Origin: Phallus indusiatus
Taxonomy: Eukaryota > Basidiomycota > Agaricomycetes > Phallales > Phallaceae
Direction of reading: 5' to 3'
Assembly: GCA_027605045.1 (NCBI GenBank)
Contig: JAQFWX010000015.1
Location: forward strand, 1,100,455-1,164,454
Length of the DNA stretch: 64,000 nt
A program made the translations under genes and the position numbers. The notes beneath the pieces were generated by a model. That model saw only the letters and a program-made list of their open reading frames with translations. It made no database searches and was not told the origin of the DNA. Of this stretch, positions 1-64,000 are shown piece after piece; the first letter of the stretch is position 1; each line of letters begins with the position of its first letter.

Positions 1-3000
1 AAATAAAATTTGAATACAAAAATGAAAAGAGAACTTACTTCATTTGTTTCTCTCAGAATTCGTAGCTTGGGAAGTTCCAATGTTTTGTCAAGGACACGGT
101 GATTCGACCGGAACGATGTCCAATCCTGTTGATTTTCGTACATCACGCAGGCTTCAATTGTCTTCCAGGCGTCTTCGTGCAAGACTCTAGGGCGTATGAT
201 TCGTTTGTTTTTGTGGTGTAGATAAGCATCATCAGGCGTTATCCCGAGATAGTGTGCGAGACATAGGTAACTGAAGATACTTCGCCCCAAACCTAAGATC
301 ATATCCATATTCCGGGAGGTTTCATCACGAGGTGCAAACACCCACATCGCTATGTGTTGAATTATAAACTTGTCATGATCGTCAAGTAGAGAAAGATGTA
401 AGGCAGCAAATTCAAAAGCCATTTGGCTGCGTTTGTTGCTGGGCCACGATGAACAAAACGCCGACCAATCATCGTGTAGAACCTTCAGCACCGTAGTCTC
501 CTGTAAATAAATGTTTCGCGCCATCGTTAAATTAGCTTTCAGCATAAAAAATACTGCTTGTTTTTGGGGATTAAGGACTTTGAGAAGATCGCCTTCAGCT
601 GCACCATGAGTGAACGCTTGCATTTGAGACTCTAACGTTGTATCGTCCAGAACATCAGGCCAACGAATAATCCCAATCTATCAATCAATAATGTCAGCAT
701 ATAATAGGTGTACAAAAAACGACTAACCTGAGAAGGGTAGAGACCCCTACTCCCAAGAGACTGAGTATTGACATAAAATCGGAATGTCTCAACAAAGACC
801 TGATCGGAGACAATGCTGTTAGCCTTGTAGATAAGCTCAGAAGGGATCATGTATTTGAATGTACGCTCTACATCATCGATGGCTTTTATCTGCCCGGGAT
901 AGAACAGACCATCTAACGGCAGCTTCCACATATGCCATGCATTCACTTCCAGGCCACGCAACAGAGACCGGTTTAACGGAGTCGGCTTGATTGGGGGAAT
1001 TTTAGGTAACTGGCTCGTGATGCGTCGTATTTCAACCGCAGCAGCCACGTCCATTGGAAATTCGGCTAGCCTGAGGTTTGGGGACGTTGGGCGGGAAGAC
1101 TGCATTGGAGTGCCAGGTAAATGTTGTATGTCATTGTCTGAGGTCTCAGAATCTGGTGTCGAAGTGGGCTGCTGTCTGAACTTCGCGAACCTGCATCCAA
1201 TATCACAACGAAGCTGAGCCACACCATTGGTGGGCATTTTGGCGTAATCTCTGGCCTGACCATGACATAGGTCAGTGCAGAATCGCAGCATATATATGCC
1301 GCAACTCTCGGAATCAGTTTGTTGATCATTTCTAATTGACTGACTTCATGTTAGTAATCTTGGAAGAATAGAATAAAATTGGGATTCTCACCGCAGTATT
1401 GAGATAGTTAGTTAGATTTACGCCCCATTCTTCTGGAAAAATTGTCTTTGGGTAGCGTTGGCTGTGCTCATATTCTACAACCCGCCGCACACGCTATATA
1501 CCAGTTAATAAGATTGGAGAAGTTAAGATTACTTACTTACCTTTAAAATATCACTATGTCTGCGTGTTACAGTGGTAGAAGCGCTGTCATACATTCGAAT
1601 TTCATATTGGAATGGTCGGATTGTGATCAAGACCCAATGCGACGAATGGCCGCGAGCAGGGAGGAAACATGGCAATAGAACCAAGTCCTTCTCAAAAATG
1701 TTACACTGTAAAATATGATGAGTAAGCACAAATTATTTAATGTTAAAGCTAGATCATACCTCGGGAAACCAAAAAGTCTGCTTCTCACGAGGCTTGAAAT
1801 TACGAGACAATGGTGCAGATGTTATAACATCTGCAACAAGCGTGTCTGCAATTAGAAAATCCGGTATCCCAGATTGGGTACCTTTGAGAGGTTCGCATTC
1901 TTCTGCTATCAAAAATAGGTAGGCGTTGATTATCGCATCCGTAAGTTGACCGGTAATCTGGTAGGCTTCGTGGTCCACGTCCAGAACTCTTCGAATCTGC
2001 TCTGGGCCGAATTTATACTTTTTGTTGATGGATATTAGCAACTGCGGATCGTCCAGCAGGCTATGGCACGGATAGGTATTCCTTCTCAACGTATTCTCCG
2101 AGACGGTCAGAGCAGAAGTGGTACGGTGAGGAGCCTGGAGAGTGGGACGAAGAGTAGAGGTGGCATGGGGAGCCTGAGAGATGAGACTGGGATCAGCGTG
2201 AAGAATCGGACGAGAAGCCTGGGAAGTGGAAATGAAAGCAGTCTGAAGGGTGGGATGGGGAGCAGCGGGACAGGGAGCAGTCTGAGTGGTGGGGATGGGA
2301 GCAGGAGTGGGACGGGGAGCATTATGTTCTTCTATCGATGCCATGTTAGGAGGCCGTCGTGCAACCTGAGAATACAATCTTAATATTGAAATGTGATCAA
2401 AGAAATTACGCACGATATTCCCAGGTTCAAGTGATATCTTACAGGCTGGATTACCATTATATCCCAGGTCTAGACATATGCGCTTGAGGATTTGCGCGTC
2501 AACACCTGGATCCCGCAAAAACGTGATCCAAAGTGCTTTCAAGTATTTCTTGACAGAATGAATGGTTAATCTTAAGAGCTTAGGGGCATCGAGGGGAATT
2601 TTTAGCAGAGATATAAGCACTAAAAAAACCGTCCAAAAGCCACATGCTGAGGAGTCCCTTTGCAGGCCGCTTAGCACTGGTTTGAAGTTTAAGGGTTTAT
2701 CCTACCTAATGTTTAGAGACTGAGATAATATATAACCATTGTAAGAACTCACGCTGATATCAGATTTTTTGTGAAATCGACGAATCGCATCGAGAATCAC
2801 CCGATGTGATATTTCACTATTTGTCTGAAGCTGCGACAAGTGTGTCATCGAATTAACCGCAATGCATTCAATATCGTCTTCCATTTGATAATAATCCCAG
2901 ATTGTCCAGTGAAATCGTGTTAGGTCCAAGAAAATGACACGCTGAAAGAAGGTTCGCGTGAAGGCATCAACCATAACGGACGCGAATGATCCCTCCTGTA

Positions 3001-6000
3001 TCGGAATCAGAATAACTTGATGAAATATAATGTTCAAAACGTACATTTTGTCTGTCTGATGTCAATGCTTTAGCGACTTCTTTATCGTATCCATTTTCCC
3101 CAGAGATGCCTATCCATGTATGCTCTTCGTGCAATTCGCAGATAGAATTGAGAAAGCTGACGAACACTTCCATTTCTTCTATTCGCAACGTGTAATTTTC
3201 ATTATCCCACCGGTTTAGATCTGCACTGTATATTACCTTCTCCTCCTTTTCCTCCTGTGTTAACTGGGTAGACAACACGGCAGAAGGAGAACCGACATTG
3301 TTTCTAGAACGTGGAAACATTAGCTTGTATTGAAAGGTATGATGGGCAAAATGAGCATACGTTTCTGTTCTCTTGCCAGACTCTGAAATATTTTCTTTGT
3401 GAAATTGCTTCTTAATTGCATGCAATTGAGATTTGGAGAATAATGAATTCTTCGCGCGTGCCTGCCGTTTGGGCCCTCTTTTGAGCTGGAAAGTGACCTT
3501 GCGCTTGGAACGTCGAGGCGTTAGAGGGCGAATTCTTGCAATACGTCCAACTCGTATGTATCCACTACGAACTAATGATGTCACCGGGTCAGTCAGAACT
3601 CATAGACATTATTTATATGCACTTACAGCCGGATTCAGGGAGCGCAGTGGATCCAACCAAGGGCTGTCCATTGAGTGTGGCAGACTTGGTGCGAATGGTT
3701 GCAATTTCTGGTTCTGACGAGTTATCGGAAGCTGGTAATCTAACTTCACTTGTCGTTTTATCGTCCCGAAAAGTATACTCCGGGTCTTGAAGCAACTCGT
3801 CGACCAGTTTAGACATTTGTGCATCAAAGACGTGATCTGCACACTGGCGCCGATTGGCAGCTGATCCTTTGGGAGTTACTGCCCTTTTGAGAGATTCAGT
3901 TTCATGCTCTGTATATATGCATTCATGTTTAGTAACATTATATTGCATTAATTGCGAAATTTACCTTGCCACCTTGACACTGGACCGTTTCTCTGATATA
4001 AAGCGGCCGCCCTCATATGTACGCAGATTCGGCCAGTTTGTTCGAATTGTTCACATGGAGAGCATCGTGGAATAGACATATCCACGTTGACCACTTGAAA
4101 ACCCGATTTACTGAAATGAATTGTGCTGTATAAGAAGTGGTGCAAGGATCAAAATAAAGTTCTTACCCATAAAATCGCACACGAAATACGGAAAGATTCA
4201 CTTCATCAATCCAGTTGGAATCCCAGATATCATATGCACGGCCGATTTCGTCCTGGATGTGGGCAGGAATTGCAGTCGGATTTTGCTCAGTTTCCTCGTA
4301 ATATGGAAACCACTCATTAAGTAGAATGGCGCCTAGCCGATCAATCCTAGTAGTGGGGGCTCTTTTAATATACACGTTGATGTGATTAACAGATGAGGTG
4401 AATAGGACGTACCTTTTATTTTTGCGCATGTCCAAAAATACCTTATCAAATACCAGAAATGCACTCTCCGCCCAATTATTAGTGTTATTGGACCCGTCCC
4501 TCGTTGTTCCGAGGGGTAATGACATGTCCGTGACGTGTTCTGTCGTGCATGATTAAGATCTCAATAAAAATGATAATAATAATAAGAAAAACTCACTCAG
4601 CCAACGATCACTGAACCAGTATTTATCGAAGTAATTAATTAAAAAGTTGTACCGCTCCATGCCTAACCTTCTAGAAGCCTTTGATGCTTGATGGGTGCTC
4701 CGCTTCCTCGTAACTGCTCGTAAATCTGGAGTATCCTCATCGGAATCCTCTTCAAAGTCAACGACACCTTCTTCGTTCATTTCCTCATCGCAGCATGCAG
4801 TGAATAGGTCTTTTCGAAATTGTTCGAGAAATGTAGGCCATTCTGCCTCAGTTCGACACCTTTGAACACGACGAAACGCGCGGATAACTTTATACGTCAA
4901 AAGATATGGCATTCGAGGAGCTCCTTCAACACGTCCGCTATCGCCTTCCAGACGTTGAATAGCCTGGACTATATGAAACTGGCAGATGTAGACTCGCGAA
5001 GATGGTTGAACTAAAATAAAATTTGGTATACGCAACGGAAAATATTGACGATCAAGGACCTACATTGGAGTATGGCGTGCAATGACGTTTTGCACTTATC
5101 AATCATCCATTTGTGAGCATTCCATCTTTTATTCATGACAATTTGTTGGGAGATATACAATATATCCCGCCTCTCAGCTTGAGAATGATGTTTGATGCAG
5201 CGTGAATCTGAATGAACGTTGGGATAATTCGCATATACACAGGTTATTTCACGTACCAGCTACAATAACATTTGCGCGTTGAATGACTCTGAGTTCCGTT
5301 TCTTGCAAGTACTGTAAGAGTGTAGCTGCCTTGATATTAGCTGAGAGCAATACCGCCCCTAATGAGATGTGATTATCACATTCCGCTTTTCAGCGCACAA
5401 GATAGAATGACCCAACATACCTGGACTTAAATGACCATTGGCATCCACCACAATTAGAATGGTTACTCCCGCACGATTCTCATTTTTATTTCTCCAACTA
5501 GTGTCCATACCGACACCATCCTTCGTGCCATGTAACAGCAAACTTTCCAATGCATATTCCGAAGTGATCGCACACGTAAACTCAGATTGTTTGTCTGATT
5601 TTTGGTAATCGTGAGATGTATAACTGGATCTATTTGTTCAGAAATCATATGCAATATAAGAAGAAGAGCACACGTACTTATAGATTTGGTTTGGGTTACT
5701 CTGTGCTAAAAGATCCATTGCACGAAATGGATCTTCATCGAGACGCGCCCTGCGCTTCAGGCCTGGTAACATGTTATGGACTTGTTTCGTGGTTGGAATA
5801 CGATATCTGGGGAAAGTAGAAGGAAACTTGACGGTGGTCCCCAGCGGAATTTCGATATCTTGAGGATAATTGTACTTCATTATGATACCTAACAATGAAT
5901 GAAGTCAGAGGAAATGCATTGAGAATATGAGCGATTATACTTTGATATATTTTCCTAGGTTGGGCTCCAAACATCATCAGAGCGGCCAGAACCTCATTGC

Positions 6001-7065
6001 GCAAACCCTTTGACCAACCCAATCTATGAGGCAGCGCATCATCGTGCGTTCCGCGTTGATATATGCGGACTAAGCTCAAATTATCAGCACGGATTTCCAG
6101 CTATCATCATGAATTACGATTAAAAAATGAATAAAAGGTTCCGTCAAATAAGAAATCTCACTCACTGATAACTCGACTCCCCCATCACAACGATCATCGC
6201 GGAAATGGGACCAGGAACCTCTTTTTTTTGGTTTTGATCATTGAATGGTGCAATGGTTGGCTTATCTGAAACGTTCTCAAAGCCATTCCAAGGAGCTAAG
6301 TCGACAGGCGGCATTGGGTTCTCTTCTGTAGGGGAGACTAAAGAGCAGGTCCCGGTACACTGATATATCCATCGGGCCACGATTCTTTGGCTGAGGATGG
6401 CTGCTTTGAGGCCGTCTTCACTGATGGGAGAAGGCCTGACCCAATGAACGAGGAACCTCCTAGTGTTTGCAGCACGATGACTGTCGCCTGGGTGTCCAAT
6501 CCATTCGAAAGTAATAAGGCGACTACTGTTGAGCCGCCCACGACCATAGTCATTCATCTGTAGACAGAGCGTGTTATATTGATAGATCAAAATACAGTTG
6601 ATATACTTACCTGCATATCGAACCAGTACTTCAAATCTAATGCTCGGACAACAGCCACTTCTTTCCAAAGGCCCGGCTTATGTGCGTCCAGGAAAAGAGG
6701 ACCATTGTTAGCCAGAGTGGCAGGCTCTGACCAGTGCGGGAGGGATGCACGTCGCTGCGTCTCTGTTTGCATTGAAAGAAGCTCTAGTTCAGATACGACC
6801 GGCTTAGACGTTGTGGAAAGAGACTCTGAGGCGACTGTCTTAGCTACAAAGAATAATAACTGAGCAATGTTTTGAAAGCGACAGTCGTAAATAACATACT
6901 ATGTGAATCTGGCAAGGAAATAGATAACGACTCTGATGATGGTCTCATTAGGGCGAGGTTGGCAGCTTTACGCCCAGTGATACGATATTGTTTGCGGGGT
7001 CTGCCTGGGGGGCGTCTGCTAGAGACAACTGTTTCATCGAGCTCAGAAGGTTCTTTACTAGCCAT
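1..7065 (-). CDS. MULE transposase fused to Ulp1/C48-type cysteine protease (partial, multi-exon)
   Basis: The gene starts at the ATG at 7063-7065 and runs leftwards off the window. An AT-hook (PPGRPRKQY) lies just after the start. A zinc-type segment around 6100-6550 and the conserved block near 5700-5880 (RIPTTKQVHNMLPGLKRRAR) lead into the MULE transposase core: GVGMDTSWRNKN (first Asp, about 5500), WMIDKC (second acidic residue, about 5120) and NNWAESAF (Glu, about 4470). A SWIM zinc finger (CSPC...ICVH) is at 4010-4065. Basic and disordered sequence follows, then a Ulp1-like protease: SHWVLI (catalytic His) and YDSAS (Asp) at 1580-1650, and QQTDSESCGIYML (Gln and Cys) near 1290-1330. A further exon with no stop covers 1-680. 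Frames join across short GT-AG introns, so one fused protein is likely, although two genes cannot be excluded. MULE transposases cut and paste DNA; Ulp1 proteases deconjugate SUMO-like tags. All catalytic residues appear present, so this may be an intact autonomous element. Terminal repeats were not found. Confidence 0.85.
1018..1729 (-). other. Ulp1/C48 peptidase domain exons with intact catalytic tetrad
   Basis: This is the protease core within the MULE fusion gene. The 1529-1729 exon carries HW and a downstream YDS. An intron with donor GTAAGT and a second intron at about 1330-1390 separate it from the exon holding the QxD...SCG motif. Order and spacing of His, Asp, Gln and Cys match Ulp1/SENP proteases. 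The preceding exon (1754-2677) supplies the usual N-terminal segment ending LTDAIINAYLFLI, before a long proline/threonine/serine-rich linker. Confidence 0.8.
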
Positions 7066-7587
7066 ATAATAATGACGCGAAGAGATTTGTACGAAATACA
7101 CACTAAATGTCGTGCATATATACCATTGGGCCATTATCAGGGTCGGATAATTTCACAAAGGTTGCCGTTGTAGATTGCTGTAGAGTGGCATAATGATGGT
7201 AAGAGGAGACTAGAAATCTGTAAAATTCTAAGTTCTAAGTACATAAGGAAGTATGTAATCGCGCTCACAAAAGTATACGGGGCGTGGCGTGGACGATCTT
7301 TCTGGCGAAGAAACGCCTCGTGGGCTTACGCGACACTGACCCATTCCGACGAAAAACAGCCGTCGGTGATGAGGCCGGGCATTCAGCACGTTCAACACGA
7401 GTTATGGAATATAATGTGGGATGAATATATCTAAACAAAGGCGTAATTAGATCCTTTTGAGGAAAATAAAAGGCATGAGGCATGAATTACACTGACATAA
7501 AAACCGGGACCTCATTGCCCGCACAACTGGCTTCCAGACCCTGAAATATGTCTCATGACAAGACTTGTGAGCATGCTTTGTACAGTT
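7066..7587. other. Upstream region of the MULE gene, no gene seen
   Basis: AT-rich sequence upstream of the transposase ATG. Short ORFs on both strands lack family features and look like chance. This is where the outer end of the MULE would be expected, but no convincing terminal inverted repeat could be paired by eye because the other end lies outside the window. Confidence 0.4.
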
Positions 7588-7863
7588 GGACGGAGAGACA
7601 TGTGCTGCAAATGTATGTAAATGGTTATGTAAATCATATCAGCGGCCCTTTTTAAAAAGCATATACCCACCTGAGAAGTCCTCTGAGCAGGGTTGCAAAA
7701 GCACTATGCCCGAATTTACCAATTAGGACGGAGAGAAATATGCTGTAAATGTATGTAAATTGTTATGTAAATTGTACCAGCGACCCTCTTTAGAAAGCAT
7801 ATACCCACCTGAGAAGTCCTCTGAGCAGGGTTGCAAAAGCACTATGCCCGAATTTACCAATTA
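7588..7863. repeat. Two-copy 138-bp imperfect tandem repeat
   Basis: Copies at 7588-7725 and 7726-7863 both begin ggacggagaga and end gaatttaccaatta. The second halves are almost identical (for example cacctgagaagtcctctgag in both); the first halves carry a few substitutions. The repeat ends 33 bp before the next gene's ATG, so it probably forms part of that gene's upstream region. Confidence 0.9.
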
Positions 7864-7896
7864 CGAGGAGCGGATATTAATTACACGTGTCGGAAC

Positions 7897-8537
7897 ATGA
7901 GTTCCTTCAGCAATCAACGTCTATATCCGCACCGAATTCCGAAATACACTATAACAGTCAAATTTCCTGTTACATCGACCACAGAACTTGTCGTTTCTTT
8001 CCCTCGAGCTTTCCTAACATACTTCATGAGCGAACCTATGACTCCAGTGAGTATTATGGCTGTTCAATTGCAAACGGTGTCAATTAATTACATACCAAGG
8101 TTAAGAGCAATGCCCACGCACAGTCTGGCACGAGTGTTGTGATCTCGGACGACGACTCAACAATGATAATCTCCGATGATTCTGACTCCACATTCTTGTT
8201 TGACTCTGACTCAACAATCCTGTTTGACTCTGACTCTCTGTCCACCGATGAAGTCGATGAGATGCTGAGGTCCGACAATACATCGTCCAGTCGGCTGGTC
8301 ATTCCAAGCAAACCTAACAAACCCAGGCGCATCATCAATAAAGGCAAAGGCGTTACCATATCTTCTCGTGTCTTTTTTGGTTCACGTCCATATGTAAAAA
8401 CCCCCCGGGCCACGTCTTCTTCAAACGAGGAGGAATCTCAAATTCGCCTCGAAATTATCCTTGACAGTGACGGAAACGTGAAAGGCTGGTCATCCGATTT
8501 TGGAGAGAAGCCCAAAGCAAAGCCAAAACAATTGTGA
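7897..8537 (+). CDS. Two-exon hypothetical protein with acidic DSD repeats
   Basis: Exon 1 is 7897-8046 and exon 2 is 8100-8537, joined across a 53-nt intron (donor GTGAGT, acceptor CCAAG) that keeps the frame. The product is about 195 residues. The N-terminal 50 residues are mixed and neutral. The middle has a near-repeat of the block FLFDSDSTILFDSDS, an acidic serine-rich stretch. The C-terminal part is basic (KPNKPRRIINKGKG) and ends in KPKAKPKQL. No recognised domain. The composition suggests a disordered, possibly nuclear protein. Clean splicing and a frame open across the intron support a real gene; a further upstream exon is possible. Function unknown. Confidence 0.5.
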
Positions 8538-8910
8538 GTACTCCTGACATTTCTAATCCGCGATTTTTAATACGGAAGTCTAGTATGTCGATCCTTATGC
8601 AAATTATTCAAGACACGATAGAAGTAAGTCCAAAATAGTTACAATGGCTAGCGGACTCACATCAAGTAGGAGCTTGATTCGGCGTAGCAAGGGGTCAGTA
8701 TGCCCCTTCGCAGATAGGTTTTGGGGTGTAGTTTCCAATTACATGATCCTTCTGGAACGCGTGTAGATACTCGTTGTTTTGGAGGTTGTTTTCAATGATA
8801 TTTTCGTGCGAAATCGTAATCGTTCTCGTTCTCTCCTAAATCAATGACATTAAAACCAAATCATACCGCGGAATCGCATGGATATATTCGAATAAGCAGT
8901 ATTTACACCA

Positions 8911-9500
8911 AATTCGCGCGTTTTCTGAGTTCTAACTAATTTTCCTATATCCTCTTCATCGATAGCTTCGTGTTGATGAAATAATCAGCGAAATCTATCG
9001 AGAGTATGTCGAGATATTTAAAGTTACGACGGGAACGGCTCGAGAGATGAGACGGGAACGCTTACCCGGGTGAGACAGAAATGATTGACGGGAAGGGTTG
9101 ATAACATGAGACGAAAATCGTTCAGGGTCGGGGACGGGATGGGTCGGGCACTGGAAGGCCGTGATGACTCAGGGGTGAGACAGACACTGACGTCGCGCCT
9201 TTTTTATACATCCTAATCACGCGTTTTCTGCGTCCTAAATAATTTTTCCAAATCCTCTTCATCGGTAGCTTCGCTTTGATGAAATAATCAGCGAAATCTA
9301 TCGAGAGTATGTCGAGATATTCAAAGTTACGACGGGAACGGCTCGAGAGATGAGACGGAAATGCCTACCCGAGTGGGACAGAAATGACTGACAATAGCGG
9401 GCAGGAAGGGTCGATAACGTGGACGGGAGTGGCTTATTGATGGCACGAAAATCTTTCAGGGTCGGGGATGAGAAAGGTCGGGAAATGGAGACCGTCATGG
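8911..9500. repeat. Approximately 303-bp imperfect tandem duplication
   Basis: The block beginning gcgttttctg and running through gaaataatcagcgaaatcta, gagagtatgtcgagatatt and cgacgggaacggctcgagag occurs at about 8918-9210 and again at about 9221-9500, offset by roughly 303 bp. Copies differ by scattered substitutions and small indels. Within each copy, the pieces gacggga / gggtcgggga recur. It lies directly upstream of the lyase-family gene. Confidence 0.8.
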
Positions 9501-9623
9501 TTGATCTCAGGGTCGGACGTGGCTGAAGGGCCGGACGGTAATGGCTGTCACAGGATGCTTACGTACAGTCGTGGGACGCTTAGGGACATTCGTGGGACAT
9601 TATTCTATTTTGCTACTAATCAA

Positions 9624-11234
9624 ATGAGGTTAAACAACTTGAACCCGGCACGGTATTACCCTTCTTCGGCTTCACGTAACGTAAGAAACATTTCTCTTCC
9701 CACCAGAACGATGAAAGCCAGCACTCTTCTAAGACAATTGTTGAAGGAGGATGGTTTGATTGTAAGATCATTTTATATGGAACGTTGAGGGAATAATGTT
9801 CATTTAATACTGCAAACCAGGTCGCACCAGGTATGTTTACAGTCTGAACTATAAATGGTTACTTTCGCCCTTTCTCAACGTCCTTTATTTATGTAAATTT
9901 CAGGCGTGTTTGACGGAATGAGTGCAAGATTGGCTCTTGAGGCAGGGTTTTCAGTCCTGTACATGTCAGGAGCGGTCACCACGGCTTCCATGCTGTTCGT
10001 AAAAATTTCGTTGGTAATTCATTTAAACCTCTTGTACTTAGCTCTTGTTCCGATAGTGGTCAACCCGATCTTGCCATTGCCACACAGAGCGATTTCGTTC
10101 AGGTAGGCCCTTTTGTGGGTGTGATTGGTCCGAATCAAACTTTTAGAATGTCAGAATGCCGGAATGATAGCAGGACTGTCACCTTCTACTCCTGTAATAG
10201 CTGATGCCGATACAGGGTAAGTATCTTAATCGTGGCTATCCCATTTCTGGCGCTTACGATGATTGTTCAAGCTTTGGAGGTCCCGTCATGTGCGCTCGCA
10301 CTCTGACTCTTTATGACCGTGCCGGAGTCGCTGCACTGCATATCGAAGATCAGGTGCATTCCAAAATAGTATCATGGTATTGTCGTCATGATCAGTTACC
10401 GTTAATCAGGTTCAGTCAAAGCGATGCGGTCATCTCAGTGGGGTTTTCCCAAAAAAGTCATCCTAGGCATATTTTCTCATAGTGGTTTTCTATTTATATA
10501 AGTGGGGAAACAGATTGCACCTCTTCAAGAGTTCATTTCTCGGATTCGCGCCGCAGCAGCAGCTCGTGATAAAATTCTCGAATCTGACATTGTCCTTATT
10601 GCTCGTACTGATGCCGCACAGACTTATGGAATGGATGAGGCGCTCGATCGTCTCAAAGAGGCCGTGAAGGCGGGTGCAGACGTGGCGTTCTTGGAGGGTA
10701 CTTATTTTTTCGTTTATTCTTGTCATAAAACTGACGTGTTACAGGCGTGCGTTCTAGAGAAGAAGTAGAAAGAACTGTCAGAGAATTGGCCCCGACACCT
10801 GTAATCATGTCTACTTTAGCATGGTTATACCGTTAAATTATCGAGCGATAGGTTTTATTAAATATTGTTCATGGTGGAAGTACTCCTGACTTCACGATCG
10901 CTGAGGCAACAGAGATGGGAGTGAAGATCGCTAGTATGTGTTACGATCGCTGACTCTGAATAAAAAGGCTGAAGCGATCATTTAGTCTTTCCTCTTATCA
11001 GTGCACTCGGTGCAATTCACGGTATGAGGGCTGCTTTAGCGTCGTTAAAAGAATCGGGAAGCGATTTTTCAGCTGCTAAGGGGTTTAATCCGAGAAATTT
11101 TTTCGAAATTATGGGTAAGTTACACCACCCATTTATGATACAAACCCTAAGCTTAATGTACCCCGAGTATAGGTCTTGAAGATGCCATTGCTATTGATAG
11201 GGCTGCTGGAGGCGAAGCCTATGGAAATATATGA
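9624..11234 (+). CDS. Isocitrate lyase / PEP mutase superfamily lyase, 12 exons
   Basis: Exons: 9624-9761, 9821-9830, 9904-9994, 10057-10102, 10155-10216, 10272-10353, 10410-10437, 10503-10697, 10745-10800, 10852-10933, 10986-11114, 11173-11234. They sum to 981 nt, an exact 326 codons plus stop. Family motifs in order: VAPGVFDGMSARLA, GQPDLAIATQSDF, IADADTGFGGP (Mg-binding loop), HIEDQ, KRCGHL (catalytic Cys present, as in lyases and not phosphomutases), IARTDA, NIVHGG, ALGAIHGMRAAL. Members cleave C-C bonds in 2-methylisocitrate, oxaloacetate or dimethylmalate-like substrates; which one applies here cannot be read by eye. The first 29 residues before MKAST are Arg/Ser/Asn-rich without acidic residues and could be a mitochondrial presequence; an internal start at 9711 is the alternative. 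Exon 2 is only 10 nt. All introns are 47-73 nt with GT-AG ends. Confidence 0.9.
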
Positions 11235-11679
11235 AATGATTGGCGATTCTTTAGCTCTGATTCAATGTTTGGTTCTCGCTTAAGCCATCGTATAAATATT
11301 TGCTCACTGTCCAGGATTGAAATATTATTTCACTTCAGTTCATGACAGACAATGTTTACATAAGCAATTTTTCCTCAGCTTTTACTTTTATTTCGAGTAC
11401 CTCAGTAGGTTGTGACTCAGAGCGAAAAACTCTACCTGTGCAAGTTTGAATAATCATGTGTATGCGGTCTCGCCTCGTTAGGTGATGTGATAAATAATAC
11501 CGCGATCAGACACCGTGGGACAAATTGATATAATAGAAATAAAGTTACAAGAAACGAGCGTTAGAGTAAGTAACCTAAATGTGGCTACTGTTGATTTTAA
11601 TAGTCTGAATCAGAACCGGTTGAACATATTCCGACGGTACTTGCTGGCAGGGAACAGTATAGCAAACGAATATCATAAC
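11235..11679. other. Intergenic region between convergent genes
   Basis: The 3' ends of the lyase gene and of the minus-strand membrane-protein gene face each other here. AT-rich sequence, no conserved ORF and no repeat noticed. It presumably holds both 3' UTRs. Confidence 0.6.
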
Positions 11680-13207
11680 TTATCGGAAAGTCGCTAAGAT
11701 ATCCCCTCCACCTATTGTCGCGGGGCCTTTTCGCAATAACGGTGATGGAATAAACCGTGGCTGAGGAGGTGAAGGGAGTGATTCTCCCGATCTATCAATC
11801 GGTACGTCCGTCACCGAGACTTCTTCATCTGACGACGAGGTCGTCATATATGAAGTCGCAGTGAGCTGTTGAGAGGCTCGGTTTGCGCTGAATCGTGAGG
11901 GTTGATAAGTAGCGTTCGTAGGTTCATAACTGATTTGGTCAACCGCCGGGGTAGGACGAGATTCGAATTCGAATTCCAGCAGTGGAGCCGCCTGATAAAA
12001 CTGGGGACTTGGGGAAAGAGGCTCTCCTACACCACGTCGGATAACTTCATTATAGCTGTTGGTTCTTCTTCGTTTGCAAAATTTGAGCCAGAAGAAGAGG
12101 AGAATTGAGCATATCGCGATGCCTCCAACGGCCCCTACAACCCCCCCAACGATGCTCCCGACATGCGACGGACTTGTGTTGGTATTGCTGATTGATGGTG
12201 TTGGAGTTGATGTGGAATTCTCATGAGCTCCTGAGCTGGAACTCGTGGGCTTGGCGCCTGTATCTGAAGGAGAGGAACCGTTTGTGACGATCAGATACTC
12301 AAACGTAAATGGACTCTGTCCTGGCTTTCCGGTATATTTGGCAGAAAGAACGTGATTTCCCATCTTAAGCATCGGTGTTGTGAAAAGAAGTTGATTGAAT
12401 GCTGTGGACGAAAACGAATTCTGTAGACCCGGTATTTTAAAAGATGTGGAAGGTTGATTATCGACGGAAAATTCCCCCGAGGAGACATTGGTATGTGGGT
12501 TCGAAAAGGGAATATATCCATACCAAGCAAGTTGAACACCTGCATCGTTGAATTGGGATTAGGAACTCAAAGAAGGAACATTTAATACCATACCAATAAA
12601 TGTCACGTTAACAAGGCCCTCAGGATCAGTTGTTCCGTTTCGGATGCCTAGAGGTTTCCATCCGGAAATAAAATCGACCCTAGAATCGTTGTTCTCAATC
12701 AATATAAGAGAGTTATCCAGGGAGACATCTGGGGAAGGACTATATCGAAGAATGTCTAAATAGAACGGTGTTCCTTGTGAGGTTACGTTCACGACAAGTT
12801 CATGCGCGCCATCTGATATTTCTTCCTGCTGACACAATGTCTGCATGTTTTCGTCGTTGATAGAGGATACAGAGAATGTGTCAATGGGAATGCCATCGAT
12901 GGCGCAAACCCAGGAAGGATCATGTTTACTCTGCGCGGTATCGATTGTGCCAATCACAGATATTGACGAGCCTAGTTTTCAGGTAAAGTCTTATTCACGT
13001 AGGCTAATTAATGCCGAAGCGCTGACCTTTATACGGGAATATAAAACTGCTTGTGGTAGTAGTCCTGTGTAACGATGGAGAGAACGGTTGACCATTGATA
13101 GAATTTACAAGACTATCGACCGTGGATGCTTGCACGATGTTCCAATCGCCGACGTAGGTTATATTGTCATTATCGTTTGTAACAATAATCATGCCATCTT
13201 GAGACAT
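11680..13207 (-). CDS. Single-pass membrane protein with two extracellular sandwich-like segments
   Basis: Exons (minus): 13207-13027, 12971-12594, 12539-11680, with 55- and 54-nt introns that keep the frame; about 470 residues. The N-terminal half has two segments of the type common in Agaricomycete surface proteins: one around ITYVGDWNIV, and one around VDFISGWKPLG and VQLAWYGYIPF, the latter followed by the FTTPMLKMGNHVLSAKY pattern. A Ser/Thr-rich stalk precedes one hydrophobic helix (SIVGGVVGAVGGIAICSILL), a basic stop-transfer KFCKRRR, and a long Ser/Pro-rich tail ending ATIGGGDILATFR. No classical signal peptide is visible, so the start could be further upstream. Function unknown; cell-surface sensing or adhesion is only an inference. 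Confidence 0.8.
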
Positions 13208-14317
13208 TTGGGAGAAAGAGGTTTATAAAAGTCAAAAGAAGGTGAGAGAAAAATGTTCGTATGATGGGTACTGTCAATGAGGAATATTAACCGCGGCAAC
13301 TCGCCATATTATGCATGATGCCAGGTACCATGGGATAGTACTTTGGCTCCAGCCCACAGACGGCACAGCAACCATCTAGTTCATGTGAGAATAAAGATAC
13401 AAATGAGCTGTCCGTTTGATAACTTCTCAAGTGAGACGGGGGCATCACGACTACTAAAGGTCAATCAGAGGTCCATGGTCCATGATCGCAGGCGCCCCCA
13501 AATAAGGGATGTGGCAGATTGTTCAATTCAATATCAATGATAGTTCAGAAACTGTAGCGTCGAGATAAAGCCCCTCTATGTGATTATTATGGACAGTAAC
13601 AGAGATTATGTTTGCCGATATTAGTCAGTGTGTTGTCAAGGTTTCCCCAGGTACTTCGCTTAAAGACCCAATCATCACTAAATATAGATCACTGCAGGCA
13701 TTTCAGAGTTTTCGGCTAGGGAAAAGCTTGGGAAAATCATGAACCAAGAACTTCTTGTTTCAATGTTCACGACGTGGGAAAACTGTGATCGTAGTATTAG
13801 TTTAGTTAATGTTTACGAGGTGGGGAAAAGTTTGGGTAATCAGTTACACTGACATTGTAATAACAGAGAACAAACATTGCTAAAAATATATTTTCTTCCT
13901 TTGTTTTCTCCTCGAGAAAATTCATTTTTCCCTCAGCACTTTCCCACGATTTTCCCCACCTGTAAATCTCCGGGTGAACCCTAAAATAACTTAGGGAAAA
14001 CAAAGGACAAAGTGGCTGTTTATTTAGGCTGTGTTTATGCCGAAAACTTGGCGTAAACATAGAGGAAATACTTTGTAAGCTCACTGTTATAATTAGGTTT
14101 TTCTTTGTGGGAAAATATTTTGGAATCCTCAGATCAACAAAGGCTTTGCCAGAATGGGAAAACTAAAAATATACATCTGTTTTCCTCACGATTTATCGAG
14201 GGCTTTTCCCAAAGTTTTCCACAGCTGGTTTACCATGACTGGACAATGATTTTCATCAAGATTTACATGGCACAGAAAACATATAACATATGGGAAAAAA
14301 GCCCAAAGTTTGTTCAA
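13208..14317. other. Gene-less AT-rich region with gggaaaa/ttttccc motifs
   Basis: No coding signal. gggaaaa and ttttccc words recur, and there is one clear short inverted repeat (tgtttatgcc ... ggcgtaaaca, about 14032-14059), suggestive of an old non-autonomous element. No terminal repeats or target duplication could be defined. The first part contains the promoter of the membrane-protein gene. Confidence 0.4.
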
Positions 14318-14525
14318 CCTTTTCCTAAACTTTGTTTAGGAAAAATACCCAACTTTGTTCAGTATTTTCACTAACTTTGTTCAGTATTTTTCCCGACATT
14401 GTTTAGTATTTTCTCTAACTTTGTTCAAACTGTTCCTCGACTTTGTTGAGTATTTTTCCTAACTTTGTTCAAACCTTTTCCTCAACTTTGTTCAAACCTT
14501 TTCCTCAGCTTTGTTCAAACTTTTC
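14318..14525. repeat. Degenerate short tandem repeat, unit about 22-26 bp
   Basis: About eight units built on actttgttcaa or actttgttcag followed by ccttttcct or tattttcc succeed each other. Units vary by substitution and length. It is low-complexity, T-rich on this strand and non-coding. Confidence 0.8.
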
Positions 14526-16160
14526 TCACAAAATTTTCAAATAATAGGTTTTTTCCTTCACTTCTGGGATCGTCGCGCATGGGTCCAAAGTAAGTAAAGA
14601 TGCTTCGTCTCGTCGTTTCGCTTTGACTCAATACAAGGATAACCACGCAGGGTCAGCTCTTCCCATTCATCGTTAATACTGCAATTGTGCGCGGCCTAGT
14701 AAAAGTTGACAAAAATAGTAATAGTAATCGCGGAAGCAATTACAAAATGTATATAGTACTTGAAAGTTGCCGCCCAAACGCTAAGCGTTTGAACAGCGTA
14801 TTCTCTAATACTCAGGAGTCATAGTCTGATTTCTGACAAAAGTCCCACGAGTCGTGTTTGATACCTCAGAGGTGCCATGACAGTGAATGAAAGCTGGGGA
14901 TAGGATTCTGGAGGCTGAAATGAAACAGTGTGTGCGCGGACAGTACAGTACGACAATATGAAATAATTCCGATCAAGCTAATTCTTTCCTCTCTAAGTCG
15001 TGCTACAACCGGGTGATCTTCTCCAGGCATTCTCTGGTTGATGGGCTCTCTCGGGACGGCACAAACGGGCTTGTAACATGAAGCGAGAGCGTGGAATGGG
15101 AATTCTGGGTGGGAATGGAAAAATCTTTGTGATGCACAGAGTTCCTTCGTCGGACAGTGTCTCGTGGTACGTGCAAACGGGAACAACATGCAAACTCATG
15201 CAAAACGTTCCAAGCCAAGCTGAATCTTCTTGTCTATAGGCGCTGGTTGGGAACGATGCAGTCTTTCTAAGACTTTTGATTCTACGAGTGACTTGACAAT
15301 GACGGCCAATAAGGTAGCGAAAGAAACATGCAAATTCGAGGACTGGCTAATGAATGGACTCTGGATTTCCGATGAGACCAAGCAACTCGTAAGTACGGTA
15401 GCCCAAAATCTTCCAAAACAAATTGATCCTTCTCCAGTCAAACAAGACCCGTTCTTGATGATCCTTTTCCGGCTCAAACTCGATAACAGGCAACCCCTTC
15501 ACAGGTAATGTGGCTACAAGAACTCTTGAAATTCTGACGATGGCAGTGTACTGATTCGCGATTTGAGACAGGCACGCGGACTCTAGCAGTGAAACTGGTG
15601 TAAGTATTCTCGTAAAACGATACAACGCAATGTTCGTGAAAAAGTTTCGAGGCGTCTGAATCCCAACTAACTCCTCGTTCCTAGGTTCGGTGATTTTCTT
15701 CAAAACCAACGGTCGCAAATCTATTATTCTGGAGTTTCATAGGCGATTCCTCGAGCAAAGGTTGAAAACAATCGAAAAGAGCGAAGATAGATAAGGTGGG
15801 CCAGCAGGCAAACTGCGAGAATGAAATATGTATTCTTTGCTGCACTATTTTTGTGTCTCGAATGATAACTGCTTTACATCTTGTAGGGACTTTTTATGTA
15901 TTGAGTCACAGTTGCGACTTCGACAAGGCTTGCAGGAAATTCTCCACTAGAGGGCAGCTTCGCCGACGGGATGGACGATCCGGTACAACAATTCTAAATG
16001 ATTCGACTTGAGGGAGAGTCAGTATAAAGTAATGTAGTTTAAAGATGTAACGTAAGTTTGAAAAGAATCAGGATAAAAGGGATTTTGAACGATTAGGCGA
16101 CGATTAACTTGAGTGACTTAGGACAGATGTAAAAGTGAGCTTACTGTTTTCTGCTTGACA
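14526..16160. other. No confident gene; possible intron remnants near 15389-15685
   Basis: Several good plus-strand splice signals occur (GTAAGTACGG at about 15390, GTAATGTGG at about 15508, GTAAGTATTC at about 15601 with branch-like ctaact and acceptor cctag). A continuous frame through all of them could not be assembled: each reading hits a stop. The 123-codon minus-strand ORF at 15347-15718 has no recognisable family. This may be a decayed or non-coding transcribed locus. Confidence 0.3.
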
Positions 16161-16164
16161 GACC

Positions 16165-16505
16165 CTCGCTATATAAAATCTCCCAGCTCTCTCTATACAA
16201 TCTCTAAAAAAATCTCCAGAATCTCCTTTTATAAAATCTTCAGAATCTTGTTCTATAAAATCTCTATGATCTCTTTCAGAGAAATCTCCAGGGATCTTGT
16301 TCCATAAGATCTCCAAAAAAATCTCAAGAATCTCTTTCTATGAAATTCCCAAATCTCTATCAGATCTCTCGGATCTCTGGAAAATTTTTTCTAAATCTCT
16401 TTTTGTAAATCTCTATAATCTCTTCCAAAATAATCCCAGTATCTCTTTCTATAAAATCTCCACCTCTCTATAAAATCTCCACCTCTCTATAAAATCTCCT
16501 GCTCT
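16165..16505. repeat. Degenerate repeat of ctataaaatctccagaatctctttt type
   Basis: About a dozen irregular units of 22-30 bp combine tctataaaatctcc with aatctcttt. The last two units (ctctataaaatctccac) are nearly identical. The minus-strand ORF over it simply translates the repeat (GDF-rich peptide) and is not a gene. Confidence 0.8.
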
Positions 16506-16905
16506 CGATTGAAACCTAACTACTCCCTTTGTAATCTTCAGCTTTATAAAGGAAGCGCACGAAGAGCACCCTAACGACATGCAGAGTGCCGCCGGCTTCG
16601 TAGAGGAGGCAACGAAGTAGTAGACGACGCGGAACCTGCATTACTATTATATTGTTATTACCGGAAGATGACGCCACACCGGAAGAAGGACCCGTGCGTA
16701 GAGGTCATCACCCCAAGACTGTACATCTCTATCCCTTCTCTTTTTCGAGCTTGGTGTACCAGCAACACAACCATTATTGTTCCTATTATTACCACGTCGT
16801 CTCCTTCCTTTCGTTGGTGCAGCTTCAGACACACTACCAGTACTCCCCCCCCCAATCTTCATCTTTCACAACAATAAAACTATTCATATTATTTCCACCA
16901 GCACC

Positions 16906-17361
16906 ATGTCCTCCTCTTCTTTTCGTCTCCCTGGGAGCAATGGCACCTCCATTCTCCCCGAATTGCTACGCCCTCTCAAGTATCTTTTAAAGGATTATTT
17001 TGCAAAGAGCCGCGCACCCCTGTCCAACGCTCAGAATCCACGCCTCTGCCTCACATTACGAACCCACATGCCAATAACATCGAATCTCCAAGTAATTGTA
17101 TGGCTGCGTTACTCCGTGAACGGATCGCCTGTCGCCACGTATACGCTAATGAAGGACCCTCCAGAACATGATTCGGAGACCTCGCTGCTGTCTTATGGCG
17201 CTAGAAGAGAGAAGTTAGCTCGAGTTGAAGAGTCTCGTGCCATCGTACCTAGCTCGGCGCAATTCGTTTACGCTAGCCCACGTCAGACATCTAATCTCCA
17301 AAGTTCAGCATTCAGTCCTTTTCCATCCCCAGAATTCCCGCCGTCTTCGCATCGTTATTGA
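16906..17361 (+). CDS. Hypothetical 151-codon ORF with strong start context
   Basis: The ATG at 16906 sits in gcaccATGtcc, a good fungal start context, preceded by a pyrimidine-rich leader. The product begins MSSSSFRLPGSNGTS and has a moderately hydrophobic central part (SNLQVIVWLRYSV) and a Ser/Pro-rich C-terminus. No known family. The length and context are better than chance ORFs nearby, but codon use is unremarkable and no intron supports it. Treat as tentative. Confidence 0.3.
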   Translation: MSSSSFRLPGSNGTSILPELLRPLKYLLKDYFAKSRAPLSNAQNPRLCLTLRTHMPITSNLQVIVWLRYSVNGSPVATYTLMKDPPEHDSETSLLSYGARREKLARVEESRAIVPSSAQFVYASPRQTSNLQSSAFSPFPSPEFPPSSHRY

Positions 17362-19259
17362 TGCCTAAAACAGTCAGCAGGCTCTGTTATGAATGGAAAG
17401 ATAGTCAGTCATGGACGAAGCGCACCAGCATCTGCGTTAGGAGAAACCTGTATTACGTATTGGTATGGATCAGTGGAGCCTAGCATCGCGGTCATTTTCA
17501 AGCAAGAACATCTACAAAAGGATGTACCAACGTTTCTACCTTGATTCGAAAACTGCGCCGTTGCTTCAGTGCAACAGTCGTATTGGCAGTGTCGCCTATA
17601 AACGATTTGTTCACGACTAGTACAGTAGCAATGGTTAAACACAAAAGGTCATCAAGTCGAGGAAAGAATTGCATACCAGTAGTCTTCCTCACAGCTGTGT
17701 TGCCCATCAGTTTTCCCCCATTTGCCATTGGGCGACGCTTGTGCCTGATGAAGAAGATCCGCAAATTGCTTTAGTCTGGTCATGGACGGACCCTCCTATA
17801 ACATCATTGGCTGAAGAATTGTTCGCGTCGTTCGCATTTATGCAATGTACCTTAGACAGGTGGCGTCATTGGAACCATCTGCACTGGCTATAAAAACTTG
17901 TATTAGACACGGGAAGTGGAATAAACGGAGAGAAATCGTACCCGTGGAAACGTATGCCGCGTGTCAACATTCAGTTTAGCTAGTCTCTTCTCCGATGTTA
18001 TCATTCCAAGTCAAGAATTCACGCATTCCCATTTTCGAATCGTTATTGCACAATTGTGTACTGAGTTCGGCAGCCACCGTTAGGCTCCAATCGTAACAAT
18101 TCCAGAGAAGGACCTACCAACAATCGCACAAGAAGAAACTTACCTTGTGTTGATCATCGTCAGACCTCTTTCCAGCTATTCCATCCCCTAACACGCCTCT
18201 GCTGTCTTCAAAGTGCCTTTTCGAAGGTATATATTACGGTCCGCGAGTTAGATAGAAGCAATAAGACGACGTCGAGGTGATTGCTAAAGTTTGAATAAGT
18301 TGTCTGGCTGTCCTAAATTTGTCGTTACCAGCCAAGATTTACTTACTAGAGGATTGCGCCACGAGGAATACCTGTACATGCGGCATGGCGGCACTAGTGC
18401 ACCCCAAACAGACGAATATCCAGCGTGAACTAACCGAAACATTATGGTACCAGTCAATGTGAGTCCTTTACATGCTTCAAGAAATAAGAAATGACTTGCC
18501 TGAGCAATGCGCCACATGGAATACCCGGTACAGGCCGCATCATGGGGTGACATGTGACATCTTGGTAGGGGTAAGCGAGGGTCGTAGGTAAGTACTAGAG
18601 GCACCCAAGGTCGCCAACTCCCTTGCATGTAGGATGGAGCGTAGTAACAGTTTCTTGTAGATTGTCTGAAAACTAATTCACCCACGCCAATTATTTTATC
18701 AATACTGGTATTTAATATTCACCTGAGAATTACGAAAATTACGAAAACACATGAATTTTCTCCTACGACTATCCTCATGTGTCACATCCCGGAAACAAGA
18801 ATTAGTTATCTAAGATAAAGTTTATATGTTGCACTTAAAAGATCAACCCATCTAATACCCGAATTGCTTGAAGCCACACTTCTAAGATTAGTTTGAAGTA
18901 AACCTGCAAAACGTGCTTCCGCCGCAAGCAACAAAACATCTGTAACCCACTACCCAATGTCGTGGCGCAAGAGTTTAATAAGATATCTGTTCTTTCATGA
19001 CCACTCAACCAGTCAGTAGAAACGCACTATACTTGACAAGGAGGAAATGTCAGTACCACGCCACGTCGGATTTCAAGATGAATACCATCTGGCTGGCGTG
19101 GAAACTGAATCCATGGTTTTCATACTTCTCCAAAGCGCAATCGACATGACAGATCACAGTCCCCTTTCACCCATATGTGCTAGGAAACGAGGCAAACAAC
19201 ATATTTTAATCTCACAACGGCTTTTCATAGACGTGAGCGCGTGTAACATGGTCGTTGTT
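17362..19259. other. Gene-poor stretch with a short direct repeat
   Basis: No gene could be supported. A roughly 35-bp imperfect direct repeat (gcgccac..ggaatacc..gtaca..g.cgcat) occurs near 18355 and near 18510; the 133-codon minus-strand ORF that spans both is probably incidental. Confidence 0.35.
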
Positions 19260-19450
19260 TATAAGATATGCTTACTGAAACGGGACTGCAGAATGGTTTT
19301 GATAGGGTTGCTCTTACACAAAACCACTTGGATGCATCTCAAATGCCCGTGAACCTTTAATAGATGTTATGACGTGGTGAACTTCTCAACGCGCAGAGTA
19401 TCAGCCAGGACGACACGCGATGAGATGATTACAACCCAGGCTAGATAAAG
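19260..19450 (+). repeat. Diverged repeat, copy 1
   Basis: Shares an ordered set of matches with 23465-23690: ggactgcagaat, ggatgcatctc, ttatgacgtg and cccaggctagataaa. Identity between anchors is low, so this looks like an old dispersed duplication of unknown type. Confidence 0.4.
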
Positions 19451-20577
19451 CTTGTAGTATCTCAGCCAGCGACACAAAACCAAAGCTTACGTTTCCCAAC
19501 AATCATGTAAAAAATGGCAACGCCTGTGATCCTCCGATGTAGAACTTGAGGTCGGTGACACTTTGGAGTCGACAGAACGTAGCATGTTCATTCACGGAGA
19601 CGAAAAACTCTTCGATATCCCATAAAATGACAATCGACGCTTCAAAACCATGAGCAGTCAGTCCAACAATCATCGATCCGATCTTGCAAAACCGGCTAAC
19701 GGGGACTGGCACTGTTCAATGCGGACGTTGCCCTTTCGGGCTCGAATATGTGATATTTTGCAGAAGGAAGTCGGTGACATGGCTGGTAAAGATATAGACA
19801 GTCGCTCGAACAAATGATGTCCATTACGGTCTGAGGAAAACGTTCTTAAGAACAAGTATCGAACATGGAGTCAGAAAGGTCTCTTTAACAATGAAAACGC
19901 TGCGAAACTGAATCGGTATGAGCCTTGATCGCAGCCTGAGTTTGATAGCTTGATCATCGACTAAGGAAGGACGCTCCCCTCGCGTTGACGTCAGGCCATT
20001 CGTTCCAGCGATGGTGTATCACACATGTCACGGTCACGTATGGTGAGACAGAAACAAATATATACAAACAAGTGTCAAATTCTACGGGCAGAGCCCTTGC
20101 TACATGCAAGGGAACACTGCCGAGTTGTTGCGAAAACCGTGTACGGCCCTAAAACTAGCGAGCTTATGATATTTCAGCGCGAAAAAAGATCGAAGGTGGT
20201 ATTTTACCAAACGTGCTGCCAATTAGTCGGGAAAGCCATACCTCTCGAGACAAAGGTGGCGGGAACAATAGCGTGGGCCCTTTCGCCCGATTGATGGAAT
20301 ATCTAAGCCTAAGTCATTTATCAATTAAAGAACGATAAACAAACAAAACATATCATCCTGAATGTCTTGTTTTCGCGTAAGCTGTAGTGAGAGTGGTTAT
20401 GGTTTTATTTTAGTCTTGAGAGAAGACCTTGAATACAAAACCTGTTAGTCGTGCTGACATAGTGCCAAGAGGGTTAATCACGGACATGGAGTACAGACTT
20501 CTTCGTTATTGTATACAATTTGGTAGAGAAACGAAAAACGAAATCTATGTTCTGGAAGCTCATACATTGGTATTATA
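19451..20577. other. No gene seen
   Basis: Short ORFs only, none with family features. Some weak similarity to the region right of 23690 continues (catgttc ... gaaaaac), suggesting the old duplication may extend here. Confidence 0.35.
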
Positions 20578-21561
20578 TTACATAAGTTTAAAATAAGAAG
20601 CCAGCGATGCTAGAAGTTCCCGAGTCTGATCAAGAAAAAAGGCAATGTATTGTTCGAAACAATCGTCGCATGTATTGTTGTTGACATTACGAGTCGCCTC
20701 CGAAAGTTGTTCCAAAGGATCGAAACGCTCAGGTACCGGTAATACTTTTGAGTTCTCAGCGGTTTTCAAAGACGTCAGGAGTTTGTCGATCTGGTCCTCA
20801 GCTTCGCGCATACAAGGGTTTGCCACGTTTGACAGTAAAAGACGTCTGCTACGCCTTGTAACCTTGTCATGGGGAATGCATTCCGGCACGGGTACGGTGT
20901 GTAGGCAAAATTGTGAAAGAGTTTGAATGATCTTTCGACGACCATAACTAACAGCACGGCTTTCAGAAGAATTGAGCTCATCCTTCAGCTCAACGCTACG
21001 AAAAGCTATGTTGAAATAACATGCTGCGGTTAGGTCTCTATAACCGGTTCTCTGAGAAAACCGAAGGAGAGCTAATATGTCACCCGAAGGGGCGACCTCC
21101 CTCAGACCGCGAATAAGCTCCCCTAAAGAAAAGATATTGCGTCTAATATCTTGATGGATAAGGGCGAACAACGTAGCGCCACCATATTTGAACGCCATCC
21201 GAACTACAGGGCAATAATCACTGATTGTTGCCGTAGCGTGTGGTGCGGTTGGAGTAACGCTGTGAAACATTGAGAGGTCGGGATAGGCGAAACATGAAGG
21301 TTCAACATACAATCCATTATAGATTAATTTAAGACCTGCGAGGAGTATATTAAGATCTTCGCGGGGAATCTCATAAGAGACATTCGTCGGGGTTCCCGTT
21401 CCCAAAGTAAAGTTGTAAATGGGAGTCAAATACGTTTGTACGAGAGTCGTACGCAAACGAAACACAGACGATCCACATATAAGCTGGAAGGTTCCATTGG
21501 TATGAAAGGAAATAGGATGATTTGTCAAGTTGAAAGTTTGGATCGTTGAATTATGAGCCAT
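20578..21561 (-). CDS. BTB/POZ-like domain protein
   Basis: Single exon of 327 codons from the ATG at 21561 (an upstream in-frame TTG is not a likely start). The N-terminal 100 residues follow the BTB/POZ layout of large Agaricomycete families: TFQLICGSSVFRLRTTLV at the first beta-strand/helix, then EDLNILLAGLKLIYNGLYV. A helical region follows with VVRMAFKYGGATLFALIHQD, the usual segment after the BTB fold, and a C-terminal half with conserved-looking Cys residues (NTCDDCFEQYIAFF). BTB domains mediate protein-protein interaction; these fungal families are large and mostly uncharacterised. The gene looks complete with no disruption. A TATA-like tatatttgc lies upstream on the minus strand near 21645. 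Confidence 0.75.
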   Translation of the reverse strand: MAHNSTIQTFNLTNHPISFHTNGTFQLICGSSVFRLRTTLVQTYLTPIYNFTLGTGTPTNVSYEIPREDLNILLAGLKLIYNGLYVEPSCFAYPDLSMFHSVTPTAPHATATISDYCPVVRMAFKYGGATLFALIHQDIRRNIFSLGELIRGLREVAPSGDILALLRFSQRTGYRDLTAACYFNIAFRSVELKDELNSSESRAVSYGRRKIIQTLSQFCLHTVPVPECIPHDKVTRRSRRLLLSNVANPCMREAEDQIDKLLTSLKTAENSKVLPVPERFDPLEQLSEATRNVNNNTCDDCFEQYIAFFLDQTRELLASLASYFKLM

Positions 21562-23464
21562 GGACAAAAAATTAGAAGAGCGTGGTACGAGTCTACTTGG
21601 ACTTGGTACTTACAGACCGTTAACGTTGAGCTAGGTTTTATACTGCAAATATATACCTGCCCCACGAGGTAATCGAGATAAAGGTAGAGCAAGGAAAGGG
21701 AATATCCATGAGCCACGACAAAGATTCTTTGTGTATTCTTTGTGCGTGAACAAGTCTGCAGCGGGAAAGCACGGCCGGAAGCCCAGGGCCCATTTCAATT
21801 AAGGATATTCAACCGAGCTCAGCCATTATATTGCCGAACTTTAATAATGCGTCGGCACAGGCGCTATTATAACAGGGTCTGCCGAGATTCCGTATATGTA
21901 TGTGTTCCTACGCATGCTATCTCTACAATGTCGTCTCGAGAGGGACGGTTGCTAGAAAGCTGAGACGAGCACGATAAAGATTGAGATGAGCTATATAATT
22001 CTTCCTAATGCGAATGTGTCGTCTCTTCCTTTGTCTCAAGTTCACCACCAATTATAGACAGCGTTAGATAGAGGACCCTGATGCCCGGACTTGACAAAAA
22101 TAGTAATGAGGTAGGCGAGGGCCGACTTTGCGGCAGGGACCAAAGCTTTTGACGGAATGGTATTAATTTCAAACTCCTATAATACAACCACGAAAATTCC
22201 TGCATCATAACTGACAATCGTCCTGATATAATTATAATTTTTAGAACTTAGTGTGCACAACTTACGAAATATCCTATCCAAACTCGAATCGTTAGAAGAT
22301 AGTACTGTTAGGGAAGTGGTGTCGGTTTCGGAAAAGTATATCTCTTTCTCAAACTTTGGAACATACGGTCGCGTTTTTCGACATTAGCAGTCTGAGGCTC
22401 TGTGTTGAAAAAAAAAACTTTGCCACTGACACCGATTTCGCAGGATTTTTGGTATATGTCTTGACGGAATCTGTTCATTTAAAATGAGAGAATGGCAGTC
22501 ACCGTCGACCGACATATCTTTTACCGGAATGTATTTATGGATAAATAAGATCCGGGCTTAAACTCGCGAGAAAAGCGAACCCACAATTCTTCTACTTCTC
22601 CAAAGCATTTATACCTCCATCTATTTTTGCCTTTATCTTCTGCAGCTTCTACGGACACTTGTTTGCAGCAATGTTCTTATCACATACCCTATACATCACC
22701 ACACCAGTCGTCTCCATCATCTTTACTGTCTCTTGCCTTTCACCCTTGGCTGACGTGCCCGGAGTGACCAATATGCAAAATATCTAAGCTCTGGAGCTTG
22801 TATATCGCTTGCACAATCCAGTTATATTCAGGTACTGCACGCTCAATACAGTCCGAACCATCTTCACATTGTCGATGCCTCGGCTGTGTCTACAGTCCTC
22901 GGAGCAAAATACTTCGAAAAAGCAAAACATAATACATATTCTTTCAACTAAGAAAATCTATGTTGCGCTCGACATGTAGCTTTTGATAGGTTACCAAGTT
23001 GTCGTACCGCTCGGTGGATTCGGAGCAATAGGTTGGCAATAGGTCTAATGGTCAATTTCCATGAAAGGTCTAGGATTGAGCTATGAACTCAGAAGAAATG
23101 CAAGGTGACTGTAGTATCTTCTCGAAACATTATCAATTCGTTTCTCTCCTCAATGAGAAGTAATCCACTCACAATCAGAGAGGCTTTAGTGGTGGACTTT
23201 TTGACGTCGAAATACGCTATTTGCCCTCTTTCCATACCATGCCGAAAAGGCTACAGTCACTTGGAATCACTGGGATTGTGTTAATTTTTTTCTTTAAGCG
23301 TTTAGACTAAGAAACACCCACGTAGATCAACCATGACATTAAACCTGAATGAAAGAAAATAAGAGGTTGGAGATGAGAAAATGCATTGCTAAATCTGAAC
23401 GTATGCCAAAAGAGAAGAATACAGTGACTGATTGATCATGGTAGTTTGACAGCTATAACTCAAT
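21562..23464. other. Gene-poor stretch; possible start of a small gene near 22670
   Basis: At about 22560-22670 there is a promoter-like arrangement (tttatac, pyrimidine-rich leader, gcagcaATGttc) followed by a 38-codon ORF with a hydrophobic start resembling a signal peptide (MFLSHTLYITTPVV). No downstream exon could be joined convincingly. The rest shows nothing recognisable. Confidence 0.25.
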
Positions 23465-23690
23465 TCAATTTATTAAATACGCTTACTTAAATGGAACTGC
23501 AGAATAATGTTAAGGGGGCTGTACACAACACTGCGCACACACAACCATCTGGATATATCTCCAAAATGTCATAATAGAGGTTTATGACGTGAAGCAATCC
23601 CGAGAAGGGCAATTGTACTACGCAGGCACGACCTAGATTTCAAAATCACTAGAACGGTTGTATCCCAGGTCAGATAAATCCTTAACATCA
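23465..23690 (+). repeat. Diverged repeat, copy 2
   Basis: Partner of 19260-19450: ggaactgcagaat, ggatatatctcc, tttatgacgtg and tcccaggtcagataaat occur in the same order and strand. Non-coding. Confidence 0.4.
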
Positions 23691-25088
23691 CAGACCGGCC
23701 AACAGTAAATCTAAATCTGAAAACATGTTCGCGAAAACTGCAATGCATGTAGCCCTGATGAAAAACTGGGAAGCACAGACAGGGAATGTAAGGAATGCCT
23801 GGAGTGTGGATAATGGCTTTTTTGAGTGTTGTTTAAGTGCACTGATGCCCCAATTTCTGATCGAGTTTTGAGGATTCTGAAGCCTTCTGAAACCCGCACA
23901 ACGAATGTCGTCACGCGTCACACCGTTGCGTTAATACATACGACCTTCAAGCTTCAATATTCAATACCAAGGTTAATATAATGAGTAAGTGCATGTCTCT
24001 TCGGTGTCAGTTATTCTTCCTGATTATTGATTAGTTGGAACTACTTCCCCTACGACAAAGCTTACTCCGATCCGTGATTCAAGTGTCGAGGCCGACAATT
24101 CTGAGAGTACATTTGAGAAGTCCGCAGCAGAGCTCAATGACTTGGAATGGCGAGAGTTTTGTGCGGCCAAATTTGTATGTATATGTTAACTTTGGTCGCT
24201 TTAATTACCACTCAGTCGTCGTGCAATATAGGAGGAGATATGCAAGGCAATTGACCAACTGAGCCACGAGCTCCGGTCGGCGGATATCCACAAAGGGAAG
24301 CACCCAAGGCCCGCGAATGTTTGTTTGCCTTTCTTCATCTAAACGAATCTTTTTTTTGATTTCATCTACGATGCTGATAGTTCGCTTCATTCAAAGCACT
24401 TTTGCAATATATCGGGATTGGCATATGTACCCTCCTCATCGTAAATATGTTCAAACACCCAAATTGTTCTGACGGTAAATTAAATATCTATCTTTGAATG
24501 ATCACTTAAAGTTTTCCAATCTCCACTAGCACAATCAACTCCCGTAGTTGATGAACCAACGGTCATTATGAGGACGGCAGAGCCTGTAACGTGGTCTCGC
24601 AGATTTTTACCACTAAAGATTTCGTGGGGTCAAAGCGACTTAGACTAATGCGTTGTAATAATCAAATGTAACTGCAAAATAAATATGGTTTGTCACTAAA
24701 CAAGTGTCCTGGAAAATTCCTTGAAATGTTTGCTCAACCTGTTCGCTCAAGTCAAATCAAAAACATAATTTTGGAGACGCCCGGAGAAAACCGCGCTCGA
24801 TATTTCTTTCATCAAGGAAACGGAAATGAGTCAGAGCAAGTACAAATTTAGAAAGACCCCGCCTTGTAATACTTACAGAGAGCCACGGCTATAAATTAAT
24901 TTATGGTGGTATACATTTTCGAAGAGCGGCCATAATAGCGTTTTAGCTCGTTCACTGGCACCTTCCGGCACTGTTACCCTATTTAGTGTGGAGCGACTAG
25001 CGCCTAAGCTTTTTGCTTGTACATATGACGGATCCAGATCGATATCGGATCATAGTACTTGAGGTTCTTTGTTCTACTTGAGTCAAGT
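23691..25088. other. No gene seen
   Basis: Only short, unsupported ORFs. The last few hundred bases contain the promoter region of the coiled-coil gene. Confidence 0.4.
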
Positions 25089-26472
25089 ATGAGCGACTTT
25101 CCATACTACGAACATAAATGCGCAAACATTGTGGAGCGCATAGATGAATTAGAGAACCATATGGACCATATACGCGTGCAATATCAGGATACCGATGAGA
25201 AATGTGATAGCGGGCTAAAGGAGCTCACAAGGAGAATAGGCCAATTGGAGAAGCAGCTGGACCGTCAAGAAGTGCGCTTTCTTCGTTTTCTTGTCTTATG
25301 ACTGACACAGCCTAGCAGAAATATATAAAATACTTGAAATCTCAATTAGGAAATTTTTTGGAGCCAGGTAAAGATTTCATTCCATTGAGCGAAGTTATAT
25401 TATACCTGTGTTCGACGAATTCCCGGATGATTCCGCAGACCCGATCACCAAATCTCAGAATTCAAGAATCACTAATGCTGTCGAATCCCATTACGAAACT
25501 GATTTTTTTACGGGAAGTAAACGAGATGCGAGCACTTCAAGAGTATCGTCTACTGACCCTCAGCAGGGTGAGGGACAATATATGCATGGCGGTGACAGCT
25601 ATAGTGAGTTATTTATTGTACATATCAAGACGAGACTACCAGTTCACGTTCATAGCCTCCAACATAAACGATATTGCGAAAACATGTATTCAAATGGAAA
25701 AAGGAATCCAAAATCTACGAGACGAATTCAAAAGGCTTGTTGAGAACCTGCCAGCTCAGAATACCAACGAAACCCAGGCGAACGTCGCTGATCTGCTTCA
25801 AAAGGCCCTCATCGCCACCGGATTAATTCAGCAGGAAATTGAAGATGTGTCTGACAAGCATAACAGGATGGTAAGGAAGGCAAGTCTAAAGAATGCTGAA
25901 TTAAGCGTACTTCTATCAGGCTAGTACTGCTGTTTGTGTGACATCTCCAAGCACTGTTTTAAGATCTCTTCAAGAGGAACTGAACGATCAAGTAAGTTAT
26001 CTTATCTCTATTCAATAATTATATTAACAGGGTTAATACACAGAATTCAGCAGTTTGGGAGTACGAAGATCCCAGCCTCACCCCGAAAGAGACAAGCTTA
26101 GAAGTGTGTAATGAAGATTATCGTTCTAATCAACCAGATCCTCAATAAAAATAGGCAAACAGTGTTGTTCCTGAAAAGCTGTTCCCTAACTTTGCTTTAT
26201 CTCCTCGCCGGATGTTTACGCAACTGAAGAAAGACACCAGGGTGAGATAGCAGACATTCTTCATATTTTCTCCTTAACGCATGTCAACACTGTCATTAGA
26301 TCCAATTTCATAGGCTCTTTACCGAGTCGATGGATCAAGAAAACGAGAAGGACGCGTTTATCAGATTTTCTTGGTCGAACGCGTTTTTGCTGGTTTTGCT
26401 CCTGCTCCTTCTATCTTCTGTCTACGATATTATATTTTAATCCTCGTTCTTATGGCGTTTATTTACTGGTAA
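25089..26472 (+). CDS. Tail-anchored coiled-coil hypothetical protein (multi-exon)
   Basis: Start ATG at 25089. The first exon (to about 25270) is a clear coiled coil: NIVERIDELENHMDHIR and LTRRIGQLEKQLDRQE. After one or two short introns, a disordered acidic part (DEFPDDSADPITKSQNS) is joined through intron GTGAGTTATT...TTCATAG to a second coiled coil (NDIAKTCIQMEKGIQNL). Introns GTAAGG...TATCAG, GTAAGTTATC...ACACAG, GTGTGTAATG...AAATAG and GTGAGATAGC...TTCATAG each keep the frame. The last exon ends in a hydrophobic YYILILVLMAFIYW just before the stop at 26470-26472, which fits a tail-anchored membrane protein. No family recognised. The exact boundaries near 25270-25420 are uncertain. The 3' end overlaps the convergent gene by 36 bp. 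Confidence 0.55.
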
Positions 26473-27150
26473 TGGAAGATTTTCCAATTTCCGCTTACTT
26501 GAGCGCAGCGTATATGTGTGATTAACTATAGGGGTTTTCTTATCTGTCATGAGCGGTACGTGTACCTCTGAGTTTCTCCCTTGCTTCTCCACATCTCCCG
26601 CCTTTCTTGGATCCGAAGAACTTGAAGAAAGACATTTTCGAGGGCGTAATGAGTATCTTGTCTGACGAAAGCTAGTTTCTGACGGTTGAGCTGGAGATTC
26701 CACATCTTCGTACTCGTCGACTTCCATCGATGAAGTCTCCGGTATTGTGTGGCACATGCGATCTTTTCTTATCTGCGCGAGAGTTAAAAACATCAGTCTG
26801 TGACTATGATGATCGTCTACCTGATCACTTTCTGACTCCTCGTCGATATCAAGACCAAACGGAATTTCTCTGAGAATTTCTATCTGATCACTTTCTGACT
26901 CCTCATCGATGTCAAGACTGAACAGAATCTCCCTGAGAATTTCGACGAAGTTTGAAGGTGAGGAAATCCTAATACGGGATAAAGTTTCGTCCTAAAGCGT
27001 ATGTCAGATGCCATACATGTTAGTAAGACTACTAGTATTGAATCCCAGTCTATGACCTACTTACCTTTGGATCTGATATTGATTCCTCGCGTCCTATTTT
27101 TCCCAGATCTTGGGAACATTCCGAGTCAGAACTGTCAAGTGCAATCGTGC
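26437..27150 (-). CDS. Hypothetical nuclear-type protein with 21-residue duplication (5' end unresolved)
   Basis: Three exons are well supported on the minus strand: up to 27150-27065, 26991-26821 and 26772-26437, joined by introns GTAAGTAGG...CTTTAG and GTAGACG...GCGCAG with frame kept. The first shows SSDSECSQDLGKIGREE. The middle exon has two copies of EILREI.F.LDIDEESESDQ in tandem. The last is basic and Ser-rich (YSLRPRKCLSSSS) and ends RKLENLPLPVNKRHKNED. The acidic-then-basic layout and LRPRK/KRK clusters suggest nuclear location. No domain recognised. Exons upstream of 27150 exist but several splice solutions are possible. Confidence 0.5.
26821..26946 (-). repeat. In-frame 63-bp tandem duplication inside an exon
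   Basis: Units 26821-26883 and 26884-26946 both begin ctgatcactttctgactcct and differ at several positions. Each encodes 21 residues. The duplication is exactly 21 codons, so the frame is preserved. Confidence 0.85.
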
Positions 27151-28834
27151 GATCCTCTCCTTTCTGGTGAGCCACCGCTGCTCCTCCCCATACTGAGATT
27201 AATCTCACCTCTCCTATGCCATAAAGGACGTTTCATCCTTCTCTCTAACCGTTGGCGTTCTTCTGGACTTGTCAGATCCGTCCTTTGCGCAAGAAGATGA
27301 GCTATGTGAGGTTTCATTCGATATTGTTTCTCCCACCTTCTCATTACAGGTCGACACGGATCGTTTTGTAACATTACAGTGTGATCAGAGGTCGGAGGAC
27401 CACATTATAAGAACATGTACGACATATCCAAAAAGATACCGACGGTGCTGATTGTGTATTGATGACAGACAAAGGATTCGTAACCTGCAAGGCTGCAATT
27501 CTCATTTCTTTGTCAACAGTTGAAACTTCAAGCCTGGCCTGATGCTTTGTTTGACCGCCCATCTCGGGCAACTTTGACTAAGGAGTCTCAGCCTCTTGCC
27601 ATCAACGCAACATCTGAGTTACTGTGGTCCAGGAGGACACTTTCGCGAACCGGCATGAGTTTTGAATTTGGTTAACAAGGAAGAACGTTTGCTCCCAGGA
27701 CCTCCATTTCGATATCACGGATCATGTGAATTACCTTGTTCGTTCTCAAAGAAGTACTGAGATCTCCCATCACCTCAATATGTCGGGATGATACAGCCAG
27801 GTGTTTACCTGCATGCAGCCGAGAGCAGATTCATTCGGCGTCACGCGCCACATTCAAATTTGTTTCTCAATCTCAGGGGCTGGTGCCCAACCAGTGCCGT
27901 CGCACGTTCAGCTCCGAATTTCCAAGCGGCTATGCGGCAAAACGATGGTAACTTTTTTAACTAGACCAATGCTCGCGTCCGCCCCTTGTAGGACTCTCAA
28001 AAAGCCAAGTAGGTATACGATGCTGAAATATCCTATTCATAGGTCCGAATCCTAAAAACACAGACGCAGTCAGATGTTTGCAATACCTCACACCTCAATG
28101 TATGGAGATTCCGGAAACCCCCGTCCGGCGTGTCCCTTTATCGCACACGCGACTCCCTTGTGTTTCTTGCCTTTTCCAGTTCCCGTCGGAGCATGAAAAG
28201 ACTTGTGCCGAATCTCGACACGTTCAGCGTATTCGTGAGAGTGTGAATGTAATCAGTTTAGGTCTTCACTGCCAACGAATGAACCGAGATTCACTGCCGT
28301 CTTCCTTTGTTCAAGGTTCAAAGACCGATCAAATTTGTTGTCAGCAGTCCTCTATAATCAGACATTACATTGTTAAAGCCCTAAGAACACTTGAACCCAG
28401 TGTTACCGTAACACTCCTTTGTTGACGGTACGTGAGGCGCGTTTCTGGATCCGATGTCTTGACGTTCGTGTTTTGCAAGTAACAGTCTCAAACTCCTCGG
28501 TAAAAAATGCCCATGGGAATCTCCAGCGATCGCATTTCCTTTGTTAAACGGCCTTTTAATCCGCAAACGACAATTGCCTGCACATGTCGAATAATTTACG
28601 TTCTTGCACATCCATCTTACCCGACAGAATTATTACTCTTGAAAGCCAGTGGGAAAAAAAACGACTAAAAGATCGTGACAAGTGGTCAAGTCGACGACAA
28701 CCCTCGGTCTTACAGCCTTCCGTACGTGTTTCGCAACTTATACTACTAGTAGCACGCGTATTTACTACTATATCCCACATCAGTCATACTCCGATTCTGA
28801 GCGTCGTAGGCTCGAGCGAAGGAATACCATATTA
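27151..28834. other. Probable 5' exons of the minus-strand gene, otherwise nothing certain
   Basis: 27135-27374 (minus) contains open sequence that probably belongs to the preceding gene. From about 27450 to 28834, short ORFs on both strands lack family features. The last part is the promoter of the next plus-strand gene. Confidence 0.3.
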
Positions 28835-31151
28835 ATGGCATCCCCATCCGGCGGCGCACCACTTAATCAAGAGGTAAGGAACAATCTGCTATTGAGATCC
28901 AAACTCAAGCTGTGTATCAGGAACCACCTTCCAACGAGGTGCCTAGGTCTGAATGGAGTCAGTGACCATACAGATATTTGCCTTTAGTTTTCTGACCCCT
29001 ACGCAGATACTGCAATGGAAGGTACATTCTTTATTTCCCCGCCTAGATAGCGTTATGTTTATCGCATGTGAACCCATGGTCTACTTTAGTTGAGGACCTT
29101 CCCGAATGTAAGTGTATTGTTTTAGTACTTCTCATTTGCATTTTGACTTTATGTGTAGATGACATATTTATGGCTGCAAATCAGTCAAGCGAGCGTGATT
29201 CCGCTGCTCAGGCAGGCGAGTCGACGGTGAGTTTTTTTTTCGACGAGATATTAATTCTGGCTTATCATCCACCAAAGAATCATTCGTCGGATAGAACCGG
29301 TGGTCCAACTAACTCCGGAAATACCAACACTGGTGGTTCGAATACAGCTGCGACCGGATCAGCGGTGGGTAACTTCGCTTTATTGATGAGGATATTCACG
29401 TATATGTACACAGTCTTCTGGTTCAGCCGAGTCGTTAGCATCCCAGATTGTGACCGGAGTAATTAATGTAAGGAGTCTTTGATCCCTCTGAGCTATGCCT
29501 AACATCCAACCCGTATACAGGCTGTAAGCGTCATATTATCGGTTATAATGTCCATAGGTTTATCACGATCAGTTGGGTCCATTAATTCGCGACGTGGCCA
29601 GAGAGAAGCAGTCTCGTAGACCGCGAGCTGATAGGCCGACCGACGACATTGACGAGGGCGACAGAGGGGGAGATGACGATGACGAGAGTGACGTCGACGG
29701 AGACAAACTCAATAACGGCCCAACTAGTAGAAGCGCCGCTGCAAACCGTCAAAATGTTCGTGTCTTGTCATTGAGTCTATGTCATTTCTTGATGTCTGTA
29801 TCAGAAAGCGATTCGTCAGCACATGCGTAAACTGATGAAGAGACGACCTGATGATCCGTTACCTGGACCTCCGTCAGATGAAGAGATTGAAATGTTCGCT
29901 GAAGGAACCCACATGGGTCCTTCAGAAGAGGATTTAAGGCTGTTCACGGGTTATGACCCGCGGGTTTGGGTACCTGTTTTCAGGTACCCTTGGTCACCCA
30001 GACCCAGACCCGCACCCTTGCGGGTTTTGCCCACGGGTACCCGCGGTTTTAAGTGCCATACCCGCACCCGAAAAAAACCCGTTTTTTTTTGGGCACCCGC
30101 GGGTTTTTTGGGGTACCTGCAGGTACCTGCGGGTTTTCTATATAAAAATTTTCCGAAATTTGATGTTCAAACCCGCGGGTTTTGCAAAAAAATTTCAAAA
30201 CCCAAACCCGCACCCTCGGGTCTTAAGCGAAATTAAACCCGCGGGTTTGGGTACCTGAACCCGCGGGTATTGTGACAGGTACCTGTCACAGGTACCCGGG
30301 TATACCCATACCCGTGAACAGCCTTAAGAGGATTATCTTCTGGATTATTACGGGAGACCCCGTGGCGACTGGAACGCGGCTGCGTTCGGCGTTTTCATCA
30401 ACTCTTTCCTGCGATCTCCGCTGAGCAGGGCTTTTGAAAATACTCGAGAAAATCTACCTGATTTGACCGAGTTAGAAAGAGAAGATATGCGCATGACGAA
30501 ACAGGACAATATTCATGAACGATTCATAACTCACCTGAAAAGCCTCAGGCGAAAATATCGGAGCCAATGTCAATACGACGCTGATCCTCATGTCAAATCT
30601 GCAGACTTGAGTCGTTCAGCTCGAGACCGCCGTAAATTACAGGTGAGTAAAAAGTACACCGTTGTATTCAGTTTCTCATATCCGTCATCCGTAAGCTCTA
30701 TTATCGAAGGTTATTCGTCGTGAAGGACCATCAAGCGCTGCACAAACATATTAAACTTATCCGGCAGCTCGGGTCCCAAGGGATGAGTTCCGACGAGTCA
30801 TCTTTTGAGGATGACCAACCTAAGTACACGGTCCTTAAACGAGTTTGGAGGTCACGTAAACTCACACTATTTCTCCACGATTTGGACGCGATCCATCTTG
30901 CCACAACACGCGTTGATGAATTCGGCCGCCCTCGCCGAGGCAATTGGCCCCATATACGTCAAAGATCAGAAAGGGCGTCGGTTCGAGGACCAGTGCGAAG
31001 TCTTTGTCGATCCGCTTACGATCGTAACTGGTTGGGACAATTGTCCATATTCGAGAAGGCTCAATTACGTATGCGGGACGGGGATATCGACTTAAGTCTT
31101 CCTGAGGAGTTCAAACGTAAGTGCGGCGGACCTACTTCAAGCTCCACATAA
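28835..31151 (+). pseudogene. Transposon-associated Agaricomycete hypothetical gene, broken by a MITE
   Basis: Start ATG at 28835 (MASPSGGAPLNQE). Small exons at 28835-28873, 28988-29021 and 29090-29107, and then larger ones, join in frame to an acidic/Gly/Asn-rich segment, then IRQHMRKLMKRRPDD and THMGPSEED. After the inserted element the frame resumes with YYGRPRGDWNAAAFGVFINSF and RKYRSQCQYDADPHVKSADL. An intron (GTGAGTAAAA...CGTAAG) leads to LYYRRLFVVKDHQALHKH and QGMSSDESSFEDDQPKYTVL, then ISLSRP-poor basic sequence up to the stop at 31151. The blocks GMSSDE...Y.VL...WRS and the Tyr-Asp-x-x-Trp-Leu ending match a large, uncharacterised family often found beside transposons in mushroom genomes. 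Removing the MITE and one 8-bp target copy restores the frame, so the break is a single recent event. Confidence 0.65.
29935..30326. mobile_element. hAT-type MITE, copy 1
   Basis: 392 bp with perfect 17-bp terminal inverted repeats (taaggctgttcacgggt / acccgtgaacagcctta), flanked by the 8-bp duplication agaggatt at 29927-29934 and 30327-30334. The interior is full of acccgcgggt palindromes and ggtacctg/caggtacc pairs. No transposase is encoded; ORFs inside (GYDPRVWVPVF...) are translations of the repeats. The 8-bp duplication and TAAGGCTG-like end fit the hAT superfamily. Confidence 0.9.
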
Positions 31152-32167
31152 TAGCTAGGTGGAAATTTCAAGTCTTCTATAATAAATAATAATGTAATCG
31201 GTAACACCATGTCTTGATATACACAATATATTTTCGTGATTCTAGTGTAACAACGTAGGCCATCGGATGACTGACAATCAAATGAAGACGCGGGTGGGGT
31301 GAGTCGGAAGCAAGTTCCATGTTATTAGTAACAGCGCAGTGAGTAGCTCATTATCAAAAGCAGTTCGACATGACCAGGCACTGTTTCTGAACCAACGTTG
31401 TCACATGTTCCCTGCACCCGAGCAGGGATCTGGATCTGAACCGTCATACGGTACCGAAAATCTGGTGGTGCAGGGATTTGCCGCGCCGCGGCACATGTCA
31501 CGTATTACATAGCTGAGTTCGTGTTTGAACACGTGCATGATGCATCGATGAACCTCCGCGCTTTACCAAAGCAGATGCTTCCACCTGCAGGCCTGCCAGT
31601 GATCCTCCGCGCAGCTGATTTCTGTTTGGACGAGCGACATTGACAGGGAGCTGGTACTATGCATCAGCTCATCGAAAAGCAGATGGGTGGCATCGTATCT
31701 GGAGTCTCCCAACCCCCATTCCCCTTCGAACAGTTTGCCAACGGTAGTGTTGTAGTTCGGAGTCACGGCTGCACTATCGATATTATGTAATGGAACGCGT
31801 CAGACCATCAAGACACATTGCACAATATTGAGGCTGACTCACTGACGACATGAGCATTAGACTCCGAGCGCGCGGTTGCCCGATGATGAGGAAAGAGTCT
31901 ACGTGCATTGTATGTCATCGCGCTCATCCGTCGGTATGAATAACATGACATTATTAGCATCTAGATCATGTATGTCGCCGATAGAAGGTGGAATCTCGAA
32001 TGGGTCGCGAACAAAAGAAGCTGAACCTAAGTCTTCAAGTCAGAATGTATCAAAGAACTTGAGTCCCCGAGGAAAATGGCCTTAATCTTTGCGGTGCAGA
32101 CAAAGGAAACGACGTACTATATAACTCGTGTCAGCCAGGACAATTGAAACATCCACCACTACACTTA
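31152..32167. other. No confident gene; possible 5' exons of the next gene
   Basis: An open stretch at 31876-32085 encodes a Ser-rich peptide with no family features and may be an upstream exon of the following gene. The remainder shows nothing recognisable. Confidence 0.3.
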
Positions 32168-33121
32168 ATGCCCCTCTCTGACTTATTATTTTTGTTCAAA
32201 CCCGTAACCGGCCAGAGTGCAGTTGATGAACGGATTGATGTGGACATTACAAGTCGTACTGTTCGTGAAAGTCATGGGCATAATGATGTGTCCACTGCGG
32301 CCGGTACGTCCTCTTCTGCCGAAGCCACTCGATGGATCCTGTTCGATGAAGATGAGGAGCAATCAGACCGTAAGTGGTTGTAGAGTTCTATGTGCTATTG
32401 CATTTCTTGTTTACCCTTCCCACCAGATGTTCTCGAAGAGCACCCAGATATTGAAGACTACACAGATATGGAAGATGTCCAACACGAGCTCTTTACTCCC
32501 GAAATCAAAGACGCTGCAGACAGCATCCCTATACAGGCTACGTCTTCGCCTCACGCAATCAATTTAGATCCTTCATTGCCTTGCGCCGTACAGAACGACT
32601 CGTTTAATGACACGGGGAAGTTCGCATGTCTCCTCCCTGTTGATTCAATTCCCAAACCCAAAGGAAGCGTAGGGAAGCCCGGACATGGCGGCTATTCACT
32701 GTCTGACGTTCTCGAATGGAGTACTGTTGATTATAAGGAAGTACAGGTACCGATAAACCTCCTGTTTTGACTCTCAGATAATTAACTCTGTTGGACTAAA
32801 GAGATACTTTAAAAACATGGCAAAAGCCAGACTCAATTTAACTGTCCCTTGGGGAGCACAAGACCCTGTCAATGTAGCTCGAATTTGTGACGAAGTATGT
32901 CTTAACAACGTAGTTCTTCCGGCAACGTTTATTCATATACAGAAGGCGGATGACAAGTACCCCGTACTCAAATGTTATTCCGGACGCTGGGTCACCAAGG
33001 ATTTCCTCTCAATTATACATCGGAATTTGTACCGAAAATTTAGGATTATGCACAAAGTGGAAAAACCTCCGGTAAGCAGTTCCCGTGTCTTCTCTAACGA
33101 CAGCTAGTCATAACTGCGTAA
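32168..33121 (+). CDS. Hypothetical spliced gene with acidic N-terminus
   Basis: Earliest in-frame ATG at 32168; an upstream exon is possible. Exons join through introns GTAAGTGGTT...CACCAG (about 32370-32428), GTACCG...CTCTCAG (about 32747-32778) and GTAAGCAGTT...CGACAG (33072-33103), and the stop TAA is at 33119-33121. The product has RWILFDEDEEQSD, an acidic stretch (EEHPDIEDYTDMEDVQHE), then GKPGHGGYSLSDVLEWSTVDY and a compact region NLTVPWGAQDPVNVARICDEV. The GGYSL...VLEWS motif recalls transposon-associated Agaricomycete proteins, but I do not recognise a defined domain. Function unknown. Confidence 0.5.
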
Positions 33122-34154
33122 TAGCCGCCACACCCAATACGCACCAAGCGACGGAGCAAGGTGAGGGTTACTTTTTGTGCTCACAAATGACCCAGCCAAA
33201 GCCTTATAGGTCTCATCGAACTCGGGGCGACAGCGACATTAGATTGGTTAAATCAAGCCATCATCCTTATCAAAGCCACTCGCCAAATAATACATCAGCT
33301 GGTGTGTATGTATTTAACTTCAATGAGATATGGAGCAAGCTGAATCTAACATACTGTGCGTTGTTAGAGGAACGGGTTATTCGTTGAGAGCATAGTACAC
33401 TTGTAGTGCTTTGGGGGGCCGGACTGCTGGGTAAAATGAAACTATTCCTTCTATGTATTACGCATCATAATTACAAATATATCTCTCCATGATATGGTCG
33501 ATTTGTAACATTTCCAGCCACTCCTCATTCAGAAACACGGGATAATGCAACATCATTCGCACGTTAGACAATTCAGTGTTCACATCGACGACGGCTCGGA
33601 GACCCGAAACTATACATCTTGCCAAGGATTTTCTCGTCTTTAATACCATTGAACGTGTGAGAATCTGCGTACTAGTGATATTATATTTGGGGAGATACGA
33701 CTAAGTAAGTCGCAGTAAGTCGCAGGGTTCAGGTAAGTTGCTTGAGCCCTAAACGGTGGACACAATGTGATGTGAACGTCTGAAAGCCAGTCGGGGACGA
33801 TTGATGAAGAAGAGGTAATCTGAGGCTGGGCAGCGTCAATGTCGGTGGGTGCTGGATCTGTTCATGCAGAATCACGGATGAAGAACGAGAACGAGAACAG
33901 GTGTTAGAGAGGATGTGTCCATTAAACTATTGAAACGAGGGGGTCTTATAAAGGCGAACGCGAGATTGCATCAACAATGGAGGCTGAGACTATTATTTAG
34001 AATGCGATAAGCAATTACAGTATGAAGTTGTCTCACTCGAACTCTTTTTCAAGTGCTGAGAGCTGCATCATTTGAGCTTCATCTGCTTGAAACTGCAAAT
34101 TCCCCGTCGTCCCAATATTGATCTTCACTGTCGCTTATGCTACTTTTGCTTTGT
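33122..34154. other. No gene seen
   Basis: Short ORFs only. A 10-bp direct repeat (taagtcgcag, twice near 33705-33725) is the only pattern noticed. Confidence 0.4.
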
Positions 34155-34690
34155 CTACTGCATTTCTATGGTTCTATTCCCGTGTGATTTTTCACAACCT
34201 CGTTCTTGGCAATGCAACGGCCGTTGTATTGAATGTTCAATCCGCTTTATGACGTTCTGCGCATCACTCCATTATGAATATCAAGTAAGGTAAAGAGGAG
34301 TAAGTCTTACTTCAAGACTGCTTCGCGACGAAAGCGGAACAAGTAAAAGTTGTGACCAAATACCATCAAGAGTGTTGAAAACGGTCGCCTCGTCCAGTTC
34401 CGATAGACCAAGAATTGAGTACAAGAGACAAATCCACGACGGGGTCGATGGTTTAAAGGTGAAAGCAAATAGCTTGTCTACTTGCGGGACGGGCGATCCA
34501 CCCAAATACTGAATCCGACAATTGGTCAAAAATGGTATTACTTGATTTATGATCATATAAATCCCAAAAGCGTACGGCCGGTCCATGCTTCCACATAAAG
34601 CGAAGGTGTGCGTGAGATTAAACATACCAGCGGTCAATAGGGAAGATATATCCTCCGCTTCAGGCCTAGGAACAGTTGACGAACCAGGAT
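34155..34690 (-). CDS. Hypothetical protein, two C-terminal exons
   Basis: The exon from about 34690 (acceptor aactag) down to about 34309 encodes RDDPGSSTVPRPEAED, MFNLTHTFALCGSMDRPYAF and SWICLLYSILGLSELDEATV. Intron GTAAGACTTA...GCGCAG (54 nt) joins it in frame to a last exon (NVIKRIEHSIQRPLHCQERG) with its stop at 34155-34157. No ATG lies at the head of the first exon, so upstream exons are missing from this model. No family recognised. Confidence 0.4.
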
Positions 34691-36599
34691 CATCGCGGTG
34701 ATACGGCGTTTTGCGCTAGTTTGCGGGATGTATATTACCACCCGCATCCTCGCGAGAACATATTTATAATGTTACGAATAAAGGTCTGAAAATGAAGGGC
34801 CGAAATGCGTAGGAAAAACGGGAGGATATGAAGGGAATGATATGCCTGGATGAAAATATCAAGATGCATGTCTGAATTGAAGGGAAGTCCCTTGGATAAT
34901 GAACGAAAAAAAACGTATAAAATCAGCCAGCTGTTCTTCCCATGTCACTGTGTTGAAATCCGATCCAGTACCCTGACGGTGTGAGCTCGTTTGACGACTT
35001 TTGTAAGATACCAACTTCTCCCAGCTTGTCGTGTTGACTCTGCATCAATGCCTGCTGCCAAAAGGCTGTTGATATCAGAGATCTGGAGTCGGACAAGTAA
35101 CAGCAAGAGATTCAATATGGACATCCTAATTCAATCAATTCAGCTGACGCCACGATGAAAATTATAGAAAAATACGCACTGCAAATGATATTCCGCGTCT
35201 TACACGAGACCAGCTTTCCTCAGCAGGACTACGTGCTTGCCGTTTAGCAGCCCTTTTGACATCTGAACAAACATGATGATGGGTATGGACCAGTAAACTC
35301 GCACCCATTTTCGATTCCTTAATTGCACAATCATTCAGAAACCCTATAACAAGCAGACGGCAGTTAGATTTGAAACTTGGTCGGAACCTTTCGGACATAG
35401 TTGATTTCAAATAGACGCTTACCGTGCAAGTCCATGCTTGCGTCATGTCAAGCACTGAGCCAAAGATGATCATACGTCTCCCCTTTACCAACTCGCCTTT
35501 CGCGCAATGGTTCTTGTTGCCACTTTGCAAACCAACAAAACAATGCCTTCCTTAGACGAAACAAGGCTCAAAAACACTGCGAATCCAAAGTCGGCTAGTC
35601 ACCCAGAAACCCCTTCTCCCGTATCTCCTGCACCCCTAACAGGCTCTAGATCACGCATTCCTCTTCTAACATATCCGCTCTATCCCGTCTTGCTTATCCG
35701 AAAAATCCAAGAAAGCAGGCGAAACAGCAGAGGCGTACAACTTTGTGTTCTCGACAACTAAGAATGACGGGTAAAGGTATGTTCAGTTTTTTGGTATACT
35801 TCCATCAATGAGACTGATTCCTATTTCCAAAAATGCTCCAAGCGGCATCTTCCTCAGCGGCCCAACCACCGGTACCCACACCTTCTTCGCGAACTAGATC
35901 TCCTTATTCACCCTGCAGCTCCTGCATTCCCACATCTTCGCCGTCTACTCAGGCACCACCACCGATGGAGGCGAATTCTCGCGGCGCACTGCGCCAATCA
36001 TCCTGCTCTAGCAACACTAGAACATTCGCTTCAAGTTCACTGCATCCTTGTCGTCGTCGCTGTAGCTTCCAATCACACCTCTATGCCTCTCGTCACCTAA
36101 TACAGCGCCCAATTCTTCTTGCCTAACTCCAATTAAAACCTCTTCGCAGGCCTGCTCCCGCCGACGCAACCCTCTCCGACCGCCTCAAACCTAACACCCA
36201 CCTCAGAATCACCACATTCATCCTTTCAACCGCCCGCATAATTTGCTCCTAGATTACGCTTGTGCAAAGTCTGTCTGTCCCTTGAGTACCTGAGTACTGG
36301 AGTCCTTGACAGGTGACTGTTGAAACGTTGACCGGTGAGCGCTCTCGCCTAACGCTTAAGTGAGGTCTGGAATACCTACGTTCTCTTCCAGATTGCACGC
36401 TCCCTACACCCAGATGACAAGTCGTCGCAGATACATTCCAATGTTACTTGTATTTCTACAGTTCATACAAAGCCATTGTCATTTGAACTCGCGGTCCAAA
36501 AGTTTTGGCCCTGAAGCGGGTGGATTCAGCCGGCACCACTACAATGATTATTTAAGACCCGTATAAGCCCTCCCATTGTTTTATCTCTTTTCCGCTTCC
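34691..36599. other. Gene-poor; degraded coding-like sequence near 35510-36290
   Basis: Proline/Ser-rich open segments on the plus strand at 35507-35761 and 35833-36126 are interrupted by stops in the better-looking frame (GIFLSGPTTGTHTFFAN followed by stops), which suggests a decayed gene. The end of the stretch is the promoter of gene X, with a tatttaag box near 36549 and a TC-rich leader before the ATG. Confidence 0.3.
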
Positions 36600-36764
36600 A
36601 TGTCTCAACCTCAAACCAAGACATATTCAAGCTTCCTGGTAGTACCAGGAAAATCTATTCGAAGAGAATTTGAGAGAAGTTGCATTATTAACAAAGTCTA
36701 TTTTCCCGAAACAGATGACAACGGTAGTGCCGATCGAGTCCAGCTGTTAATGACGGAGGATAAC
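36600..36764 (+). pseudogene. Gene X, 5' part, cut by Gypsy element A
   Basis: ATG at 36600 after a pyrimidine-rich leader. 55 codons are open (MSQPQTKTYSSFLVVPGK ... VQLLMTEDN) up to the LTR. The last five bases, ataac, are the target duplication; their partner is found at the inner edge of element B (gttat on the plus strand, 57594-57598). The continuing exon of this gene lies there on the minus strand. As it stands, translation would enter the LTR and stop after one further codon. No domain recognised. Confidence 0.65.
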
Positions 36765-37163
36765 TGTTAGGGCTACTCAGCTCAGGCTAGAGGGAGGGGA
36801 TCCTAAGATAATATATTGCGGAAAACACTAACTACTCACCTAGAGGGAGGGGATCCTAAGAGAACAAGCTTAGGGACCCTCACTCTAGGGACAGCGACTA
36901 TATACATGAAAAACGATAGCGCGGCGTGCGGCCCTGACACAGCTAAGTGCTAGGCGCCCGAACCGAACCTAAGCGACGTGATGTCACGGGCATCACGCCG
37001 AGTACGAGCGCGCGACGCGCGCGAGTAAAGAAAGTGAAATAGAGGCAGAACGAGGAAACGGAAAATGGAAGTAATGGACGGGAAATGTAAATGAAATAGA
37101 AATAAATATATACCGATGATAATAAATAAGGAAAGTAAGGGGACGCGGTAGCGTACCCTGACA
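36765..37163 (-). repeat. Element A 3' LTR
   Basis: 399 bp, same sequence as the other A LTR by eye. TGTCAGGG...CCCTAACA in the element's orientation, which differs slightly at the inner bases of the two ends. Contains duplicated gagggaggggatcctaag blocks. Confidence 0.95.
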
Positions 37164-37174
37164 CCATCCCCCCT

Positions 37175-40100
37175 TCAACGAGGCGGCGTCCCGACGCCTG
37201 TAGCTTCGACTAATGACGCTTGTAACTTAGAAAAATCAAACCGAGGGCGACGATGGAAAAGAAGGCCATTTATCGAGCGTGGCGCACTCGGATGTTCGCG
37301 GTGGAATTCCTTAATGAGATCTGGGGCTGCAATATTCGACTCGGGTTCCCACTGATCGTGCTCGGGACCATAGCCTTCCCAACGCACCTTATACTCGAGT
37401 CGTCTCCGGAAGACACGACTGTCCAGAATCCGTTCCACGACGTAGTGTTCACCGTCGTCTCTGACCTCAGGAGGTGGTGGAGCCTTAACACGACGACCCG
37501 GGATCGTATCTTCGACCTTTGGACGTAACTTCCCGACATGGAAGACGGGGTGGAGTCTTGACATCGACAGTGGTAGACGTAGCCTGTATGCATGGGATCC
37601 GACCTTGTTGACTATCGGAAATGGGCCTAGGTACCGATGCGACAATTTGGCGGAAGGTCTGGTGGTGCGGATGTCGCTCGAATCGAGGTATACCTTGTCG
37701 CCAACCTTGTATTCAGGTGCTGGGATGTGTTTCCGATCGTAATACTTGGCCATCTCGTCTTTCGACCTGGCTATAGCGGCCTTGGCTTCCTCTATCGTCG
37801 ATTCCATACGCGTCTTGAACTCGTTGACAGATTCGATCTTCGAGTCGGCAACCTGCGGTTCGAATCCCATACGAGGATGTCGTCCAGTGTCGAGCTCAAA
37901 AGGTGTCGAACGCGTGGCTGAGTGCACATGGTTGTTGTATGCGAACTCAGCCATGGGCAGCAGCTGGTCCCAGTCGTCCTGTCGCTCTGAGGTGAAGAGC
38001 CGAAGATACTGCTCGACTTCTGCATTGACGCGTTCTGTCTGACCATCGGTTTGAGGATGATATGCAGTAGAGGGTGCAAGCCGTATGCCAAGGAGCCTAG
38101 AAAGCTCCTGCGTGAAGCGGGACGCGAACTGGGGGCCCCTGTCAGAGATCACCTTCATGGGAAGCCCATGGAGCTTCCAGACGTGCTGGAGGTACAGTCG
38201 GGCCAGACCTGTCGCGTCAAGTGTCGTAAATGTCGGCACGAAATGAACCCGTTTGGTGAGAGAGTCGACGACAGAGAGGATCGCGTCGAAACCGTTGGAT
38301 TCTGGCAGCTCCACGATGAAGTCGACTGAGATGTGTTCCCAGGGTCGACTTGGCACTTCTGTGGGTCGGAGAAGTCCATAGGGGGCATGACGAGACGGTT
38401 TCGTACGTAGACACATGTCGCAGGCCTCTACATAGCGTTGTACATACCTAGAGACACCTGGCCACCAAAAGGTGCGCGAAACGAGCTCAAGAGTCTTGAA
38501 ACGACCCGGGTGACCACCGAGTTTGGTGTCGTGGTGTCTGGAAAGGATTTTCCGACGCAATTCGTCCACATTTGGCACATAAACCTTGCCGCGATAGTAG
38601 AGGAGGTCCTGGTCTTCAAACCATTCCGACGAGTGAGCCGAACGACCACCCAGTGCACGAAGTGTTGCAACGGCTTTGGACACACTATCCTCAACCTTGC
38701 CTTCCCGATTGGCCTTGCGAATCTGGCGTAGAAGATCCTCCTCCTCCCCCTTAAGACGGAATGTTTGCAGAGCATTGATTGCAAACATTTCGGGTCGGAT
38801 TAAGGTGACGCCACGATTGTCGTCCTTTCCCGAGCCATGATCTGGGCGACGGGACAAGCCATCAGGTTTACCCATCGACTTACCCGGTATATGCTGCAGA
38901 GTAAAGTCGAATCGTGAGAGATATACTGACCATCTGGCTTGACGACGATTGAGGTTACGCGCGGACATGAAATACTCGAGATTCTTGTGATCAGTCCGTA
39001 TGTCGATAGGGTGAGACGCGCCTTCAAGAAAGTGTCGCCATTCCTCTAAGGACCGTATGATAGCGAGCATCTCCTTGTCGTGAATCTCGTAGTTGCGTTC
39101 AACGGGACTGAGGGCCTTCGAGAAGAAAGCAACTGGGTGCCATTTACCGTCTTCGCTCGACAACTGTGAAAGAACTGCGCCTGTTGCAAAGTCGGAGCTG
39201 TCTGCTTCAACCCGGTAAGGATTAGCGGGGTTGGGGATGAGGAGAATAGGAGCAGAGGTGATTGACGACTTCAGAGTATCGAAAGCGTGCTGACAAGTGT
39301 CGGACCAGACGAAGGACGTATCCTTCTTGGTTAACCCGAACATGGGATTGGCAATACGCGCGAAATCCTTGATAAACCGACGGTAGAAGTTGGCGAAGCC
39401 CAGGAAGGACTGGACCTCCGTGACGTTCTTCGGGACAGGCCAGTCTCTGACACCCGAGACTTTCGCGGGATCCATCTCGACGGTGTTCTCGGAAATGACA
39501 ACACCCAAGTACTCGATCTTAGTCCGGCAGAACTCGCACTTCTCTGCCTTGAGATACAGTTTGTGTTCACGGAGACGTTCGAGAACGCGTCGTGTCACCC
39601 TGTCGTGCTGTTCCCGATCCCGAGTGTAAATGAGAATGTCGTCGATATAGACGGCAACGACACCTTCCGAGATCATGTCTTCAAAGATCTCATTCATCAT
39701 TGTCTGGAAGGTGGCAGGACTGTTAGTGAGACCAAAAACATCACCAAGGGCTCGAAGAGGCCACGATTGGTGCGGAAAGCGGCCTTCCACTCATCTCCTT
39801 CCTTTATCCGTACGTTGTTGTAACCCCAGCGCACGTCCAGCTTGGTAAAGTACCGGGCACCTTGCAGTTTGTTGATGAGTTCCGAGATCAGAGGCAGCGG
39901 GTAGCGATTCTTGATTGTCATGGCATTCAACGCGCGATAGTCCTGAATAAGGCGAAGAGAGCCATCTTTCTTCTTAATGAAGAACACCGGGGACGCCATG
40001 GGCGACTTGGAGGGCCGGATTCGTCCAGACGCAAGGTTCTCTTCCAGAAACGCATCTAACTCGGCCTGTTCGTTAGGTGACAGCGGGTAGATCTTGCAAG

Positions 40101-41118
40101 ACTTGGGCTCGGAACCTGGCACAAGTTCTATCGGGTGATCCCACTTCTTCGACTGCGGCAACGAATCGAATGACTCCTTCGAGAAAATGTCGGCAAAGTC
40201 GTGGAACATCTCTGGCACGATGTCCCGAAAACCCTTGGGAGCTGGTGCGTCTGCGTTGTTGGCGTGGGCCTGAGCCAGTCGCTGGGAGATAGTCTCGGTG
40301 GCATATATGCGGTGAGTGTCGGGCTCGTCGGGTAGCATTGATATCGCGAACAGTCGATCACCCTCTTCAATCTCAGACTCGACATCAACCAGGTCTGGTA
40401 TATCAGGATCATCGGCCTCAGTGTTGTCGAGCTCTGGTAAAGGTGCGCGTCGGATCTGTTGGAACGCGCGCTTAGAGAGCTTACCCGCTGGCCAGCGTGG
40501 AGCACAAGACCGACAACTGGGGCTGCAGCGCATGAACTCCACTTGACCAGTTGTGTAGTCTATGACGGGATTGTGAGCCTTGAACCACGGCAGCCCAAAT
40601 AGGACGGGATACTTGAGCGAGGTAACGGCGAACAAGGTGCGTTCGGAATGATCCCGAAATCGAACAACCAGGTCAACGACGTGGGTGATAGAGCCAGCGT
40701 GGTTGGGCGTACCATCAACGTTGAACACGGGAATTGGTTTAGCAAGACGCACGGAGGGAAGCCGATGTTTCTCGACAAAGTCGCGGTCGAGGAACATACC
40801 GCTAGCTCCAGTGTCCAGCATGGCCTTGCTGTGCAGCAGGGCTCCAGTGTCAACACTCTGTAGTTCCACCGGGATCTCTAGCTTCTGCGTACCAGCAGTA
40901 GCTGCGAGTCGGTATTCGCTTGGCAACGCGCGACGTTGAGAAGGCGACAGCATACATGGAGTTGAAACAGAGCGTGTAGCAGGTGGAGACGATTCTTCGG
41001 GTTTAGCAGGGGATGCAGCAGGGGTAGTTAGATTCGAATCAGAAGTGTCATTTTGTTCGCGATCTATGTACAAAATGTCGAATCTATTAGATGTCGGCAA
41101 CGAGGGTGCATCGTTCAC
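37175..41118 (-). pseudogene. pol: Element A pol: protease-RT-RNase H-integrase-chromodomain, one frameshift in RT
   Basis: The reading frame opens at 41118, in the -1 frame relative to gag and overlapping its stop by 4 nt, with no ATG; a -1 frameshift probably makes Gag-Pol. Protease MLDTGASGMFLDRDF is near 40800. RT starts around FFIKKKDGSLRLIQDYRALN, and its FGLTNSPATFQ block is split: the frame changes by -1 at a run of five T (near 39747), after which 37175-39790 is open to the end. YIDDILIY is the RT active site. RNase H is followed by the HHCC integrase zinc finger (GHPGRFKTL ... CDMCLRTK), the D,D-35-E core (ISDRGPQF, HPQTDGQTERVN) and a chromodomain (RLEYKVRWEGYGPEHDQWEP). Element B shares the same frame break. 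Confidence 0.85.
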
Positions 41119-42425
41119 TCGTCGCCGTTTTGAAAATCCTCTACCTCTGCTGCAGCTACAGTCTCTCCCTCTGTCAGAGCAGAGTCACCACGTGTCTGGG
41201 CTTCTAGCGCATCTTTCTGGGCCAGCAGATGCGCGATACTGTCGTCTAATTCCTCGGGTTGAAGATATCGGATGTCATACGCACGAGGGCATTCGCGAGC
41301 CCAATGGCCTGCTGCTCCACAGCGACGACACCTGGTTGATTCTGGGCCAGCACGTCGACGGGCAGCGTCAACGTCCATCGGATCATGCCTAACCTGTGGT
41401 GCAGGAGCAGGAGCCGCAGGTCTTGGAGGCAACGTGGGCACGATTTGAGATGCTGGCCTGGGAGGTGGATAGGGAGGAGCCTGATAGGAAGGGGCAGGGG
41501 GCCTCCTCTGGATCTGGAGGGTCTGATACGACGGAAAAGGGTTGGGGCGAGGTCGATTAATGGGGACAGCTGCGGGATTTGTCTGAGCCGTTCCAGAGCC
41601 CACGAGTCGACGGCGAGCAGCGGTGAAGGCCTCGTTGGCACGCCTGTCCATGTCAAACATGCGTGCTTGCCTGATCCAGCCTTCGTAGTCGTGGAGTGCG
41701 GGTCGGTCCTTCATCGTCGCTACCAGAGATGCAATTGCCGGGTCTAAACCATTACGAAAGTACGTGTTAATGGCGAGACCTTCCGTAAAGCCAGCGTGCT
41801 CAATGAGTACGCGGAAGGCGTCTACATATTCCTCTACAGTCCTGTTGCCTTGGACATAGCGGTTGGAGTAGAGGGTGTTGATGGCGTCTTCTTGCTCGGA
41901 TTGTGGAAAGAAATCGGCCTTGAATCTTTCCCGGAAGGCATCCCAGTCAGCGAAGGGCTTCTCTCCTCTTTGATACCTTTTCAGCATAGATTCGCTGAAG
42001 GTAAGGGCGCGACCTTCGTTCATGTACGACATCGCCCAGCCGATCTTGAGTTCATCAGTCTCGAAATCGCGACTGCATATACTCATGTAAAACTCGACAG
42101 TGTTCCAAAAGGCGCGACCCTTGGAGCGATCTCCGTCGAACGAAGGAGGTACAGCAGGTCGGGTATTTCGGGAAGAACGTGAACTGGCTTGATGCTCAGG
42201 AGCCGGTGGTTGTCCAGACGAGGACGCGTCGCCCACAGGGGAGTTTTGGGTTGGAGCAGCTCTAGCCGCGTCTCGGATGCTCTGCAGCACCTCAATCATC
42301 TGTGAGGCCTGGGATTCCTGTCTTGCCAGGCGGGCATCCATTTCCGCGAACTGCCGCATAATAATAGTCGCCACATCGTTGAGGGTGACGAGTGGGGGTG
42401 CAGAGGGTGGAGGAGAAGAGTCCAT
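41115..42425 (-). CDS. gag: Element A Gag
   Basis: 436 codons from the ATG at 42425. MDSSPPPSAPPLVTLND is followed by a capsid-like helical region (FWNTVEFYMSICSRDF, WDAFRERFKADFFPQSEQ, RTVEEYVDAFRVLIEHAGF) and one CCHC zinc knuckle (CRRCGAAGHWARECP) near the C-terminus, then an acidic tail. It forms the virus-like particle of the retrotransposon and binds its RNA. Intact. Confidence 0.9.
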   Translation of the reverse strand: MDSSPPPSAPPLVTLNDVATIIMRQFAEMDARLARQESQASQMIEVLQSIRDAARAAPTQNSPVGDASSSGQPPAPEHQASSRSSRNTRPAVPPSFDGDRSKGRAFWNTVEFYMSICSRDFETDELKIGWAMSYMNEGRALTFSESMLKRYQRGEKPFADWDAFRERFKADFFPQSEQEDAINTLYSNRYVQGNRTVEEYVDAFRVLIEHAGFTEGLAINTYFRNGLDPAIASLVATMKDRPALHDYEGWIRQARMFDMDRRANEAFTAARRRLVGSGTAQTNPAAVPINRPRPNPFPSYQTLQIQRRPPAPSYQAPPYPPPRPASQIVPTLPPRPAAPAPAPQVRHDPMDVDAARRRAGPESTRCRRCGAAGHWARECPRAYDIRYLQPEELDDSIAHLLAQKDALEAQTRGDSALTEGETVAAAEVEDFQNGDE

Positions 42426-42573
42426 GAGAGAGAGAAAGGAAAATGGGGTTTTTAAGATGGAGCAGAGGGGTCGGTTATAGACGGGACTCGAGGGAAAATA
42501 CGACACTGCGATAGTCGGTGTCGAGCGATTTTTCGATAGCGAGTGTCGATAAAAACGGCCAGTCTGCGAGTGG

Positions 42574-42584
42574 AAGCTTGTTCT
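42574..42584 (-). promoter_or_regulatory. Element A primer-binding site (self-priming type)
   Basis: AGAACAAGCTT on the minus strand, 2 nt inside the 5' LTR, is complementary to AAGCTTGTTCT within the LTR just downstream of the TATATA box. No match to a tRNA 3' end beginning TGG was seen. Confidence 0.65.
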
Positions 42585-42586
42585 AC

Positions 42587-42985
42587 TGTTAGGGCTACTC
42601 AGCTCAGGCTAGAGGGAGGGGATCCTAAGATAATATATTGCGGAAAACACTAACTACTCACCTAGAGGGAGGGGATCCTAAGAGAACAAGCTTAGGGACC
42701 CTCACTCTAGGGACAGCGACTATATACATGAAAAACGATAGCGCGGCGTGCGGCCCTGACACAGCTAAGTGCTAGGCGCCCGAACCGAACCTAAGCGACG
42801 TGATGTCACGGGCATCACGCCGAGTACGAGCGCGCGACGCGCGCGAGTAAAGAAAGTGAAATAGAGGCAGAACGAGGAAACGGAAAATGGAAGTAATGGA
42901 CGGGAAATGTAAATGAAATAGAAATAAATATATACCGATGATAATAAATAAGGAAAGTAAGGGGACGCGGTAGCGTACCCTGACA
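42587..42985 (-). repeat. Element A 5' LTR
   Basis: 399-bp direct repeat of 36765-37163. In the element's orientation it holds a TATATA box about 28-33 nt upstream of AAGCTTGTTCT, the predicted transcript start. Confidence 0.95.
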
Positions 42986-43018
42986 TAAAGCTGCTGAGAG
43001 AACACGAGCACTCGACAT
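42986..43018 (-). pseudogene. Gene Y, first 11 codons, cut off by the element A end
   Basis: ATG at 43018 in a strong context (ccaccATGtc on the minus strand). MSSARVLSAAL is open up to the LTR end at 42985. The 5-mer taaag at 42986-42990 is the reverse complement of cttta at 63801-63805, where the frame continues on the plus strand. In place, the ORF reads into the LTR. Confidence 0.65.
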
Positions 43019-43052
43019 GGTGGCGTTGAGGAACTTTTGCGCACCTCCAATC

Positions 43053-43444
43053 TAAGGCTGTTCACGGGTTATGACCTGCGGGTTTGGGTACCTGTTTTCA
43101 GGTACCCTTGGTCACCCAGACCCAGACCCGCACCCTTGCGGGTTTTGCCCACGGGTACCCGCGGTTTTAAGCGCCATACCCGCACCCGAAAAAAACCCGT
43201 TTTTTTTTGGGCACCCGCGGGTTTTTTGGGGTACCTGCAGGTACCCGCGGGTTTTCTATATAAAAATTTTCTGAAATTTGATGTTCAAACCCGCGGGTTT
43301 TGCAAAAAAATTTCAAAACCCAAACCCGCACCCTCGGGTCTTAAGCGAAATTAAACCCGCGGGTTTGGGTACCTGAACCCGCGGGTATTGTGACAGGTAC
43401 CTGTCACAGGTACCCGGGTATACCCATACCCGTGAACAGCCTTA
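43053..43444. mobile_element. hAT-type MITE, copy 2
   Basis: 392 bp, same 17-bp terminal inverted repeats as copy 1, flanked by the 8-bp duplication ctccaatc at 43045-43052 and 43445-43452. It differs from copy 1 at four positions by eye, each a CpG/TpG (or CpA) change. It sits in the shared upstream region of gene Y (minus) and gene V (plus). Confidence 0.9.
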
Positions 43445-43538
43445 CTCCAATCGCTGAGTAAGCCACGTGAGGTAACGCGCACCCTCGAACTTTGAAGAAC
43501 TCTGAAGTGGTCAACCAGTGCACAGTTGTGAAAATATA

Positions 43539-45270
43539 ATGAGTAGTTTGGATCCGGGTGGTAAGATATTCCAAGAATATTTCTTTATCTTATTGTATTA
43601 TTTCAGAATTTGAACTGGGTGAGAGTTTTGCTCGTTGCCGCTTATGTCCAGACATGAAGTGGATGCCAATGGCGAATGCACGCAAGCATGCCATGACTAA
43701 AAAGCATCGCGCATGTAACAAACAACTCGATTATGTTTTTACAACCAAGACCAATAAAACACGTGTAAATTCGATATCAGGTAGGAGCTTATGCTATCTA
43801 ATCACTATCAGCTTTTGAGATTTTGCACTTCATGAATCATAGAACCAAGATCTTGCTATAAGATGCCGCTATCGTTTGATTATGCAAATATCGATGAATC
43901 TGCCACATGCTCTCAGCAAATTGACAATCAGTATCCGCAATTATTCAACCCTTCAATCATGGGTGAACCATTCACGACAGTCCAGCAACAAGTCAGCGAC
44001 TGTATTGAAGAGTTGGGATTGTTCCCGTCTTTAGCCGTGGAAGAAGAACTACCTCTGGAGGACAATTGGACGCCAAATGAACCGGAAAAAGACCTTCCAT
44101 ATTCATTACATGGTACGTGTTGTCTCTCCCTTTATCGTCCCTCTTTAAATGAAATTGTAGATGAGTCAACGCTGCGAAGTGCGCCTAACAGAGCACCTAA
44201 GGAATGTGAGAAAGACCAAACAAAATTGTTGAACCACGGTGAATGGGCTCCATATCCATCTAAAGCGGTATGTGTGCCATATTTTTATCTCTCTCTCTAA
44301 CTATCTTACAATTATATGTATTTATTTTGAAGATATTTTTGACCGACCTCTTATTCACCTCCCCCAGGCTAAGGTTTTCTGAAACCCAGAAAAGGCAATC
44401 TTACGCTGGGGAAATGATCTTGGGGCACAAGATGTTCCAACGTTGACTGCGTTACAGAAGGTACAGGAGGCTCTTCGTGCTGCCATTGGCAACCCAACGA
44501 CAGAGAAACGTACGCCCAATGGAAATCTCTTTTACATCAATGAAATCAATTCTGCAATCGCCAAGGTTCGTATATTGGTGTCGTTTATTAGGTTTTCTGA
44601 TTGTTTTTTTAGGATCTTGCAAATCCTCTAGTCCGCCCTCATTTGATCTTCTACCCCCAGCGGTTTGACAACGGCATTATGTCGCAAACATGGCATGGCG
44701 CAAAATGGTTGTCCGAACTGCCAGATGACATGCTTACACCAATGGCAATTCATCCGAATGGGCAGCATTTCTACGTCGAAGAATTATGTATGTGCCAGGA
44801 CGGTTCATTGTTCATACCACAAAAGTGGTTTCTCAGGGAAGGAAATAGGCTATGGGCGAGTGGGGTAGATGTCAAGGAAACACCGGTGAGCATCGCACGG
44901 CAATTCTTCTTTCATTTATAGCTCAAATAATTATCACAGGCTGGACTACTTGTCGACACTCAATGTATCAACGAATATGCGCTTGAAGATTTACAGTTCA
45001 ATTATCTCAGATTAGAAGAGCAAAAAGAAATTAAATTTTCTGGTATGGTTGATCTCGCACTTGTAAATAATCTCACAGGTCACGGCTCTTCTAGATGAAT
45101 CATCCTCGTTTGCTGAAAAAATGCCCAATCACAAACGTGTTTTGGCTGCTGGGAGACCTTACTACACACTCCCAGTTATGCTTTTCCTTGACGATGTGTC
45201 AGGAAATGTCTCAAAGCAATGGAACAAACATAATGTTTGTTATATGTCGAACGCCTCCCTTCCACGCGAA
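43539..45270 (+). pseudogene. Gene V: zinc-finger, transposon-associated protein, 3' end lost at element C
   Basis: ATG at 43539. Exon 1 is 43539-43560, joined by a 46-nt intron to exon 2, with a C2H2-like finger (CRLCPDMKWMPMANARKHAM followed by TKKH). Later exons give LLFTSPRLRFSETQKRAIL, ALQKVQEALRAAIGNPTTEK, NLFYINEINSAIAK, YPQRFDNGIMSQTWHGAKWL and ELCMCQDGSLFIPQKWF, and finally VMLFLDDVSGNVSKQWNKHN and VCYMSNASLPRE. These blocks match a large Agaricomycete family of transposon-linked proteins whose members normally continue well beyond this point. The frame runs straight into the LTR of element C at 45271, so the gene is truncated; its 3' part is not in the window. Confidence 0.75.
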
Positions 45271-45589
45271 TGTAACGGATCCACCGTATGCGGTGGATTG
45301 AGTATATGCCACTTGGGCATATGCAGAGGGCTTCGCCCTCTGCAGTAATTACTATTAGTACTTCTAATAATAGAGGCGCTTAACGCCTCTGGCTCGCCGT
45401 GACGCGGCGAGCCATTATGTAATAACTGTACATTAGTAGTAGTTACGCGCGTGCTGATTCAGCACGCGCATTTTGTTTTTACACCATAATAATACAGCAC
45501 CCTTGGTCTGTTATATTGGTGTGAGGACTACAGCGTGATAAAACTTGTGTACCGTACGCGGTACACTATAAAAAGTAACGAGCGTTACA
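45271..45589 (+). repeat. Element C 5' LTR
   Basis: 319 bp made largely of adjacent hairpins: stems of 8 bp at 45279-45298, 9 bp at 45323-45343, 7 bp at 45372-45390, 9 bp at 45391-45413, 10 bp at 45447-45469 and 8 bp at 45547-45566. A TATAAAA sits at 45567-45573, unusually close to the LTR end. Confidence 0.9.
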
Positions 45590-45674
45590 TCTTTTTTAAC
45601 ACCAAAGGCGTTAAAAACAACCCGCCGCTGTATTAAGCAAGCGAAATTAACCCTTCCTATTACAGGAGGATTCA

Positions 45675-47181
45675 ATGGCTCCTACTACCAGGAGTCAGAG
45701 TGCACCAGATCGTGGTACACCTGATTCCAATCAGCCTGACCCACCCGGGCCAGTGCAAACCGAAAATCCCGACCCGTCTAGGGAAGGAACCCTCGAAGGA
45801 GAGTCATCCACATGGGAGAGAGTGGATGCATCAACACAAAATCCCACTCGTCCTGCGTCGCAGACGATGGAACATCAGCCCCAACTCGCTGATGAAGAAG
45901 ATGAGGACGTAAAGTCCGTAGCATCTGGTCGCTCCAGACTTAGCGTCAGGAGCGACAGGTCCATCCGAAGGGACGAGACGATGAACGCTGTTCACGCATC
46001 GTTACTCGATGGCGTGAGGAACGGGAATATGTCCCCGTCAGAACTGCAGAGACTAGCTCGATTAATCGAGAATGTCAACGCAGGAGTTGAAAACCCCGAG
46101 CCAGAGCCTGTTACCACGGGCTCTGACAGGGACCAAGTCAGGACAACAGACTTGTCTCCTGAAGCAGAGCCTGCACGAGCACGCTCTGACAAAGGAAAAG
46201 CAGAGCGGTAGACCCGCCTGCACCAGGTACGGGATCTACTCGCCCTAGACCAGCAGGGCCGACGAGTCGCCTTGCCTATCAATTCACAAACCCAGCCCCA
46301 CAAGCTAGGTTTGCTACACCGACGGGACCGACATATGCCAGTCCGTCACCAGCGACAGCTGGTAATTCCCAATCCCCTGAGCCTGCACCAACAGGCACCA
46401 GACAACGTTCCCAGAACGTTACCCCAGGACCGAGTACGCGTCCTGATAGACCTCCTACTCAAGGAGCTACAGCATATACAGCTCCTAGAAACCCCGGCCC
46501 CGAAATAGAGGCTGGCAGAGAAACAGTGAGACGAATGCACCGTTTCACAAGACAACCGCCTCACGAGTCTGACGCGGTTGGTGACTATATCGATACCGAG
46601 ATAGCCACGCGACTGGTGAACCAGTCGCGAAATGGAGCACCCCACGAGAGGATGCTGAAGTGGTCGCCCAAGCTGCCCTCGAATACCAGAGGATAGCAAG
46701 GCTACTCTCCGACAGAGCAATCCGTACGCATGCACGGGCTGTGGAGACGGCCACTAACGCGCTCGAGGAAGCTGTAGCAGGCTCTCTCGAGACTGACACT
46801 CCCAACGAGCAGCAAATGCGGATCATCCAAGATAGGATCCGCATCGCGAGGGACGCGCGTATGAACGCGGTCCGCCATGCTCGTGTGCTTGAAGGTGGCT
46901 ATAATGCCATCACTGGCGATAGGATCCCATCGCCAGACCCAGCCACAAGCTCAAGTCGTCCAGACGACAGAGCATCACCCCTGGCAGACAACTGCCAAGG
47001 CAAAGTGCCGAGCCCAATGGGCAGAGGCAAGCATCTGCTAACCCAGCAGAAGCACCACGTATCGATCCATATGATGGATACGCTCGTCGACCACAGTATG
47101 GCGAGGATCTCCGCGCCACACCGTTCGATGAGGAACGTGTTGAAAGGTTTGACCCTTTCAACGACGACGCCCAGTACTTGA
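45675..47181 (+). pseudogene. Element C N-terminal Gag region, frameshifted
   Basis: ATG at 45675 (MAPTTRSQSAPDRGTPDSNQ) opens 178 codons of disordered Pro/Glu/Ser-rich sequence. The same kind of sequence continues in a second frame to about 46660 and a third frame from 46660 (YQRIARLLSDRAIRTHARA, helical) to 47181, then reaches the capsid ORF. At least two or three frame changes are needed to read it through, so this part is decayed or needs an unusual expression route. Confidence 0.6.
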
Positions 47182-47194
47182 GGGCGTCATAGCC

Positions 47195-49069
47195 ATGGTT
47201 CAAGAAGCCCTGATTGCAAACAGGGATATGATGCCAGGCAACTCGCCCCTTGCGAAAGCAGGAGCGAAGATAGGGCTCCTGCCCACATATAGCGGCTCGT
47301 CCAGAGCCGAGGACTTCGACAACTTTGTGTCGGGTCTGTTACGCTGGCTACGCGTAAACCACCTGCTTGGAGAAGTCAGCCAAGCAGAGCAACTCTCCTT
47401 TCTAGGCATGCGCCTAGAAGGGTTGGCACAAGAGTGGTTCACCCAGAACGTGGAACGAGGTACTCGTCCCATGCATGAGTGGACCCTAGTCCCCGCTTTA
47501 CGGAGACTACACGAACGATTCCTCCCACCCCACTCGAGAAGTGAGGTGGCGATCCAGTTCGAACGCGAACGGCAAGGATCGCACTCTGTACACGAATACA
47601 TGAGTGCGTTACTCACGCTAGCCAACAGACTAGCGCACCCTCCTGATGATTATACATTCAGGAGGAGGTTCCTTGATGGGCTGAACCACAGCCTCGCCGC
47701 TGAAGTAGCATTCAGAGGCGGTAGTCCTGAGCAGATGTCTGCTAAGGAACTTCTTGCACTCGCCATCCAAGTAGAGGAGGCGTTCAAGAAGTGGAGGTCG
47801 ATAACGGCCTCCCAAGGAAGCACTACCCGTCCAACGGGTAGTAGTGGCAGTAGTGGTAGTGGCAGCAGCAGCAGCCACACCAACTTGGCCAGACAAGCGC
47901 ATTCAAACAATATGCGCTTGAACCAGAGGAACCAAGGTCCCTCTGCGCGTCCTCATGAGACGCGAACTAATGGCAATTCCCCATTGGGGAATCGCCCCTC
48001 GAGCTCATCAAGCTCGAGAAATCATAACTCGCAGCCCACTAGGACTGCCCCAACTAGTACGAACAATCGCACTAGCACTACCCCTCCCACGTGTTTCAAC
48101 TGTGGGCAGGTGGGACATTACAGAAATGCGTGCCCCAGACTGAGACAGGTACGAGCCAATGTGGGTCGTATCGAAGAGGTTGAAGAGACCTCTGGCGAGA
48201 CATCGAACGATGCCCCGCAGGAGAACGTGGAAGACCCCACAGCTGAACAAGCTGTGGAGGAAGAGGTGGCCCAAGACGAGCCCACCAACGACCCCGTCGA
48301 GGACGACGAGGGCATCCAATACCAATGGGACGATGATGACAATGGTCCCAGTGTATACATGCTCCTCACAATTGGTGACGAGTATGAGGAGCGCAGACTG
48401 CACTTCGCGGTCCACAAGTCATCGCCATTGGATGACAATGAGTCCTCGCTCGCTACGAGCAAGGAACCACTCTATGACCATACGGCTAGAGTGAGCTCTC
48501 GTGCCCCAACACGAGACAGAAACGCATCGAGACCCATTGAGGGTTTCTGGCCAGTCAATGGCCAATTGGCCCACTGCCTAGTCGACAGTGGATGCCAGGG
48601 GATGATCATGTCCCCTCATTTCTCTCTTGCCACCGGGGCAAGAACCTTCAAGCTCGACAAACCTGTCGTGCTGCAGCTGGCCGTTAAGGGCAGCAAGTCT
48701 TCCATCCAGTATGGAACGTACACCCGAATCCAATTCGGAGGTATCGATGTCCAAGAGTACTTTGACATCGTCAACATCGATCACTATGATGTGATCATTG
48801 GCGTCCCATTCCTGAGACGCTACAACATCTGCCTGGATTTCAGCAGAGGTACAATCACCCGCGACGGCGAGGTGATTGACACCAATCACCATGTGATTGG
48901 ACACGCTCCTGAAACAGGAGCGATGGTGCTAGCCAGCACCCAACATTCCAGCTCCTCCGTCCCTGAGATGACGGAAGAGAATATCCCAGCACTCATCGAG
49001 TACTGGAAGAACAAGTACAGTGACCTGTTCGGTCCTGTCCCTTCCCGACTTCCCCATTTCGGGAAGTGA
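47195..49069 (+). CDS. gag: Element C Gag capsid, zinc knuckle and protease
   Basis: 624 codons. Retrotransposon Gag domain (KIGLLPTYSGSSRAEDFDNF, EGLAQEWFTQNVERGTRPMH, HSVHEYMSALLTLANRLAHP), a Ser/Gly/Asn-rich linker, zinc knuckle CFNCGQVGHYRNACP near residue 300, an acidic linker, then an aspartic protease with the DSG active site (HCLVDSGCQGMIMSPHF) near residue 465. It ends just where RT should start, by a frame break. The coding sequence contains many perfect hairpins, for example 47894-47920 and 47998-48018. Confidence 0.8.
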   Translation: MVQEALIANRDMMPGNSPLAKAGAKIGLLPTYSGSSRAEDFDNFVSGLLRWLRVNHLLGEVSQAEQLSFLGMRLEGLAQEWFTQNVERGTRPMHEWTLVPALRRLHERFLPPHSRSEVAIQFERERQGSHSVHEYMSALLTLANRLAHPPDDYTFRRRFLDGLNHSLAAEVAFRGGSPEQMSAKELLALAIQVEEAFKKWRSITASQGSTTRPTGSSGSSGSGSSSSHTNLARQAHSNNMRLNQRNQGPSARPHETRTNGNSPLGNRPSSSSSSRNHNSQPTRTAPTSTNNRTSTTPPTCFNCGQVGHYRNACPRLRQVRANVGRIEEVEETSGETSNDAPQENVEDPTAEQAVEEEVAQDEPTNDPVEDDEGIQYQWDDDDNGPSVYMLLTIGDEYEERRLHFAVHKSSPLDDNESSLATSKEPLYDHTARVSSRAPTRDRNASRPIEGFWPVNGQLAHCLVDSGCQGMIMSPHFSLATGARTFKLDKPVVLQLAVKGSKSSIQYGTYTRIQFGGIDVQEYFDIVNIDHYDVIIGVPFLRRYNICLDFSRGTITRDGEVIDTNHHVIGHAPETGAMVLASTQHSSSSVPEMTEENIPALIEYWKNKYSDLFGPVPSRLPHFGK

Positions 49070-49071
49070 AT

Positions 49072-50828
49072 CACCAGATTCCTCTTATTGAGCCCAATAA
49101 GAAGATCCGGTACCACCTTCCCAGGTGTCCGGATGCGCTCAGCGCTACTCGCTGAAAAGATTCAGCGATACGTAGCTGCAGGCTGGTGGGAACCAACTGT
49201 AGCTACACAGGCAATCCCTATGCTTTGCCTGCAGAAACGAGCCGTAGTCCTAGCACTACGGACCGTGTTCGATCTGCGCCTGCAGAACGAAAACAGAGAA
49301 GGACGTAACGCCCTTCCCTGACCAGGAAACCATCCGCCAGAACGTGGCGAGACACAAATACAGATCAAAAATTGATCTGACTGAGGCGTACGAGCAAGTA
49401 CGCATAGTCCCAGAGGACGTCCACAAGACGACCTTTGCCACCATCTATGGCACTTTCAAGAGCCATGTCATGCAGCAAGGAGACTGTAATGCCCCATCGA
49501 CGTTTCAACGTCTGATGACTCACATATTTAGGGACTGCATCGGTCGTTCGACGGATGCATACATAGACGACGTGTTCGTCTATTCAAACACAATAGATCT
49601 GCATCAGCAGCATCTAGAGAATGCCTTCTCGCGTCTGCGAGAAGCACAACTTTACCTAAGTAGTCGTAAAGTTGATTTGTACTCTAAGCGACTGGAGTGC
49701 TTAGGCCACATCATCGACGATGATGGCATCCATCCCGATCACGAGAAGATGGACAAAATACGTGAGTGGAGAACTCCACGCACGTATAATGATGTCCAGA
49801 AATTTCTGGGCCTCGTACAATACGTTGCGGCATACCTACCAGGGGTAGCCGCATACACTACACCACTATCAGGGTGTACGTACAACAACAGACCGTTCGT
49901 ATGGACGCCGTTGTTGAACAAGTGCTTTGATTCAATCAAAGCACTCACGCGAAAGGCTCCTATCTTGAAGCCTATTAACGTGGACGACCCAGATCCAATT
50001 TGGGTCGTAACCGACGGCTCTAAATGTGGCGTCGGTGCCTATTATGGGCAAGGGCCTACATGGCAACGTAGGCCAGCAGGGTTTCTCTCGAAGAAGTTCA
50101 CCCCTGCTCAATACAACTACCGCACCCATGAGCATGAGCTCATCGCGGTACTTGAAGCCTTCCTCAAGTGGGAAGACAAACTACTAGGGCGTAGATTCAC
50201 CCTAGTAACGGACAACGAGGCCATGGTCCACTTCAAGACCCAGCCTCGCATGTCACCGCGTCAAGCACGGTGGTATGAATACCTGTCTCGCTTTGACTAC
50301 GAGACGATTCATGTCAAGGGCGTCACTAACAATGTCGCCGATGGCCTCTCTCGTTATTACGAAGAGGACACTCCGGATGAGGTTCACCCTCCGGAGGTAT
50401 ACGTCAATGCTGACGTTAGACTTGATCCCGAAGGGGATCATCTTCCCATCGAAAGAAGGGATGAAGTGAGAGTGAACGTTATTACACGTTCACGAGTACG
50501 AGAGGAACCTCGAGTTGAAGGTCCCTCAAATACTACACCTTCTGATATTACAGAAGCGCAATCCGATGAGGATATACTTGCTCTAAGTGCAGAGCAAGAC
50601 AGCAAGCTTCTTAAAGCCAAAATTGAGGGCTTTGCTGAATTCACCTCGCTGATACAGCAAGGTTATCACAAGGACCCAGTATTTAAGCTGGTTCTTGCCA
50701 ACCCGAACGCTCACAAGGCGTTTGGAATTAAAAATCAACTGATCTTTACCAAGAATCAGTTCCTCCGCGATGTATTATGCGTCCCCATAACGCATTTTAC
50801 AAGGGGAGGAGGATCACTGAGATTATAA
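49072..50828 (+). pseudogene. pol: Element C reverse transcriptase and RNase H
   Basis: The N-terminal RT part (49072-49320) is open in one frame and the rest (49344-50828) in another. Blocks: YRSKIDLTEAYEQVRIVPED, QQGDCNAPSTFQRLMTHIF and YIDDVFVYSN (RT active site, with YIDD), then RNase H (VVTDGSKCGVGAYYGQG, YNYRTHEHELIAVLEAFLKW, LVTDNEAMVHF). A frame break follows at about 50800. The finger-domain part is shorter and more diverged than in element A. Hairpins here reach a 12-bp stem (49921-49945). Confidence 0.75.
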
Positions 50829-52233
50829 TCAGTGAGGCCCACCAAATTGTTGGGCACTTCGGACGTTACAAAACGTCTCAGTACGTTAGACAAGCGTACT
50901 GGTGGAAATCGATGATTGAAGACATCGATACGTTCTGCAGATCCTGCGGAACGTGCCAGACCAATAAAGGGGAGAATAATCACCCCAGTGGTCTGTTAAA
51001 ACAACTCCCGATTCCCAATAGACCTTGGGAATCGATTGGAATGGACTTCGTCGGTCCATTACCCGTTTCAAACGGCCACGACTTCCTATTCGTCGTGATT
51101 GACAGACTGACCTCTATGGTTCGTCTGATGCCAACCACCACCAAGCTGACCGCCAAGGGCACAGCCTGGTTATACCTCAGTGAAGTCGTAAGACTCCACG
51201 GTGTCCCTGACTCAATCGTGAGTGACAGGGATGCACGATTCACTGCCAAGTTCTGGCAGGAACTGCAACGCCTAATGGGGACACGATTGCTCATGTCCAC
51301 GGCGTTCCATCCGCAAACGGATGGATCTACCAGCGAGCCAATCGCTCGATTGGCCAAATACTTCGTTCCGTGATACAGAACGATCAAAAAGATTGGGCCG
51401 AAAGGATCCCAATGGTGGAGTTTGCTATTAATAGCAGCACCAGCGAAACCACTGGTTTCGCGCCGTTTGAACTCAATTACGGCTATCTTCCCAGTTTGGG
51501 AAGGAAAATTGAGACGAACACCAAATTCAAAGGTGTTCAACACTTTGCTCAACAGGCAAAGTGGAATCTCATGATAGCGCATGACGCTATCATAGCCAGT
51601 CGCGTTAAACAGGCTCACTACGCGAACAACTCACGGCGCGATGCACCGGAGTATAAAGAGGGTGACCTCGTCTATCTGTCGACGAGGAACCTCAACCTCC
51701 CCAAGGGGAGAGTTAAGAAGTTGATCCCGCGTTATGTGGGACCATACAAAATATTGTCCGCTAAAGACAATATCACAGTGAAACTTGAGCTCTCTGAGGA
51801 GCTCAAGCAACGTCGCATAAATCCCGTATTTCACGTGGATTTGATTAAACCTCACATCGCTAATGACGACGAGAGGTTTCCACGCCGCGATACACTCACG
51901 GCGTATGATTTTGGACAGCCAGACGATGCTGAATGGCACGTCGAGGAACTCCTAGCTCATCGCTGGAGTGGAACTCGCGAGAAAGATCTCGAGTTCCTAG
52001 TCCAGTGGACCCTTGGGGATACCACTTGGGAACCTTACAGTAACTGTAAGGACTTGCAAGCTCTAGACGAGTACTTGCAATTACGAGGCGTAAACGAGCC
52101 TCGGCAGCTGCCACGACTATCCAATCACGGAGAGTCGCGGACCAGCAACAAGCGCCCAGATCCCACTCGGGATCTGCTTGAAGATCCCACCCACAGGGAT
52201 CCACTGGCACTTCACTGCTACGCGGTGAGGTAA
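50777..52233 (+). pseudogene. Element C integrase and chromodomain-like C-terminus, one frameshift
   Basis: HHCC finger (EAHQIVGHFGRYKTSQYVRQ ... CGTCQTNK), first Asp in MDFVGPLP, second in IVSDRDARF, and HPQTDGSTSE where the frame breaks just at the catalytic Glu region (about 51335). The second frame, 51370-52233, continues with FAPFELNYGYLP, GDLVYLSTRNLNLPKGRVKK and a chromodomain-like WHVEELLAHRWSG ... FLVQWTLGDTTWEPYSNC. Integration of cDNA is the normal role; this copy would need frameshifting or help from another copy. Confidence 0.75.
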
Positions 52234-52314
52234 TTTTCACTTGGGCGCTCCATGAGGCCGCCCAAGTATATAACCCAAAAGTCCGTTCACGGTCTTTTCT
52301 CCTCAACACCCCCA

Positions 52315-53454
52315 TGCCTGACAGCAAGGGAAAGCAACGCGAACGATCACGCTCGCGGTCGCCTACGCCGCAACCTGTTAGTAGGTTCAAAAAGCAGAGG
52401 CTCAACTGGCCCTGCAAAGGTCCGAATGGACCTTAGACGCGATGGACGGATGCATATCCGTCTATCATAACAATGATAGTTGCACTGCGTGCAACGACTT
52501 TGCCAGTCACCTGGCAGGCCCCGCTGGCAGCGGGCAATCATCCTTGACCATGATATGGTCAAGCAGGCCGTCTACAAGGCCTTTCCCTTCATAAGGAGGG
52601 AGTACTATCATCTAGACGAACGTCTAGAAGAAGCTGAAAAGGACGTCAAGTCCTTGACAGACCACCTCGACGATGCGAATCGTCGTATCTGCGAGCTGAA
52701 AGCTCGCATTGCTGAACTTGAACGTTCAGCGTCGACGGCAGGCCCGTCGACTACCCCATCGACCTCCAAAAAGCGGTCGAGAGACCAGGCCGATAAAGCG
52801 CCTGAACCATCCCAGGCAGCCCCTTTGCCTGATATTTTCAACGACATGTCGTCTGACGACGACATGGAAGACATAGTCGATGATAACGACTATGATGACG
52901 ACGCCTCCATCGCGTCGTCCACCAAACGCAAACCTCAGCGTACCTACGCTGATGCAACCAAGGCATCGGGCTCTCGCGATGCTGCCCCGGTTTCTCCAAG
53001 GAAACCCTCTGGTCCGTATCCACGGACCAAGCCAGGATGGGACTCCAACCGGGACCCATGGCCCTTCTTCGTCAAGGGCTTCGACCCCACTGTTAGTGGG
53101 GATCACTCTCTGGTGCCTGGCACCCCCAATCCTACTGCATGGTATAACACCTGCAGCCTCGACGAACCATTGTTCGTCGAGATTGGAACCCGGGTTTGGA
53201 CCGACCCCCCGGTGTTCACGTACCCCGATGACAGGGGGGTTCACATGCGTATTTCATACGCATGGACTCGCTGGCGCAGATCCATGAAGGAGCGTCGCCT
53301 GGCGAGAAAGACCGCCAAGCTTGAAGCTATGGAGGCTGCCGCCAACCGTCCATCGGTGGTGTCTATCTCGGGAGAACTCATACACCCCGAGATCAAGTAT
53401 TTAATCAATACTTGGAATGCGGACCCTAACCAGGTCCTCCTTACATCCGACTAA
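52315..53454 (+). CDS. Element C extra ORF 1: coiled-coil protein of unknown function
   Basis: An SR-rich basic start (MPDSKGKQRERSRSRSPTPQ at 52315) is separated by frame changes from the main open frame, whose likely part begins near 52555 and ends at 53454. It contains a coiled coil (ERLEEAEKDVKSLTDHLDDA, RICELKARIAELERS), an acidic Asp-rich stretch, a basic linker, and a conserved-looking C-terminal domain with PWPFFVKGFDPTVSGDHSLV, CSLDEPLFVEIGTRVW and ISYAWTRWRRSMKERRLAR. It is not an env protein by sequence: no signal peptide or membrane segment. It sits between pol and the 3' LTR on the same strand, overlapping the next ORF at its stop. Confidence 0.6.
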
Positions 53455-54066
53455 TGTCGGATGGATCATTAAACCCTCAAGATGTTGAGGTGTTCGCATG
53501 GCTCAAACGAGTCACACGTACTCGTGAAGTACGTGCCAAGTTCCTCGAGAAGGCGGCTGAGTGCCTCCTCGACCCCGCACTTACTGTGTGGGAAGAAGTT
53601 CTCGGTGGTAAGGGTAATTCCTCCACCCACCTGCCTTCCACGCTTATGGAAGGCTACACTGCTCCTTCGAGTGCAAATCCCCCTCCTCCATTACCATAGA
53701 GGAGGTGATTCGCTCCATGCATGCCAATGGAGCGACGACAAGACGCGTCACTGAGGTGATCGCGCCCCTTCTCCAACGATACGCCAATGGAGAAGATGTC
53801 AATCGCATCGCGCATGACTATCGCGTGCGCCGTGGACTGGATCGTCCAACAAAAAGGCGCGTACGACTCAGTCGTCCGCCCCCGCCGTCCATGCGTCGGC
53901 TTCACCTGCCAGCATCGTGGCAGGCCAGCCTAACAAGGTCTACTCCCCGTCCGTCCCAATTCAGATGACGGACGAGGAATTGTTAAGGCCCCCTGAGGAC
54001 CTTGACGCGCCGCATCCGAGTGCCTCGGAGAGCATGGAGATTGACTACAGCAATCCCTCTGACTGA
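53454..54066 (+). pseudogene. Element C extra ORF 2, frameshifted
   Basis: ATG at 53454 overlaps the previous stop (taATG). MSDGSLNPQDVEVFAWLKRV and the following helical segment run to about 53700, then the frame changes. 53705-53968 gives VTEVIAPLLQRYANGEDVNR, and a further frame ends MTDEELLRPPEDLDAPHPSA ... DYSNPSD with a stop near 54064. No known domain. The start/stop overlap suggests coupled translation of the two extra ORFs (inference). Confidence 0.45.
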
Positions 54067-54128
54067 TTACAGTCAGACGCCTCCTCTTCGCGATCCCATG
54101 ACTTGGAGTCCAAGTCACAAGGGGAGGA

Positions 54129-54448
54129 TGTAACGGATCCACCGTATGCGGTGGATTGAGTATATGCCACTTGGGCATATGCAGAGGGCTTCGCCCTCTG
54201 CAGTAATTACTATTAGTACTTCTAATAATAGAGGCGCTTAACGCCTCTGGCTCGCCGTGACGCGGCGAGCCATTATGTAATAACTGTACATTAGTAGTAG
54301 TTACGCGCGTGCTGATTCAGCACGCGCATTTTGTTTTTACACCATCATAATACAGCACCCTTGGTCTGTTATATTGGTGTGAGGACTACAGCGTGATAAA
54401 ACTTGTGTACCGTACGCGGTACACTATAAAAAGTAACGAAGCGTTACA
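54129..54448 (+). repeat. Element C 3' LTR
   Basis: 320 bp, near-identical to 45271-45589 (seen: ccataata/ccatcata and gagcg/gaagcg). It is preceded by the polypurine tract at 54119-54128. Confidence 0.95.
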
Positions 54449-55492
54449 TTAATCGTAGAATTGACTGAACGGTTCGGATGTCCGATGGAATTGATGCTAA
54501 CAATCTTTCACTTCTAGCAGGGGAGTACCCAGCCAGCGAAAGCGTTGTCCTGATGACGCTACTCAGCAGCCTGACGAAGAAATTGCAGCGATCCCTTGAG
54601 ACATGACAAGAAGTATGTAGCAGCGCCGGGAGAATTAAAGACTGGAAAGCAATTATTTGAGGGAGAGTGGAAGGGAATTTTATGTCCATGAACCGTGCTA
54701 TATATTTGGTAATTAGCAATGTTTGTTTTATACGAAACATACTAAACGCGCACCAGTTGAGATAGTCAATCCACGGCCCTTATCGTCAAATGTAGCCCGA
54801 TTTGTGGAAGGGTTTTTCCGTTGATAATTCCATGCAATCTCCTTATAGCTATCGATTTTTTTGAGACCGTCCAAAATAAGAGGAAGGAGAGAGGGTCGAG
54901 ATGAACCCAATTCTTCCAACGCGTCGACAGCTTGGTACATCTCGCACAGCCATTCTTCAAAATGGAGTAGCGATTCGTTCTCCAGTTGACCCCTCTTCAG
55001 GGTACACGGACCCAGATTAATGGGAAATGTGGTTGTTAAGGAAGATATGAAAGGCTGGTCAACTGTGGGCGGCGAAACGAATTCGAGAAAGCGAGGAGGT
55101 TCGAACGACGACAATGCGATTGAGAGATTCGTTTTATAATGTAAAAGATCCTCCGAAATCGGATCTTTTTCCTGAAGAGACTGAATTGACGTGGTGTGAG
55201 GTTTTTCAGCAGAGACCTGACATGTTGCCGGGTCATTCGATAAAACGGGAGTGTCAAGGCTTCTGGAGTGAATACCACTCTGAGCCTGATGCTGGTGCAA
55301 GTGAATATGCGCATCACCACTCATCAGATCACTTGAACCGCTGGGTTTCTTTGGTTGGCGATTCTCTTGAGAGTCTCTTTGACGATGTCGACTCCATGTC
55401 GTTGGGGGGATGAAGAATCCTTGCACCCTTTCTCCTGTCTCTGGATCAGTATCGACTAATAACTGACATTCAGAACATAGGCAAAGCTTCAT
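54449..55492 (-). pseudogene. Gene W: transposon-associated (Tnp2-like N-terminus) protein, 3' end lost at element C
   Basis: ATG at 55492: MKLCLCSECQLLVDTDPETG and GFFIPPTTWSRHRQ, the start typical of the large Agaricomycete proteins often annotated as Tnp2-type transposase relatives. A Ser/Pro-rich linker and the helical FEEWLCEMYQAVDALEELGS follow. A short intron near 54743-54697 joins to MDIKFPSTLPQIIAFQSLIL, HVSRDRCNFFVRLLSSVIRT and LLASIPSDIRTVQSILRL, which match the family's region before its CCxxC motif. There the LTR of element C cuts the gene. The donor of the intron is uncertain. Confidence 0.65.
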
Positions 55493-56149
55493 TGCGGGAT
55501 ATGTGGATATAAAGTACAACTCGAGCTGTTAGATTGGAACGATAAAGACAAAGGGTCGTCAAAGAGCCAGCTGGGGTGTCTTTGGTCCTAAAGGTCTGAT
55601 GAGCCCGGGGCAGAATTCGTGTCCCATGCCACATTGCTAATGTATAATATACGTTGTCAATGCGTACTAATAATAACCGAAGACGTCGAAAGCATGGCAA
55701 GAGATGTTTTTTTGACGTAAAGGCTCTTCAAGATTTAAACTTCGCTGACTAATCGGGTGAATGCCGCGTAGACCTAAGTCTCTTCATATCACAACATGAA
55801 TTTATTTAAGCATGTAAATCATAAAGGTATGGTCTCTCTTAATTATCGCATATTCCAATCTCATTCATCCGAGTGATGTACCTCTTTGGCAAAACAGTCT
55901 GGGCATTATGTCAGAAAGAAAGGTTGGTGATATCCGACATCAAAAAATCTCACCGAGGAAAATATCTGAGGTTATAACTGATTGCTCTGGTTCGTTGGCC
56001 CATCGCTGAGGGATGAATATTAGTCTTCTTCCTCCTCCGCGCATTCCCAAAAGAGCCTTTCTCAAGCCTAATGAAATATAATCTGCCTAAAAAAACAAAC
56101 GATCGCGATCTACTAACCTGGAATAGGAACACAGGCTGGCACGTCCATT
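55493..56149. other. Intergenic between genes Z and W
   Basis: AT-rich. Promoter of gene W and 3' UTR of gene Z (both minus). No ORF or repeat worth reporting. Confidence 0.5.
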
Positions 56150-57229
56150 TTAATCTTCTTCTAGGGGCCGGTTAATCAGTTTTACGAGTGCGCCGAATTT
56201 GCCACATACCAACTTTTCTCGGGAATTTAGGATAATAAGGTTATCTAATGTGGTACCGAGGATCTGAACTTCCAGGTAAGAGCGCGGATGGACCTCTGGA
56301 CCTTGACCAATGATCATGTCAATGTACAGCACTTCGGCACTATCAGCAGTTTGAATTAGATCGGCTTGCGGTAGTAAATTCCGGACCGGGACTTCATTTA
56401 AATCGACTGAAGGGGTCGGTTTCATTGGCATCTTCCCTTTTCCTTTGAATGTCGAGACGACTTCATCCCCCGTACGCGTCTTCATTTTTTTTTTGCTCCT
56501 GACAGATATCTCATGACCTTCAAATAAACCAGTAAAATAATTAACGTACGACATAGATGGTTTCATATCCCCCGTATGTGAAACACGTTTCCTAGATCAT
56601 CGTTGAAAGAGAATACAAAAACGTCAAGGAGGCATACCGTTTTTGGTGACTGGAACGATCATCGTCACTGTAAAAAAACAATTTGGCGGATGTACATGTA
56701 ATGTTGAGAGTGAAAGATCATACCTTTGTTCGATTTTTATCACAGGATGCTTCATACTTCGTAATTGCTTTGCGGCGGAATCTCGCTTGCGAGAAATCGG
56801 CCTCAATGATTTTCCCTTTGTGCTCGAGACATGCCTTGAACTTGAGCTTTGTAAATGCGTCGCGGGAGAACCTCTCTTGCGGGAATTTGACCTCAAAGAT
56901 CTTGTCTCTGTACTTGGAGTATCCGACTCGGCTATAAGTGATGTCGACATCATGATCAATATAAGACAAGACGAAAGCACTCACATTCGTACTTGTCTGA
57001 GTCCTCTGAATGATATTTTTCCTCCGGATCAACATCGACTGAGTCAACTGAGAAGGATGATGATATTAGAAAAACGCGGCGAGAGAGATTTGCTCTCACA
57101 TTCATCCGTTCGCGCTGAAGGGGACGTGGGAGATTTTGAAGACGAATTATCCCTGGTAACGGAAGCGTCGGGACCAGCTAATGATATTTAAGCCTTGAAG
57201 AACAGGGCAAAAATAAAGCTTACATCCAT
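56150..57229 (-). CDS. Gene Z: hypothetical basic/Ser-rich protein, multi-exon
   Basis: A probable 6-nt first exon (ATGGAT, 57229-57224) joins to 57177. The product continues through SVDSVDVDPEEKYHSEDSDK; intron GTGAGTGCTT...CTTATAG; two similar basic blocks (TRSLRSNSRKRGSPA and KSLRPISRKRDSAAK); intron GTATGATC...TTACAG; a short exon (DDDRSSHQK); intron GTATGCC...ATCTAG; and a final exon with VRSKKKMKTRTGDEV and LYIDMIIGQGPEVHPRSYLE, ending LINRPLEED at 56150. Frames join at each intron. The basic clusters suggest nuclear location. No domain recognised. An alternative 5' structure is possible. Confidence 0.5.
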
Positions 57230-57295
57230 GCGATCCCGTGTCCTTGAGATTGAGTCTCGACGGAGATTGAATCTCCTTAATCTGAACTGTAGGCA

Positions 57296-57598
57296 CTACG
57301 GCGAGGAAAAATAAATACGGAACAACTCAAAAAGGACGACAAAGGTACATTGCTCTTCTGTGCACACCATCAAGGACCTTTGATACCATTTAGGTCAAAT
57401 TGTTCGTATAGGGCTATTTAGTTGTTACATACCAAAGCCCGTCAATCTTGAATGTCAATAACCGCTTCACCGGTAAACTATGAGACAGTTCGACAGACAC
57501 AACCTTTTAGAGTCTTTGAGCACCAGTAATTCATTAAAACGAGAACCTTACCTCATGCTGTATGAGTTCACAGATTTGAATGGGTGATGGCATGTTAT
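57296..57598 (-). pseudogene. Gene X, 3' part, displaced by inversion
   Basis: From 57598 leftwards, after the 5-mer shared with 36760-36764, the frame of gene X continues (MPSPIQICELIQHE). A short intron leads to LPVKRLLTFKIDGLW, another intron (GTATGT...ATCAAAG) leads to LMVCTEEQCTFVVLFELF, and the stop TAG is at 57298-57296. Together with 36600-36764 this makes a coherent protein of about 115 residues. The first donor has two options (57551 or 57546); the second keeps the frame open. Confidence 0.55.
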
Positions 57599-57991
57599 TG
57601 TCAGGGTACGCTACCGCGTCCCCTTACTTTCCTTATTTATTATCATCGGTATATATTTATTTCTATTTCATTTACATTTCCCGTCCATTACTTCCATTTT
57701 CCGTTTCCTCGTTCTGCCTCTATTTCACTTTTTTACTCGCGCGCGCGCTCGTACTCGGCGTGATGCCCGTGACATCACGTCGCTTAGGTTCGGTTCGGGC
57801 GCCTAGCACTTAGCTGTGTCAGGGCCGCACGCCGCGCTATCGTTTTTCATGTATATAGTCGCTGTCCCTAGAGTGAGGGTCCCTAAGCTTGTTCTCTTAG
57901 GATCCCCTCCCTCTAGGTGAGTAGTTAGTGTTTTCCGCAATATATTATCTTAGGATCCCCTCCCTCTAGCCTGAGCTGAGTAGCCCTAACA
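57599..57991 (+). repeat. Element B 5' LTR
   Basis: Begins TGTCAGGG and ends CCCTAACA. Contains the TATATA box at 57852-57857. Confidence 0.95.
57852..57895 (+). promoter_or_regulatory. Element B LTR promoter: TATA box and predicted transcript start
   Basis: TATATA at 57852-57857. About 28-33 nt downstream, AAGCTTGTTCT (57885-57895) is exactly complementary to the primer-binding site at 57994-58004, as expected if the transcript starts here and primes itself. Confidence 0.6.
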
Positions 57992-57993
57992 GT

Positions 57994-58004
57994 AGAACAA
58001 GCTT
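57994..58004 (+). promoter_or_regulatory. Element B primer-binding site (self-priming type)
   Basis: AGAACAAGCTT, 2 nt after the 5' LTR end, is the reverse complement of 57885-57895 over 11 nt. Tf1/sushi-type chromoviruses prime reverse transcription with the first 11 or so bases of their own RNA. Confidence 0.65.
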
Positions 58005-58154
58005 CCACTCGCAGACTGGCCGTTTTTATCGACACTCGCTATCGAAAAATCGCGCTCGACACCGACTATCGCAGTGTCGTATTTTTCCCTCGAGTCCCGT
58101 CTATAACCGACCCTCTGCTCCATCTTAAAAACCCCATTTTCCTTTCTCTCTCTC

Positions 58155-59465
58155 ATGGACTCTTCTCCTCCACCCTCTGCACCCCCACTCGTCACCCTCA
58201 ACGATGTGGCGACTATTATTATGCGGCAGTTCGCGGAAATGGATGCCCGCCTGGCAAGACAGGAATCCCAGGCCTCACAGATGATTGAGGTGCTGCAGAG
58301 CATCCGAGACGCGGCTAGAGCTGCTCCAACCCAAAACTCCCCTGTGGGCGACGCGTCCTCGTCTGGACAACCACCGGCTCCTGAGCATCAAGCCAGTTCA
58401 CGTTCTTCCCGAAATACCCGACCTGCTGTACCTCCTTCGTTCGACGGAGATCGCTCCAAGGGTCGCGCCTTTTGGAACACTGTCGAGTTTTACATGAGTA
58501 TATGCAGTCGCGATTTCGAGACTGATGAACTCAAGATCGGCTGGGCGATGTCGTACATGAACGAAGGTCGCGCCCTTACCTTCAGCGAATCTATGCTGAA
58601 AAGGTATCAAAGAGGAGAGAAGCCCTTCGCTGACTGGGATGCCTTCCGGGAAAGATTCAAGGCCGATTTCTTTCCACAATCCGAGCAAGAAGACGCCATC
58701 AACACCCTCTACTCCAACCGCTATGTCCAAGGCAACAGGACTGTAGAGGAATATGTAGACGCCTTCCGCGTACTCATTGAGCACGCTGGCTTTACGGAAG
58801 GTCTCGCCATTAACACGTACTTTCGTAATGGTTTAGACCCGGCAATTGCATCTCTGGTAGCGACGATGAAGGACCGACCCGCACTCCACGACTACGAAGG
58901 CTGGATCAGGCAAGCACGCATGTTTGACATGGACAGGCGTGCCAACGAGGCCTTCACCGCTGCTCGCCGTCGACTCGTGGGCTCTGGAACGGCTCAGACA
59001 AATCCCGCAGCTGTCCCCATTAATCGACCTCGCCCCAACCCTTTTCCGTCGTATCAGACCCTCCAGATCCAGAGGAGGCCCCCTGCCCCTTCCTATCAGG
59101 CTCCTCCCTATCCACCTCCCAGGCCAGCATCTCAAATCGTGCCCACGTTGCCTCCAAGACCTGCGGCTCCTGCTCCTGCACCACAGGTTAGGCATGATCC
59201 GATGGACGTTGACGCTGCCCGTCGACGTGCTGGCCCAGAATCAACCAGGTGTCGTCGCTGTGGAGCAGCAGGCCATTGGGCTCGCGAATGCCCTCGTGCG
59301 TATGACATCCGATATCTTCAACCCGAGGAATTAGACGACAGTATCGCGCATCTGCTGGCCCAGAAAGATGCGCTAGAAGCCCAGACACGTGGTGACTCTG
59401 CTCTGACAGAGGGAGAGACTGTAGCTGCAGCAGAGGTAGAGGATTTTCAAAACGGCGACGAGTGA
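58155..59465 (+). CDS. gag: Element B Gag
   Basis: 436 codons, the same protein as in element A, with capsid-like region and one CCHC zinc knuckle (CRRCGAAGHWARECP). Intact. A short leader of 163 nt separates the LTR from the ATG. Its stop overlaps the pol frame by 4 nt. Confidence 0.9.
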   Translation: MDSSPPPSAPPLVTLNDVATIIMRQFAEMDARLARQESQASQMIEVLQSIRDAARAAPTQNSPVGDASSSGQPPAPEHQASSRSSRNTRPAVPPSFDGDRSKGRAFWNTVEFYMSICSRDFETDELKIGWAMSYMNEGRALTFSESMLKRYQRGEKPFADWDAFRERFKADFFPQSEQEDAINTLYSNRYVQGNRTVEEYVDAFRVLIEHAGFTEGLAINTYFRNGLDPAIASLVATMKDRPALHDYEGWIRQARMFDMDRRANEAFTAARRRLVGSGTAQTNPAAVPINRPRPNPFPSYQTLQIQRRPPAPSYQAPPYPPPRPASQIVPTLPPRPAAPAPAPQVRHDPMDVDAARRRAGPESTRCRRCGAAGHWARECPRAYDIRYLQPEELDDSIAHLLAQKDALEAQTRGDSALTEGETVAAAEVEDFQNGDE

Positions 59466-62400
59466 ACGATGCACCCTCGTTGCCGACATCTAATAGATTC
59501 GACATTTTGTACATAGATCGCGAACAAAATGACACTTCTGATTCGAATCTAACTACCCCTGCTGCATCCCCTGCTAAACCCGAAGAATCGTCTCCACCTG
59601 CTACACGCTCTGTTTCAACTCCATGTATGCTGTCGCCTTCTCAACGTCGCGCGCCAAGCGAATACCGACTCGCAGCTACTGCTGGTACGCAGAAGCTAGA
59701 GATCCCGGTGGAACTACAGAGTGTTGACACTGGAGCCCTGCTGCACAGCAAGGCCATGCTGGACACTGGAGCTAGCGGTATGTTCCTCGACCGCGACTTT
59801 GTCGAGAAACATCGGCTTCCCTCCGTGCGTCTTGCTAAACCAATTCCCGTGTTCAACGTTGATGGTACGCCCAACCACGCTGGCTCTATCACCCACGTCG
59901 TTGACCTGGTTGTTCGATTTCGGGATCATTCCGAACGCACCTTGTTCGCCGTTACCTCGCTCAAGTATCCCGTCCTATTTGGGCTGCCGTGGTTCAAGGC
60001 TCACAATCCCGTCATAGACTACACAACTGGTCAAGTGGAGTTCATGCGCTGCAGCCCCAGTTGTCGGTCTTGTGCTCCACGCTGGCCAGCGGGTAAGCTC
60101 TCTAAGCGCGCGTTCCAACAGATCCGACGCGCACCTTTACCAGAGCTCGACAACACTGAGGCCGATGATCCTGATATACCAGACCTGGTTGATGTCGAGT
60201 CTGAGATTGAAGAGGGTGATCGACTGTTCGCGATATCAATGCTACCCGACGAGCCCGACACTCACCGCATATATGCCACCGAGACTATCTCCCAGCGACT
60301 GGCTCAGGCCCACGCCAACAACGCAGACGCACCAGCTCCCAAGGGTTTTCGGGACATCGTGCCAGAGATGTTCCACGACTTTGCCGACATTTTCTCGAAG
60401 GAGTCATTCGATTCGTTGCCGCAGTCGAAGAAGTGGGATCACCCGATAGAACTTGTGCCAGGTTCCGAGCCCAAGTCTTGCAAGATCTACCCGCTGTCAC
60501 CTAACGAACAGGCCGAGTTAGATGCGTTTCTGGAAGAGAACCTTGCGTCTGGACGAATCCGGCCCTCCAAGTCGCCCATGGCGTCCCCGGTGTTCTTCAT
60601 TAAGAAGAAAGATGGCTCTCTTCGCCTTATTCAGGACTATCGCGCGTTGAATGCCATGACAATCAAGAATCGCTACCCGCTGCCTCTGATCTCGGAACTC
60701 ATCAACAAACTGCAAGGTGCCCGGTACTTTACCAAGCTGGACGTGCGCTGGGGTTACAACAACGTACGGATAAAGGAAGGAGATGAGTGGAAGGCCGCTT
60801 TCCGCACCAATCGTGGCCTCTTCGAGCCCTTGGTGATGTTTTTGGTCTCACTAACAGTCCTGCCACCTTCCAGACAATGATGAATGAGATCTTTGAAGAC
60901 ATGATCTCGGAAGGTGTCGTTGCCGTCTATATCGACGACATTCTCATTTACACTCGGGATCGGGAACAGCACGACAGGGTGACACGACGCGTTCTCGAAC
61001 GTCTCCGTGAACACAAACTGTATCTCAAGGCAGAGAAGTGCGAGTTCTGCCGGACTAAGATCGAGTACTTGGGTGTTGTCATTTCCGAGAACACCGTCGA
61101 GATGGATCCCGCGAAAGTCTCGGGTGTCAGAGACTGGCCTGTCCCGAAGAACGTCACGGAGGTCCAGTCCTTCCTGGGCTTCGCCAACTTCTACCGTCGG
61201 TTTATCAAGGATTTCGCGCGTATTGCCAATCCCATGTTCGGGTTAACCAAGAAGGATACGTCCTTCGTCTGGTCCGACACTTGTCAGCACGCTCGATACT
61301 CTGAAGTCGTCAATCACCTCTGCTCCTATTCTCCTCATCCCCAACCCCGCTAATCCTTACCGGGTTGAAGCAGACAGCTCCGACTTTGCAACAGGCGCAG
61401 TTCTTTCACAGTTGTCGAGCGAAGACGGTAAATGGCACCCAGTTGCTTTCTTCTCGAAGGCCCTCAGTCCCGTTGAACGCAACTACGAGATTCACGACAA
61501 GGAGATGCTCGCTATCATACGGTCCTTAGAGGAATGGCGACACTTTCTTGAAGGCGCGTCTCACCCTATCGACATACGGACTGATCACAAGAATCTCGAG
61601 TATTTCATGTCCGCGCGTAACCTCAATCGTCGTCAAGCCAGATGGTCAGTATATCTCTCACGATTCGACTTTACTCTGCAGCATATACCGGGTAAGTCGA
61701 TGGGTAAACCTGATGGCTTGTCCCGTCGCCCAGATCATGGCTCGGGAAAGGACGACAATCGTGGCGTCACCTTAATCCGACCCGAAATGTTTGCAATCAA
61801 TGCTCTGCAAACATTCCGTCTTAAGGGGGAGGAGGAGGATCTTCTACGCCAGATTCGCAAGGCCAATCGGGAAGGCAAGGTTGAGGATAGTGTGTCCAAA
61901 GCCGTTGCAACACTTCGTGCACTGGGTGGTCGTTCGGCTCACTCGTCGGAATGGTTTGAAGACCAGGACCTCCTCTACTATCGCGGCAAGGTTTATGTGC
62001 CAAATGTGGACGAATTGCGTCGGAAAATCCTTTCCAGACACCACGACACCAAACTCGGTGGTCACCCGGGTCGTTTCAAGACTCTTGAGCTCGTTTCGCG
62101 CACCTTTGGTGGCCAGGTGTCTCTAGGTATGTACAACGCTATGTAGAGGCCTGCGACATGTGTCTACGTACGAAACCGTCTCGTCATGCCCCTATGGACT
62201 TCTCCGACCCACAGAAGTGCCAAGTCGACCCTGGGAACACATCTCAGTCGACTTCATCGTGGAGCTGCCAGAATCCAACGGTTTCGACGCGATCCTCTCT
62301 GTCGTCGACTCTCTCACCAAACGGGTTCATTTCGTGCCGACATTTACGACACTTGACGCGACAGGTCTGGCCCGACTGTACCTCCAGCACGTCTGGAAGC

Positions 62401-63362
62401 TCCATGGGCTTCCCATGAAGGTGATCTCTGACAGGGGCCCCCAGTTCGCGTCCCGCTTCACGCAGGAGCTTTCTAGGCTCCTTGGCATACGGCTTGCACC
62501 CTCTACTGCATATCATCCTCAAACCGATGGTCAGACAGAACGCGTCAATGCAGAAGTCGAGCAGTATCTTCGGCTCTTCACCTCAGAGCGACAGGACGAC
62601 TGGGACCAGCTGCTGCCCATGGCTGAGTTCGCATACAACAACCATGTGCACTCAGCCACGCGTTCGACACCTTTTGAGCTCGACACTGGACGACATCCTC
62701 GTATGGGATTCGAACCGCAGGTTGCCGACTCGAAGATCGAATCTGTCAACGAGTTCAAGACGCGTATGGAATCGACGATAGAGGAAGCCAAGGCCGCTAT
62801 AGCCAGGTCGAAAGACGAGATGGCCAAGTATTACGATCGGAAACACATCCCAGCACCTGAATACAAGGTTGGCGACAAGGTATACCTCGATTCGAGCGAC
62901 ATCCGCACCACCAGACCTTCCGCCAAATTGTCGCATCGGTACCTAGGCCCATTTCCGATAGTCAACAAGGTCGGATCCCATGCATACAGGCTACGTCTAC
63001 CACTGTCGATGTCAAGACTCCACCCCGTCTTCCATGTCGGGAAGTTACGTCCAAAGGTCGAAGATACGATCCCGGGTCGTCGTGTTAAGGCTCCACCACC
63101 TCCTGAGGTCAGAGACGACGGTGAACACTACGTCGTGGAACGGATTCTGGACAGTCGTGTCTTCCGGAGACGACTCGAGTATAAGGTGCGTTGGGAAGGC
63201 TATGGTCCCGAGCACGATCAGTGGGAACCCGAGTCGAATATTGCAGCCCCAGATCTCATTAAGGAATTCCACCGCGAACATCCGAGTGCGCCACGCTCGA
63301 TAAATGGCCTTCTTTTCCATCGTCGCCTCGGTTTGATTTTTCTAAGTTACAAGCGTCATTAG
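59462..63362 (+). pseudogene. pol: Element B pol, shared RT frameshift plus B-specific deletions
   Basis: Same domains as element A pol. It shares the -1 frame change at the T run near 60839. Compared with A it also has a 3-nt deletion near 59652 and frame-breaking deletions: 2 nt near 61292 (between RT and RNase H), 1 nt in a T run near 62104, 1 nt in a C run near 62190 (which restores the frame after a short mistranslated piece of the integrase finger), and 1 nt near 63326 that changes the C-terminal tail. Open pieces: 59462-60880, 60787-61353, 61412-62146, 62160-63362. Confidence 0.85.
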
Positions 63363-63394
63363 TCGAAGCTACAGGCGTCGGGACGCCGCCTCGT

Positions 63395-63408
63395 TGAAGG
63401 GGGGATGG
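63395..63408 (+). promoter_or_regulatory. Element B polypurine tract
   Basis: GAAGGGGGGATGG-type purine run ending directly at the 3' LTR; it primes plus-strand DNA synthesis. In element A the pol stop TGA lies at the edge of the equivalent tract. Confidence 0.8.
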
Positions 63409-63800
63409 TGTCAGGGTACGCTACCGCGTCCCCTTACTTTCCTTATTTATTATCATCGGTATATATTTATTTCTATTTCATTTACATTTCCCGTCCATTA
63501 CTTCCATTTTCCGTTTCCTCGTTCTGCCTCTATTTCACTTTTTTACTCGCGCGTCGCGCGTCGACGGCGTGATGCCCGTGACATCACGTCGCTTAGGTTC
63601 GGTTCGGGCGCCTAGCACTTAGCTGTGTCAGGGCCGCACGCCGCGCTATCGTTTTTCATGTATATAGTCGCTGTCCCTAGAGTGAGGGTCCCTAAGCTTG
63701 TTCTCTTAGGATCCCCTCCCTCTAGGTGAGTAGTTAGTGTTTTCCGCAATATATTATCTTAGGATCCCCTCCCTCTAGCCTGAGCTGAGTAGCCCTAACA
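63409..63800 (+). repeat. Element B 3' LTR
   Basis: 392 bp, TGTCAGGG...CCCTAACA. Followed by cttta, the target duplication whose partner is found next to element A. Confidence 0.95.
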
Positions 63801-64000
63801 CTTTACGCAATGGTACTTTCTCAGAAATAAGACTCGTCTTTGAAGACCACACCGATATAACTGATCATGTTTGTCTTATTACATTCTGGTTTATCCGGAC
63901 TTACTTTTTTTTCGTAGGGTCCGCTTGAACTTGTTGTTCCTCTCACGGCACCGATGTGTACAGGCTGCCAGAACTTATCAAAAATAACATTAAGAGTGCG
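63801..64000 (+). pseudogene. Gene Y, continuing exons beyond element B (partial)
   Basis: Joined to the 11 codons at 43018-42986, minus one copy of the 5-bp duplication, the frame reads on as RNGTFSEIRLVFEDHTDITDH. An intron (GTTTGTCTTA...TTCGTAG) leads to GPLELVVPLTAPMCTGCQNL and SKITLRV, open to the window edge. A CTGC pair (MCTGCQN) may bind metal, but no family is recognised. Confidence 0.55.

What the first reader, a model, noticed from the sequence alone, without database searches (positions are those of the whole stretch)
45271..54448. Gypsy element C is saturated with perfect short hairpins along its whole length, coding sequence included
Seen directly: adjacent inverted repeats at 45279-45298 (stem 8), 45323-45343 (9, loop 3), 45391-45413 (9), 45447-45469 (10, loop 3), 47894-47920 (9), 47998-48018 (8, loop 5), 49564-49582 (7), 49625-49644 (8, loop 4), 49647-49674 (9, loop 10), 49921-49945 (12, loop 1), 52543-52563 (9, loop 3), 52691-52707 (7, loop 3), and many more. 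In equal-base random sequence, an 8-bp perfect stem with a loop of 1-12 nt is expected about 0.2 times per kb; here several per kb are seen by eye. They are in LTRs, gag, pol and the extra ORFs alike. Elements A and B in the same window lack the pattern. Inference: either selection for a folded RNA genome (packaging, protection, translation control), or a replication process that repeatedly turns near-palindromes into perfect ones (intrastrand template switching by the RT). I know of no named system of this kind.
Basis: partly seen in the sequence, partly recalled or inferred. Interest (0 to 1): 0.93.

Follow-up and report, generated by a model that had tools for sequence, protein, structure and literature searches.

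The report
Retrotransposon built of tiny hairpins throughout
A fungal jumping gene has a sequence, protein-coding parts included, that folds into a nearly continuous chain of short hairpins of a preferred length, apparently favoured on both strands, which may keep its strands from pairing with each other.

Summary
Confirmed. Element C has 73 perfect stems of at least 8 bp with loops up to 12 nt, against 1.33 in dinucleotide shuffles; codon-preserving shuffles do not explain it. A, B and the left flank lack it. C folds into about 300 hairpins with a mode of 8 pairs; sister family D (about 70% nt identity) has a weaker version with a mode of 6. C stems are not shared with D, but within C they change less than their surroundings.

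Folding strongly predicts synonymous codon choice in C. Six ssRNA phages, run as controls, look like plus-strand RNA with G·U tolerated in long stems. In C, G·U is penalised as much as A·C or more, and minus-strand wobble counts at least as much as plus. Fold-back copying finds no support.

Best reading: selection for self-folding of both strands, perhaps to stop complementary strands annealing. Closest known kind: genome-scale ordered RNA structure. The function is inferred, and no DNA of relatives from other species was reachable.

The parts
45271..45589 (+). 5' LTR (TG...CA); 7 stems of at least 7 bp, of which 5 have at least 8 bp and 3 at least 10 bp
45591..47194 (+). leader and N-terminal part of ORF1 (open pieces 45651-46211, 46190-46696 and 46585-47181 in this copy); 14 stems of at least 7 bp
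   Evidence: one continuous 1973-aa ORF1 in copy L018
47153..49069 (+). ORF with gag, CCHC zinc knuckle and aspartyl protease; 14 stems of at least 8 bp in 47195-49066 against 0.66 in codon-preserving shuffles
49254..50828 (+). ORF with reverse transcriptase and RNase H; 10 stems of at least 8 bp in 49344-50825 against 0.49
50732..51373 (+). ORF with integrase zinc-binding domain and integrase core (core just below Pfam's cut-off)
51226..52233 (+). ORF with Tf2-type SH3 and chromodomain; 8 stems of at least 8 bp in 51370-52230 against 0.33
52480..53454 (+). first open piece of ORF2, in the env position (coiled coil, no Pfam match over cut-off); 13 stems of at least 8 bp against 0.89
53618..53968 (+). 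second open piece of ORF2 in this copy
   Evidence: the sequence recurs in the 585-aa ORF2 of L018
54129..54448 (+). 3' LTR
49921..49945 (.). example hairpin in coding sequence, 12-bp perfect stem, loop 1
49563..49583 (.). example hairpin, 8 bp, built across the YxDD active-site codons of the reverse transcriptase

Best explanation
The element's whole sequence is under selection to fold back on itself locally, on both strands. The target is a chain of short Watson-Crick hairpins (about 8 bp and loops near 4 nt in C, about 6 bp in sister family D), placed anywhere the protein code allows. SHOWN: density, coding independence, preferred stem length, local span, reduced change in stems during the element's replicating life, and wobble pairs not tolerated as plus-strand RNA folding would predict. 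INFERRED: that the force is selection, and that it serves to keep complementary single strands apart (sense RNA versus minus-strand cDNA or antisense RNA), so that they stay single-stranded, do not make long duplexes for the host's RNA-silencing machinery, and offer small RNAs no open target.
For: Codon-preserving shuffles: total folding energy of five ORF segments lies 3.8 to 16.8 s.d. below them. About 300 hairpins in 8.56 kb, mode 8 pairs (72 vs 14.3 shuffled); D mode 6 (73 vs 26.8); perfect stems of exactly 8: 44 vs 0.7 in C; of exactly 6: 67 vs 11.4 in D. Pairs spanning under 30 nt: 2210 of 2658 native, 1086 of 2460 shuffled. Variants shared by at least 3 of 18 C copies: stem sites 2.2%, loops 7.1%, outside 4.2%; singletons 4.1, 5.0, 5.0%. 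In 839 stem pairs: 13 G.U, 15 A.C, 2 other single changes and 3 double changes to a new Watson-Crick pair; background per 1000 pairs 31.7, 30.9, 16.2, 1.1. D stems: shared variants 7 of 794 sites vs 80 of 4521 outside. Codon choice: negative log-likelihood 1613 falls to 1122.5 with two folding terms in C; no effect in A. Both strands: separate wobble terms in C are plus 0.26 +/- 0.07 and minus 0.37 +/- 0.05 (copy L018 0.36 and 0.44); coliphage control 0.24 and 0.07. Fourfold sites in long stems: C copy L018 G.U 1 seen vs 13.5 expected, A.C 16 vs 22.6; phages G.U 24 vs 15.6, A.C 8 vs 10.6. Strong self-structure as a way to avoid duplex formation between complementary strands is stated for Q-beta-type RNA (passages of PMC6913131). 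The host genome has Piwi, RdRP and RNase III matches.
Against: No transcript, small-RNA or chemical-probing data exist here; the purpose is inferred. D leans towards the plus strand (wobble plus 0.26/0.20, minus 0.15/0.13), like the phages. Twofold sites show equal, not minus-leaning, penalties in C, and the strongest minus-leaning counts come from the strictest of four thresholds. The choice between R+ with R-, R+ with D- and similar pairs is not significant by bootstrap in most comparisons, and R+ with D- is also the best pair for coliphages, which have no DNA stage. D's trait is much weaker although it is also multicopy and recent. Excess of double Watson-Crick changes is small (3 to 5 seen, 1 to 2 expected; one comparison shows 1 vs 1.2).
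Confidence: 0.4

Rival explanations
1. Minus-strand cDNA folding: the hairpins matter in the single-stranded first-strand DNA made by the reverse transcriptase (protection, compaction, timing of plus-strand synthesis), and RNA folding is a by-product.
For: Best single predictor of codon choice in C is DNA-parameter folding of the minus strand (1145.7 vs 1149.8 to 1199.7 for the other five; L018 1904.8 vs 1921.2 to 1962.0). One-mismatch stems: 20 A.C vs 2 G.T on the plus strand (shuffle 0.80 and 0.43). D shared changes: A.C 7 (8.0 expected), G.U 0 (4.5 expected).
Against: Adding plus-strand terms improves the fit. In D the plus-strand DNA model is slightly better than the minus (1256.0 vs 1265.8; 2339.6 vs 2344.0). 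Singletons show a T>C over A>G asymmetry that can add A.C mismatches.
Confidence: 0.2
2. Classical GORS: selection for a folded plus-strand RNA genome, for stability, translation control or evasion of RNA sensing.
For: MFED (350-nt windows) 40.2 and 37.3% in two C copies, 16.3% in D, 1.6% in A, 17.7 to 33.2% in six ssRNA phages; positions not conserved between C and D while the degree of folding persists; plus-wobble term in C is above zero.
Against: In C plus-strand RNA folding is among the worst single predictors (1186.5 vs 1145.7 best), while it is the best in phages (though nearly tied with D+ in coliphages, 2759.0 vs 2760.9). G.U is not favoured over A.C in C. Few GNRA and no TNCG among 86 tetraloops (6 and 0).
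Confidence: 0.15
3. Docking or packaging: hairpins of a set length bind Gag, nucleocapsid or ORF2 protein along the genome.
For: Preferred stem length differs between two families with different Gag and ORF2 (ORF2 29% identical).
Against: No common loop motif: tetraloops are merely A-rich, and the commonest occur 4 times in 86. A plus-strand packaging signal should tolerate G.U.
Confidence: 0.13
4. Mutation pressure: reverse transcriptase or another polymerase folds back and turns near-palindromes into perfect ones.
For: Strand-symmetric Watson-Crick pairing at twofold sites; LTRs and ORFs alike; protein sequence itself bent towards hairpins, 1.4 to 2.5-fold for stems of at least 8; one loop inversion TTC/GAA in an LTR hairpin.
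Against: 0 of 42 same-branch variant clusters match a nearby reverse complement with two flanking bases (1 of 42, in both haplotypes, with one). Arms differ from D evenly (|L-R| 1.70, null 1.47 +/- 0.24, 27 stems). One inversion site only, while control placements without a closing pair gave 26 hits in 421,290. Transversion-type mismatches are purged more than transitions. Single-base correction cannot be excluded.
Confidence: 0.1

Closest known systems
[quoted passage not shown]
   Same: Hundreds of consecutive stem-loops through coding sequence; pairing partners not conserved between relatives while the degree of folding is; detected as MFED.
   Different: LTR retrotransposon, not an RNA virus; higher MFED than the values quoted in those passages (highest 23.4%, another shuffle method); hairpins very short and of preferred length; Watson-Crick-biased with minus-strand weight in C.
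Self-structured ssRNA phage genomes (MS2, Q-beta, SP and three environmental ssRNA phages; duplex-avoidance idea in PMC6913131, passages seen)
   Same: Strong local structure shaping synonymous codons; both strands contribute to the fit.
   Different: Plus strand dominates and G.U is tolerated in long stems in the phages; MFED 17.7-33.2% vs 37-40%; no peak at 8 bp.
Ty3/Gypsy chromodomain LTR retrotransposons
   Same: gag, protease, RT, RNase H, integrase, chromodomain order.
   Different: Six other Gypsy-type loci looked at here (A, B, L034-L037) lack the hairpins; an ORF of about 580 aa in the env position without detected relatives.
Palindrome-bearing LTRs of plant Sireviruses (recalled, no call)
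   Same: Palindromes in LTR elements.
   Different: Recalled as confined to LTR cis-regions; here the whole element including coding sequence.

Membership tests
GORS-type structured genome | Folding energy lower than sequence-order controls across the genome | tested here: met
GORS-type structured genome | Many stem-loops spread through coding sequence, no conserved pairing between relatives | tested here: met
GORS-type structured genome | Structure of the plus-strand RNA, G.U tolerated | tested here: not met
   C; D is ambiguous
GORS-type structured genome | Positive-strand RNA virus, link with persistence | tested here: not met
   LTR retrotransposon domains and LTRs
Ty3/Gypsy chromodomain retrotransposon | LTRs; RT-RNase H-integrase-chromodomain order | tested here: met
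   (integrase core 31.2 bits, just under its cut-off of 32.6; chromo 25.5 over 25.1)
Fold-back template-switch product | One arm copied as a block from the other; clustered changes matching a nearby reverse complement | tested here: not met
Packaging-signal array | Shared loop motif | tested here: not met
Anti-annealing (duplex-avoiding) genome | Both complementary strands self-fold | tested here: met
   (computed only)
Anti-annealing (duplex-avoiding) genome | Less duplex or small RNA in vivo because of the structure | not testable with these tools
   no transcript or small-RNA data

The most novel reading that the evidence does not exclude
A lineage of LTR retrotransposons has rebuilt its whole genome, LTRs and proteins included, as a chain of about 300 hairpins of a family-specific length (8 bp in C, 6 bp in D) on both strands, as armour against annealing of its own complementary strands and so against RNA silencing and loss of single-stranded cDNA. 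This would be a structure code running under the protein code at almost every codon.
Probability: 0.35. Interest if true: 0.9.

Novelty: new variant of a known kind. Interest (0 to 1): 0.8.

Why it matters
If true, genome-wide self-structure is not only a matter of RNA viruses: a host-genome parasite shows it more strongly than six ssRNA phages run through the same pipeline, with a measurable preferred stem length and a strand signature that can be tested. It would make it possible to ask directly, in fungi with removable RNA-silencing genes, what such structure is for, a question still open for GORS. It also offers a codon-level statistical test (wobble tolerance on each strand) that tells plus-strand RNA selection from selection on the other strand.

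Tried and rejected
Chance, base composition, dinucleotides, protein and codon usage: rejected. Insertion of hairpin modules: not supported for the pol part, where C and D align without the hairpins being extra sequence (third positions differ 57% in stems and 57% outside). Conserved individual elements: rejected, stems are not kept in D (paired 0.643 vs 0.625 in pseudo-pairs). Loop-motif recognition: none seen. Thermodynamic threshold instead of a length preference: G+C content falls only slightly with stem length (0.58 at 6 bp to 0.53 at 9 bp in C; 0.53 to 0.44 from 6 to 8 bp in D), so a pure energy threshold is not favoured. An early reading that A.C excess proves minus-strand structure was softened after twofold sites showed symmetry and revived only in part. 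Relatives' DNA elsewhere: none in viral contigs or genome contigs; 552 protein relatives at E <= 0.001, the best 120 listed, the named ones among them fungal, best 57% identity. ORF2: no relative among 8000 scored candidates; structure prediction uninformative (mean pLDDT 42.3, three sequences). Papers: ten searches, listings only, showed no title or abstract on hairpin-saturated coding sequence in LTR elements; passages were read in two papers.
Full report
WHAT IT IS. Element C (45271-54448) is a Ty3/Gypsy LTR retrotransposon with gag, zinc knuckle, protease, RT, RNase H, integrase and a chromodomain, LTRs of about 320 bp, and an ORF in the env position. In this copy the frames are broken into pieces; copy L018 has ORF1 of 1973 aa and ORF2 of 585 aa open, and sister-family copy L030 has 2002 and 573 aa. 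The own genome has at least 40 places matching a 1.6-kb piece (41 rows; 40 of 66 candidates scored) and 87 scored matches to the RT piece, including a sister family D at about 74% RT identity, 70% at nucleotide level.

OBSERVATION. 73 perfect stems of at least 8 bp in C against 1.33 in shuffles; A and B have 2 each; 7 in the 29 kb left flank. Codon-preserving shuffles leave 0.17 to 0.89 per segment where 3 to 14 are seen. Density of stems of at least 7 bp runs from 8.6 per kb (ORF1 N-terminal part) to 16.4 (ORF2) and 21.9 (LTR). Mean z is -3.74 per 120-nt window; the minus strand -3.29. Four other Gypsy loci have mean z -0.14, -0.55, 0.29 and 0.22; the second of them, L035, has a slightly raised count of 6-bp stems (5.8 per kb). 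C copies keep the trait: 33 to 78 stems of at least 8 bp per 10-kb locus in L009-L026, against 6 to 17 in L027-L033 (one of these 6.2 kb; L032 also holds a C-type LTR).

ARCHITECTURE. Pairs are local: 2210 of 2658 span under 30 nt, 1086 of 2460 in shuffles. With G.U switched off and span at most 45, C gives 300 hairpins covering 77% of the sequence (58% shuffled); total pairs per hairpin peak at 8 (72 vs 14.3). D peaks at 6 (73 vs 26.8); A and a host stretch show no peak. Perfect stems repeat this: C 8 bp 44 vs 0.7, then 13 at 9 bp; D 6 bp 67 vs 11.4, then 19 at 7 bp, that is, beyond the preferred length stems extend about as often as chance pairing would. Loops are mostly 3-6 nt, A-rich, without a motif.

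EVOLUTION. C stems are not kept in D: paired 0.643 vs 0.625 in pseudo-pairs (L029; the other five D copies 0.600-0.658 vs 0.616-0.627). The trait persists while positions turn over. Within C, variants shared by at least 3 of 18 copies are rarer in stems (2.2%) than in loops (7.1%) or outside (4.2%), while singletons, mostly later mutations, differ little (4.1, 5.0, 5.0%). Stem pairs show about half the background of both G.U- and A.C-making changes and about a seventh of other mismatches. Pairwise comparisons vary: against L024, A.C changes are not reduced (20 vs 20.0) while G.U changes are (4 vs 17.7). D shows the same on small numbers. The amino-acid sequence is bent too: with synonymous codons shuffled, C proteins still give 2.47-fold (window segments), 1.40-fold (L018 ORF1) and 2.08-fold (L018 ORF2) the stems of at least 8 bp expected from locally permuted codons; D 1.29 and 1.52, A 0.99, B 1.19.

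STRAND. A choice model at synonymous codons asks which folding predicts the codon used. In C any folding term cuts the negative log-likelihood by hundreds (1613 to 1145.7-1199.7 for single terms); minus-strand DNA is best, WC-only plus-strand RNA next, ordinary plus-strand RNA fifth of six. L018 agrees in the best term and puts ordinary plus-strand RNA last by 0.4. For D the best single term is plus-strand DNA. In ssRNA phages plus-strand RNA is best, in coliphages only just (2759.0 vs 2760.9 for plus-strand DNA); two of the coliphage segments were skipped for in-frame stops. A nested test separates wobble benefit by strand: coliphages plus 0.24, minus 0.07; environmental ssRNA phages 0.23 and 0.13; C 0.26 and 0.37; L018 0.36 and 0.44; D 0.26 and 0.15; L030 0.20 and 0.13. 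At twofold sites C penalises G.U and A.C alike, while phages spare G.U in longer stems (AC minus GU 0.55 +/- 0.22 at six flanking pairs, 0.29 +/- 0.15 at five, 0.00 +/- 0.10 at four; C -0.43 +/- 0.30, -0.05 +/- 0.21, -0.05 +/- 0.16). At fourfold sites with seven flanking pairs, C copy L018 has G.U 1 vs 13.5 expected and A.C 16 vs 22.6; the window copy 2 vs 10.0 and 7 vs 14.6; at four flanking pairs the contrast is weak (0.68 vs 0.73; 0.54 vs 0.76). So plus-strand RNA structure alone does not explain C; both strands, the minus at least equally, do. Whether the minus strand is cDNA or antisense RNA is not settled: bootstraps between the leading two-strand models mostly include zero, and the best pair for L018 is R+ with R-, for L030 R+ with D-.

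MECHANISM. Fold-back copying was tested directly: no arm asymmetry, no variant cluster of 42 explained with two flanking bases, a single loop inversion, without excess over control placements. That leaves selection as the more likely force. A demand that both complementary strands fold is what avoidance of annealing would produce; for Q-beta-type RNA strong intramolecular structure is described as a way to avoid duplex formation (PMC6913131, passages). The host has RNA-silencing gene families (Piwi 20, RdRP 33, RNase III 6 exon-level matches). This functional step is inference.

AGAINST KNOWN KINDS. The nearest kind is GORS: in PMC7642675 (passages) MFED is 7.5-10.7% for HCV, about 15% for SARS-CoV-2 and 23.4% at most among vertebrate RNA viruses, with structure agnostic to which bases pair. 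With 350-nt windows and dinucleotide shuffles C has 40.2 and 37.3%, D 16.3%, six ssRNA phages 17.7-33.2%, A 1.6%; the shuffle methods differ, so only the values are strictly comparable. C meets the GORS features of extent and position-independence but not plus-strand, G.U-tolerant pairing, and it is not an RNA virus. Hence: new variant of a known kind.

LIMITS.

Noticed in passing
29932-30326 and 43050-43444: A 395-nt direct repeat (98.7% identical, 13.1 kb apart, element A between the copies) that is itself rich in palindromes around GGTACC, with z of -1.2 to -5.9 per 120 nt; not C-like, perhaps an LTR pair of another element.
   Followed up: partly
L014:5639-6032, L015:2178-2576, L021:5859-6250, L024:3485-3880, L025:7433-7828 and others: An unrelated insert of about 395 bp, TGTTAGGG...CCCTGACA, sits in several C and D copies, in some with visible 5-bp duplications (for example caaac, atcac, catat, gaaac): looks like solo LTRs of another family.
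   Followed up: partly
52480-53968; L018:566-2323; L030:557-2278: ORF2 in the env position, about 580 aa, coiled coil, 29% identical between C and D, no Pfam match over cut-off and no relative among 8000 scored candidates; the structure model was too poor to use.
   Followed up: partly
45570-54127 across 18 copies: Singleton variants are strand-asymmetric: T>C 68 vs A>G 29 on the coding strand, while C>T and G>A are equal (135, 137).
   Followed up: no
47390-48030: A patch in which 6 copies (L018 group) differ from the window copy far more than elsewhere; both haplotypes carry hairpins, some of them different: a mosaic of C subfamilies.
   Followed up: partly
45322-45344; L021 and L008: The 3-nt loop of a perfect 10-bp LTR hairpin is TTC in most copies and GAA, its reverse complement, in others: a probable loop inversion.
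   Followed up: partly
36763-42884 and 57599-63800: Elements A and B share a 10-bp hairpin in reverse orientation (38760-38789, 61786-61815) and are probably one family inserted in opposite directions.
   Followed up: no
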